A DNA stretch of 64,000 nucleotides from Xiphophorus maculatus. Its lineage: Eukaryota; Chordata; Actinopteri; Cyprinodontiformes; Poeciliidae. Shown one piece after another: positions 1-64,000 of the stretch. The stretch spans positions 22,276,751 to 22,340,750 of the forward strand of contig NC_036460.1 of assembly GCF_002775205.1 (NCBI RefSeq), in the 5' to 3' direction. The notes under the pieces were generated by a model. It was not told where the DNA came from. It did no database searches and worked only from the letters and a program-made list of their open reading frames with translations. Positions within the stretch are counted from its first letter, which is position 1. Each line of letters opens with the position of its first letter. The position numbers and the translations under genes are program-made.

Positions 1-3000
1 GATAAAATTTTTGTAAATAAAAACAAAAGGTCTTGCGGATATCTCTCGCAAATGAATCCGTTTTAGGCTGATTTACGTTTTTAACAGCCAAGTTCGCACT
101 TGAGCTTCTGTTAATCCAGTTGTTATTCTGTCATGCTATTTCCACGATGCCTCAGAGCTCCGCCCCAGTGGAATGAGTAGTTCTGCTTTGATGCGTAACT
201 TAGAATTTAGATCAAATGACGTAAAAGTTTGTTTGTCTCTGCTCCTGTCCACTCCAGCCAGATTCATCTCCAAGCAGATCCTGCGTGGTTCCACGCAGCT
301 TTTCTTCATTTCCATACCCAGGGGTGTGCATAAATTGTGGAACGATTAGTGCAATTAGAAAGGCCCCCGGCACAAAAGAAATTGTTTTATTAACGATAAT
401 AATTAAAAAAAATATAGGATCCACATCCACAATTAAATGAATGGTATATATTCACCTTTCCTTATATTTGGCAGTAAAAGTTAAATGCTTCCCCTCCTGG
501 ACCAAAAAGCAGACATTGGTATTTACTGAACGTCCCCCTGCAACTTGCCTGATGGGATTTATTTTGCAAATGGCATTCAGATTTAATTTTTTTAGCTTTG
601 TATAACTTATCAGATTTACGTTGAAGGAGAACAAACATTACCCTTTAAAACGGATTACAACACACACACTGAAGGTTATTTCCATGTGAACAGTTTGTCA
701 TTCTGATCAGAAAAGCAAATAAACAGTTAACGTTTGACAGAAAGAGACCAAAGTTTGAGTTGTCAGACTTATACCTGTCAGACAGGTCACATGCCATTCA
801 TTCTGCTCTTCTCCATAATTATTCCATTATTGTAAGTCGTTGAAACACACAAAGACAATTAACTTTGTGATATCAAAAGAAGTTTAGGTTTGAATTTGGA
901 AACGAAGGAGGAAGTAATAAAAACATCTTGGTAATTACATTTACACAATCATTATCATTATAGTTTTTGCTCACCTGCCACGGATGATTTTTTTTATTCT
1001 GTAGGTGCTGGTGAATGTAGAATCCAAAAAGTATCAAGAAAATTGGACAGAGATCAAGAGTTCCTGTTGGAGATTGTTCAATCTTTTCCTCGGAGGGCCT
1101 TCAGCACCAACTTTTATAGCTCCAACAAGCAAACACCCTCCAATGTTTCTTCATCCCAACACTCCGCCCTCCTCTTCCTGCAAAGCAAACACACACACTC
1201 CCTCTCTCTCACTACATCCTTGAACACACACGATGAGCCCTCTCACTACATTCAACCCCCCCTGTTCCCACTCCCACCCACCAATTGAGGTGTTTTGTCC
1301 TTTGTTTTCGCACTTGGGCGTAAATTTTGTGAAACTTAATATTGGGCTTTAGACACCTTGTGGGAAGTGTGATTTGAAAAAAAAAAAAAATCTTCTCATC
1401 TCCATGGTCAAGTGTTGACCCATATGTATTGTTTCTGCAATATAAATGCTCTCATTTAATAAAAATAAATGAATAAATAGGTCAAGCATATTGCTTGACC
1501 TAATTTTTATTAAAGTTAGTTCCTCTTTGTAGTCATTAAAACCGACTTTAATTTAACGTTTTATACAGGGATTTAGTTGTGTAGATTTTGCAAAAAGCCT
1601 TGGGACTGTTTTTGCTGTAAAGGGTGTGTCACGCCATTCCTTGCTGAATGGATGGATTTACAGTATACGAAAAGCTGTTAACCCCTGCTCAGAAATGGGA
1701 AATATGCTACTCACTATTTAATCCAAGAAGGGTGAATGCAGCAATAACTATTCACGAATACTAGCAGAGGGATATGTGATACCATAGTGAAGCCTAGCAG
1801 CTTTATAATCTAATATTTCCCTACTCTTTGTGAAAAGGATCAGTTACATTTTCCCGTGGTCATTTCCTTGTGGGATTTTACTGGAAAAACTGGAAACTTG
1901 TTACCTTGAAGTAAGATAAAAAGATATTTTTTCCTGAAAACCCTTTTCTTGTGCTTACTGTAAGTGAGCGGTAAATGTGTGAACAAAAAGGCGGGGGTAA
2001 TTTTCTTTACCCGTCTGTCTACAGCTGATAATGTGACAATAAGAGAAAGAAACTATTTTTCAGAAATGTTACTAAAGTGAAGGCAACGATATTCATTGGA
2101 CATAAATATTTCAGTGAATATCAGAATATGGTTTAAAACAATGTTCACAGTTTTGGACAAAAGCAAACAAATTGAAGAACAATGTTGTTTGTGTTGTTGT
2201 TGATGTGATTCACATATGTGAATAAGATCCATGCATTAGAAAACCTGCACTAATATAACCTTTGACTTGTCACTTATAAAATAGAGGTGAAATCCACTAT
2301 GCAAAGCATGATGGACGGTGCATAACTCCAGACAGCCGGCCACTCTTGCTGTATTCAACGGAAATATAGAGATTTGCATGCACTGCCAATATTTATATTT
2401 TTCAAATGAGTTTCAGCCACAAAACATGACAGGGTTAGTTTGTGAGAGGAAAATAAGAGCCAAACAAAAGAGATATGTTGAAGAGCACAATGTGCTTTTC
2501 CATACTGACAGTATTCTGGCTTTGTTACTTCGATAGCATATTGAAACAGAGTAATGTGTCTTCTGTGGTTGTCACAAGGGGTCCACTGATCTAACTTTAG
2601 GGCCTGGAGCCAGTAAGGTTTCTACATACTGATAAATTCACATGATAAAAAGATAGTTCTTAACATGCAGTATCAAGGGTCACATTAATGGAATATTTTC
2701 CGTACTTGACCAGTATATATATATATATCTATATATATATGTATATTTGACTCATCCAGCATTTCAACAAGCAACAAAATGGAGCTGGAAGATGTTAAAC
2801 AAAATCTGGGAGAAGTTGCACCGCTTACTCAAATGGTGTAAAATCAAAACGCAGTAAAATCCTAAATAAAAGAATATGTCGGGTTTACTTGAGGCATGGG
2901 CCTCCGATTAAAGTTAATCAGTCGGGTTGCATCTGGCTCGGTTGAGTGGGGTTGAATTTTTTTTTTTGGCCTGATCTAAACTTTAGCACAGATTTTTCTT

Positions 3001-3350
3001 CCAGATGTGGACCAGGTGAAGCGCTCATAATTTACGTTTAGTCACTTAATTTCATTGTTCTGTCAGTGGTGAGATACAGTTGACTGATTGTGTGATACTG
3101 TCAATCAAAATGATGGAAAACAAAAAAGCCTAACATGACCTCTGTGCTGTATACCCGTCAGTGTGGGTCACCTCTTGCAAGATGCAATGTTAGAGCTTGT
3201 GCAATGTGTTGAAATTGCTATGTAATATTGACTTCATTTTTAGCTTTACATCATGTCATAATATTGTTTATTCCCTCATTAAAAACATAGCTGTAGTGTT
3301 GCCTTTATTCTTTCGTGCATGTTACAGAAACCCTTTAATTTCCATGGCAA
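1..3350. other. Left flank without a recognisable gene
   Basis: I find no exon that can be tied to a known family. A pyrimidine-rich tract ending in TAG at about 1005 looks like a splice acceptor, and AATAAA motifs follow at about 1460-1475. A terminal exon of a + strand gene is therefore conceivable at about 1006-1480, but its translation (to about 1220) is low-complexity Ser/Pro/Thr/His and matches nothing I recognise. A short imperfect AT tract lies at about 2712-2742. In mammals TMPRSS4 and SCN4B lie on this side of IL10RA, but no serine protease or Ig-domain exon is visible here. Confidence 0.4.
1478..1502. repeat. Perfect 25-nt palindrome with nuclear-receptor half-sites
   Basis: Two 11-nt arms (TAGGTCAAGCA and its complement) flank the loop TAT. 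The outer parts of the arms are AGGTCA and TGACCT, the classic nuclear-receptor half-site as an inverted pair. It sits just after clustered AATAAA motifs, so an RNA hairpin near a 3' end is an alternative reading. No function is demonstrated. Confidence 0.6.
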
Positions 3351-3364
3351 CCATTCAGCTATGC

Positions 3365-3625
3365 ACAGCTCCTCCTTAGAGCTGCGATTTCCCAGCTCCC
3401 GCCTCTACCACAGCTCCCCCACTCCTCTTCAGACTAGCCTGCAATAATTGGCAAACACCTGGTGGAACCGTGCACCTGCCGAGCTCACCATACCAGCTAC
3501 TTCTCAGTGCAACGTTGTAAAATTGTTATTAAAGGGTTAACAGAGGAGCTATGCTGTGATGACTTTCTGAAGGCGGAGTTTAATAATGAGCAGGAGTTTT
3601 TAAAGAGATAGAGGGCCAATTTCAA
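3365..3625. repeat. Probable degraded interspersed repeat
   Basis: The stretch from the CT-rich block at 3365 to 'gagatagagggcc' near 3615 resembles a dispersed fish element I have seen adjoining genes. I cannot see terminal repeats or a target-site duplication, so the boundaries are approximate and the class is unassigned. Confidence 0.25.
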
Positions 3626-4931
3626 GGTGTGAAATTAGGAAGTAATAATTATTTTATCATATTTGATAGCATTTTTATAGCGAGTGTAGTTAACATAGTT
3701 ACTTGATTGTGTTATAAAATCGCACTATGTGCCTTGAAAACACATAATACTGCCCATTAAAAATAAGGTTTACCGCTTGCCCTCAAAAACTCTCCCTTCT
3801 CACAGAGTATAACATTTCTTTGCAAGTGGAAGTCATTGATTCTCCTTTTCTTGTTAAATGAATTATGTAGCATGATGAGGCCTGCCAGCAGAAAACCATT
3901 TCCACATTCTTCGCTGCACACCACTGGCTTGATGCTTCACTAGGCGTGTTCCCATAAAACTTGTGGAACTAAAAATATCCAAGGTTGCTGCAGACTAAAG
4001 ATTGTTCTACATCAATCGTTAACATTCGTCAATCAGACGTTTGCACAAGCACAGAGTAAAGCAGACATTGTCATACCTGTGACTGAGTTGTCTCTTGTTC
4101 TTTCAACTGCTTTGGGAATAAAGGAGCTTGGACTTGTTTGTAGGCTTCCTCCTTCCTCCTCATCCATATCTGACTAATCTCAATGGATCCTTTCCAGCGG
4201 CCTCATGTACAAAGGTGGTTATGAAAATGTGGTGCACACTCTTTTCCCCTCGAAGCTTCAGGTGCATCTATATAAAAAAAAAATGACTGTGGAAATGTGT
4301 ACAGCCTCATCTTTATGACTGGCATGCATTGGCAGACATTTCCACACTGACACATAGATTGTATGTTGGTACGATATTAGTCAGAGGTCACAGTAGCTAA
4401 ACTTTTTTTTGTCTTTTTGACTGATAATTCCAAATCCACTTTTGTCTGCCAGTTTTTAAAATAGCAATATTTGATTCATATCATTGAAGATCAGATTAAC
4501 TCAATTTATTGTCTCATTTATTTTTATTCAACTTTTTTATATTTTGGCTTTCGGATTATTTCCTAATTTTTATGAAACTCTATATTGTAGAAGTAGCCAT
4601 TTGCAATTCTTATACCAGACTTATGTTTTGTTTATTTGGATATAAATATGCTACAATTAAGGATTAAAATCGAGTTTTAAACCTATTAAGTGGCCTAAAG
4701 AGCCACACACGCCATATACTGTATATCAGACTGCCAATACTGAGTTCATAACAAACGGTTACACCGCTTTCAAAGAGTTTAATTGTCTTTCAAGGACAGA
4801 TGTCACACTTCTGGCAACTCTTTTATTCGGAATAAAAGTTAATCCAGTGAAGATATTATAGGAAACCAACCGCAGGCAACGAGATGGAGGGAGGGGGGAA
4901 GAATCTAGGTTGGACGTTTGAGAAGTGAGTG

Positions 4932-5154
4932 ATCAGGATGGCAGAAGAGAATGAGCCTTTGTTACAAACAGTAGCAGATAGTCTTTACTGATCTCAGATA
5001 CCGGATGCTCACTTCCAGTATTTCCTGAACTTCCACCACTCGCACCTGATGACCCATAAATCGTTCTCGTACAAGCAACCTCAGGATGATCGTAGCTGCC
5101 AGAACCCAGAGACTCACACCTTCCTCCTGGTTTACATGGACCTAAATTGCTCAC
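4932..5154 (-). other. Unassigned ORF, possible terminal exon
   Basis: Read on the minus strand, a plausible acceptor (ACAAAAGCAG) near 5155 is followed by an open frame of about 73 codons to a stop near 4932. It encodes a Gly/Ser-rich stretch (about residues 30-46 hold SSGASGGSSGN), one Cys pair near the start, and an ISKDYLLL segment near the end. Such composition would suit the tail of a membrane receptor, but I recognise no family and no upstream partner exon with matching phase. It may be chance. Confidence 0.15.
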
Positions 5155-6170
5155 CTGCTTTTGTGTAATCGAATGTCTTTTGAACTTTTGCCTCAGACAG
5201 ATGGCATGTCATGGCTATTTTGATGTTGAGCTGGACCAATATAAATTTTCAAATTTTCCACTCGAAGTTTGGAAAAGTCAAGATGCAGCATAAACATGCC
5301 CTACATGGGGAAAATTGGAAGTCAGTTTATTTTTCTGATAAAAGTATTTAAGTTAAAGTACTTAAGTTTGCATCAGCAACATTTTATATTCTTATACAAG
5401 TAAGAGAAAGATAAAACATTTTTGCTTTATCCTCAATTAAATGAAGACATCTATTGTCTTCAGAAATCTTTGTGACATTTTGTGTTTTGCAGTTAAGCCC
5501 ATGATGTCAGAGACAGACTTACTCACCGAACTTAAATAACAGGAAACTCTCAACCACAAGGTACTGATATATGCTTTGTTGATGACTGACACGTGCTTTC
5601 AAACATGTACAGAGATATTCACACAATATGATATGATAAAGGCGATGTATTCTACCTACCTAGCAGCTGTTATAACCTTAATAAACATTTAGCAAACAGT
5701 CATAACATAAAGTTATGGAGACAAACTTTCAAAATGGATCCCAAAATGCTCACTGCTTTCAGAATTATGTGTTAGCATAGGTAAAATAAACAGGGGCGTT
5801 TGCTTAAATACCTTTTATTTTTAAGTTAGAATTTGTGTAATATTGTAGGTGACATGACTTTGCAAGGTCAAATGGTTTTGGGGAAAAACCTCAGAGGATT
5901 TCCTCTAACACAAATGGCTGCACTACTGAACTTCACCAGTGCCTTGAAAAGCTAGTGAAACTTCTTGAACCTTTTCGCATTTTGTCAACAAACCTTTGAC
6001 CTTCACACAACAGCTGTACTGATTTATATTGAGACTGAATGACACAAAAGTGTAGTTTACTCTTTACTAGTGAGGTGATCTCTACAGATGACCTCACTGC
6101 AGAGGTGTCCTTATATAGAGTACCCGAGTAATGAAGGCTGGATACAAATGCACGTCAAAACTGTCAGATT

Positions 6171-6370
6171 GGGCGTGCCGTGGTGGCGTAGGGGTTAGCG
6201 CGACCCATATTTGGAGGCCTTCAGTCCTTGACGCGGCCGTCGCGGGTTCGACCCGACGACATTTGCCACATGTCTTCCCCCCTCTCCTTCCCTGTTTCCT
6301 GTCAGCCTACTGTCATATAAGGGACACTAGAGCCCACAAAAGACCCCCTGGAGGGGTAAAAAAAAAGAAA
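6171..6370 (+). mobile_element. tRNA-derived SINE
   Basis: The 5' end carries RNA polymerase III internal promoter boxes: an A box TGGCGTAGGGG at 6184-6194 and a B box GGTTCGACCCG at 6245-6255. A body follows that includes 'tttcctgtcagcctactgtc', and the copy ends in an A-rich tail at about 6358-6370. This organisation defines a tRNA-headed SINE moved by LINE machinery. The sequence resembles a family that is abundant in teleost genomes. It is non-coding; open frames across it are incidental. Confidence 0.8.
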
Positions 6371-6487
6371 ACTTTCAGATTTTTATTTGTAAATTAATTT
6401 AAACTTTGTTTTTTACCCCCATCCATTTCACATTTAAGCTATCCTGGTTAAAAAAAACAACAACAAAAAAAAAAAGTCCCTTTCCGT

Positions 6488-6840
6488 ACGCTTTGCTTCA
6501 TACATAGGGTCTGGACGATTGTTTGCTGGAGGCGTGGACTCTGATGTTTTCAATTTTACCGAATCGCTAAAGTTTCTCCGTGATGTAATGCATCAGTTTG
6601 ACGTTATGAAAAATTGCCTGTTCTGTGAAGAAGAAGAAAAAAAAAACTGCAAAGAGAGAAATGCTGAGACGAGAAAACAAGATGGCTGTTAATGTTAATT
6701 CAATTTTTGGAAGCGTAGGCAACACAAAGTGAACAACATTGTTCACTTCCTCCTCTGTAATGGCTAAAACTACTGGAATTCTACTGGAAAAATCCAAGTC
6801 AGTGAGAAAAAGCCCAGGTGAAGCACTGAAGGGAGATTAG
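6488..6840. repeat. Dispersed repeat, copy 1 (partner at 39.1-39.5 kb)
   Basis: Several blocks recur in the same order at about 39080-39483: GCTTTGCTTCATACA near the left end, CTGCAAAGAGAGAA, AGATGGCTGTT followed by ATGTTAATTCAAT, and GCACTGAAGGGAGAT at the right end. The copies differ by substitutions and by insertion or deletion, so this is an old non-autonomous element. I see no clear terminal inverted repeats. A minus-strand ORF across it is not a gene. Confidence 0.65.
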
Positions 6841-7798
6841 CATAGCTTGGATTTGATTAGGAAGATAATGACCCTACTTAGTGTTGCTATGTTATTAAAA
6901 TCCGAGTAAAATCTGTTGAAGTATGTGGTCGTAACATGACACCATGGGAAAAAGTTTGAGGTGTGTGCATGAGTTTGCAAGGCATTGTATTGCAACAACT
7001 TCATTACCTTTTTCTGTATTACAAATATAAACATCTGTACAGGCATTCATTTGCAGTGAAGACGAATGCCAGTTTATTTTGAAAATGCCACACTGTGCTA
7101 AGATCAATAAATAAGATAAATCACTTACCCATACAGTTATCTGTTTTGGATACAAATGAATTTGGGACTTTTTTACTTGAAGTCATTGCTTGGTATACTT
7201 CTGAGTCAGTTAGTAAAAAGCACTAATATTTCTTTCTGAGTCATTTGTTTTGAATTTGGTTTCACCATGAGAAAGAGCAACAGCGTAGTTATCCTGTAAG
7301 AGTGCCACGTCATCTGTCAAAACAGGTGTTAACCCCCACCTTTACGTAGTAATGGAGGTCAGATGATTAAAAAGTACAGCTGCTTTCCTTGATGTTTCTA
7401 GTTTTGCTCATAGCTGGGGTTTCTTCAAAACTGGGGCAAAAAAAAGAGGCTTTCACCACAGTATCAGTGTACTCCGGAACGAGCTTTTAAAGCATAAAAA
7501 TGACAACAACATCCCATCAGAATCACTTAAAAGTTTTCTAATGAAGGGAGAGTGAGTTGTAGGCAGGACAAGCAAAGGAGATGGACCGGTTTGAAAAAAT
7601 GTCTGGTATGGGGACATGACAAGAAGACGTAGGCAAAAGCAGACAGAAAAGAGAGCTCTCCGTTTTAGCTCTTCAGATCCAGGGTAAAATAATCTTCTGA
7701 AAATCTTATGTCAAGTCAAAGAAGTGGGTGACAGAACTCAACTTTGGCAGGCAGGAAGAGGGGAAGAGAAGAAAAGCGGTCATTGTGGCTTGACAGGC

Positions 7799-8988
7799 AT
7801 GGGGAATAGTGGTAAGGATCCAGCTTTTAAGAAAGATTCAGTTCTATGTCATTAAGTCTTACAGCCAAGCAAGACATTCTGAATTTTAACAATCATTTAC
7901 CTTTACATTGATTGCAAGTTTTTTTTATATACTGCCTTTTTATGATGTTAGGGTGAGGAACTTGAGATGTGTTCTATAAATGGAGTAGTATGGTACTTGA
8001 CTCACAACCTAGTTTTTGTCTTTCCACAGACGTTTTTCTGTCTTAATAAAGTATCCATTAATAACAAATATGTACAAACTGGTTATATTAAGCCCATGCT
8101 GTCTACTTCATCTTGTAAAAATTAACACCAATAATGAAAGACGTTATAAGTTCAAAAACACTCAGATGCCACTCTTGCAGCATGTATTTTTTACTTGTTT
8201 GTTTTCGACACGCTTCAGAGGATATCTGGACGTTAACCAGTCTAAGGCCATCTGTGTTTGTGTTCACAGGAAGCAACGTGAACTCAGCAGCGGTTGGGAT
8301 CCTTGTGGGCTTCGGGATCCTGGCAATCCTCTTTACTATTGGCATTGTGCAATTCTGCTGCAAGTATAAATGCAAGAAGTTGAAAAAGTGCTGCAAGAAA
8401 AAAAGTAAGATAAAAATGAATAATACTTGGGCTACAGCATCTTGGATATCACCCACCACATACAAAATACAGCTAAAGACCACTTAAGCAACACCATTTA
8501 ACACATGATGCATGAAGTGTAATACTTTAAGTTAAATCAACCTTGTAGGCATCTTTTTTGATAGATCAATACATCAGAATAAGGAGTTTACAATATTCTC
8601 GTCTCCCTGCTATTTGCCACTTTCCAGAGTTGAATCAAAAAGGGAACGCGTGTTACTTTCGACTGATTTTGGATTAATATTTAAATCCCCGAAACCAGTA
8701 TGCAACTTTATACTCACGGAAGCAAAACAACTACAGTCATCCTTTGTTGCTGAAAACCTTTCCCATTATGTTTCTTTCTTCTTTGCAGAGCCAACAGTGA
8801 AAGACAGAGTGCTCACGTAAGTGTATTATTCTGTTCGGCCTTTCTTTCAAAACCGTATATGCAAGTTTTATTTCCTCATTTAAAATTGCCTTGTGGTAGC
8901 ACTCAACATTGCTGTGTTTTGACTTTACAGCAAAGTTGGCTTGAAAAAGTCGAAACCTCCCTTCACAATCAGCAGCTCCGTAAAATAA
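7799..8988 (+). CDS. smim35: Small single-pass membrane protein, SMIM35-like, 4 exons, 77 aa
   Basis: Coding exons are 7799-7811, 8270-8404, 8789-8816 and 8931-8988. All introns are GT-AG with good donors (gtaagg, gtaaga, gtaagt), and the phases join exactly to one frame of 78 codons including the stop. The start ATG has G at -3 and G at +4. The protein begins MGNSGS (Gly2 and Ser6 fit an N-myristoylation consensus). It then has one hydrophobic helix at about residues 11-33, then a juxtamembrane Cys/Lys cluster (Cys 34, 35, 39, 45 and 46) suited to palmitoylation, then a basic tail ending PPFTISSSVK. It lies tail-to-tail with il10ra, the position and orientation of human SMIM35 beside IL10RA. 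The gene structure is seen directly; the SMIM35 name is inference from synteny, size and topology. Possible poly(A) signals are at 9772-9777 and 10016-10021. Confidence 0.6.
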
Positions 8989-9771
8989 CAAGTCTGTGGA
9001 ATTCGGAAAACTCCTTCACAATGAAAGGAGCCCACCTCATTTTTCACATCCTTAAGCAGCATGAAGCTTATTTTTAAAGCTTACATTACTGTTTGTGTAG
9101 TTAAACTTAAGACATTATTTGATCGCATCTTAATTTTTGTATGTTGTTCTGCTTTGTAACTCCTGCATAGGTAACTTTGCATAACTGTGTTAAAGCTTTA
9201 ATTCCTCTTTTTTTTTCTTGAAGCAAAAGTATTCCAGTTGATAATTTAAAACCAATGCTGTCTCTTCTGATTCTAGAGTACACATAAAGCAATCACTTCA
9301 TCTGTAAATAGATATTGTCGTGCAATTTAACGTTGCCAGTTTTGATTTGTGTCACTAGAAACCGACAGCATGAGGTGTCTCGTGATGATAAGTCAGTTAT
9401 GCTCACTCGGAGAAACAGAGAGGAGAAGAGACAGAGTTCACTGCTGATAGTAACTGTCTGAGGCAAAGGGAAGAATATCTCACCAACTCAGCCACAGGAA
9501 CCCGGTACATCAGTTTTCTTATAAACTGCGGGTGACTTCCCTCCAAATTCACATGTCTACCGCCCATCTGAAACTTTCTATGGTTAGTGGAACTACAATG
9601 TCTCACTGTTTTTCCTCTAACGAAACTAGAAGTTGTTTGCTAAAGATTTTCTTTTCCTCAAAACAGTTTGCAGTGGGGTAACTTGATGTTGCCTATCGCG
9701 TTGAGTGAAAAACAAACATCTGTGCTCTTGATGTCTCAAAACAGAACTCCAAAGGTTTTGACAAAGGCTAA

Positions 9772-10021
9772 AATAAATGTTATTGTTCATTTCTGACATT
9801 TTATGTGTTGGATTGATTCCCTATTTGGTAGAAGAGAAACCTACATGGTATGCTATTTTTTCGGTGATAGCTTTATATACTAAAAGGATTCTGAATTAGT
9901 GGTTTCGATTGTAGATAGCAAATGCCTTATGTCTGTATAGCATATGTAAATTGAATGTAATATTTAGGTTTTTTGAGTGATTTATTGTTGAAGGTTTATT
10001 ACATCAACTGAAAACAATAAA
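9772..10021 (+). terminator. Candidate poly(A) signals of the small membrane protein gene
   Basis: AATAAA occurs at 9772-9777 and again at 10016-10021, downstream of the stop at 8988. Either could end the transcript and would give a 3' UTR of about 0.8-1.0 kb. The choice cannot be made from sequence alone. Confidence 0.35.
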
Positions 10022-10114
10022 AAGGCTTTCAAAAAACTGATTTTTTTTTAAATCAAGAAATTAGTTCAACAATGTATAAAAAGAAGTTACAATTGAAAGA
10101 GCAACTTGCAGACA

Positions 10115-10245
10115 AAATTTCTTTGACCAACACAAAGGTTTACATACCATTCCTTAGGATTTGGCAGAATTGCCTTTTAAACTACTATATGCCTTTGGTC
10201 ATCCTTCAAAAAGCGGTTCACAATAGCTTGCTCACATCTTATATA
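10115..10245 (-). mobile_element. Tc1-like transposon fragment
   Basis: The phrase 'aaaggtttacataccat' followed by 'ggttcacaatagcttgct' resembles internal sequence of Tc1-family elements of fish. Only a fragment remains and no terminal repeats are visible. A 101-codon open frame at 10072-10377 runs across it in the wrong sense and is not a gene. Confidence 0.4.
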
Positions 10246-11494
10246 CCCAGACCCAGATATAAATTAAACTCAACTTTCCCTGCAATATTAGAAAGATGCA
10301 GAAAATATAAAGAGGAAAGAATTGGACTAATTTTTAAAAACAACGGATTAGTGAATTATCCTATTAAATCGTATTAAGTTATAGTATATTTCTATTAGAT
10401 GTGCATACCTATGTGATTATATTCATTAGGTTTGAGCTGACCTGCCTTGCCTGTGCGCCCTAGTTAGACAAAAAATTAAGACGTGCTGTATTTTAGCTTG
10501 TTTGTCTTTGGTGGTATTTTGTTCTCTACTCAAGTTTCACATCTGCGGAGGCCTAAATTAACTTTCCAATCTTATTAAAAAAATATTTTAGCTCGGGTTT
10601 ATGCATATGGTCGATACTGAGGATGAAAGAAAAGGAAAATGGCAGATGGCAAGAAGAGAGTGAGAAAGCGGTCAGAGAGGATAAAAATGAAGATTTTTAA
10701 GATTAAAGATGTCTTAATCTTTAAGGAGATTAAGACAGGCTTAAAAAACTCGGATGAGGCTGTTACTTGTCAACAGTTGAGTGATGCAATGCACCATATT
10801 CAAAATTCATTGTGAAACAGTCCTTATTTAAATATACTTTAAGCATTCATTGACACCAGAAAATCCCATGTAACAGTATACTATGCAGAATATAATTATG
10901 TGTAAATATATTTGTACTGTAATGGTACTTTTTAATGTTTGATGTTATGTTTATGTGAGGGCATTACTCTATTCTGTATTAGAGGGGAAAGTCATTTTTC
11001 ATATTTGTGGCACTACTGATTTGCACTGTTACAAAAAAAAAAAAAGAAATTAAATAAATGCATCTGTACATAAACCGCAACAACCCATGCAGATCAGCTT
11101 GCAGTTAGTGGCAATTGGGTATGCATGAACGGAGAGTTGCATGCTCAAGTTGACTAGAAAGCCAAGTGATAATGTGTGCTTCACTTTTTGGTTTGTTGCA
11201 AACACTTGTATAATTTAACAATTGTAAATGTGCCTTTCATATGACATTGTGTTTCTAAATAAATAGCTTACAACACAATTAAAACCAAACTGATAACTCC
11301 AATTTCAGGTTATCACCAAGAACACTTCTATGTGCAACCTGTTCAAAACACACCTAGTCAAAACCCAGATACTCTAGAGTCAACATGTATGAGAAATTTA
11401 GGTCAAGAGTCACCAATACAGTGATTACAGTGAGTATACCTATGATCAATATAAAGTAAGATTAGCAATATCACTGTTGTAAAATATTGTATAT

Positions 11495-12375
11495 TCTTGT
11501 GGCATAACATTATGACCACATATCTTATAGTTTGTTGGTCCCATTTTCTCCAAAGACAGTCTCGATCTATCAACACATGAACTTTACAGGATGCACAAAA
11601 GTATGCTGTGGTCTCTGGGAACAATATGTTGGCAACCTACTGTATATTTGAAGTCCTTAGACTAAAAGCCCAAAGTTACACACTGTCTCTGCTGGCTTGT
11701 ATTTTGCTGCCAAAAGTTCCTCAGGTTAGCAGTCCTCTTCCTTCATCGGCACCTGTGTGATGTAAAAAAAACAACAACAAAACAAAAGGACGGCATCCGT
11801 CATCAGAACCGACCACCTTCTTCCATTGCTTCATGGTCCAGATCACATTCTGATGTCTACTGTTACATCCATTGTTGGCACTTATAATCAATAAGTCTTC
11901 TGACACAAACATACAAAACACATCTGCAATGCAGCTGAGCATGAATGCGGTTTTTCTGATGTAGCCTGTGACCTGAAAATTCAGATAGAGAGCATGCAAA
12001 CTTTTGCACATAGTTATCTGCAGGTGAACAAAGTCTAAATGCACAAGCATGGGAACCCTGACCAGTCTGCAGAATTGCTGCCCCGTTAGCAACAAACTGA
12101 AATGAAATGACATTTGGCACCATCTCCTCACACACACATAACGCTCTCAGCAATCTAAGCTAAAGTAGCTTGTTTGTTAGATTGCACCAAACTGGATGGT
12201 TTTCGCTCCTTAACAGGTACAATGATTAAAAGAGAGACCCAAGTACAGTCGACACCATGTTGGTTGTACTTGGGTCCAACCAACATGGACAACTTGTGGG
12301 TTGTCACTGGTCATAAAGTTGAGCCTGACTGTGTTTTCTTACAGCATTTTAAATTGCAATACTAGGGACATAAAG
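11495..12375 (-). mobile_element. Non-autonomous/degraded DNA transposon carrying a nested insertion
   Basis: The left part holds 'gcataacattatgaccaca' and later 'gtatgctgtggtctctggg'. The middle holds 'gaccaccttcttccattg' and 'ttcatggtccagatcaca'. The right part holds 'aagtagcttgtttgttag'. These blocks and their order match a DNA transposon family very common in teleosts, read antisense to its transposase. The frame is broken throughout. The element is interrupted at about 11878-12043 by a second repeat, described separately. Confidence 0.6.
11878..12043 (-). repeat. About 165-bp dispersed repeat nested in a transposon (copy 1)
   Basis: The reverse complement of this stretch matches 19685-19850 at roughly 95% identity by eye, beginning TTAGACTTTGTTCACCTGCA and ending near GTCAGAAGACTT. 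It interrupts the surrounding transposon between 'cattgttggcactt' and 'agcatgggaaccc', so it inserted later. Both strands stay open across much of it, which produces paired ORFs of 138 and 96 codons. The same pairing appears at the second copy, so the openness belongs to the repeat and not to a gene. Confidence 0.75.
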
Positions 12376-12439
12376 TTTTTTTTCATTTTGCTTTGTTATT
12401 TCTTAATCTCCTGATTAACATCATGACATCCTCTCTGTA

Positions 12440-13235
12440 AGAATTAAATGAGCTCCACAAGGTTCTATAATTCTTTGATCCTATCTTTTAAAAAATAAAA
12501 ATGCGCACCACGTTCAATTTTAGCCTTATCAGGCATTGATAACAGCAAAAAGCTAACCATGATTCAACAACTTGTAGAGCCAACTAGTCACCGTGGCTTG
12601 ACGTTGTTAGTCTCTGTATGACTTAATCAGTCTCCCACATCATTGTGCAAGAATTGTTGCCCACTCTTCTTAAAAACATCTCACTTCGCTGAGGTTTCGG
12701 GGCATTTGTTTCTGTAGGTTCACAGCTGTCTTAAGTTCCTGCCACAGCATTTCACCCTAGTTGAGGTTTTGATTTTGAGCAGGCTGTTGCAATACCTTGA
12801 TTATCTCTTAAACAGCTTAAGATTTGCTGTTGTGTTTGTCTTGTTGATGACCATGTTTTAGGTAAGCTCTCACTGTCACACGAGTGGCTTCTCATTTGAT
12901 TCTGGAATATCTTAGAATAAAAAGGAGCTTATGGTTAACTCTGAGGCTGCAAGGTAGCCCAAATCATCCCCTACCTTTGTGTTTGACAGCTGGTGTGAGG
13001 TGCTGTGCAGATTTCCTGCATTTTCTGTGCAATTCTACAGAGGTATGTTCTAAAGGGTTTGCTACAGCTTCTCTAATTAATCCACACTTGTGTCAAGAAT
13101 TTAACTACTTGGCTGATGCACCAGTGGAATACCCCAGCCTGTAGGAATATACCCACACAATGTGCTTTTGCCACCCCTACATAGTGGAGCTGGTGTTTCC
13201 AAGCTTGCAAGATCCCCTCATTTTCTTCCATATGT
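12440..13235 (-). mobile_element. Degenerate DNA transposon relic
   Basis: Phrases such as 'cagtctcccacatcattgtg', 'ttgttgcccactcttctt' and 'cctgccacagcatttcacc' correspond, in antisense, to transposase sequence of a Tc1/mariner-type family widespread in fish. Frames are short and broken. Boundaries are approximate because no terminal repeat was found. Confidence 0.5.
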
Positions 13236-13240
13236 TACAA

Positions 13241-13615
13241 CGGGGGGGGCTGCACAGTGGTGCAGTTGGTAGCACTGTTGCCTTGCAGCAAGAAGGTCCT
13301 GGGTTCGATTCGATTCTCGGCCCGGGGTCTTTCTGCATGGAGTTTGAATGCGTGGGTTCTCTCCGGGAACTCCGGCTTCCTCCCACAGTCCAAAAACATG
13401 ACTGTTAGGTAAATTGGTCTCTCTAAATTCTCCCTAGGTGTGAGTGCGAGTGCATGGTTGTGTGTCCTGTCTGTCTGTGTTGCCTTGCAACAGACTGGCG
13501 ACCTGTCTAGGGTGAACCCCGCCTCTCGCCCGGAACGTTAGCTGGAGATGGGCATCAGCACCCCTACCAACCCCACTAGGGACCAGGGTGTTAGAAAATG
13601 GATGGATGGATGTTA
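13241..13615 (+). mobile_element. tRNA-headed SINE-like repeat
   Basis: An A box TGGTGCAGTTGG lies at 13258-13269 and a B box GGTTCGATTC at 13302-13311. The family-typical body follows ('ggcttcctcccacagtcc', 'gactggcgacctgtc'), and the 3' end is ATGGATGGATGGATG. The B box is followed by a second CGATTC, a small local duplication. The family is one of the most frequent interspersed repeats in percomorph fish, which supports a teleost origin for the window. Confidence 0.75.
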
Positions 13616-14496
13616 AAATGGTCGTTTTGGCCAAACATTTGAAATTTAGATCACAGGGCATATCTTTAAAAAGTAAAAGTCTTTTTGTTTATGAGCGAAT
13701 TTGTTAACCTGGCTTTTTATTTTGGTTTCGGAGTAATGACTTCTTCCTCTCTGAGTGGCTGCTTGGTCCATTTCAGTACACTACGGGTATGACCATTTTT
13801 ACTAACAGCAATCAGCATTTTCAAAAGGTATTTAGCTTTTTGTCATGCTAAAAACACACATTTTACACAAAAAGATGTTCAACTTTAGGACAGAGAAACT
13901 GTCTCCTTCCTGAATAGAAACAATGGGAAATGATTATAAAGTTTTATGACGTAGCTATATGTAAAAACCTAGAATGTACCATAATTATACATATATAATC
14001 CACATATTAAGCAGAAGACTACAGACTAGACAGGATTCAGTTCTCTCTTTGAGTAATTCAGACAAGATATATTTATCATAATACTTTGTAATGTTCATCA
14101 TTTCAAAAAAGATCGTCTCACTTCCTCTTAACTTTATTGCACATAAGAAGAAATAGGTCACATGATGTTTTTTAATGGTATCTGGAAAAAATAAGGCCTG
14201 CTGTTTTAATGTGTTCCTTTTTACCATGGCAAAAAAAACAACTGTGCTCTGGGAATTTTTTTAAGCTCGGTGGATGTATGTGCAGAGGAAGTGTTTGTTT
14301 CCTAGTTTAGGTTGTGTAAAAAACCACAGCACAGGTTCCTGTAGTTCATCTGCATTTGGGGATCCCGTACATGTTTTGTTTCAGGGTTTTCCTGCCTAAA
14401 TGTTGTGTCATTTGTTTACTGAGCGACCGAGAACATTATGGGTGGAATTTTCTAGAAGAATCCAAAGAGATGGTTTTGAAATATGAAATAAATACA

Positions 14497-14502
14497 TTTA
14501 TT
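14497..14502 (-). terminator. il10ra: Candidate poly(A) signal of il10ra
   Basis: TTTATT on the + strand is AATAAA on the coding strand, about 570 bases beyond the il10ra stop at 15070-15072. No other gene lies between, so 14480-15069 is most simply the il10ra 3' UTR. Confidence 0.5.
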
Positions 14503-15069
14503 TTTAGAAACACAACATAAGTAGTCTCAACAGAATGTAGTCTAGGATGGCTACTTGCTGAGGCTGAACAAAAACAGCATGAACGTTTCGCTCCTTTTTT
14601 TTTTGCTTCTTTTTCTGCTCCATTTAATACTGTAGGCGTACGTGAAGCAGTTCTCCATTAAAAAGAAAAAAGAACTTGAAAGACGACACGTCGTAGACGG
14701 AGGAGGTGAAGTCGTGAAATGTTAAAGCGGGTAACTGTCACAGTTTTTTTTCACAGTGCTCCTCGTACCGGTTTCATTTCCGGCATGTGCAGTTTAGTCA
14801 GTCAACGATTCACCCAGAGAAGCAGGTTTGAAGAACTTCTTCAATCAACAAGCTCACAAGGCATCAGGGATGGTTAACAGTCAGTAGTTTTCCCATTTAA
14901 CTTGTTTTTTTCCCCGCTTGGGTTAAAACCAGAGTGCGACTTGATTTGTTTCGTCCTACCGGCTGAATCTTTCAGAGCATTTCGCAACCTATTCACTTCC
15001 GTTTCAAAATATTCAATGTGATGTGTACGTCAGGAGGGATGTATAAATAGTGTTGCATTCCACACCATG

Positions 15070-18000
15070 TCAGTCAGATGTCAGCTGAACGTCACAGAGG
15101 GAGAGGGATATATTGTTCATGTTGCTGTCCTGTTCGTATTTTGACGTCAGTAGGGGAAATGTGTCAGACACATGTAAAAGTGACTCTTCCAAATTTATTA
15201 TAAGAGAGTCCATGTGTGTTTTACCGACTCTGCTTGAGTCCACCAGGTCACTTGTCCCACCAAGCAGCACGTTTTCGATGCACACTGCTCTGCACAGTTT
15301 GGTTCCTTCGGATCCGTAACTGCCGTGTCTGTGGCACCAGCTGCACTGGCCTGTTAGTGAACAGATACAGGACTGCGGCCCGGGCTTGTATCCCGTCACC
15401 ACGTCAGCCAACACTGAGTGTGCAGGGATCTGTTTTAACATGTTCTCACTGCCTCTGCTTTGAATCTGCATCTCAGACGGGCTCTGGGTGCGGTAGTTCC
15501 CAACAATGACTGTCTCGACAAGAGATTTTGTGTCCTGGCTGTCAAGTTTCAAGAACGAGGAATGGTGTGGGCAATCCAATCCCATCCCGCTGTCCTCCCT
15601 CTTGCTGACATCATCCGCTTCCATGCTTTCATCCTGCATAGGGTAATCTGTGTGACTGTGGGCTGAGATCTCCGGGCTTCCCATGCTCCCACAGCCGCTG
15701 TCCTCTTGTCTCTCTTGATGTTGTCCTCTGTTGTCTGCCGAGGAGTTCGCCTCTACGCTGACCCCGCTGTCCAAGCTGGTCCTCCTGTTCTCCTCCTCAC
15801 CATCCTCTATTACTGTAAGACTGGTCTCGGTCACTGCGGGTTTTGCGTCAGGTCTGTAACTGGAAAGAAACCATCCTTTGTCCGTGACCACCTCCATGGA
15901 CCCTTCTGTGACAGAAAGCGGCTTCCAGCCACTCACAGGGGATTTCTAAAGCGGGGGAAGAGAAGATGAAAAGAAATTATGAGCCATGTCATGTTTTAAC
16001 CATTTTCATTTTTAGTTGTTGTTTTTTTCTTTAATCTTACCAATGCTACAGGCGTTTTTGCAGGCCGCTTTAGGTAAACCAACGGAATGCAGATCACAAC
16101 AACGACAACTATCAGGGCCCCAAGACTAGATAAGGATGATACAGCTATTATGTAAAATTCTGAAAGAAGAGAAACAAAATCATTTTACAAACCGATCAGT
16201 TCAAGGCAAAAGTATGCAAACATAACAAACTGAGGCAATTTTAGGGAATGTTTTTTCCCTGTATTACATCATCTTGATTTATGCAGATAATTTTTCTTCA
16301 TTAACAAACTTTTCCACATTTTGTAATGTTGCAAACAGAAACTTCATTGTATTCTGTTGGAATTTTATGTGCTTGATTAACACAAATGCATACGTAGTTG
16401 TGAAACATGTTTTTTGATGCAAAAATTCAGTGGTACAAGTCTGTATTAAAGAGGTGCGTCTTGGACGCGTCACTACCAGCTTTGCTCTCAAGAGACTGAA
16501 ATGTCTGCTCAGTCATAGCAAAAAAGCTATGAAAAACAAAGCATCTGTGAGCACCAAGTTTCAAGTCTCACCACACATTCTAAATTTAGTTTCGCTGTGG
16601 CTTTATGCTTAGGGTTATTTTCCTGAACCTCTGCCTAAAAGTCTCAGGTCTTTTGCAGATTCCATTCAGCTGCTCTGCTCATCCATCTTTCCATCAACTC
16701 TGACCAACGTCCTACAGAATGATTCTGTCGCCTCCATGTTTTACACCAGAGAAATGGTGTGTTCAAGTGATGTGCAGTAAGTTTTCAGTCATGTATAATA
16801 CTTTGCGCATAGGCCAAAAAAAATAATCAGTTTTAGTCTAATCTGACCAGCAGAAATTCTTTCTTATGTCTGGTGTTTCCCTTGCATAGCTTATTGCAAA
16901 ATAAAAAGTAATTACTTTGAAAACTATACACATTTCTTATTACATCATTTTCCACAAATATCCACATCCTGTAGAAGAGAATATTTCTTATACATTTTAT
17001 ATTAAAATCTAATAAAATGGTGGGTTTTCAAAAATGACCTTAAATTTTCTGTAGTAGATATTTATACAGAATTATAAGTCATCTTTTTTTTTCAAAAGGT
17101 CATGTAACATTGATGGATCTATATATATTAGAGTAAAGGGAGCTCAATGAAAACTCATGATATGCTTTTCTAGATTTTTTTAAAAACTAATTTGTTGTAT
17201 CGTGACAAAATTTGAAAATGTTAAAGATTTTGAAAAGTTTTGAACAGTTCTCTAAATTACTGGTAAGTGTAAACAATTTACTTTACCTTGCTCTGGGAGG
17301 AGCAGGCACTGTTTTGCAGACGCGTTGCTTTTGTAGATACGACCATTGGCTTTGACTTCGACGCTGACGCAGTACTTTTTTTCCCACTGGAGACCAGTGA
17401 AAGTCTTCTTCCTCCCTTCAGGCAATCCCTCATCGTCTTCCAGGTAAACTGTGGTAGTCTGGCAATCCAAAAAAAAAGAAAAATTACGTATCTGGAGTAA
17501 AGTATCTGGCTTTTACTCAATATTCATTTTGTTTATTACTGCTTATAAGTGACGTGTGAGTTGAAGTGATATTGTGGTTACCGAAGGCTATGTCCTGTCT
17601 AATTCTCTGACTCACCTTGTTTTCTTGATCAGTTTCCTCCAAATACAACGTGTAGACAACTCCATAGGGATAGATTTCTCTCAAGATGGGCTTTTCATGG
17701 ACATAGACTGTAAGTGTGCTGGAAGTAGCCCACAAACTAAAGGAAGGAGGCTGCAATTCACCTTTGAATAGAGAACATGTTGAAAATTATTGCAACTGAA
17801 GCTGAGTTGATCTGGATACAATTAATACATCCCTAACTGAAATACTTACCTTCATTTAGAAGAAATCTTTTCCATATCCAGTCAGACTGTTGATCTCCTT
17901 TGACGAGCTGAACTCTGACTTTATAGGAACTTGTATATTCTTTTATTTTTTTAATATGTGTGGTAAGGATGCAGTAGTTCCTTGCGATCCCCATGCAGCT

Positions 18001-19130
18001 GGATACATTAGCCCAGTCTGATGTGCCATACCTGAAGGCAGAATTTTCACCAGTCAATAAATGAGAAAAATGCGACTAATGAGATGGTACAGAGTCTTAT
18101 AAAAGCTGAACTGCTACTGAAATGTGTAACTCCAGTTGCAATTCACTCTCTGAAAACAACTATATATTTAAAACTTCAACATACCTTCCTATTTGAAAGT
18201 TATACACTGGGTCTGATGGGGCATTTTCAGGATTTTCCCACCGAACCGTTACTTCATCTTCTGAAATATGCACTTCCATATTTCTAGGCGGTGGAATGGC
18301 TGTTCCTGTTTCAAGAAAAAAATCATGTAAAAATCTAAGCATCTGCTTGTACAGTCATTTTAGCGTTTCCAATCACTGATTGCTTTAACATGACTTGCAG
18401 AGAGGAAACATCTGCAATGTACATTTATGCTAAATTTATGCTGAGAAGAGTTATCTTTAAACATTCTTGCAAAGAGTAGAGAGAAAAAAAGAGGAAGTCT
18501 GGTTGCAAATCATAGGACTGGTACTGGCTCTGGGGTTTTTTTCAGAAGGGGAACAGAGCATTACCCTTTCCTATGTGTGTGTCCTATTCATGAGAAAGAA
18601 AGAGAAAATGTTCTAATTGAACACTAAGGTCAACTTTAGTAATCAACGTCATGAATATCACTTAAGAGTACGGTTGAGTTTAAATTTGTAACACATCTTC
18701 CTCGCCATCAAACTCATACTTTAATAATAAGCATTTCATATTTATTTAATATTCACTGATATTTATTTTTTGGGTAAATATCTGTCAAAGTGTGATCAAT
18801 AAAAATTATGAAAAATTTACTTTATATATTAAGATTTACTTATGCTATCTTTACTCCACTTATAATTTTCCACCAACGTTTGGGAGAAGTAAAAATAACT
18901 TTAAGAAGTTGTTGTTTTTCACAACTTATAAACAGTCTCTGTATTAACTACCACTATAAATTACCAAATTTCACCATCCACTGATACTGAACAAGTCAGT
19001 ATGACAAGTACCTTTTAAAATCTAAAACAGGACTTAACATTTATGATCAGTAAAGGTTATAATTACCTGAAACATGTCCGATGAATAGGATTAGGAAGAC
19101 CAAAATCAGTGGCTTATATTTCTTATCCAT
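15070..19130 (-). CDS. il10ra: Interleukin-10 receptor subunit alpha, 7 coding exons, 559 aa
   Basis: Coding exons in gene order are 19130-19067, 18305-18185, 18031-17850, 17761-17616, 17458-17287, 16159-16041 and 15945-15070. All junctions are GT-AG and phase-consistent. Exon 1 is a signal peptide (MDKKYKPLILVFLILFIGH). Exons 2-5 form two fibronectin-III cytokine receptor domains (RYGTSDW, YCVSVEVKA, CLLLPEQ). Exon 6 is the membrane helix, about residues 232-253. The last exon is a 291-residue tail with two YxxQ motifs (Tyr369 in YPMQ and Tyr419 in YRTQ), the known STAT3-docking type, and a DSGCGS motif at 350-355 like the beta-TrCP degron of mammalian IL-10R1. The length is close to human IL10RA (578). 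IL10RA binds IL-10 and signals through JAK1 and STAT3. Naming rests on class II receptor architecture, tail motifs and synteny with tmprss13; another CRF2 member is less likely. Confidence 0.88.
16276..16915 (-). mobile_element. Tc1-like transposon relic in il10ra intron 5
   Basis: The start 'cttttccacattttgtaatg' is the typical inner terminal sequence of this fish Tc1 family. Antisense transposase blocks follow, such as 'ccatctttccatcaactctg', 'atggtgtgttcaagtgatgt' and 'ctaatctgaccagcag'. Frameshifts and losses show it is dead. Its transposase sense is the same as il10ra. Confidence 0.7.
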
Positions 19131-19400
19131 TTTCAAGCTCTTGAGAAGAATATAAACACTCAGTCAGAATCCTTCAACAGCTCCCAGCAAAGTCCTTCAT
19201 TCCTATGATCAGTGAGGGATCACTGAAACCATTATCAGTGTAGAAAACTATCAAAGGCGCCGATGCGGCTTTCTCTTCTGCGATAGCTGTTGATCTGAAG
19301 AAAAAAATAAAACCTATCTCTAAATCTCCTTTCGCTCCCTCCCACCGTCTAGATGATGAGTTTCCTGCTGTGACATCATCAGTGACGGGGTTTCTGGTTT
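19131..19400 (-). promoter_or_regulatory. il10ra: Probable il10ra 5' UTR and promoter region
   Basis: This is the stretch immediately upstream of the il10ra start codon at 19130. It includes a TGACATCA element near 19370 resembling a CRE/AP-1 site, and purine/pyrimidine-asymmetric GGAA-type motifs (ttcctgctg, ttcctctttt) typical of ETS-driven haematopoietic promoters. No TATA box is evident. Site assignments are inference. Confidence 0.3.
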
Positions 19401-19684
19401 CACATCTCTCCTCCTCTCTCAGCCTTTACTTCCTCTTTTCTTTGTCTTATTTTCCTTTCCATAGTCACAGTGCACAGGCTGATCTGCCATCTCACTGTAC
19501 AAAACAGAGGAAAGGGGAAAGTATTGGGAATATCCCTTTCACTTTTTTTTATGGCTTTCATCATTATTTCATAAAAAGTAGCACTACATTGTGGGGGGAA
19601 TTTGTATGTCTTATCTTACTTCTTTCTACACAAGTTTACAGAAATAAAATACATACAGTCTATACAAATTTATTCCGGAAGGTG

Positions 19685-19850
19685 GATTTTAGACTTTGTT
19701 CACCTGCAGATAACTATGTGCAAAAAATTGCATACTCTCTATCTGAATTTTCAGGTCACAGGCCACATCAGAAAAACCGCATTCATGCTCAGCTGCATTG
19801 CAGATGTGTTTTGTATGTTTGTGTCAGAAGACTTGTTATTGATTACTTCT
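19685..19850 (+). repeat. About 165-bp dispersed repeat (copy 2)
   Basis: Inverted partner of 11878-12043, with nearly identical sequence including 'ctgcagataactatgtgc' and 'aaaaaccgcattcatgctca'. Here it is not inside the other transposon family, so the two copies arrived independently. Long open frames on this strand come from the repeat. Confidence 0.75.
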
Positions 19851-19937
19851 TATTCATTACTTGGATCCATGTGGGTCCTTTTCACCATAAATTACGATTA
19901 TTCTAATGCAGAATTACATCATAACCTTAACAAATAG

Positions 19938-20400
19938 TACCTTGCAAAAGTAAATATACCCTTTGAGCCTTGCGTGTTTTGTAGGGACACAGCAAAAGTA
20001 GAAAGGAAGCCAGGTCATAACAGGTCACAGTGCTTTTTGGCCTACATGCAGTACTGTCTGTGGAGGAAACCTTACACTCTCAAAATACCATCCCTACAGT
20101 GAAGCATTGTGATGGTAGCGGCATGGAATCATTTTCTTCAGGAAGGTCAGTCAGATTGGTATGAGTTAATGAAGATGGGTGGGGATAAATACAGGCTGAT
20201 ATTGGAAGAAAGCTTTTGGAGGCTGTATAAAAACGTGAGACTACTGGAGTGCAGGTTCACACAGAGAAAAAGGAATACAAACATACAGCAGCAGCAACAA
20301 TAGCTTGGTTTTCTTTCAAGCCATTATGTTCAAAGAGGGTTGAGACATACCACAAAAGACATGCAGCTGAAAAGAACCAAAAGAAGGTTCTAAGAAATAT
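19938..20400 (+). mobile_element. Tc1-like transposon relic
   Basis: The fragment opens with 'ccttgcaaaagtaaatatac', close to the usual outer end of the family. Internal sense-strand transposase sequence follows ('cctacagtgaagcattgtga', 'ataaatacaggctgatattg', 'ttgagacataccacaaaag'). Much of the coding region is missing, so this is an inactive, internally deleted copy. Confidence 0.6.
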
Positions 20401-20409
20401 TCACTAAGG

Positions 20410-20638
20410 CAGGGGTGTCAAACTCCAGTCCTCGAGGGCCGCTGTCCTGCAACTTTTAGATGTGCCTCTGCTGCACCACCTGAATGGAATGGAATAATTA
20501 GGTCATTAGCAAGGCTCTGGAGAACTGATCTACACAAGGAGGAGGCAATTAAGTCATTTCATTCCAGTGTTTTGTACCTGTGGCACATCTAAAAACTGCA
20601 GGACACCGGCCCTTGAGGACTGGAGTTTGACACCCCTG
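20410..20638. mobile_element. hAT-type MITE with perfect 8-bp target duplication
   Basis: The ends are CAGGGGTGTCAAACTCCAGT and its near-perfect inverse, ACTGGAGTTTGACACCCCTG. The 229-bp element is flanked on both sides by CACTAAGG (20402-20409 and 20639-20646). An 8-bp duplication with CAGGG...CCCTG ends is diagnostic of hAT transposition. No coding capacity. Confidence 0.92.
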
Positions 20639-20990
20639 CACTAAGGGTTTCTGAGTAAAAATGCTCACCACACCTTCACATTTATTGTTTTTGCAAAAAG
20701 ATTCAAAAACTACTTTCCACTTTATTGCTATGCAATCTCTGTGTTGAAATAAAGTTACATAAAAAAACAGCACTAGCTAGCATAGTGTTCAATGTAATAC
20801 ACTATTACATAATGTGAATAGCATAGTACATTGTAAATTGTACATTATACTATTACATAATGTGAAAAAGTTATTGGTGCATATACTTTTACAATTCATT
20901 AAATAGTGCTGGAAGCACTTTTATTAATTCAGATTAACATTGTGCACTGAATCCTGAAAATGAATTGGTGAATGATAGATTGTTCTAAAA

Positions 20991-21779
20991 CAGGGGTCTC
21001 AAACTCAGTTTACCCGGGGGCCGCTGGAGGTAGAGTGTGGGTGAGGCTGGGCCGCATTCACACACACGGTCTCCTCAGCCGAACCTTTCTGATTGCCTAT
21101 TACCATATTTGGCCGTAGTCAGGCGCTGTAACAGCCGTAATTGTGTAGTGTCTCTTTAAGATTTTCTAGTATTGCTAATGATGTCAGAAGTATGCGCCAC
21201 GGCTTCTCTGTAGAGAGCGTGGGAGAAATGGGCTAGACGGACATGTTAGCTCCCTAACTTTTTAGTAATGTTACGGGTTGTTTGGACGCTGCTCAATTTT
21301 CATGTCTGATAATATAGCAGCTGTTCAACCGGGCTTTGTAAGGTCGGTGAAGAGCGTATTTATTAAAGGACAACACTGTGGAATTCCCAGTACCAGTGTG
21401 GTTGTGAGTTTTTGACCGTCCTGACGAATCTGCCGCCTCCTCTCCTCCCTTAAACACAACCCAAGCGTTACAGCGCCTAACCTTAATTACGTTACACTGA
21501 TCAGCAACTTCCGGGTCTAGACTGGATGCTGAAGCACGTGAAGCGGGAGCGGCCGCGGAAATTGCGCATGTACCGCATGCAAATAATGACAACTAGAAAA
21601 TGCAAATAGGCCCGGCCGATGTCCCGCCCCCGAGAGCAATATACTCTACCGTGATTGGTAAGTTCGTTCAGCTCCGCACACAACACTGAAAAGTGCCAAT
21701 TATATCAAACTCGCGGGGGCCACAAACTATCGTCGTGAGGGCCGCAGTTGGCCCGCGGGCCGCGAGTTTGAGACCCCTG
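20991..21779. mobile_element. Second hAT-type non-autonomous element, 789 bp
   Basis: Terminal inverted repeats start CAGGGGTCTCAAACTC and end GAGTTTGAGACCCCTG. Flanking duplications are TTCTAAAA at 20983-20990 and 21780-21787, identical and 8 bp long. The interior is GC- and CpG-rich compared with its surroundings and has no long transposase frame; a 99-codon minus-strand ORF inside it is not a known protein. The intact duplication implies a fairly recent insertion. Confidence 0.92.
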
Positions 21780-22293
21780 TTCTAAAACTATTCTGCAAAA
21801 TAAAATTTCTTTTTAAAAAAAAAAAAATCTAAACCAAAGCAACTGAAAAATTTTCTTTTTTTCCCCCATTGATTATTGAGGGAATTTTTTATTCCAATGA
21901 AAAGTTTTGGAGAACAGAAGAGGGATCTGGTTCCACTGAAAGACTGCAGCCCTGTTTTGAGCCACATAGTTCAAGAATCAACAATGACTCCAACGTTTCT
22001 GGGCAGGAACGGTTGGAACCGGACATCTGTCTCCTCCGAGCCACTGAATGGTAATGAATATGATAACTATTCATCTTTAATTCTGGCTTAATTCAAGCAA
22101 GTTCCGCATTGTGTAAGTGGTTTTATTGTGCCAGTGACACTTTAAATGTTTAAAGTTAGGCTATGTGATTATGACTCTCTATATGTGATAGGCTAGTTTG
22201 GGCTAATTTGTTAGCATAACCATAGTACATTTAACATGCTAGCATAAGCAGCTATTTGTAACTACGGGTATTAACATGATGATAATACCAGTA

Positions 22294-22798
22294 CCGTATT
22301 TTCCGGACTATAGAGAGCACCTTACTATAACCTACAATTAAAAAAAAATTGGAAACGTACATATATAAGCCGTATATATAGCTTTAAATATATAGCTGCT
22401 GGTATCTCCGCCGCTGTCGGTTTTTCAGAAGGACACAGCAGAGGGAGCGTCCTTAATAAATCTGCTATTGGACCCGAACCATGGACTCGTTCACGCCGAG
22501 TTTACATGCAGCGGCCCTATTTCCCTCCTGTACTGCCAGATCGATACTCCTCAACTTAAAAGCGGCACATTTTTTTCCTCGTGTTGTTTCCATGATGTCT
22601 GCTGCTAGCATGTGCTTGTTCTAAATGAAAATTAGCACTTTCTTCTTTTATTTCCAATTTTGACTTCCAGTGATCCACTTCCTGCTAAAGAGCCCCCTGG
22701 TGGTTGAAGAAAAAAAAAATCCATAGAAAAGCCGCACAGGGATAGAAGCCTCATGGTTCAAAGCGGAAAAGTAGCGGCTTATAGTCCGAAAAATACGG
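22294..22798. mobile_element. Terminal-inverted-repeat element flanked by TA
   Basis: The left end CCGTATTTTCCGGACTATA and right end TATAGTCCGAAAAATACGG are inverted copies with few mismatches. TA stands immediately outside both ends (22292-22293 and 22799-22800), as expected for Tc1/mariner-type integration. The 505-bp body has no open frame that looks like a transposase, so it is non-autonomous. Confidence 0.8.
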
Positions 22799-22800
22799 TA

Positions 22801-25722
22801 GTTAACACTATCTGCTATTCATGTTCAGATTTACCAATATGGAAATAATAACATGTTGGTAACACCATTATGTTAGCTAGAATGTATTTAATATTATTCA
22901 CTGTGCTAACAGAAGACTGCATGCTATCATTACCTAGAGTGTAAACCCAAGCTGATATGTTAACACCCCCCAAAAATGCTATCCTGCTTTTTCTTGTATT
23001 CCTTCTCCAACACTGTTGGCCCAAATGATTTGCTCATTACCAAGCCTATGTGTATTCTGCAGAGCTGAATACACATATACAAGATATTTTCCCTCAATCA
23101 CTGGACTTTGGGCATCCATAATTTTGGCAACAGCACATTGACTAGAACTATTATTTTACCTAACATAAATTAGACCAGACTGACCCGAATGTATTCTGAT
23201 CATTTGTAGCTTTCAGTGATTCAGTGATTCTTGTAAAGTAGTTCATTATTATTTTAATCATAGAACAGTAGAGAAGTCCCTTCAGGCTTCGCAGAACTTA
23301 ATTTACTTATTTTGATTTCTTCTCCAATATAATTTCTTGCTTTTCATTTCTGAGAAACAACAGTTCTCTTAAGTAAAGAGAGGTGGCTTCTCACCTCCTC
23401 CTCAAATGGAATTTTTTAAAAAGTTTTACTTCCTGGTAGGAGTCCTGAAAAAGACAAAACAGTCGGTTGCTCACTGGTGTCACTTTTTGATTTCTATCTT
23501 GTGCTTGGACAGAGAGATACTGAGTAAATGTGAAATGTGGGTAGTCCTTGTGAAAATGTCAGAGATTATCTACAGGTCTTTCAAACAAGGGGGATTTTTA
23601 TTTTTATTTTTACTAACTATTTGTTCTAAGAGATTTCCCCACGGCTTCCAAACTTTATTGGCAGAGAATGTAACATAGCAGCCTCTAGTGGTGGTAGAGC
23701 GTGATTTACACATGACGATTGAAGTGTTCGTAGGGCCTTTCAAAATCTTACTACAAAATTATGCTGAAGAAAAAGTGATAAAAGTTGACTGAAACATTGT
23801 GTTTACTGTATGGTATGTATATTAACAACAATCACAGAAAATTACATTTTAGGCAATGTTTGTGCAAGCAATGTAAAATAAAAAGTAAAACTACTGGAAA
23901 GGTGGCAGGATGACTCATCAAAATGACATTTCCATTTCAGGCTCAAGCTTAACTTTGGCTTTTTAGTGTGACAGTGTTTGTTTACCTCTTAACTTGGCCA
24001 TCTTACTTACCAAAACCAGAAGCTCTGGAACATTTAAATTTAAGATTAAAGGTCAACGCTCAAGCGTTAAGAATTGACAGATTTAATTTTTCATACATTG
24101 CGTTTTGAGAATGCACCATTATATTCTGAAAGGTTCATTTTTGTGCCATTCTATAAAATTACTGTTATCCCACATGATCCATCACCATTTTTTTTTTCAT
24201 ATGGAATTCATTATTTTGTTGGAGCACTAAATAGTGTACAAGTGTCCAAAAGATGCTGATTTGATTTGAAATTGTAGACTTTGTGATTTTTCCTTTTTAT
24301 TATTCCACTTCTGAACTAGTACCACTGGCACTGGAAGTAGAACTACCTTCACTGTGCTTGATGGTGCAATTTTCTCAGTTTAAAAAAATGGTTCTCCCAT
24401 AAATGTTATTGTGCCAACACCTTTTTATAGGTGTTTTGGAGCTGTTTCCTTCTCGCTCAATAGTCTTTCAGTCCATGATGTAAGAGCTGCTTTGTTCTAT
24501 GGAAAGGTACCCTGGTGCTCCAGCAGATTTTGATCTATGATTCACCCTATTCCCTGGATGCTTGTTGACTATATTCTAAGCAATCTCATTCTTCTGAGGG
24601 TGACAGTTTGGGTCAGAGGGGTGAAACACTAACACTTTTTATTTATTTATTTGACATATTAGATTTGCAAACTTTTGGTCTGGCTTTAGTTGCAGCAGAT
24701 GTTTTGCTGTTACCATATTATTAGTATTATTTTTAGAACGCTTCTGATTTTGAATAGTAATCTTCTGATATGTTATTTTCCTGGGTGAAATACGCATCGA
24801 GAGTTAAAAAGTAAGAAAGGTCAGCTGATACCAAAACTATTTACATGGTTATAGAACTAAAACTTAAATTGACTGATCTGATAACAATTCAACTTCCCCT
24901 TTAACTGAGTCACAAGATGAACTTCATTTACTGGCATTTTGCAGATAAATTTATACGTCATCTACTCATTAAAAATTGCATATACTGACATACAATTATT
25001 AAAGTGGATATAGAACAAATATCTCATTGTTAATAATCATACAAAATAACAATCATATACTGTATGGGCCATAACTTGTCTTTAGATTCAGATTCATTTA
25101 GATTCAACAAAGTTAAATGATCCAAGAGTAATATGAATTCACCAGATACTCACTAATTTTGTTGGTGTCTAGAGAGTAGAAAACTGTACACAGCATGGAT
25201 TTTATTAATTCAGACATATCACTCTGATAAAATTCAGTCTTGGGCGTAAAACATAATGTCTAGTAGCGACGTAATGCTGCCCTCTAGTGGTAGATGGCCG
25301 GTCAAGATTTTGGAAATCGGTTATCTTTGGAAATTTACCTTTTTTAAAGATGAATGAAACACCAAAACACTTTTCATGAGCATATTTTGGTTATTGATTT
25401 TTTTTTCATTATGAATCAGCAGCAACAACAAAGAATAAACAAATAGATCAATAAGGGTTGCTGTTTGATTTTCATTTAAAATTAGTGAATTATTACATTT
25501 CACTTTTTTTATCAAATATTATGTAGAAAACTACAAACTGGATTTTGCTCATATTTTACATATTAAAAACAAATACACTGCCAAAGAAAAACAAAACAAT
25601 ACATGTTTTTTTTCATGTATCTAGACTGGTAGTCTGCTCTGGATTGCAATTGGCTCTTTGAACCTTTTGCAACTGCACTGAATAACTTTGTGTAAAAGTG
25701 ATGAATAACCGACTAACACTTT

Positions 25723-25816
<94 letters not shown>

Positions 25817-26190
25817 GTGGGTTGATAACATAGTCTTCAAATCTTACCACAATATTTGTGATATTTATTGTAATAGCAATATACAACTAGTGGGAATCCC
25901 ACAAATCTTGGGTCTAACTTCAAGAGAATATCCTGTAGCTGTAATTAACAGCACAGTTACCTTTTAGGTAACTGTGCTGGTGCAAGTGAGGATATGTACT
26001 CGGAAAACGACGTGATATTCCTCAACGTCATTATAATTAAAAAAAACAAAAGCTTTCATTTTCTCAGAGAAAAAGTGAACAGTTTTCTAGTGTTATTGGG
26101 GTCAGTAGCAAGTAAGGTTTGGCCCATCACTTTTCTAGACACACTTAATCCACGGTTCAGCAGCTGCACCTGGTTACCAAACTGCATTTT
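22801..26190. other. Gene-free stretch between mobile elements and the tmprss13 promoter
   Basis: No exon or recognisable transposon core was found. The stretch is A/T-rich with short simple repeats, and contains the (TA)n array described separately. Isolated frames such as 23406-23678 lack splice context and recognisable composition. Confidence 0.5.
25726..25812. repeat. (TA)n microsatellite, about 43 units
   Basis: Uninterrupted TA dinucleotides run for about 87 bases. The alternating Ile/Tyr translations on both strands are artefacts of this tract. Length is probably polymorphic and prone to assembly error. Confidence 0.97.
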
Positions 26191-26204
26191 TGTGGCTTCC
26201 CTGA

Positions 26205-26312
26205 AGAGTATAAAAAAAGAGGCAGCGAGGCATGTCACTTCCTGTTTCCTCAGTTTTTCTGTCTGACTGAGAGGTCTGTTTTAAAACTTTCTGACCTTTC
26301 TACACACAGTGG
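26205..26312 (+). promoter_or_regulatory. tmprss13: Candidate TATA promoter and first non-coding exon of tmprss13
   Basis: TATAAAAAAAG at 26209-26219 is followed about 15-30 bases on by CACTTCCTGTTTCCTCAG, with tandem ETS-type cores, and then by a pyrimidine-rich initiator region. The segment ends near 26312 at a donor-like CAGTG|gtgagt. A spliced 5' UTR joining to an acceptor near 27914 (GCTGCAACAG), just before the proposed tmprss13 start codon, would make this the gene's promoter. The promoter signals are visible; the link to tmprss13 is inference. Confidence 0.35.
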
Positions 26313-27987
26313 TGAGTTCCTAGTGTTCATTAGTTAGTAAAACCTCTTGTTGATCTAACTAAACTACAAAGTCATTTATCAAACTTTCCTTTTGCTGCCA
26401 GTCATGAAGCTAAACCTGTTAGCTCAGCGCTATACCAGCCACAATAGGTGCCAACCAGAACACAAGCTTTGGACCCATTTACACTGTCAAAATCAAGGTT
26501 TGTACTGTTTAATGAGTTTGTGTTTTGTGTAATAAGATGGAAACAAATAATTGAAACAGTACATTAGTTTTTTTCCCCTTGAAAACAAGCTCAAAGCTCT
26601 AGCTACACTTGTCTTGTAATTTAAACTGAAGTGTTCTTCAACCAAATGAATGTTATGTTTTTGACATCTTTGTGGACTCTGATGGTGAGCTACCTTTGAT
26701 TCAGGAACCTCATTTTGTGGAGAGCTGCCCTGCCTGAATTGGTAGGAACTGTGGACTCTTAGCTGTGGACCTGATGCAGAGTTGTGGACTCTGACTTGTG
26801 AACATTTATTTTTTTCAACTAAAACTGAAAAGCCTAATCTTTTTCTTCAGAGTACAATTATTTCCCCCCCTCCCCCACTTTAAACATTGTCTCTGTGGTC
26901 AATAGCATCCGGTATGATTATGGGCTCTTCCTGAACCGAGACTTTAAAATTAAACTTGAGTTTGATTAAGAAACCCAGTCAATTGGTTAGACACTTATCG
27001 GTGTCTGATGCTGAATGTTGCCCAAAATTGAGAACCACGATCAAGATTTGAATTGTTTATGAAAATGCTGTTTACAACAGGTAAGATTCTGGGTTTAGAG
27101 TCTGACTGTGGCCTTTGAGTTTTCTTGTTTCCCCCAGTGAATGGACTATGACTTGCATGTTGGCTTTACTGAGTTTCCGTTCTCTCCTGGAGAGAGGGCC
27201 AAGCAATTTTTAACTGTACAAAATCACTTTGTATCTTGTGTATCAATCAAGGCTATTTGTATAGCATATTTCAACAAGATGGCAGTTCAAAGTGTTTTAC
27301 ATTGTGAAAATGTCAAACTCATGGATAAAGTGAAAACCAACACTTGACATATTGTCAAGTGTCATTGTTAAAATCAATGCTGTACACATCAAATGTGTTT
27401 GACATTTCATTATGATTCAAAAGAAACTCTAAACAGGTGCATTCAGTCTTGATTAAAATGAACTGTGTTTCAGCTGCTTTGCAGTTTTCTTGACGTTTGT
27501 TTTAGATTTGGTCTGGAAGGTTGATAAAACAGCAAATTCATAATGTATCTTGGTGCTACGCTATTCAGTATTTTGAGGTGTTTTTTTCCTCTTTTAAAAA
27601 AAATCATTTTGGCACTTTTATGGAGGCTGTCTTTGTCAGCTGAGCTGAAGTAATCTGAGCTATGATGCAAAGTCACACTGTGAAACCAGTGTGACTGGCC
27701 TGGCAGGTGAGAAACTGCTGGGCACGCCTATTTCTGTGAACCAAAGAATGACCTGCTCAAACGAAGTGGGAGGCCATAAGGAGGGACGACAAAGAGCAAC
27801 CCCTTATAGTTAATGTTTCAGTTTGTTGAAAATCCAACTTCACATAAAACGGAGAAAGACGAACAGAGAAGTTTAATGTTTCACCACCATGTTCTGACTA
27901 TTGCTGCAACAGAGATAACCTGGTTGTGAAAAAGCTCCACCCACTTGCTTTTACCTCCACGCTCAAGTTGTTGCTGTCCCAAATCCA

Positions 27988-30900
27988 ATGGCAAAGAGAG
28001 ATGCGGTAGGTTTTTACCTCAATTTGTATCTTTTCTTCAATATTTTGTGAAGCTTATCAGAATTGAAATGTCACTTTGAATTGTGGATGTGTTTGTTTTG
28101 CTGGATAGAATCTCTGTCTAAATCTGTGTAGAATGCTGGTTGTCTGTGGACCCAAGTGGGGTGTGATAAAAACTTTTTATGATGTGAAAAAGACCAATTT
28201 TGCCTTCCTGGTAAGATTTCTCATGGGATTTTCAGTAACTTATTTTGGAGACAGTTTCAAATGCCTCAAAGAAACAACTTTTAGTTATCCAGACAATATG
28301 CTGTAGTTACTGTACAACACATCCTGTTAATGTACAAACTTATAGAATTAAACATGTGAAAATGTAGTTGGAATTGACACCTTTTGTGATAGGAATACCA
28401 GTAACTTGACAATGAGCTACAAGCACACAATGTTCTAGTTTTTGAAGAGGAAAAATAAGACTTAAAATAATTTAAAAGAAAATGAAGAGTTTATGAAAGT
28501 ACAATACTGAAGAAAAAAATTAGTTCAAACATTTAAGTAATGGGGAAAAAATATAAAATTAACTCTTGAGTTTAGTTGTAAGCCAAGCTCTATGAATGCA
28601 GCAATAACACAATATCTGGGAAATGTTTTCCCTAAGCAACAAAACCAGATGTTGTGTACAGTAAACCTCATTTAGAGCAGAGAAACTACATATCACAAAC
28701 TTGTCCGGTCACATTCACGACTTTCTATAAATACTGAAGCTAAGGAGGGAATGAATAGTTGTGCCAACTTGTGCTCAAACAGGCTGAGTCACATTACATG
28801 AAACATTAAAGAATTTTAGTTTCCAATTTGACTGTCATGCGACTCCCCTGCAAACAAATGGGGGCTCAGTAAAATGTTGTGAATTTATGAAAGTTTCTTT
28901 TCTAGGATACTTTCTTAAGTTATCTTACCTTTCAGAGATTTAAGGTAAGCTTCTAATAAAAAACAAACAAAAAAAAAATCAGAACCATAGTCCCAAAATA
29001 CTTAGGTAGTGAAATAGATTTAATAAGAAAGCATATCATGTTTTTAGGTGGATTTTCTTATTTACTGGTCAAATCTCCCTGCCTTGATTTTGCACACATA
29101 GGTAGCAAGTTGTCTCTGAAAACACATTTAAACCCCATATATTCTGATAAACACGTACAGGAAAAGTCATAAACATCTCACGACAGGCGTTCATTAACGA
29201 TGTTACTGTCAAAGTACGTGTTGGAAACAGTTGAAGAGAAAGAGAAAGCATTAAATAGATCGACATATATATATATACAGTGAGCCATACAGTGATGCAA
29301 AAGTACTCATCTTTTGACGAGAGGAGAATAATCCTATTTTTCACTTTTTAAAATTTGAAAATTGTGATTAATTTGTCTTCAGCCCCATTTGATACCCTGA
29401 AATAAGATCCAGCGCCAAGAGTAACAGTGTGTGATTTATTCTGTGTAAATACACCCGTTTTGTGAAGCCATCAGAGGATTATTTTCATACAAACAGCATC
29501 ACCCAAGAACAGGCAAAAAAGATATGAATCTGGATCATTTTTTGAGAGTTGGATTTGGTTAGGATCAGGCTAGGATGGAAACTGATCAGAGATGATTGGA
29601 AGATTGATGGAGGTGAATGTTGGCAGTGGGCACTGGTACAGATTGATGGGGGGAACTGGTTGGAATGGGAGGTCTGGGGATGACCTGGGAGTCTCGGGCA
29701 GCATCACAGGGGTCAAACTAAAACACATGTCATGATAAAACAATGTGACCCACTTACTTTGATGCTGCATGCAGTCTTAATTTAATGACATCGATGATGA
29801 GATGTGCTTTGTGTAGAGGAAAACTGCCTTGGCACATGTAAACAACAGGCTTCTCTGGCTAAAATGTGGAAACTGCACATGTGGGGAAAAAAATGGATAG
29901 AGGTAAATACAGGGTACTCTTTGAAAACCTTTTAGATGTTGTTAAAGATTTAATACTTGGGTGGAAGTTCAACTTCCAGCAGGACAATGACCCTCGACAT
30001 ACATAGGAATAGAGATTAAAAACATTTATGTTGGTAGAGCTCAACTAACATAAAGACTGACAGCCAACCAAAACTTTGTGCATAGAGTTGAAAACTGCTG
30101 TTCCGATTCTTTCAGTGTGATCAAGGTTGAGCCATTTTTAATGTGCACTTACAGTTAAAGGTGGTTTTATAGGGTATTGATTGAGGGTCTTGCCTATCCA
30201 GAAAGAATAAACATCATAGAATATTACTTTCACTTCACAATTATACACTGCAGTGTTGATGTATCACATAAAATACATTCAATGTGTTGTGATATCTGGG
30301 GTTGTTTTGAGTTTTGTTCTGTTATTTTTGTTAGATCTGTCTTGTTCCTGTTTTCAATCAGTTCCGTTCTTCTTGGTGTTTCTGGTTATGTTTATTTCTT
30401 ATAGTTTTTCTTTGTTACTTAGATTTTATTAGGTGTCTTTAGTCTGGTAATTCTTTATTGTTAGAATTATTTCCTGGTTCCTGTGTATTCTCTTGTCTCC
30501 TGTGTTATTTTCTCTCTCCCTCTCCTAAGTTTGCTTCCTGCTTGCTCCACTTGCACCTCCAATCAGCTCATCGTCTCAGGTCTTTTGTTCAGCATTCTAC
30601 CTCCTCAGTATTTAAGTTTCTCAATTTCAGTCATTACTCGCAGGATCCTTTTTTTCTACTCGCATCTCACATCGCATTACTTCTGTGTTCTCTTATTGCC
30701 TCCTTATGGTTTCTTTCCCCAGCATTTATGATTTGTGTTTTTGCTTTAGCTCCATCAATCTTTGTAAATTTTTGTTTTCTAATATTTTCAATAAAATATT
30801 AAAAATGATTCATCGTCCCGGTTCCTGTCTGCGTTTTGGTCCACCATCAACAAAACCTCACTTCATGACGTGTGTTTGCAATGTGACAAAATCAATAAAT

Positions 30901-33900
30901 TAAAAAAAATTTGGTGTACAAATATTTTTGTAGGGCACTTTTCATGTTTCCTAATAGAATATGGCAAAACCTTCTCTAATGGAAAATTACTCATACAAAT
31001 ATTTCCCTTCTCTTTTCAACCTTTCCATTTTTAGTTGCAACATTGCTAATAATAGCAAAACTTCAACCATCTACTGGGTGAAACAGGAAGTAGAGCTATG
31101 TAAAATCAACCTTGTGAACTTTGCTGGAACGCCTATGCCAATTTCTCCTTTTCAATCCTCAGTCTCAGTTTTTCATTCCTTCTTATCACATGTCCTTTGT
31201 ATGCTGACATCACACAATCTTTCTGAAAAATCCAAATATTGATTCAGGCTTTTGTTGGAAATTTCTGACATGGCTATGTGAACGCATGAGCAAAAGAGAA
31301 CGGAAAAGAAAGCGGTAGAAAGAAAATCTCCATGGAATTTCTAAACCTCTTGTTTTAGTTGCCAATATGCGTTCATTTTTTGTGTTTCAAGCTTATTACT
31401 CCGTTGTGGATTCAAATATATTCTTGAATGGTTTGGTTCTTTGCATAAAAAAATAATGTTATGGTATCAGTCTTGGCAGCAAAATGCAAGTGACAAGCAT
31501 AAATTGTTTTCCTTTTTGTCTTATGCTTATCACATATAGCACTATGTTCCTTTCCCAAGAATAAATCCCATATTAATGACCAAACTCAATTTAATATCAT
31601 GTTTTTTTACATTCTCCTCTGTCTCTTCCTAAGGACGCACCTCCTCCTCCCTACTACCCTGCTGGTCTACACACTCAGCCCCCTCTCAGGCAATATGAAG
31701 AAGTGGTGTATGGCTCAAACCCAGGGCTGACACTCCCAAACCAGCCCCGTTATATCCCCCGCTACCCCCCACCCGTTGTTCCGCCCCCAGTCACTGAACC
31801 CAGTTTACGTGAGTAAAATCTACAGTTGTCGAGATTAAACAAGTCTAAACCATAAAGATCTGTTTTTTAAATTTTTTTAAATTTATTTTTATCTGTGACT
31901 TCTCTGTTTCTATCCAGTGCCTAAGAAGGAAAATAACTGCTGTGGAAACAAGGCTCAGCTCTACAAGGTGGCAGCAGCGGTTCTACTGGTGCTTGTTCTG
32001 CTGGGAGTCGCTATATTTCTTGGAGGTAAAGTTTGTCTAGTCATGTACTTGAGTGAATGTAGTCATAAATATTAATTGGCTCCTCCAACATAACACTGAT
32101 ACCATTTTAAACCATGACACACACACAGCCTAAAGACATGCATATGCTCCTTCTTCTCTCTACTTTTGTCATGTCTATTTTATTAACTTGAGTAAATAAT
32201 TCAGTTTGCACAAAATCAATAGCATCAGGGTTTATTCATCAGGATATTTTCACCTCGACACCAAACCCCTAGTTAAATTGCACACAACCATTCATCAGTA
32301 CAACATGGTTCACATTGTAAAAATCAATGGTGCTTTTCTGACAATGTGTGAACTGAGACGTGCTTAGCTCTAACATTTCTTTTTTTTAAGGATGTACAGT
32401 AGCTGACAGTTTTCAATGAACTCGCATCCTATTCACAGTGTTTTTTTTTGTGAAGTGAAATTTGCTTGTAAATTCTAAGCTAATGGTAGCATGAGTATTT
32501 TGTGTTTTAGAAAAGGTACATAGAGTTATTTTGCTGTGTAAAGTCACAACATAAAAAAAACCCATTAAAATCCTGGGCTTCATTTGGTTTCTGCAATAGT
32601 GTTTCTACTTACCCAGAAATGTTTGAGCACATTGCACAGAAAAGGTCATACAGTAATAAAAACGGGTCACATAGAATAAAACAAACAAAGGAACTTGGGT
32701 TGACAAAGTCTTCCCTTCACTTTTTTTGTAACATTGTTTTGATCAATTTGGTTGCCAGGGAAAACCCAGTTAGATAAACAAAACATGTGCACAGCTTGTT
32801 CTCACACACAGAAGTTCCATTTTCATTTAAACTATAGTTTATCGTTTTTGTTGTTTTTTTTTTGTTTTTTTTTGTTGAACATCATTTCATTAATTAATAA
32901 TCTCCACTTTAACGTCCACAGTTTATTTTGGCACCAAGGCATTAGCGGACGCAGAGTATGGTGACAACAGCAAACACAGTCTTGACGAAAACAATGTTTT
33001 GCTTCAGCATGACACCTGCTCCAACCACACTGTCCAGTGTGACGCAATCAAGGACTGCCAATTGGGCTCTGATGAAACAAACTGTGGTGAGTACACACAG
33101 GCACACAATCAGACTTCACCAGCCAGGTTTTTATTAAAATACACTGTTATAAAGTGATATCTCTTCAACGTTTTTTCAAACTATGAACCAATGAGAATAA
33201 TAAAACGAATGCTAAGAGTTGAAAGTTAGTGTGACATGTGGTTGGGTCTCTTTAAGGATGTGTTTATGGTTGTAAATGTGTGCAAAAGAACGTGGATAGC
33301 TAAGCTAAATGCACCTTTTCTCAAAAAAACAACAACAACAACATAAAAACAAGCTAACAAAAAACAAACTCGCTCCATGTCTTCTATAGTTCAATTCGGA
33401 ACGAGCAACAGCCTGGAGGTGAAAACAGCCCAAGATGGACGCTTCCTACCAGTGTGTTACAGTGGCTGGAACAAGGAATATTCTGACCGTGTCTGCTCAC
33501 AGCTCGGATTAAGACAGTAAACAAATTTCTGTTTTAAAGAAACACTATACAGTGACAGAGATTTATTAATCATTTACATCCCTTGGCTTCTTTAAAGTAC
33601 TTTTTAGACCTCTCTATCAGATCCAGTTACAGCAGCCATCAGTGAGAATTAGATTTTTATTCTGCAAACTATATCATACCCACAGAGCTCCATTTCATTT
33701 CTCCTCCCCTGTTGCCCGTGTGGTTAGACTTCAATTGAAAATTGTAGAAATTGCTGTCGTCTCTCAGCTTGACAGAAACAGAGTCAGTTTCTAGCACCAA
33801 TCAAGGGCTGATTTGATGAAATTTCTGCTGTGTTGGCTGGTTTGCTTTCTCAGTTGTCTGAATATATATATTTTTCCTTCTTCAGGTCTTATTTAAGTGA

Positions 33901-36900
33901 AGAAATTGATTCCAGTCCATCCAAGGCTTTAAAACTGACCAGCAATTCAGCTTCTCTTGTTCAGGGTCTCTTTACTACCAGGTAAACTGGCTTATAAGGT
34001 CATGCTCAAACTGTTTCCTTTCAAACGTGTACTTATGGTAACTGGCATGCATTTCTTGCTGCATTCTGCAGTTCTTCCTGTCCAAACGGCAAGACCGTCT
34101 CCCTGCAGTGTGTGGGTAAGAAGCCTCCATCTGTTCCTACAGTCACACAACAGCGTCCATTTTCTTTCCTTCATTGTTTGTTTTAACTCATGTAAAGCCT
34201 TGTGCTCCCAGAGTTTCGCTTAACTTTTTTTTTTCTTGTCACATTAATAGTTTTGAAATGTAAATATTGAATAGGAGCTCTTATAAAAAAAGACTACAAA
34301 GGTTTAAAATGATTTATAGGGGGAAAAAATTGTGCCCATGTTTACGCTTTTATTTGCCTGCTTTTTCCCACACTACTTACCCATCTGCTGAGATGACGCC
34401 TTCTCTCACTGCTTTGTACTGTTGTTCTTGCCGCCTGCAACCACCTGTTTCTGCATGTACTGGACAATTTAAACCATTTTAGATCCAGTTTAGAACTAAA
34501 TCAGTTGTCAAATCGATCACTTGCCAGTCCAAGTGTGGTCCAATACATGAAGGCAGGCCTAAATATTACTAATCTGTCCTTTCACTATACCTGCTTAAAC
34601 TTTGCATGGTTATGAGGTGAGTGATGCCTCTCCAGAGGAAAATCTGGGAGAACCAGAGTATACTTATAAGTTCCCAGTAAATTACAGGGAAGCACAGATG
34701 AATACCAAACAACCAACCATTCATGTAGGCACCTTAGAGCAACAGGCATGCATTTCTTGCTGCATTCTGCAGTTCTTCTGCAGTCAATCAAGAGGCATGT
34801 TTTATTGACGAATGAAGTCGTAACACTCGGAGAGTCCCTCTTACAGCGTGACAGGAATATGCAAAAGCCATCTCTGAAAGCCAACAATAGCCAAATAAAT
34901 AAAATCCTGCATAAATATCTTAGCCATGCAAAGCAAAACAAACACTGTAGTGCGGGAATCAAAGGTAGGCTAAACATTCTGAGACACCTGGAAGGAAGGA
35001 GCATGCTAAGGAGTGGCTAAGGACTGATACCACTGAAGTTTATATGACACAGGTGGTGAATGAGTCACTAAAATAAGACCAACTGAGAACATAAAAAGAC
35101 AAACTGATGCTAACTTCAAGGGGCCAACTTTTTACCATTCTACAGCAGCTGAACAAAAAAGAAAAAAAACAAATGAAATCAACCTTGAATAAATAAATCT
35201 TTTTCCTATGCACTTTTCTCTTCCTCAGACTGTGGCAAACAGCCGGCTACATCCCGGATCATTGGGGGCACTGTGTCTAAATCGGGTCAGTGGCCTTGGC
35301 AGGTGTCGCTTCAATTCAAAGGATCCCACGTCTGTGGTGGTGTCCTGATCTCACCGGATTTTGTGCTGACCGCTGCTCATTGTTTCCCCAAGTGAGTGAT
35401 ACAGGAATTCCTACCGCAGAGCTTACTTTTTCACTCGGTGAGCTCTATCGTTCACAACGTAAAACCTGTAAGCTACATTAAAACTGCAGAACATCGTATT
35501 TATGTTTTGAGTTCATGGAAAACCGAGATTTTGAAATAAACCGTGACTAGTTAACTTTTTTCTATGGTGAAAAATGTATTGTACTGTCACCACAGTGAGT
35601 ACCTCTCTGCTGAAAACTGGAAAGTGTATGCTGGAATTGTGTCTCTGGATAAACTAACTCAGCCCTACCTGGTTCAGAAGATCATACTCAACGAGAACTA
35701 CAACGGCAGGACCAGTGACCAAGACGTTGCTCTTCTTAAGCTTACATCTCAAGTTACTTTTAATGGTGAGAGTCATTTTTACCTCTAGTGCTACTTTTTG
35801 AGAAATTTTTAGGAGCATTAGGAACCTTTTTTTTTTGTAAAAATAAGCCACTACTGCTGGAAACTCCAGCTATTGAAGTGTCTAAATTGTAATAGTAAGG
35901 TTAAACAGTACATATGGTGTCTTAGAAAACATTCATGTCTTTGTTGTGTGTATTTTATTGGGATTTTACATGATGGGCGCAGTAAAAAATAACCTCCATT
36001 ATGTAATTTAGTTGACTGTCAGGACAAACTGCCTGAGACAACTTCAGAGAAAATTGTAATTGTCCTGTGAAGGTCTGTTGCATTTTCAAAAGAATACAGT
36101 ACAGTGTTGTTAATGCGTTACTAGCAAAATGTGCTTCCCTTGCAGGTAAACCTGAGCTTTATCTAGTCTCACTTTGATAATTTGATAAAACACACTTTGT
36201 CTGTCCTTTAATTTCCTCAAGGAAGCACAAAGCTACTGATGAATTTACTGAAGTTAAATGCATCTTCGTTTTGCAGATTATGTTCAGCCAGTCTGCCTTC
36301 CACTCAATGGCCAGGACTTTCCACAGGGAACCAGTTGCTGGACGTCTGGTTTTGGCACTACTAAGGCAGGATCAGGTAAAAAAAAAAAAAAGAAAATGCT
36401 GTGACTCGTTTCAATGAAAAATATACTTTTGCTATCTCACTAAATGCATGATAGCACATTGATAAAGCAAGTAAACCCTACAACATCAGTGAAACGTATG
36501 AATAGAACATGAAGCATAGAAGCAGCAAAATGTTTACAAAAATAATAGCAAATGTAGTTTAGGGGGGGAGCAGTTCTCTGTTTTTGTTTTTTGTTTTTTT
36601 CTCTGAGAAGGGTTAGCTCTCCACTTTAAATACCCTTGGGCTACACTGACGAGCAAGTGCTGTATTTTCTTGTCCATTATGTGATTATTAATTGAAAGAG
36701 TTCATACAGCTGATTGCAAATTGTGTTATTCGAAGGCAATAATTGCCTTTGAATAAGGCATATGCGAAACAAATTGGCTTTTGTTTCATATTTTAAATGT
36801 TTTGGCATGGTTGGAGCTTTTTGGAAACAAAGTGTGTCACTTTGACAATGAGTGCTGCTGTTTAAGTCTGCGTATTAGCGGGTTTTGAAAATGTGGAGTT

Positions 36901-38307
36901 TGACTTGAAAGCTGCATAAAAGCGAGGGTAGAACATTAGTAAAGAAATGTCAGTGTCACTAAAAGAACACAAATAATCTGTCAGCAGCTTGTATATTAAC
37001 TACATAATCAATCATTAATTGAGTGAGACATTGCGGAAATGAGGGAGAAGGCCCTGTTTTATTTGAATAATCTAAAAATGTAGTCAAATAAAATCCTAAA
37101 AATTTGTAACAGTTGCTATGATACTGCACACAAATATTAAATTATATCTGTTCTTAGGCATTACTTGCATATTTCACTCACTCATATTTCACTTTTATTG
37201 TTTCCAATAAAAGGAACCGTCTCAAAGGACCTAATGGAAGTGAGTGTGGACATCATTAGCACACAGGTGTGCAACACTCCATCGGTATACGGAGGTGCAG
37301 TGACCAGTAATATGATTTGTGCTGGGAAATTGGAAGGAGGCAAAGATTCCTGTCAGGTGAGGCTATTTTATGACAATCAGTCAATTCTGAGGTAAATTCA
37401 TAAAGCTATTTGTGTGTGCTAAATCAAACGACAAATATCTATATTCACCTAAACACTGTTGTGCTATGAGATCTTCTCCAACACCAAAGCTGCTCATATC
37501 ATGGTTGATAGGTAAAAAAAAAAAACATCTGCTGAAAGCTGGAGCAAATTTTTTTTAAAACATTTTAAGAAAAGAGGGACCATTTTTGAAAACAATTTTT
37601 GAAATAGTTTAAAATCCAGTTGTTGTTTTTTTGAAAATTCAAAATATAAAATTTGATTGTGAAACATTTCAACACACTGTGCCAGGGATTCTGTGTCACA
37701 TGGAACAATATTTAAAATTTTAGACATCTGAAATATTTCTGTGCCTTTCACTTTGTATTTTGCTGTGTTTGAGACTGAAAAGATTCTGTCTTTTCTAAAG
37801 TAGTCATTTAGAAATGGATGTAAATTGTCACTGTTTAGTGGTTTTGATGGCCGTGTTTGTGTCTGCATGTACTTTATTTTAACCCTATTGTGAACATGAG
37901 GCAGAAATACAGCAGATGACACGTGAAAAGCAAAGAACAGGGCAAATTACACTTTCTTGTGAATTTCCCCCTCTTTTTGATTAGACACAAAAATTACAGG
38001 TAACAGTCTTTGCTAACTTTTAATGCGTATGATTTAGGGTGACAGTGGAGGACCTTTGGTTTGTAAAGGAGACAGTCGTTGGTACCTGGTGGGGCTCACC
38101 AGCTGGGGATCGGGTTGTGGTGACGTAAACAAGCCTGGTGTCTACACCAGAGTGAGCAGTGTTCTTTCTTGGGTCTACAGCAAATTGCAGGTAAGAATTG
38201 CGAATTACTTTTTTTTTTCTGACCATGTTGATGTTCATATTTGCACTGATTTTCAACATTGCTTCCTCTTTTTTTTTTTTTTTCTCTCACAGCAAGTGAA
38301 ACCTTAA
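27988..38307 (+). CDS. tmprss13: Transmembrane serine protease 13, 13 coding exons, 491 aa
   Basis: Exons: 27988-28005, 31634-31808, 31918-32025, 32922-33086, 33390-33516, 33886-33981, 34072-34115, 35229-35391, 35596-35765, 36277-36375, 37214-37356, 38038-38190 and 38293-38307. Phases agree at every junction. In order: a Pro/Tyr-rich cytoplasmic segment (residues 1-80), a membrane anchor (about 82-100), a partial LDL-receptor class A repeat ([11 protein letters not shown]), an SRCR domain (about 156-244), and an S1 protease domain activated at Arg254-Ile255 (RIIGG). The triad is His295 (LTAAHC), Asp342 (DQDVALL) and Ser439 (GDSGGP). Asp433 gives trypsin-like cleavage after Lys/Arg. Cys246 before the cleavage site would tether the catalytic domain. 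This is a type II cell-surface protease of the hepsin/TMPRSS family. The name follows domain order and synteny with il10ra and fxyd6. Exon 1 is short and is the least certain part. Confidence 0.88.
29880..30955 (+). mobile_element. Tc1-like transposon relic in tmprss13 intron 1, split by an insertion
   Basis: Sense-strand 3' transposase sequence is visible ('cttccagcaggacaatgacc', 'aaggtggttttatagggtat'). Family terminal sequence follows ('cacttcacaattatacactg', 'gtatcacataaaatacattc'). This terminal sequence breaks at about 30288 and resumes at about 30872 ('tttgcaatgtgacaaaatc', 'tttttgtagggcactttt'), so about 580 bases were inserted into an already resident copy. Confidence 0.65.
30289..30871 (+). 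mobile_element. Possible solo LTR or retroelement end inserted in the Tc1 relic
   Basis: The insert is pyrimidine-rich, lacks a protein frame, and carries AATAAA at 30790-30795, followed by a tail containing 'gttcctgtctgcgttttggt'. That layout fits the R-U5 part of a long terminal repeat. GTGTT occurs at both edges (30284-30288 and 30872-30876), a possible 5-bp target duplication. Canonical TG...CA ends are not clear, so the class is tentative. Confidence 0.35.
34044..34778 (+). repeat. 34-bp direct duplication that includes the exon 7 splice acceptor of tmprss13
   Basis: The 34 bases at 34044-34077 recur without mismatch at 34745-34778. They contain 'tgctgcattctgcag|ttcttc', the pyrimidine tract, AG and first 6 bases of tmprss13 exon 7. 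The second copy lies in intron 7 and has no matching coding sequence after it. Confidence 0.85.
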
Positions 38308-38468
38308 TATCTCCTACATGACCAGCCTGGCTAATGAAGTCTGCACTGCAAACTCATGTTTGATGAAGAAATTGCAACATAGTGATGAGAAGAAGCTACA
38401 GACTGAAAACAATCATATAAAAGGTTACATGTTGGCTTATGGGGGAAAGATAAGTTAACTAGAAAGAT

Positions 38469-38474
38469 AATAAA
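38469..38474 (+). terminator. tmprss13: tmprss13 poly(A) signal
   Basis: AATAAA lies 162 bases after the stop codon at 38305-38307 and is the first such hexamer downstream, so a short 3' UTR is expected. Confidence 0.6.
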
Positions 38475-39074
38475 TACTAAAGAAGTTGATTCAATATCAA
38501 TGTAGCACTTTTGATTTTGGGTGTTTCACTCTTACATTAGCTGGGCTTCAAAAATGGCTCACCTTTCTATATTTAATTTTTGCCAATGACAGACCTTATT
38601 ATCATAATTCCACTGATCAAAGGTAGACTTTAAAAATGATGAAGGAATATAAATTTATAAATATATATATATGTAGAGAGAGATTGTCAATAGGTATGTT
38701 CTTCTTAGGGCAACGTCTGGTTATTGTTGTCTGTCTGTTTACAGTTTAGAAATGTACATTTTACTTTATACTGAAATCAAAGAGATTTGATACATGTTTT
38801 TGGAATTTTGTGAATATAAACAAATTTTTGTGGATTTTGTTTTTATTGTGTTCTTTGTTCACCTATTTTCTTCTTTTTATGAGTTCCCACAGTTGGAGAG
38901 GCACACAATTTCTTTAAGTCCATTGTGAAGCTTCCATAGATGATTTTGGGAGCCATGTCATTTCCTGTCTTTAGTCCACTGTGTGCAGCCATCCAACAGG
39001 AAGTTTAAGAACACTTCGAGATTCCCTGCAGAGAGACTTTGTCAATACATTGATTTTATTTTCCGCAAGAACTT

Positions 39075-39485
39075 GGTTCCACGCTTTGCTTCATACAAAA
39101 GGTCTGGAATCTATTGGGAAGCAGTCACTTGCTGGATGTGTGGACAACATGTTTACATTTTTAAAACCAAATTGCTTGGGCGTGACAAATGAAATGCACT
39201 AGATTGAAGTTATGGCGCTTACCTGTAAACAACGTTCCCCCACTGCAAAGAGAGAAGTGCCGAGCCGGACCAGATGGCTGTTGATGTTAATTCAATATTT
39301 GGAAGTCAGGCCAACACAGCTTTGTTCACTTCCACCGTTGTCATTCTAGCACATAAAATTGACATTCACAACTTCATTCACAACTTCCCCTTCTGTTCGT
39401 TGATGAACACAGCTGAAATCCTACCAGAGAAATCCAGCTCAATGGGAGAAACTCCAGACAGAGCACTGAAGGGAGATGAGAATTG
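39075..39485. repeat. Dispersed repeat, copy 2 (partner at 6.5-6.8 kb)
   Basis: Colinear with 6488-6840 through the shared blocks listed for that copy, here longer by an internal segment around 39130-39230 and 39330-39400. It lies between tmprss13 and fxyd6. The 70- to 73-codon frames in this stretch derive from the repeat. Confidence 0.65.
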
Positions 39486-40199
39486 AGCAGAATTGCTTAA
39501 GAAGGCATTGACCAGGCTAGGTATCGGTCAACATTGTCAAACGTATTAGTTTAATTTTCTTTGCTGCTTTGTGTCTGATTAAAAGATGATGGACACCAGA
39601 CCAAAGTAACGCAAATCGAGCTGCAGACCAGCCACAGACTGATTGCCTCCACGTCACGCCGCATTGATGCATTCATGCAAAATAAGTCGCCAGTCATGTG
39701 TTGGATGCGTTTACTGTTACATGATATGAACAAACAATTCAATAGCTCCACATTTATGCTCTAAACAACCCGCCTTTTTTGTCTCGCCAGTATCCTGTTC
39801 CTTAGTAAGTGAGGCCACTTCTTTTTTTTCTTTCTTTTTAATAACGAGTAAATTAGTAATATCCTAACCAGATTAAAGGTATCCAAGTTACTGTGTGTTA
39901 CTATTTATATTTTTTCAATAAAGAATGAGGTAAAATCAATAAATTAACTAATTCCGGTTTTTGAAAATGAATCTAAATAGTCGGATTACTTTGTCAATGT
40001 AACTGTGGTAACACACGTTATGTAATATTACTACGTGGAAAACTAATTTTCCATTTTTGTAAGACATATTCTTGAAAATCAACATAAAGGTTTTAAGCCT
40101 TTATATTTGTCAATAAAAGTTTTAGAAGATATTCTAATTGTGATGCGCCAGTATATGCTATAAATATGAGACAAAAAGAATAATCCGTATGCTGGAATC

Positions 40200-40500
40200 T
40201 ATATATTACCAGTCTCTGCCGAGCGAGCAAAGACGGAGAGAGACAGAGAAAGGGTAGCGACAGGATCCAACACACGGAGAAAAGCTGTTGCTGCAGGAAC
40301 CACGTTGTTATCCATCACGTCTGGTTTTTTTTTTTCCAGGAGAAGTCGTGTCTACATGATCGTTGTGCGCCAATATAAACAGATGAGCTGTCTTGTCGAA
40401 ACCAAGTCGTTAGTGAAACAAGCAGATTGATTCACTGATTGTCGCGGGCGGAGATATATTATACAAATACAAACCCAAGCGTCCTCCGGAGAAACGACAG
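40200..40500 (+). promoter_or_regulatory. fxyd6: Candidate promoter and 5' non-coding exon of fxyd6
   Basis: This local GC- and CpG-rich island stands out from A/T-rich flanks. It ends at a strong donor, CGACAG|gtaagttg at 40501, with no convincing coding frame before it. The fxyd6 start exon at 45550 begins just after an acceptor (CTGTCAACAG at 45535-45544), so at least one upstream untranslated exon must exist, and this is the best candidate. A second acceptor-donor pair at about 40825-40979 could be an alternative leader exon. Confidence 0.4.
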
Positions 40501-42199
40501 GTAAGTTGATGAGCGCATATTTGATTGATTTCTTGCACTGCCACTGCCGTGCATGTTTTCTGGGAAATGATGTGTTCACGTGCATTTAGACATTCAGCAG
40601 GCACAATGCGGTTCCGCGGTCTAAATAACTTGCAGGGACGCAATTAACAACACTTCCAGTCAAACCGTGAGGGTGTGTCTGCTGGCGAGACACCACACGC
40701 AAGAAAACACGGGTCGCATCGTGATTAATTGACTTTCTCTGATTGCTTATCAGATGAGTACGTTTTTTTTTTGTTTGTTTTTTTTGTTTTTGACATAAAT
40801 ATCAAGTTCTATTTAATCTCTCAGGGCTCCGCAGAAAAAGAAACACCAGCTCAGATACGAGTGGTGTCTTTGTTTCACCCTCCAGAACATGATCCACAGG
40901 TTGGGGAGGACCGATGCGCTGCCGTCACAGACTTGATGGGAATAATTTTGCTCCAGAGTAATGACGATGTCATTACACGTAAGGGTGGCTTAGGCTAATA
41001 GTCTTACTCGTTATAGATGTAAATGTTATTGATGACCTTGTAGGATCAACTTCATTTCCCAATCATATTTGACTTGTGCATTTCTGGAGGATTTTACAGT
41101 TTTAGTGAAATAAAACCTTGCACTTTTGATTTTAAAGCTGTGGACCACACCCGTTTTTTTTTCTGTTTTTCTTTGCTTATAAATGTACACTGACTGATAT
41201 ATTGTCCCTGCATGTGTTTTGATATAAGGCCACCATCTATTCCTCTTTCTCATTCAGCTGCGATTTCTTATTGGATACTGTTGGAACGACGCACATTGTT
41301 GTCATGGTGATTTAACATTTTTATTATGATGATGGCGGATATAAAGGGGCAGGTTACTGCACATGGTTTATGGAGGCCAGTGTGACCCATGTATTTATCC
41401 TAGATTCAAAAAGAAAGAAAGGAGTGAATGAATGAAAACTTTCCTTATCGTTGGTTTGATTTACATTAAATGGAATAAAAATATGGTCAACCACAAGAGG
41501 ACCACTATGACATTATTTTAAAACCAGCTGTGATAATGGATCGTGAGGCTCGTGGTAGTTTATCTGGAACAAAATCATACTTTATATGACCCTTTTGTTT
41601 CTTCCCGAAAAATGTAAAACTGTATAAATGTGTTTTTGTCCAGCAAATACATCTAAAAAAATCAACAAGCTTAAATATTTTCATCCTGCTCGTATAAGCT
41701 CCTCCTTTTCCCCCCTTCATGTGAACGATGAGTCTCGTATCATTTTTTATTATTTTATGCATTCTCACATTTCATACACTATGTGACTTCTATACAATAG
41801 ACTGCCTCTCCACCGTCCTCACCTCAGACAGTGTCTCCCCTAAATGCCCCTTGCTAAGCTTTCTCAACAGACAGTGTGTTTTTTAACAGACATGAACCAC
41901 AGGGTGTGGTTCATGTCTCCTACCTTGACCGTCTCTCTGCTTGCCCTCTCCTTGTCCCTGTCTTGTAAAAAAAAAAAAAAAGCCTCTCCATCTGTTGTGT
42001 TATTTTCCCCCCTCCTTGTTCTCCTCCTCTCTTTGATATGAAGTGTCTAGAATAGGTTAGTTCTTTATTTGTCCCTCAGTGGGGGAATTCTGAGCATGGA
42101 GACAAGCAAATTTAGTACACTAAGATGGACATTTTAAAAAGACTAACAACAGAAAATGGAAAAAGCTCGTTGGCCCTCTGAATAAAGCAAGCTTAATTG

Positions 42200-43390
42200 G
42201 TTTTTCCTCCTTTGGCAGCAACAATGTCCATCAAGTGTTTGTGATAACTGAAAGTGAGTATTTTACATGCCATGCAGAGAAATCCTGCCTGATTCTTCTC
42301 TGCGCAACTGTTGCATTTCACCCACATTGGAGTTTTTAAAAAAAATTTGTTTTATGAATAACCCCCACCATTGGTATGAGATTTATGTCTGAAATTTGAC
42401 TACACCTCTCTGAAACAATCAACTTGTCCTGAATCCTTCGGGGGTGGACTTGCAGGTGGGATTTGGATCATCACACAAGCGTGTTTTGAGCTTAAGGTCA
42501 CAAATACGTGGCTGGAGAGTTTTCTTTTCAGGATTCTTCTTCCATCAATTCTGTCCTGCTTCAGCTAAACTGCCCATCTCACTTCCTCCACCATTTTAAC
42601 TTTGAATTGCTGTCTCATGTTATGTTGTGTCATGTCAACCTTCCTAAAATTTTCACTTTTGTTTCATCAGTCCACAGAATACTTTCCCAAAAGTCTTAGG
42701 GATCATTAAGATGTTTTTAAGCAAAATGTGTGTGTATTCTGTGTATGTAGCTGCTAGCTTTGTAACTCTGCCATGGATTCCATCTATGGCCAGGTTCTTT
42801 ACTTATTCTTGAATTGTAACTGAAGCAATTGAAGCCTGTGGAGTTTTAGATGTTGTGAGTCAATCTTGCACTCTTAGGGTAACTTTGAGGGGCCGACCAC
42901 TTCTTCTAAACTTCACCACTGCATGTTTTCTTCTTTTGTGGAGAAATGCTTCCACTGTGGTTCATTGGAGTCCCAAAGCGCTAGAAATGTTTTTCTTTTT
43001 CTTTCTTAGATTTTCATATGTTCTCGAATCTATTTAAGTTAAATGTGATGTGTTGCTATTTGCTATTTATTTTTTGCCTTCTTCACATTGTCAGACAGGT
43101 TTCATTTAAATCAGTTGGTTAATTATGTCTCTGTGTGGTTAGTAAAATTAGACTCAGCTTTCCAAAAAAATGTGGTTCATTAAAGGTAATTAATGATTTA
43201 AGCATTAAGGCAATTACTTTTTTCCCATTGTGCCAGGAGGATTTGTGTAGATTTTCTCCCTTGAAAATTTAAATCAACACTTGAAAATAGAAGTGCTATA
43301 CTCACTTTGTATGGTTTAAAAATGTGTTTGATATTGATTAAACTGAAGGAAAAAAAGCAAAAACAGGAGAAATATGTATAGGATAATATA
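42200..43390 (-). mobile_element. Degenerate DNA transposon, antisense transposase
   Basis: Recognisable antisense blocks in order: 'catcagtccacagaatactt', 'cccaaaagtcttagggatca', 'gggtaactttgaggggccga', 'ttggagtcccaaagcgctag' and, near the end, 'aaggcaattacttttttccc'. These correspond to a Tc1/mariner-type family common in teleosts. Stop codons and deletions disrupt it throughout. Confidence 0.6.
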
Positions 43391-43697
43391 TATCTTCACA
43401 CAACTGCTGCATGTGTAATAGAGGGACATAAAAGTATGTTTAAGGCCTTTTTGAATGAATGTGGTCACATACATTAAAAATTCTCACAAATTATAATCCC
43501 ACTCTGATATGTTCATGTTTTATTTTGGTAGCAGATTCAGAGCAGTGCTGGCTGGTTGTGGATTCTAGTCAATGGAGATGCAACAAAATGCACAAAGTGT
43601 TATCTTAATAGGGCAATGCTAGTGGTCAAAATCAACACATTTTAATTGGTGGCAACAAGTGTGAATTTTCAATCTAAAATAAATATGACATTGCAAC

Positions 43698-43719
43698 AAA
43701 AAAAAAAAAAAAAAAAAAA
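43698..43719. repeat. A22 homopolymer
   Basis: An uninterrupted run of 22 A residues follows 'gacattgcaac'. It could be the tail of a retroposed sequence, but no duplicated target site was identified. Confidence 0.7.
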
Positions 43720-45549
43720 GTGAGTACAGAAGCAGCATCTGGAAAAAAATGGCCTCTTTATGGCTCTGGTTCCCAGTAATTGCAAAATTGCATTATAACA
43801 TGACTATAAGTAGAAGTGACAAGATACATATCTGCAGTTGCAAGAAGTCGCTTTACACAACGGCCTCTGATGCTACACAAATGTTCTGTGTTTTCTAAAT
43901 CGGGTGGATTATTTTCACAGAATTGTCCTGTTCGCCCTGTTCTGTCCCTTCTTCTCTTAATTTGGCCACAGCATCACATGTGTGTAAATCCTGGGAAAGG
44001 GTGAGGATTCAAGAAGAAAAAAAGCAAAGATCTGTTTTATGTATTTGTAGTTTTGTTAAGATGTGGCAAGTTAGAATGATGCGATTTTTAAAGGGATCTA
44101 TTATGCAGACAAATAAGGCTTAGAATGAAGAAATAGCCCAAAACAAATTGAGCTAAAGAAGGAGAAAGCACTACAGGAAAACACATAAAAAAACATTTAA
44201 ATAAGGACTAGAATTTACCAAATAAATTGGAAATAATGTTCTAAAAAATGAATGACATAAAAATGTAAGATCAAAGAGTTGTTAAATGATTTATTTGAAT
44301 TGAACATATATGATGTACAGTTTGGGGACAACCTTCAGTCATCAAATCTGCTGTGAAAACAAAAAACCTCCTAAAATATGCAAATGTGACACACTGTCAC
44401 ATAGGATCATTCAGATTAGCTCATAAGGTCGACAATCGAACACTACATATAAAATGGTAAAATGATGTATCTGTCTAGTCCATTCCAAATTTGATGAAAA
44501 CACCAAATTATTTGTAACTTTAATATAAATGCTTTGGTGGAAACTCATATGCAGCAGGAATTAACCTAAAAAATTAATTAAGGATTAGAACAGAACATAA
44601 TTGTCAATATAAATGAAGGTAAACAAAGTAAAGTATGTAATAGTTGTTTGTTTTGTTCTCTTAATAAACACGTCAGGTGTAGAAACCTTTAGTCTAGTGG
44701 AGCATGTTTGTTCTCTTCTGTATTTCTTTCATTATTTCAGAGATGTTTGAAGAGCTTATAAACTACTATTTACAAAAGGCTGACACAGTGAGTGCACATG
44801 TGCAGCGATGCGATGTTTATGATTTGTTTCTGCTGATACTGTAATGAGGCTCAGAAAGGACAAGCAGCCAAATGGACCTAAACAGACCTGCAGTGAATCA
44901 AATGGTGAGGTATGCGACCTGTTTAACCCTTTAAAACAAGAACTGTAAAGCAGGAGACTTAATAAAACCTTCAGGAACCTCAGAATTAAACTGTGAAGCC
45001 CTGCTAAGTGTGGCTTTAGATTGCCTTCAGAATTTTCTTTTCAATATGTGGAGACAGCCGATGTGGGGATTGGTTTATTTTGACCAATTCATCCCGGAAA
45101 CAGGTCAGATATAAATGGTGATGGTTGATTCAGAGCACATACGGTATGAGACACAGTGGATGCGTGTGTGAGCACACTGAGCAGTCTATATGAAAATAGG
45201 TCAAGGTTATGTGTTGTCCTTTGGGACGATAGCTTTCTGTATGCTTGGAAGAGACTGAACCTGTGTGGCTCCAAACAGGGATAATTATGCAGGATTAAAA
45301 AAAAGCTATATCTGCGGGCTTTTAAACATCTGTCAACCCCCAGAGGTTTGGACGTGGCTGACGATGTGTCGTTTGGTTCCTGTTGATTGTAAATTTGAAT
45401 TTACGCCTTAAGCATTAACACGTAAAACAATCAAAATTTTCAAGTGACATATGCAAATGTATATGGCTGTAGCAGCGTGTTTTACCTCATTCACTGGAGT
45501 TTCTTATGTCTTCTCCTTTTCACTCTTTCTTACTCTGTCAACAGTTGCC

Positions 45550-48500
45550 ATGGAAACGGTTTTGCTCTTCCTCTCCTCACTCCTGGTGTGTGTAGCTGGT
45601 AAGTGCTCCCCTGCTTACCAAAAAAAGAAACACGCCTGCACATTCACAAAGCACCCATAAGGAGGCGCTGTTTGGGCAGACAGGGTTGCTTAATGGGGAA
45701 AGCAAAGCCAGCCTGGGTGAGATGTTTGGCAAAATATCAATTACCACCTGAAGGCTTTATGAGTCACATGTACACACTGGCTCACCCACTCAATGTGTGA
45801 GGTCTCTTAAAATAAATGATATATAAAATAGTCTTTTTCTGCTTAAAAATATAACCTGTGCAATTTTGAGATACTTGTGAAAACAAACATACATCAAATC
45901 ATTTCCAACTCTTTTCCTGTGTTGCTTCTTTTTCCTTCGGTCTTCCTCTAATCTCCTCATCTTGTCTGTGCTTTTCAGCTGAATCAGACCCCAGTGTTAT
46001 GGGTAAGTGCCCTACATTTACTAACAGGGTTAAAACTGAACATTTGGTTTCAAGATCATCCCCATAAGGACATGTGCACAAGAGTAAACAGTGGCAAAAG
46101 TGCAAAAATATCAATACCAAATTAGTGATGTTTTTTTTGTGTGACAAAATTAAAACTGCTAAAATTGTTGATCTTGATCAGTTGTTCTTGAGGCTCTCCA
46201 ATGTTGTTTCTGTTGTGCGTTTTTGGACTTAGGCAGTTTTTTATATTAGTTTTAACTTATTTCTAGTAGGAAAAAAAATATTTCCTTTGGTAAAAGTCCA
46301 ACAGACTTTTCCAAAATACTATTAAGAAATACTTAGCTTTGAAGAGGATGCCCTACAATGCATTGAAAAGCATTAATTCCTCTTGAACTTGTTTTACTTT
46401 GTAACATTACAGCCACAAATCTCAATGTATATTGATAGGATTTCAGGTGACTTAAAGTAGTATATGTAGACAAGTTCCTGATTTGATTAAGAAAACATAG
46501 GCAAGCTTTGGGGTAAAAACTGGATAAGCCTCTGCATGTTCCTGCTCTCTTTTAGGAATTTTTTGGATTTTTTTATACGCCATTTTGTTGTTGTTATTCA
46601 AAAGAAACAAGAAAGAGACAAAGCAAAGTTCATCATTGTGAAGTGGAAGTAAATAATATACGTATATGATTTTCATTTTTTTCACCAATAAAAATATGAA
46701 ATATAATTTGTTTTGCCCTCTTTAGGCTCTTACCACCAAATTAAAATCCTGTATAATAGACTGACGTCATGAGCCATGCATTTAGAAAATACAATCCGGC
46801 TGTGTAAATTAATCTAAATATAAATACATCTCACATAGATGGCCACATAGTGATCAAACATCATCATCATAAAGTCCAAGAAACAAAACTTGTAGGTCAG
46901 AAAAAAAGGTGCTGAGAAGTTTAAATTATGATTAGGTTATAAACCTCTGAACATCTCATAAAGTGCAGTTCAATCTATTATACAAAATGGGGGGGGAAAT
47001 GTCATAGCTGAGAAGCTATCAAACTGACGGCTGGTGCTGGAAAGCATTAAAAAGAGAAGCAGCCATCAGGCCAATGGAAACCTTTTCGAAGCTGCAACAT
47101 CCACAGCTTGGTGGAAAAATCTGTAGAAGGATTCATGGAAGACTGGGAAGAAGTAAAACTGCTGCAGAACGAAAACCGCAGGAGGTCCGATTTGCAATTA
47201 GCCAGAATTCATCTGTAGGGGACACAGCAATCACAAGGTGGAGTGTCCTCTGAAATGAAAATTGAACTTTCTGGCTAATATGTATAATACACTTTGTGGC
47301 GCTGCCAATTTCTTAAATGAGTTCAGCTACAGGTGGGAAATACATTAAATACATTAAAAATGTATTTTAAGAGATATCATTAAATTACTTTGAAACGTAT
47401 TTAAATTGTAACTGAGGATAGCACAAAAGACAAAAGCATCTTTTTATTTGTCCTGTAAGATTTTCTTTGTTCTATACATTCACAGAGGAGCATTCAGTGG
47501 CTGAAAATCCTTTCATTTATGGTAAGTTTAAAGCAGACGACTTGCAAACGCTGCGTGACCAAAGTGTTATCAGACATATGGATGAAATCAATAGCTAATG
47601 CATTTTTTTTACAAGATGTGTAAATTATTGCATTTCTTTTTTTTTTTTTTTTCAGATTATGAAAGTTTGAGAATTGGGGGATTGACGTTTGCTGTGATCC
47701 TGTTTATGCTGGGCATCCTTCTAATCCTCAGTAAGAAGATTTCTGATTTCTCTGTTTGACCACATCTACATGCACTCAAAATAATTTCAAACAGAATCAA
47801 AAGTAAAGGTCTCACAGGTTGTCCTCATAATTATATTAGCACTTCTTTACATTTTTAACCCCACTCTTAACTATGATAACGTAAGAGATATGTCATTCTT
47901 ATGACATATTTAGAGGTCAGGTGATGATTTGTGTCTGCTTGTAGGTCGACGATGTCGCTGTGGAGGAAAACAAAAGCCCAGGTAAGCCTGAGTTTCTGCT
48001 GAGGTGAAGAGAAGAAGAAAACTTAGTCATAACAGACCTTGAATGTTTTTGTCCATCATTACTTAGTTATGCTGACAACCTGTAAACTCTCTCTGCAGGG
48101 CGCCTGGAGACGAGGAGGCACAAGAGGAGAACCTCATTGTCACCAAGGGTAACAATCACATAAATATAAGTTGATGCCTTTGAGAGCGACCAAAACACAC
48201 ATAACAAATTCTGTGTTGAATTTAGCAAACCTCTTTTCTTTAGTATTAGTTTGCTTGCTTTGCTTTCAACATATTGTGTCTACTGCTATGATATATTTTA
48301 GTATATGTTAATAATGTGTATTCTAACCTGTTTCATATTCCATCAAAGGCTATTAAAAATTATATCTGAATGTTTTTTGATTTTTTTTTTTACTTTAAGT
48401 GAGCAAAAATTCCTTGTATTGGCGATTTTCAAGCTTTATAAAGTGTTGAATAAATAAAGTAGAAGTCTGCTGAGCGATAAGTTGAACCTGGCTGCTCATA

Positions 48501-49562
48501 GTGAAAATAAGAACAGCGTAATGTTGGTTGATCATTTTCTAAAGCTAATCTCATACATGCTGCATTTTTTGACTTTCAAAACGCATTCAATTGAAGCAGT
48601 CTCAGTGGTGACACTTTTGACTTCTAAAAACTCTTAGTCCTTGTCATGAGTTACTTTACGTTAAAGTCATTTCTGTCAGATGTAAGACTAAAACTTCACC
48701 AAATTTGTTGACAAAGTAAAATTTAACATGACAAAGATCCAGGCTGGAGGTGCCTTTTTGCATATACAATTTGATGTTTCCTCTATTAAGAATTAATCCT
48801 AATGGAACATGTACACTATTTTCACCCCATTTTGTCCCATAACAGCCACAAAATCCAATATATTATTTTTTTTACTTTATTGACTTGATCCCCTTATATC
48901 TTACACAGGACTTCCTATGCTTTCTTTCAGCAATCACTTTCCTCTTAGTACTTGTCTTCAAAGCAAAAATTAGTAGCGTGCGTGACCGATAGTTGGTCCC
49001 CCACTGCCTATTGGCTGTTTCTAATTATTTTCTTGCCTGGTCTATCAATTTATTAGGAGACTTGGTAGCTTTGCAGATTTTCTCATTTCCTTTCTATTTT
49101 TGAATAATTAAACAGTGGTCTGTTGGATTTTCAAAGCGTGGAATATGTTTTTAAAACAGGAATCTGGCTTAACTCTTCTCGACTTGTCTGCTGCGATTCT
49201 CATGATGCTGTTTGTTCCCGTAAACTTCTCTAAGTCCTTTTACAGAACAGCCGTGTTTATACTTAAATTCAGCTACATATCTCTCTATTTGGCACATACA
49301 AAGCAAATGGTAGCACTGGATTTATCTAAGGACAATCAGTAAAAACGAGGTTGAAAACAAATGCATGACACATTCTTCGCATTTTGGTTTATTAAATTGT
49401 ACAAAGAAAGTATCGTTTTCCTTCCAAGTCGTGGGCTACTTTTTGCAGACTATAAATACCTTGCATGGTAGCTGGCATACTCCACTGTACTGAATCTTAA
49501 ACCTATTTCTCTGACCCATTTCAGCTGCAGCGGCTGCCAAAGAGACTCCAGCAGAAAACTGA
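45550..49562 (+). CDS. fxyd6: FXYD domain-containing ion transport regulator 6, 7 coding exons, 102 aa
   Basis: Exons: 45550-45598, 45979-46002, 47486-47521, 47656-47730, 47945-47981, 48099-48148 and 49525-49562. All are GT-AG and phase-consistent, with start context GCCATGG. Residues 1-17 form a signal peptide. A short extracellular segment leads to the FxYD signature FIYD (34-37), followed by YESLRIGG and one membrane helix (about 46-61). A Ser-Arg-Arg-Cys-x-Cys junction follows, then a tail with RAPGDEEAQEENLIVTK and a final AEN. The RAPGDEEAQ...ENLI...AEN tail is characteristic of FXYD6. FXYD proteins associate with the Na,K-ATPase alpha/beta complex and tune its ion affinity. Two tiny exons (24 and 36 bp) encode the region before the helix. 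It is followed 3.8 kb on by fxyd2 in the same orientation. Confidence 0.93.
46380..47310 (+). mobile_element. Tc1-like transposon relic in fxyd6 intron 2
   Basis: The left terminal sequence ('ctttgtaacattacagccac') is followed by sense-strand fragments of the N-terminal half of the transposase gene ('gattaggttataaacctctg', 'gcaacatccacagcttggtg', 'gaaaattgaactttctggct'). It is truncated and interrupted and has no intact frame. Confidence 0.65.
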
Positions 49563-50429
49563 GGCAACATCAGCGGTTTCTGAAAGGAAGCAACAATAAT
49601 ATATATATAAAAAGAAAAAAAAAAACGACGTGAGGTTTATTCTAGTTAGTTGTACGGGAGGGTGAGGACAAGGTGTATCCGTTTAAAAATGTAACAAGTG
49701 AGTAGATCTTTTGCCAGGTGTTAATTTTTTTTGTGAGTAGTCCTTCAGTGCTCTTGTCAAATGCTGTGCCTTTTCTGTGACAGTCTTTCACTGCAGTTTG
49801 TTGTGGCAACTTTGGCACAAGTTTGTCTTATAAATTCTTGAGATGTTTTTAGTGTTGTGAGTTCAGATGTTTCATTGTTCTTCTACTAATTGACTTTAGG
49901 TTTTAGGATTCGTGAATCTGTTGCTCGTTTCCTCAGCCGTCCTGAGGAAAAAAATGGTCTCATGTATATTATAAGATATATGCATATATACAGTATTTAA
50001 ATTTAAATACTTTACATATGAGCTATTTAGTCAAATATCCTATGTGTGTGTTTGAATGGTTAGGCGTGTTTGTGTGAATGTGTGTACAGGGCTGGATTTA
50101 GGAGTTTGTGGCAAACAGGGTAAATCCATTCCAGTGAAAGATTAAAGTTTATGAATGAAGTAAAAAAACAAACACACTTAGTGTAACTAACATGTTGCAT
50201 AGCATATGTTTTTTATATATATATTTGAGTGTAGTTTATTGTGTTGAGATTGTAAGTCAATTAGCACAATTAACTAATTTAATAGTTATCCATTGGAAAT
50301 CTTTTTTTTTTTTTTACCTGATCCTATATTATATTGTATGAAATCAAATTTCATTATATGATTCAGTTCAATCAAAACAAACTGAATCATAACAAAACAC
50401 AACTGAGAGGTGAGCAAGTATTTTTGAAC

Positions 50430-51030
50430 TGGTTTTCGGTGCTTGTGTCCCTTTGATTCATCAGATTATTTGCAGCGTATCAAGACATGTACTGTATCTG
50501 CTGAAAAGAGACGTGTTGGCCCAAAATATTACACCACCTATGCTAGAACTGTGGTCTTACTGCCAAATGCAGAAAGGCACTGCTCTGTCAGAGCCAGTAG
50601 GAGTGTCTTAGTGCTATCAATCACTCTGATGTATGAGCTGCAGCTCTGCTAATGGGGAGGAAACAGCTGACAATTACAAGAAAACAGTTTATCTGCCGTC
50701 AGTTGGTGGTCATGCTTGCTAGCATGCATGTTCACGGCAAGCTCCCTTGTCAGGAAGGAGGTGTAGCAAAGCAGATAACAAGAAGGGTGTGAGCAGCACA
50801 TACATGAAGTTGATTGACAGTGCTAAGACCCTCCTCCTGGCTCTGATGGGTTATTTCTGACTGACTGGTGTATTTTTGCAGGTAGCAATGGGACCTCACG
50901 GAGAAGGCAGAGGAGCTTAAACTTTTCCACAGATCATCTGTTTTATACTATCACGACATAGTGACAGTTTTATCAAATAAGTTAAACACGTTTTTTGTAA
51001 AAAAAGTTACATACTGCATCTTTAACAACA
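50430..51030. repeat. Probable interspersed repeat in the fxyd6 3' region
   Basis: The segment ending 'aaaaaagttacatactgcat' and containing 'ccctcctcctggctctgatg' resembles a repeat found repeatedly near fish genes. No terminal repeats or target duplication could be delimited. A 69-codon frame at its left end is not a gene. Confidence 0.4.
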
Positions 51031-51731
51031 ACAACCCCCAAAATACAGTATCGTCAGGTTAGTGACTTGGTCCCTTTTTCTTCTTAAGTCCGGCCCTGGA
51101 TGTTTATTGTTTGGTGTGCAGGATTGTGAACACATCACATCTGCTCTGACTGTGTATCTGTCCATGTAGACATGATTAGCCTTTTACAAGACAATCTCAC
51201 CACTGCTCTCTGAGCGGGATTCGCAGGTATCTGCACGGGCTCCTCCGCTGTCGTGTGTGTTTTGTTTTTTTTTAACCACCTGAAGTGGAGAGAGCTCACA
51301 CATCAGCTGTGTCACTGCCTTTCTTCTCCACATATCTACTGCACTGCTGCGTCACTGGCTCCACTGGGATTAACTGGTCTCTAGCAGGCAGTGATTAGCT
51401 TCCCCTCCACTTGCAGTCACTAGCTCTGCAAGCTCTTTAAAGCAGGGGAAGTGTTTTTTTTCCCTGTTATTATTTTTGCTTTCCAGTGTCACAGTTTGTT
51501 TTGTTTTTTTTTTTTAAATGACAACACGTTCTCTGAAAGACAAAGTGTGGATGGTCTGTTTGAGAGGTTTAACCTCAAAAGCTGTGTTATTTCTGTGTCA
51601 GTCTATATTAAAAGTAGCTAAATGCGAGCTAAAGCAAAGAGTGGGAACAGACTGCTGTACAACTACTGCTGTGTTCATCTCCTGCATAAAGCCTTGTTGT
51701 GTAGCAACCTGTTGTGCTCTTGGCATAATTG

Positions 51732-51737
51732 AATAAA
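51732..51737 (+). terminator. fxyd6: Candidate fxyd6 poly(A) signal
   Basis: AATAAA about 2.2 kb after the fxyd6 stop, followed by a T-rich stretch. It would give a long 3' UTR like that of mammalian FXYD6. A shorter 3' end closer to the stop cannot be excluded. Confidence 0.35.
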
Positions 51738-52129
51738 AGTGTGTTTAAAGACAGAGTGTGCCTTTAATCTTTTTTTTTTTCCTGTAAAACATCTCCTTTT
51801 CTCCAGAGTGTTTTATGCTTGAAAGCATTAAGATGACACTGACCCTCCATCAATGTCAGTCAAGGTTGTTTCACTGTCAAAGCTTTGAAGCAGCACGGGC
51901 TTTATTTGCAACAACGTAGATTATAACGCCCTCCTCTTTTTCTTTCACGATTCCAAAGGTTGTCTCTTCTCCTCTATACCTGCACTAAGTTTATGAGACT
52001 GTAAATTTGTAACCGAGCGGTTGCACTGAAGTATGGTGGAAGGAATGGAAAACTTGTATGTGCGTAAGTATGTGTGTGTGCGCAAGGGGGTGGATCTGTA
52101 AGTTAGGAAGATGGCTTGCAGATGGGACC

Positions 52130-52187
52130 ACCCACACAAGCCCACACACACCTGGACAGAGGTAATACAGAACCTTCAGCACCTCAG
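52130..52187 (+). promoter_or_regulatory. fxyd2: Possible 5' leader exon of fxyd2
   Basis: A donor CACCTCAG|gtaggt ends here, and the fxyd2 start exon opens with an acceptor (TTCGTACAG, about 53313-53321), so an untranslated exon must lie upstream. This is one candidate. The 5' boundary is unknown and no TATA box is evident. Confidence 0.2.
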
Positions 52188-52844
52188 GTAGGTTATTCCT
52201 TGTTTTGTGAGAATATTTCATAAATAAACCATGTTTGTCATTGAAAATTATTTCAGATTCGTACTTATGGTGCTCACAGGTGTAGTGTATATCACAACTG
52301 TGTAAGAAAGGGTCGAGTTTCTTCGTAGCAAAGTTGACATCATATTTTGTGTGAAACAGATACAATTTGTATGTATTGTAAAAAGTATTTTCTCCAAAAC
52401 AGTGATACACATTAAATAGGTAGATATGTAAAGAAAGTAACAAATGAAGTATTTAGATTACTTCATTTGGATGTTCTTATCAATTTCACTTTTTTTTAGA
52501 GATTGTTTTTGCTGTACGTCTTTGTTAAAGTCACTTTGTATCAACACTGTGGAAAGCACAGCTAAGTTTTTCATACTCCGTCTATTACTTTCTGACTGTT
52601 CAAGGTTCAAGGTTAATGAATATTGGAGCCATAATGCATTAATGAGTAACATCTTTCCCCTTGGTGAATGTCCTCAAGCTCACTGGTGAATGGAAAAGGC
52701 CAGGTCACATAATACATATAGCAGTGAAGTCCATAATTCAGTGAGGTTTCAGCTGAAAGGAGAGACAGCCAAGGAAAATGTTAGTCTGTTAATCTGTGAG
52801 TTAATGATTATAGGTCAAAAGATGTAGCTCGAATGAAAAGGTTT

Positions 52845-52884
52845 TCTCTGTGTGTGTGCGTGCGGGTGTGTGTGTGTGTGTGTA
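52845..52884. repeat. Imperfect (GT)n microsatellite
   Basis: Alternating TG/GT units with GCG interruptions. The cysteine/valine-rich ORF over it is a by-product. Confidence 0.85.
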
Positions 52885-53354
52885 GTTCAAGGGTAATGGA
52901 AGAAGGAATGGAGAGTAAAAGATCAATAATACCATTAGCCTCTTTAAATTCCCAGCAAAGATCAAAGAAGTCACATTGTGGCTGCAGCAGGAAACCTAAT
53001 GAGGCAATTTGTCAGAACACACACCGTATAGAGTTTCTGTGCCTTTCATTGAGCGTTCATCTAAAATAAAGAAGCTGAAATTAATGAACTTCAACAGCTG
53101 TTAGGTGTACAATAAAATGAAAATAAAGGCCATCTTAAACAAAAATACTTTCACCTATACCCCTAGAAAAAGCATTCAGACATCAAACCTGCTGAGAATA
53201 CTCAGCAATGTGACAAAGAACTGTAATAAATGATTTAATAATTTGGATTTTGATGGCCCACCGGATGCGGTATGTATTTGTTATTAAAGTTTTGTTCCCT
53301 TTTTGCTTTCTGTTCGTACAGCTGAGTCAAGAGAACTCACACAGACAAAACACC

Positions 53355-55024
53355 ATGTCTTCCGCAAAAGGTGAGTGAAGCCATTCATTACCACTTGATA
53401 ACAGTCAGTAGAAAAACACTTTAGCATGGCACCGTGCAATTACGCAATCACAGTCACTCTCAGGACAACAAACAGCTGCAAACTAACAAATCCTACCTTG
53501 CTACACACAAGCTGATATCCAATTTTTATTCTGCTTCTTTCAAACTTGAGCATAAACATAAACAAGCAAGCATCCCTTAGCATTGCAGTACCTTGTCACT
53601 GAGGTGATTTTTGATACGGGCACTAGCCCCCACCATTTAAGGTGGTATTGTGTCAGGGATAGCAGGGAAATAAACATCTTCCATTTTGCATATTCTGTTG
53701 CTCATTGTTTATCAAGTTAATACTGAGTTGGTGCTAAATGTATTGTGCACAGTGGAAGCAAATATGCCAAAACCTGCAGCGAGCTAATGACACCGAAGGT
53801 AGTATTTTATTAATGACTTTCTGTGTCATTGATGCGATCTGTTCTCCAATATAAACAATTACACAGTTAATTTATGCTTAACAAGGGGTAGATTACTTAG
53901 AAAGTAAAATAAAACCTGTTATATTTTCACTTTAAAAACATCCTTCTTAATTTTTTTTAAGTTTTCTGCTTGTGTCCACTCCTTGTCTCCGCTCAGATGC
54001 AGTAACTGACTGGGATGCAGACTTTACATACGGTGAGTAGTTGTTTCCTGGAAATCTACATTTGACAACAGAACAGTGTGCTGCATATATCGCCAGCATG
54101 AATTATAAGGCATAAAAAAGCAGTTTTTTAAATGGGCAATTAAAGGAAAACAGAAGGATTATTGAGCATAAAAAGAGAAAAGTAGAATATAGGGTTAGAG
54201 TCACAGACTTTGAGTAATTGTGATGACTTGGTGATGTTTTTTTGTGCAAATTTTCAGACTATAAAACTCTGCGTGTGGGAGGACTGGTCTTTGCCGGGGT
54301 GGTCGTGCTCCTTTCCTTTGTTCTGTTGCTTGGTAAGTCTTTCTCAACCTTATGTATGAGCATTTCAGGTTTGCACGATTGGGCCTTTAAAGAGATATAG
54401 TGAAAAAGAGAACAGTGACATGCCAGTGTTGAATCTCGATTCCTCCAGTCAGTTTTTGGCTGGAAAGACATCATTGGCTTCAAAACAAGCAGTTAAAAGG
54501 CAGCCAGAAAATATTAATATTCTGTTTATGGGGCTTGGCTACTGCAATGCTTCCATAAACTGATGTTTTGATTTTGATACAAATAAAAATATATATATAT
54601 TTTCTTTTTCTTCTTAGGTAACAAGGTCAGAAACTGTGGCAAAACCAAGGTAAGTCCAAATCTCACGTGGTTTTAAAGGGACATCTGCTGGTCATAATGG
54701 GAATCACATTTTTAATCAGTGGTTTGCAAATGTGTGCGACTGTGCCAGGATGAAACACCGACTAGAGACTTTTACTTCTACTTAGAAATGCTTATTTAAG
54801 CTGCTTTATTTGTCTTCATGTTTGGTTGGCCTAATAGAAACCACCACCTTTAGATTGTGAGTTGAAAGCCACTGGTTTAAAATATTAATGATGTACTGAT
54901 TTTTAAAAATTATTTTAAAAATGTTTTGGTCATAAAAGCTGATATTAACATTTAATGGTGATTACATTAAATCTAACACATTTGTTATCCTCAGCGTAAA
55001 CCTGTTGCAGAAGAAGATTACTGA
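53355..55024 (+). CDS. fxyd2: FXYD domain-containing regulator, FXYD2 (Na,K-ATPase gamma), 5 exons, 62 aa
   Basis: Exons: 53355-53370, 53997-54032, 54258-54332, 54618-54649 and 54995-55024, all phase-consistent with GT-AG borders. The protein lacks a cleavable signal peptide, as in FXYD2. It opens MSSAKDAVTDWDAD, then the signature FTYD (15-18), YKTLRVGG, and a membrane helix at about 27-42. Asn-Lys-x-Arg follows at the inner face, then a short basic tail ending AEEDY. The 36-bp and 75-bp exons match those of fxyd6 in length and phase, showing descent from a common tandem ancestor. FXYD2 lowers Na+/K+ affinity of the sodium pump in transporting epithelia. The order tmprss13-fxyd6-fxyd2 matches mammals. 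A fish-specific FXYD paralogue is the main alternative. A poly(A) signal AATAAA is at 55117-55122. Confidence 0.78.
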
Positions 55025-55116
55025 GCCAAGCAGTGGAAGCAACCGAAAAACACAAAAGGATGCAAGAATATGCTACTGTCAATTGTTAAGTGTGTGACAT
55101 GAAAACATTTTGTATT

Positions 55117-55122
55117 AATAAA
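55117..55122 (+). terminator. fxyd2: fxyd2 poly(A) signal
   Basis: AATAAA 93 bases after the stop codon, followed by a GT-containing stretch (tgtacttgtaatc) as expected for a cleavage region. Confidence 0.65.
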
Positions 55123-55689
55123 GTATATGTAACCGAAATGCGCTGTACTTGTAATCACTGATTCCTTGAGCCACAAGAACAAGAGCAAGAAGAAGATACC
55201 TGAATTTCAAACACAGAAAAAGAACAAATACTAAATGCAGTAAAGAAAACTTCCTTCCATTTTCATGAGCTGCTCGCCTGCTCTTTGTGTTTGGGTTTTT
55301 CCCCTTTTCTGTGTTTGTTCAGTGTAAGTGTAATTCCTCATTTAACAATTTTAAAATAACCATCGAGAGCTGTAATCAAGTAACCTGCAGGTTTTGTTTT
55401 TTCCCCATAGACAGTTTCGGTGCATTAAATGCACTGGTAGTTAGTTGTGAGTTAAAACTACCTGTTGTGTTTATGTGAATGTGTCATTTTTAGCTTTGCA
55501 GTACGGTTGCTACATCTGAGGACATAGATCATTTTAACACTGGTGTTCTTTACACCTTAAAGAGCAATATTTGAACAGAACATGATTTATACTTGTTTAT
55601 ACTTACAATCAGACAAAAATGCAAATGGAACATTTATTTGACTGTGTTTGAGTGGGAAAATGGCAGTGCTGTGTCAGTACAGTCATACT

Positions 55690-56485
55690 CCTGAACAAAA
55701 TCCCCTAATTAGCTAATGGAGATCAGCTGTGTCATTTAATCTAAAACACAGCTGCTACATGAAGGCCATGGAGGTTTTTCATAAAGAAAAAGGCACACAG
55801 CAGACAGGTTAGAGGTAAATCTGTGGAGGATCTTCAAGTAGGTTCAGGTTATTAAACAATGCACACGGTTTTGAACAATTCAAGAAGAAATTTTCAATCC
55901 CTCTCCCGGAAATGAAAACAACGTGGCTATAGTGCAAACCTACCAAGACATGGTGCAGTGGGCAAGTAAAACATCACTCAGAGAAAACAGCCAGAAGGTC
56001 CATAACTCTGGGGGAGCTGCAGAAAACCACAACTAAGGTGAGTAAATTTGTTGCAAAGAGTTATATTTATTGTACACTTCACAAATCTGGCCCTTTATGG
56101 AAAAGTAACAGAAGGAAAAAACCCAGTAAAGACGTCCCATTTAAAGCTTACCATGAGCCATGTAGGGGATAAAGCAAACACTTGGAGCAAGGTGCTGTGG
56201 TCAGATTAGAAACAGCTTTGATGTCTACATGCAAATTGCCATGTGTGTAAATAAGCCAATGCTGCTGAAAATACTATTGAGAAAAGGTGATGGCAGGATT
56301 ATGCTGTGGGAATGTTTTTCTTCAGCAGGGAGATAGAAGCCGGTCAGAGTTGGTGGATCGATTGTCGAAACTTTATGCAGGACAATCCTGCAAGGAAGCT
56401 TGTTAGAAGCTGGACAACACTTGAGACGGGGTCAGAGGTTCCCTTTCCATCAGCGCAACAACAGTAAACAAGCAGTCAGTGCTAC
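55690..56485 (+). mobile_element. Tc1-like transposase relic
   Basis: About 0.8 kb retains the order of a Tc1 transposase gene on the + strand: 'cctaccaagacatggtgcag', 'ggagctgcagaaaaccacaa', 'cacttcacaaatctggccct', 'ttcttcagcagggagataga' and 'gttagaagctggacaacact'. It is riddled with indels and stops. It is the longest transposase remnant in the window. Confidence 0.7.
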
Positions 56486-56489
56486 AAAG

Positions 56490-59400
56490 GAACAACACAT
56501 ACAGTGTTAATAACATTAAAATGATTAAAAAAAATAGAGAAAGATCTTTTTTTCCCCCCATTATTCACTCACTGAAAGATGCATTAATTCCAAAGAATTT
56601 AATGAAGGAAAATCAAAAAGAATGCATTTGGAGCTTGGCTTCTTGGTAGTGAGAAAAAGAAAACACAAGATGGGGCTACTGGGCAAGAGAAAAACAACAC
56701 GACCGGCTGCAAAAGCTCTCCAAGGCCGAAAACTCCAAGCTCCTGTTTGAAGACACAGGAAACACTGAGGGAAATAACAAGCAAGTGAAAAGTTGTTGAA
56801 GGACGGTCAGAGATCTAAAGATCTGTTTGTGCAAGCTATGTCATTTATTATTTATTTTTTTGTTTTGTTTAAAAACATCAGGGCGGAAACAACATCGACA
56901 GAGGAACTAATTCTCCGAACAGATGAAGCTCATCAGATAAATGAAGACGGGTCATGTTTTGTGGTCCCAATGAAAAAGAAGAAAAAAAAAAAAAGCGATC
57001 TCCTGTTGCCGTTGGTCACTAAACAAAAACTGGATCAAGCACTTACATCGGTCTACTGAAGCTGATCCGTGATAGCGTGGGCCTCTTTTTTATTTTTTTT
57101 TATTTTTAATGATGCCTTCATAGCTGACAAAGCATATAAATCATATCAACAGAAAAACCACACCAGATTAATAACCCCAGAATAAATAAGTCATTACAAG
57201 TAGAGACAGGCGCTGTCAAGCGAGTGAGTCCCAAGGACCCCCAGTTCTCCATCCATCTCTGTCTGTCACTCCTCTTTGTTCCCACCCGAAATGAACTTCA
57301 TTAAAAAAAATGAAGTTGTAAAAGTTGCTGCTTTGTAGTGAAGTAGACAGTTTTTCACCCCCACCCCTGATACCAGCAGCATCTCCAGGGCTAATTTCAG
57401 CTGTTTTCCGTCAGGGTTTCAGTTGAGGTAAGCGTGAGAAGCCACCTGATAACATCGCCTCAGTAGGGGGAAGTTTAGAGAGCAACAGAACCACATACTG
57501 CTGCAAATTATGCTGGACAGGTGTGAGAGCTGATCAGACAGAGTTCCCACGAGTCTTTATGGGACTGGCTACTGTTCAGAGGCCTGCCCAGAAAACAAAC
57601 AGCCTCAGGGGTTTCCTGCAAAAAGCAAACAGGTGGAGGCATTTAACACTTCCTTACTTAGCATCTTTATGAAACGCTTAAAGACATACGAGGAACAGCG
57701 GTGCCTTGTGAAACTGTTCATACTACTCGAGCTTGTTCATGATTTTATTTAGGGGTACTGCAGTCGAGAGGGCAACGTACAAATGACCCACTCATCAAAT
57801 TTATAGTTCAAATGGGTCTGGGGGCAAAAACGTGTGCATGTCACCGCCACTCAGGAATTATGCACTACTTTGTTTTGGTTGCATAATTAAATGCATATTT
57901 TCAATTTATACGTTGCATTATAAACATACCCATTTGTGGTTGTAATTTGACAACATTTGTAAAATATTAAGAGATTTTAATTCTTTTGTGATATATTGTA
58001 ACACTGACCATATTAGGAAAAAAAACTTTAGATTATAGATTGCATATCAATTATAAAGGTAAAAAATTTGAGCTCAAAAATACACAAGTCAGCCCTGAAA
58101 ATAAATGCAGGTAATTTGTGCTTCACTTCACAAATGACCTGCATCAGTACTATAAGGACAAGCAGGTAGTCCGTACTAGTGTGGTTTTGGTCACTTTTAA
58201 ATGGCAAGTAATTTACCAAAGAATAATTTGTGGCATTGCAATAGAATAGCAAGATGTTGTTCTTTAGTTTCTTTTTTTCTTTGACCTCGTGTTTCTATAT
58301 TCTTTCAGAGTTTGCTTGGTTATAGTTGGTAAGGTGTGAGCTAAGAGCACACAAGTGTGTTTAGTTCTATTTTCATAAAATGTTTCAAAGGATCACGTTT
58401 CATCAGCTCATGCTTTTTCTCGTCTCCTTCTGTCTTGGGTCCGTTTTCCTTTCCTATGTAACCATTTGTTGTTGACTTAATATTATGCAACGGACCAGAA
58501 AGTCAAAGAGATGACTGTCCACAGTGGTTTCATTCTGTTTGTTTGACCCTTATTTGTACGACTCTTTAAATGGTCCAATTACTGCAGTTTCTTTGAATGG
58601 CTGCTCAGTTTCGTATACTGTTGGTCTCGTTCAACGATGTGTGTGTGATCACATTTGTTGCATTAATTTAAAGGAAACAAGGACGAATAACTTCAACAAA
58701 CGGAGCCATTTTCACCTTTTAGTAACTAAGAAATAAATTAAGAATGAGCTGATGGGTAACGTTTAAAGATTTATTAAACAAATGATACTACCAGAATGAG
58801 AGAGGCTGTTTGAGACAGTTCTTCTTTCAGTGATTTTATCCCCACTTCATCCTTTTGAGGTTGCAGTTAAGCTAAACCCTTTTTCATCTTTCATTCTGTC
58901 AGACAGATTTTGGCATGTATGAGGCCTATGTTCAGACAATCTACTCTGTTTTCCTAACCCTGCACAAGTCTTTTTTGTTTTACTGAACAACTAAGTCTTC
59001 TGATTTGTTAACTGCTCTCCAAGCTTCTTTGCCTCGTTTCAAAATTACCAGTCAAGAGACAGAATAGTCTTATTGGTTAGTTTGAAAGGTTGTGCCTGCC
59101 CACCAACAATCAAATGTGGCTCAGCAGGAGAATAAGAGTTTTGATCACACTGAACACAGCTAAGCTTGCACCCTTGCAGATTTTTAGTCTGTCTTGGCTC
59201 CAAAGTCGATTTGCAGCATGCTTCACAGTTGCTGGTATCTCTGGCATAGTTGTGTAAAAAGCCTCAATAAATTAATCTTCACTTGTATCATCAACGTCTC
59301 TAGAAACGGACAAGTGAATACAGTGAGATACGGTTTGTCACTTCCAGTGAAACTTGGTACTAATCTTTTAACCAAGTTTGGTTAAAACTGTTTAATTTTA

Positions 59401-62400
59401 CAGAGACAAGCAACTGTGATATATATTTCTTCTAAATAAGTGCTGCTTGGTGGTTTTGTCCTGGTTAATTTGATGAAAATACTGTTGCACTGTAATTACT
59501 TCTTTATCTCTGAAAAATACTGCTGTTAAACGGTTTCGACTACATTTCTTGGTACTGAAATGGAGTTTGACGTTTTTGTATTTCAACGTTATGCACTAGT
59601 TCTTCATGCGTTTCCATTGTACAGTAACTATCACGTGACACAGGGGCCCGACGTTATTAGTCACTCTGTTGAATGCGGACCCTTGCTTATCTTACCGCCA
59701 CTCACAGTGAGCAAGTTGGTAATGGAGGTAAAATATATAATTCTCCAAATAAGCTGCTAGAAAACTGACGCAAAGAGTGGCATTTTGAAAAAAAACACAT
59801 CTCCATGACAACAATTACTTACTATATACCAACTGGTTGTTTAGAATTGATGCCAGAAAAAAAAAAATGTTAGTCTTTACCAGTAAAGTAAAACTGGGTC
59901 ATTGCTGGATATTTCAGCAGATGATGCAAAACATTTGAAAAATTCGACACATATGGGTTAAACAGACACAAAATCAACCTTCCACTATGGCTATATCAAA
60001 ACCAAGATTAAAATCCTCTAAAATCTCTGGGGTGAATTGGAGAGGGGACCCACAAGTCTGAATGATCCACAGAGCTTGTGCAAAGAAACTCCAACTCTGT
60101 GAAATGTTGTAGGAACAAACAAAGCTGTGCTATTGGTAAAAGTCTTAAAAGCAATATTGATAATTTTGACACTGGTAATTTTGTTAAAGATTTTTTTTTT
60201 TCTTAAATTGGCAAATTAAAGAATACAGTTCTCAAAACCTTTTAGTGTGAGAATTTACAGCTACAATTAAAGATCGATTTATTATGAGATTTTATTTTTC
60301 TGCACTACTTCATCAGTTTTGCCAACAAAATTCTTTTTGTCTTAATATTTGGAGACATGTTTTTATCTTTGACTCAAAAACATTCATAAAATCATCTCTC
60401 CATGTATATTGTGATCACAGGGTCACTCGTATTCCATGCAGACTGAGCTTAAAAAAATCTAAACTATAAATATAGATAAAAACAAAATTCCTAAACAAAG
60501 TCTGTTTATGTTTTTTTTTTTTGGACAGTTTGAGAAACAAATATCTTTAACTAAGGAAATATTTTTAAAAAATAACATTACATGTCAAAAATCTGACACT
60601 GATCTAATGTTCAAGAAATCTACTTTCAGTCACATAAAACTTTTTCATTAATGGCCAAAAGAGAACTAAGTCGGTATGTGCTGTAATCATATTATTGATA
60701 ACATCTTCAACTATGGCCACTGGGTGTCACCAGATATCTCTGATCAATATCTGCGCATATGGCATGCATCTAAGGTGTTTAACATATTCAAATTGCTATG
60801 ATTTGACCATTTTTTAAATTATTATTATTTGTTTTTACTAAGCATTGCATATTTCACTTTATATTATTGAAAATGAAACCTGAAGCCAAAAACTACATTG
60901 AGGCGTCACCGAATTTGGAGTAAGAGCAGCAGATCTCCAGGTTGTCCCAAAGAGGACGCCTCCAGCAGCAGCCATCTTGGAAGTACAGCTGTCATCTTGG
61001 CATGATGTTTGTGTCGGAAGGTGCTACGTCTGCGTCTGAATCTCTTCACTCCTCATATTCATTTTGCTCTCCGTATTTCACATATGTTTGTCTTTTTACC
61101 TTGCACGTCTCTTGGAGCATGCAGATGGTCTCATTTGCAAATCGGGGGGGAAAAACAGCAATAGAAAATATGAAGACATGAATTCTGGTTGAAACCCTCC
61201 CGCTTCCCTCTCTCTTTGCCCCGCCTTCAACAGAAAATACACCTCCACTGCCCCTCACCCCAGTCCATAACTATCCTCTTCAGCTCATTTGAATAAATTA
61301 ACACCCCTCGATGTCTTATGTGCATGTACTGTCATGCCTGTGCAAACACAACCACGTTTGAGCAAATGAATCCCCGACGAGAACAGCCGGAGATGTTCGT
61401 CCCGTGCTTCACCGTCATACATACACATTCTCAGATGTGCTGAGACACTTTCTGCTAAAACTATCACGCATGCTTAGTTGAAGGCAAACACAGGATTGGC
61501 TGGTAGCTTCCTGTTAACGTGCTGCTGTATACGGTCGTGTGTGTGTGTGATTTGTTTTAGCCTAATGCAGCAAGCGGAGACGGAAAGGCTGGCCCCGCTG
61601 AGAAACTCTAAAGTCTACAACAATCTGTGGTCTCTTTTATGCGTTTCTAGAGTGTGTGTTCTGCCTGAAATCATCCCATTTGTTTAAGGATTCACAACCT
61701 ATGCCATTTGACCAATCAACTGATTCAGTTTGCTCCACCAATCAAAACTGTCCTCCATCATTCCCATACCGGCACTTCTCTTCGTTCTCGTTTTGATCTC
61801 TGTGACCTTGCGCAGAGCTAAGCAGCAAAGCCATGCACACTTTCCTCCTAATTTTAACCTTGCAGACGTTTCACTGGGCTTTGAGAAACGCATTAATACT
61901 GGACACATCAATGCAAATATGATCCTGGCATGTTTGACAGCGCCTGAGGGGTGTCTCTGATTGTCTACACATTAAGACCTTCTGTTTTTCAGTCAACAAA
62001 CTCTCTTCCTTCCACTTTTCCTATTGCATATCCTTTATGTCCTCCTCCCTTATCAGTTGAAGAACAGTGGTGCATAGCGATATGGAAAGGGATAGTAGGA
62101 AATGGGTGTGGTGGGCCTGTCCTGGACTGCTGTTTTCAGTCTCTGGAGCTCTCCGGGAGCTACTTGCTTTTTCTCTGGCCCGGCTGCCTGGCCGGCCGAG
62201 CTCAAACTGTCAGTCCCCATGACGATCACTGGCTGACGTATAGCATAACCTGCTTGGTGCTGTCACACCAACTCGCGTCATCCCCCTAACCATCTTGCCA
62301 CATTGCTTTTAGGAGACAGACCTCGTGTGTTATCATACAAGGCAGATGGCTGATGCTTCTGTGCAAAGAGCTTTAGTGTGTTGAGTCCTGTCCGATGGCC

Positions 62401-64000
62401 TGTTTGTTTCTGGGGCCTGCAGAAGAACAGTGAGGTAGCAGAATGCAGGAAAGAAGTGATGATGTTTGCAAAGAACAGTCGGATGAAAAGGTTGAGACAG
62501 ACAGGCTACCTAGCGCCTGTGATTTATTGACTTAACAAATTCTAACTGGTGATGATTGCAAACCCTCAAATGGTTTTGGCCACAATCTGTTGGACTTTGA
62601 GCTTAGTTTGGCTATTTTGGTGATGTTGTTCCATCTGGTGTTTTATTTTTGTGTTCTTAATCACCTGTGTACTTTGACCTGAGTGTCTCAGTTTCTTTCT
62701 GCCTAGTTAAACTTCATAACAGTTTATTATTTTTTGTTGCCGTTGTTATTTTCTGTGTTAAAAATATTCGGCCATGACAGCATTATTAAATACTGACGTA
62801 TTCTAAAATATTATTGACGGAAATGAATATTTCTTGCAACACTTACTGGAAGTAACGGACTAGGGTTGTCTATTTTGTGATGCAGCATTTGTTTGCTTGG
62901 CTCTGACCAGGCACATTGATAGATTTATAATGAAAACAACTGATCAGTTTTTAAATTTAAAATACTTTTCAGCAACGTTGCAAAAAAAAAAAGAAGTACA
63001 AAATAGAATGATTGGGGTATAATTTTCCTAAAAATTGTTTGCGAATTTGACAAGATTTTCATTTTTAGATATTTTTTTTACTTTGGTCAATGTATTACAA
63101 TCCAAATAAATAAAAGCAATTAGATTAGGTATAGATTTTGGTTTAAAATTTGTACATAAGCATCACAAAAACCATGGAGTTTTGTTTATGAATATTGTCA
63201 TGCCGTCAGAATGCCAAACCACACCATGCTTAGTGCGCTTGATGCTCCAAAAGATTTACATCCACACAAGTACTCACTCTGCCTCTGTGTATATCACTTT
63301 TACTGCATGGTGTTTGTGTATTCCCGTTTTTTGGCTCCGTGTGTGTCAGAGAGAAAAAGAGAGACAGATCGCGTGGGTTTGTGGGTTTCCACCTGTTACA
63401 TAATAAAGAGTGGAGGCAGAATCTGCTTCCTTCCCTGGCACACTACAACGGCTCCTCAGTGGGAGTGAAAGGGCTCCACAGCTTGCCTCAGCTCCACTAA
63501 ACGACAAGAAATGCTGTTTGATTATGCCTCTCAAAACATCGCCTTACACTCTAAAACCTGCTGGGTCATTTCTTCAACCCAAATGCTTGGTTGGTACCAT
63601 CAGGACAGATGCTGGGGAGTTTTAAGAAAATAAGTTTGCTGGTTTGGTTTTACCTCCAAGTGGGTTGTGTTCTAAGCCAGGCAGAGAGCTGTTTGGGAGT
63701 TTATGTCAAGCAAAGACTGTTATATATCAGATGAGCTGTACATTTGCTATGACAATAAGTGAGGTATTCCTTGGAGGTCAGTACAAAGAGCCAGATAATG
63801 TCCTGTTGTGGATCACAAGGTGGTGAAGCATATCCCAGCCATCAACAGTTAAAAGATGGGCTACACACTGACCAGGTTACCGGTCCATAAACATTTCTTA
63901 CTTGCAAATGTAAAAGAGTGTTTACGTTGTGACCAGGAAACATGCTGGCTATACATTCAAATTTGCTCCATGACCCAGAACTTGCAAAATACTTGGATGT
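56490..64000. other. Gene-free right flank
   Basis: No exon with recognisable coding content was found. A short relic of another Tc1-type family lies at about 59990-60110 ('ctctggggtgaattggagag'). Simple A/T-rich sequence and unremarkable frames fill the rest. By vertebrate synteny the next gene on this strand should be dscaml1; either its 5' end lies beyond 64 kb or its leader exon is not recognisable here. Confidence 0.5.

Follow-up and report, generated by a model that had tools for sequence, protein, structure and literature searches.

A likely SMIM35 ortholog in Xiphophorus maculatus: a probable four-exon gene encoding a 77-residue membrane protein

A stretch of 64,000 nucleotides of contig NC_036460.1 of Xiphophorus maculatus, spanning its positions 22276751-22340750 and hereafter called the window, carries on its plus strand, at positions 7799-8988, four short segments that a preliminary description had read as the exons of a membrane protein gene matching SMIM35 in position and strand. 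Do these segments form a gene, and if so, which one? The overall explanation that we favour, with reasonable confidence, is that of a real, apparently single-copy four-exon gene, most likely the ortholog of SMIM35, the product of which would be a reverse signal anchor with a palmitoylated cytosolic tail. This is a known, little-studied kind of gene, and ordinary as a kind.

The four exons measure 13, 135, 28 and 58 bp, and joined they yield, with no adjustment needed, a single frame of 77 residues from ATG to TAA; the coordinates and the GT-AG borders of all introns agree with the initial reading. The coding part of exon 1 (7799-7811) provides the residues MGNS plus one base and ends at the donor GTAAGG. 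Exon 2 (8270-8404) encodes the predicted membrane helix and a juxtamembrane stretch rich in cysteine and lysine, exon 3 (8789-8816) comprises 28 bp, and exon 4 (8931-8988) encodes the KPPFTISSSVK tail, followed by the stop codon. The donors of exons 1, 2 and 3 rank 37th, 180th and 54th among the 3877 GT dinucleotides of the plus strand of the window, and the acceptors of exons 2, 3 and 4 rank 44th, 7th and 127th among its 3808 AG dinucleotides, all six sites being within the top 0.2-4.6% of the window GT or AG sites. The G+C content is 0.41-0.50 in the exons versus 0.34-0.36 in the introns. Codon log-odds amount to -1.2, +4.1, +0.6 and -0.1 nats for exons 1 to 4, respectively, and both alternative frames of exon 2 have negative values and contain stops. 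The support comes mostly from the splice signals and the open frame, not from codon bias. Downstream, the first of four AATAAA hexamers listed within the 1.5 kb that follow the stop (9772-9777, plus strand) is a candidate polyadenylation signal. No known RNA family reaches its gathering threshold within positions 5000-12000.

A small gene finder based on dynamic programming was applied to positions 7500-9300, with synonymous codon use taken from 12,581 codons at 30 GPCR loci of this genome, a splice background from the window, and splice and Kozak matrices and an amino-acid composition that were not trained on this genome. Its optimum reproduces exons 2, 3 and 4 exactly, extends exon 1 by two bases upstream to 7797, and places one or two further short exons ahead of it, the number of which is set by the intron penalty. 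Confidence in the gene model is lowest for exon 1, hence for the MGNSGS start. Among 19 start-donor pairs (donor score of at least 2, donor no farther than 6 kb before exon 2, frame open and in phase), the pair 7799-7811 comes narrowly first, with a score of 7.40 versus 7.10 for 7581-7605 on the same strand, a rival first exon in phase with exon 2 that encodes MDRFEKMS. As exon 1 scores scarcely better than this rival, the MGNSGS N-terminus is likely but not secure. A real gene with another start, for instance at 7581 or beyond a 5' intron that extends to 7796, in which case MGNSGS would not be the N-terminus, or not the whole of it, is the alternative to be taken most seriously, albeit a minority one: the two pairs score closely and the free optimum uses 7581-7605 together with 7797-7811, whereas the acceptor before 7797 has no pyrimidine tract, and 7799 scores higher and its ATG stands in a good context. 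Unspliced starts upstream of exon 2, at 8134 and 8182, were rejected (codon scores of -14.5 and -9.8, respectively).

The surroundings of the gene suggest its name. Left of the window, a TMPRSS-type protease is encoded on the minus strand (~260-2030 of the left-flank locus L006), in exons that match trypsin at E 2e-17 and SRCR_2 at E 1.2e-10, with a weak LDLRA hit (E 0.048). Its best match of solved structure, one frame being searched, is TMPRSS2, TMPRSS13 ranking lower, and from its domains and position it is taken as TMPRSS4. Pfam analysis of window positions 1-9999, on both strands and in three frames each, reports nothing at E ≤ 1, so any 5' exons of this protease located there would be devoid of a Pfam domain. 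On the other side, the minus strand encodes class II cytokine receptor domains at 17303-18318 (Tissue_fac, E 2.4e-9, over the cut-off; Interfer-bind, E 0.034, below it). A search of one frame against solved structures returned IL20RA as the sole receptor match (E 0.077), and domains and position lead us to take this gene as IL10RA-like. The open frame of its long last coding exon (15070-15945, minus strand) holds the sequence YRTQ, an instance of the YxxQ motif at which STAT3 docks, which would fit an IL10RA-like receptor. Further on, a TMPRSS13-like protease is encoded on the plus strand at 33014-38175, with trypsin exons over the cut-off, SRCR_2 just below its own, and a weak LDLRA hit below the cut-off; among solved structures, and with one frame searched, TMPRSS13 matches it best. 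Two FXYD membrane exons ensue on the plus strand, at 47646-47741 (E 5.0e-11) and 54257-54343 (E 2.9e-4), both found by the PF02038 genome search. The Pfam scans covered, in the window, both strands of 1-9999, the minus strand of 10000-19490 and the plus strand of 30001-39990, and, in the left flank, one strand each of loci L003-L006; for the rest of the window and of the left flank, L002 included, FXYD was the only gene sought, by the genome search.

The symbol SMIM35, which replaced TMPRSS4-AS1, denotes small integral membrane protein 35, the gene of which lies at human 11q23 in the order TMPRSS4-SMIM35-IL10RA-TMPRSS13-FXYD6. The fish gene lies between the minus-strand LDLRA-SRCR-trypsin gene and the minus-strand class II cytokine receptor gene, beyond which the TMPRSS13-like gene and then the FXYD exons are found as in the human order. 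The match in position and strand put forward in the preliminary description is therefore supported by neighbours inside and outside the window, and on grounds of position the name that suits the gene best is SMIM35. For the human genome, a passage of one published paper (PMC2956734) gives the order FXYD6, TMPRSS13, IL10RA, a clone-named gene (printed APOO2962.2), TMPRSS4, SCN4B and SCN2B. The fish product and SMIM35 are also alike as small membrane proteins, human SMIM35 being judged here by its name alone; the fish protein is short, with a single hydrophobic stretch. Left of the TMPRSS4-like gene, where SCN4B and SCN2B might be expected, the left-flank loci L003-L005 encode MRE11-, CEP57- and DOCK-type domains, so that the block seems to adjoin a different set of genes in this fish than it does at human 11q23.

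That the four-exon gene is the fish ortholog of SMIM35 is thus likely, on the evidence of position. Searching the 77-residue protein against its own genome (704.3 Mb, 101 contigs) returns the 7799-8988 locus only (exon 2, E 4.2e-24; exon 4, E 0.02), the two candidates at E ≤ 10 both being this locus and no paralog, and the gene is apparently single-copy. Three Pfam families match the protein at E ≤ 10 (best E 0.046), all below their cut-offs, NCBIfam reports one match, to a bacterial PTS accessory family and below the cut-off, and the PDB returns none at E ≤ 10. No relative was confirmed among 15 pattern stretches from viral contigs or 345 from prokaryote genome contigs. A fish-specific small membrane protein, lying by chance between the TMPRSS4-like and IL10RA-like genes and not orthologous to SMIM35, would agree with the lack of a Pfam family over the cut-off and with a link to SMIM35 that is one of position and not of sequence comparison; however, the slot and the strand are those of human SMIM35 and the gene order of the block matches the human one, which makes this reading improbable.

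That 7799-8988 is a real gene, presumably transcribed and spliced, is very likely. Of the 125,596 placements obtained by sliding its exon skeleton along either strand of the window, three were open with an ATG and a stop, one displayed all six GT/AG borders, and borders and open frame coincided at 7799 only. The four-exon model scores 19.4, a value reached by none of 2000 dinucleotide shuffles of positions 7500-9300 (best 14.2) and by none of 88 tiles chosen by the analyst as non-genic window stretches (best 16.5). With an intron penalty of -8, the optimum is 23.7, reached by 0 of 500 shuffles (best 13.9). The tile with the four-exon gene ranks 35th among 348, these overlapping tiles covering both strands of the window and of five left-flank loci and many of them being in real genes. 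Antisense models in gene-rich DNA score up to 34.6 (minus strand of locus L005, opposite the MRE11-type gene) and can outscore the four-exon gene, so the score alone is no proof of a gene. The TMPRSS13-like gene contributes no tile to the 40 listed by the gene finder, which, given this omission and the antisense scores, falls short of both full sensitivity and full specificity; the shuffles and the chosen tiles are consequently a fairer control where the opposite strand has no known gene. A chance assembly, in which splice-like sites in non-coding DNA would enclose by accident a frame with a hydrophobic stretch, might explain the weak or negative codon bias of exons 1, 3 and 4 and the ambiguity of exon 1, and would be in line with the spurious-looking antisense models that equal or exceed the score elsewhere. 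It is nonetheless very improbable in view of the shuffle and tile controls, of three successive donor-acceptor pairs in phase, and of the fact that only four window tiles score higher, all over the last coding exon of the cytokine receptor and two of them antisense.

The protein encoded by this gene exhibits one strong hydrophobic stretch, with a best 19-residue Kyte-Doolittle mean of 2.72 from residue 13, as expected from the single helix announced at the outset, and the five juxtamembrane cysteines reported among lysines are indeed present at residues 34, 35, 39, 45 and 46. Residues 1-11 comprise no lysine or arginine, while 17 such residues and one acidic residue are found from residue 33 on. 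According to the positive-inside rule, the basic flank of a helix faces the cytosol, and the charge asymmetry therefore predicts an N-outside, C-inside topology, which we consider fairly likely for a helix deduced from hydropathy. The translation contains no N-glycosylation sequon. An N-myristoylation site had been suggested for the MGNSGS start: the consensus requires Gly2 with Ser6 at a cytosolic N-terminus, and G2 and S6 are both there, but the predicted location of the N-terminus outside disfavours this modification, which appears unlikely on the basis of the charges. The helix (residues ~11-33) may insert as a reverse signal anchor, leaving a ten-residue N-terminus outside and the lysine-rich tail facing the cytosol. 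Situated near the helix and among lysines, the cysteines are possibly palmitoylated; in the arrangement that we propose, all five probably would be and would fasten the basic tail to the inner leaflet, which is acidic. The protein could then serve a larger membrane protein as a small accessory subunit or as an anchor, a role suggested tentatively, with a conjectural partner. Bolder still, and rather implausible to us, is the idea of a microprotein conserved among vertebrates, its lysine-rich tail palmitoylated and lying at the inner leaflet, regulating an ion pump or channel in an FXYD-like manner without being an FXYD itself.

The FXYD family (PF02038) lies in the same gene block and resembles the product of the four-exon gene: its members are small, with one helix followed by cationic residues, and are encoded by very short exons. 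That the 77-residue protein is itself an FXYD-type ion-pump subunit is most improbable and membership is rejected, since, despite a similar size and predicted topology, the presence of two FXYD exons in this block and a 14-residue match with six of 14 residues identical (E 0.014, in a single comparison), its translation lacks the PFXYD motif, PF02038 is not among the three Pfam families matching it at E ≤ 10, and none of the seven matches of the PF02038 genome search falls at 7799-8988. Other FXYD exons, located on a different contig at C3:14421646-14497517 and C3:24558943-24568859, represent five of these seven matches (4/5 over the curated cut-off).

The literature on SMIM35 is sparse. In the library searched, ten papers contain the symbol, none of them in its title or abstract, and three contain TMPRSS4-AS1; their titles, abstract openings and selected passages report no functional study of either, and nothing direct on the gene block in fish came up. 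A human fetal nasal atlas (PMC13090377) has, in its marker list, three genes for GnRH cells, SMIM35 among them. SMIM35 also belongs to six genes reported as decreased in infected lung organoids (PMC12929407), and a lipid GWAS (PMC5704019) lists TMPRSS4-AS1 as a non-coding gene. The present work provides a concrete exon model for a gene of an easily missed type and a fish entry to a little-studied vertebrate gene, of which, the fish gene being apparently single-copy, a clean knockout would be feasible.

Elsewhere in the window, a Tc1/mariner-type transposase remnant is found on the minus strand at 12607-12852, where it matches the Sleeping Beauty transposase (E 2.9e-8). Open frames at 11721-12146 (minus strand) and 19244-19937 (plus strand) have a translated segment in common (LQITMCK...LYLNFQVTG.IRKTAFMLSCIADVFCMFVSEDLL), and are therefore probably copies of a repeat.
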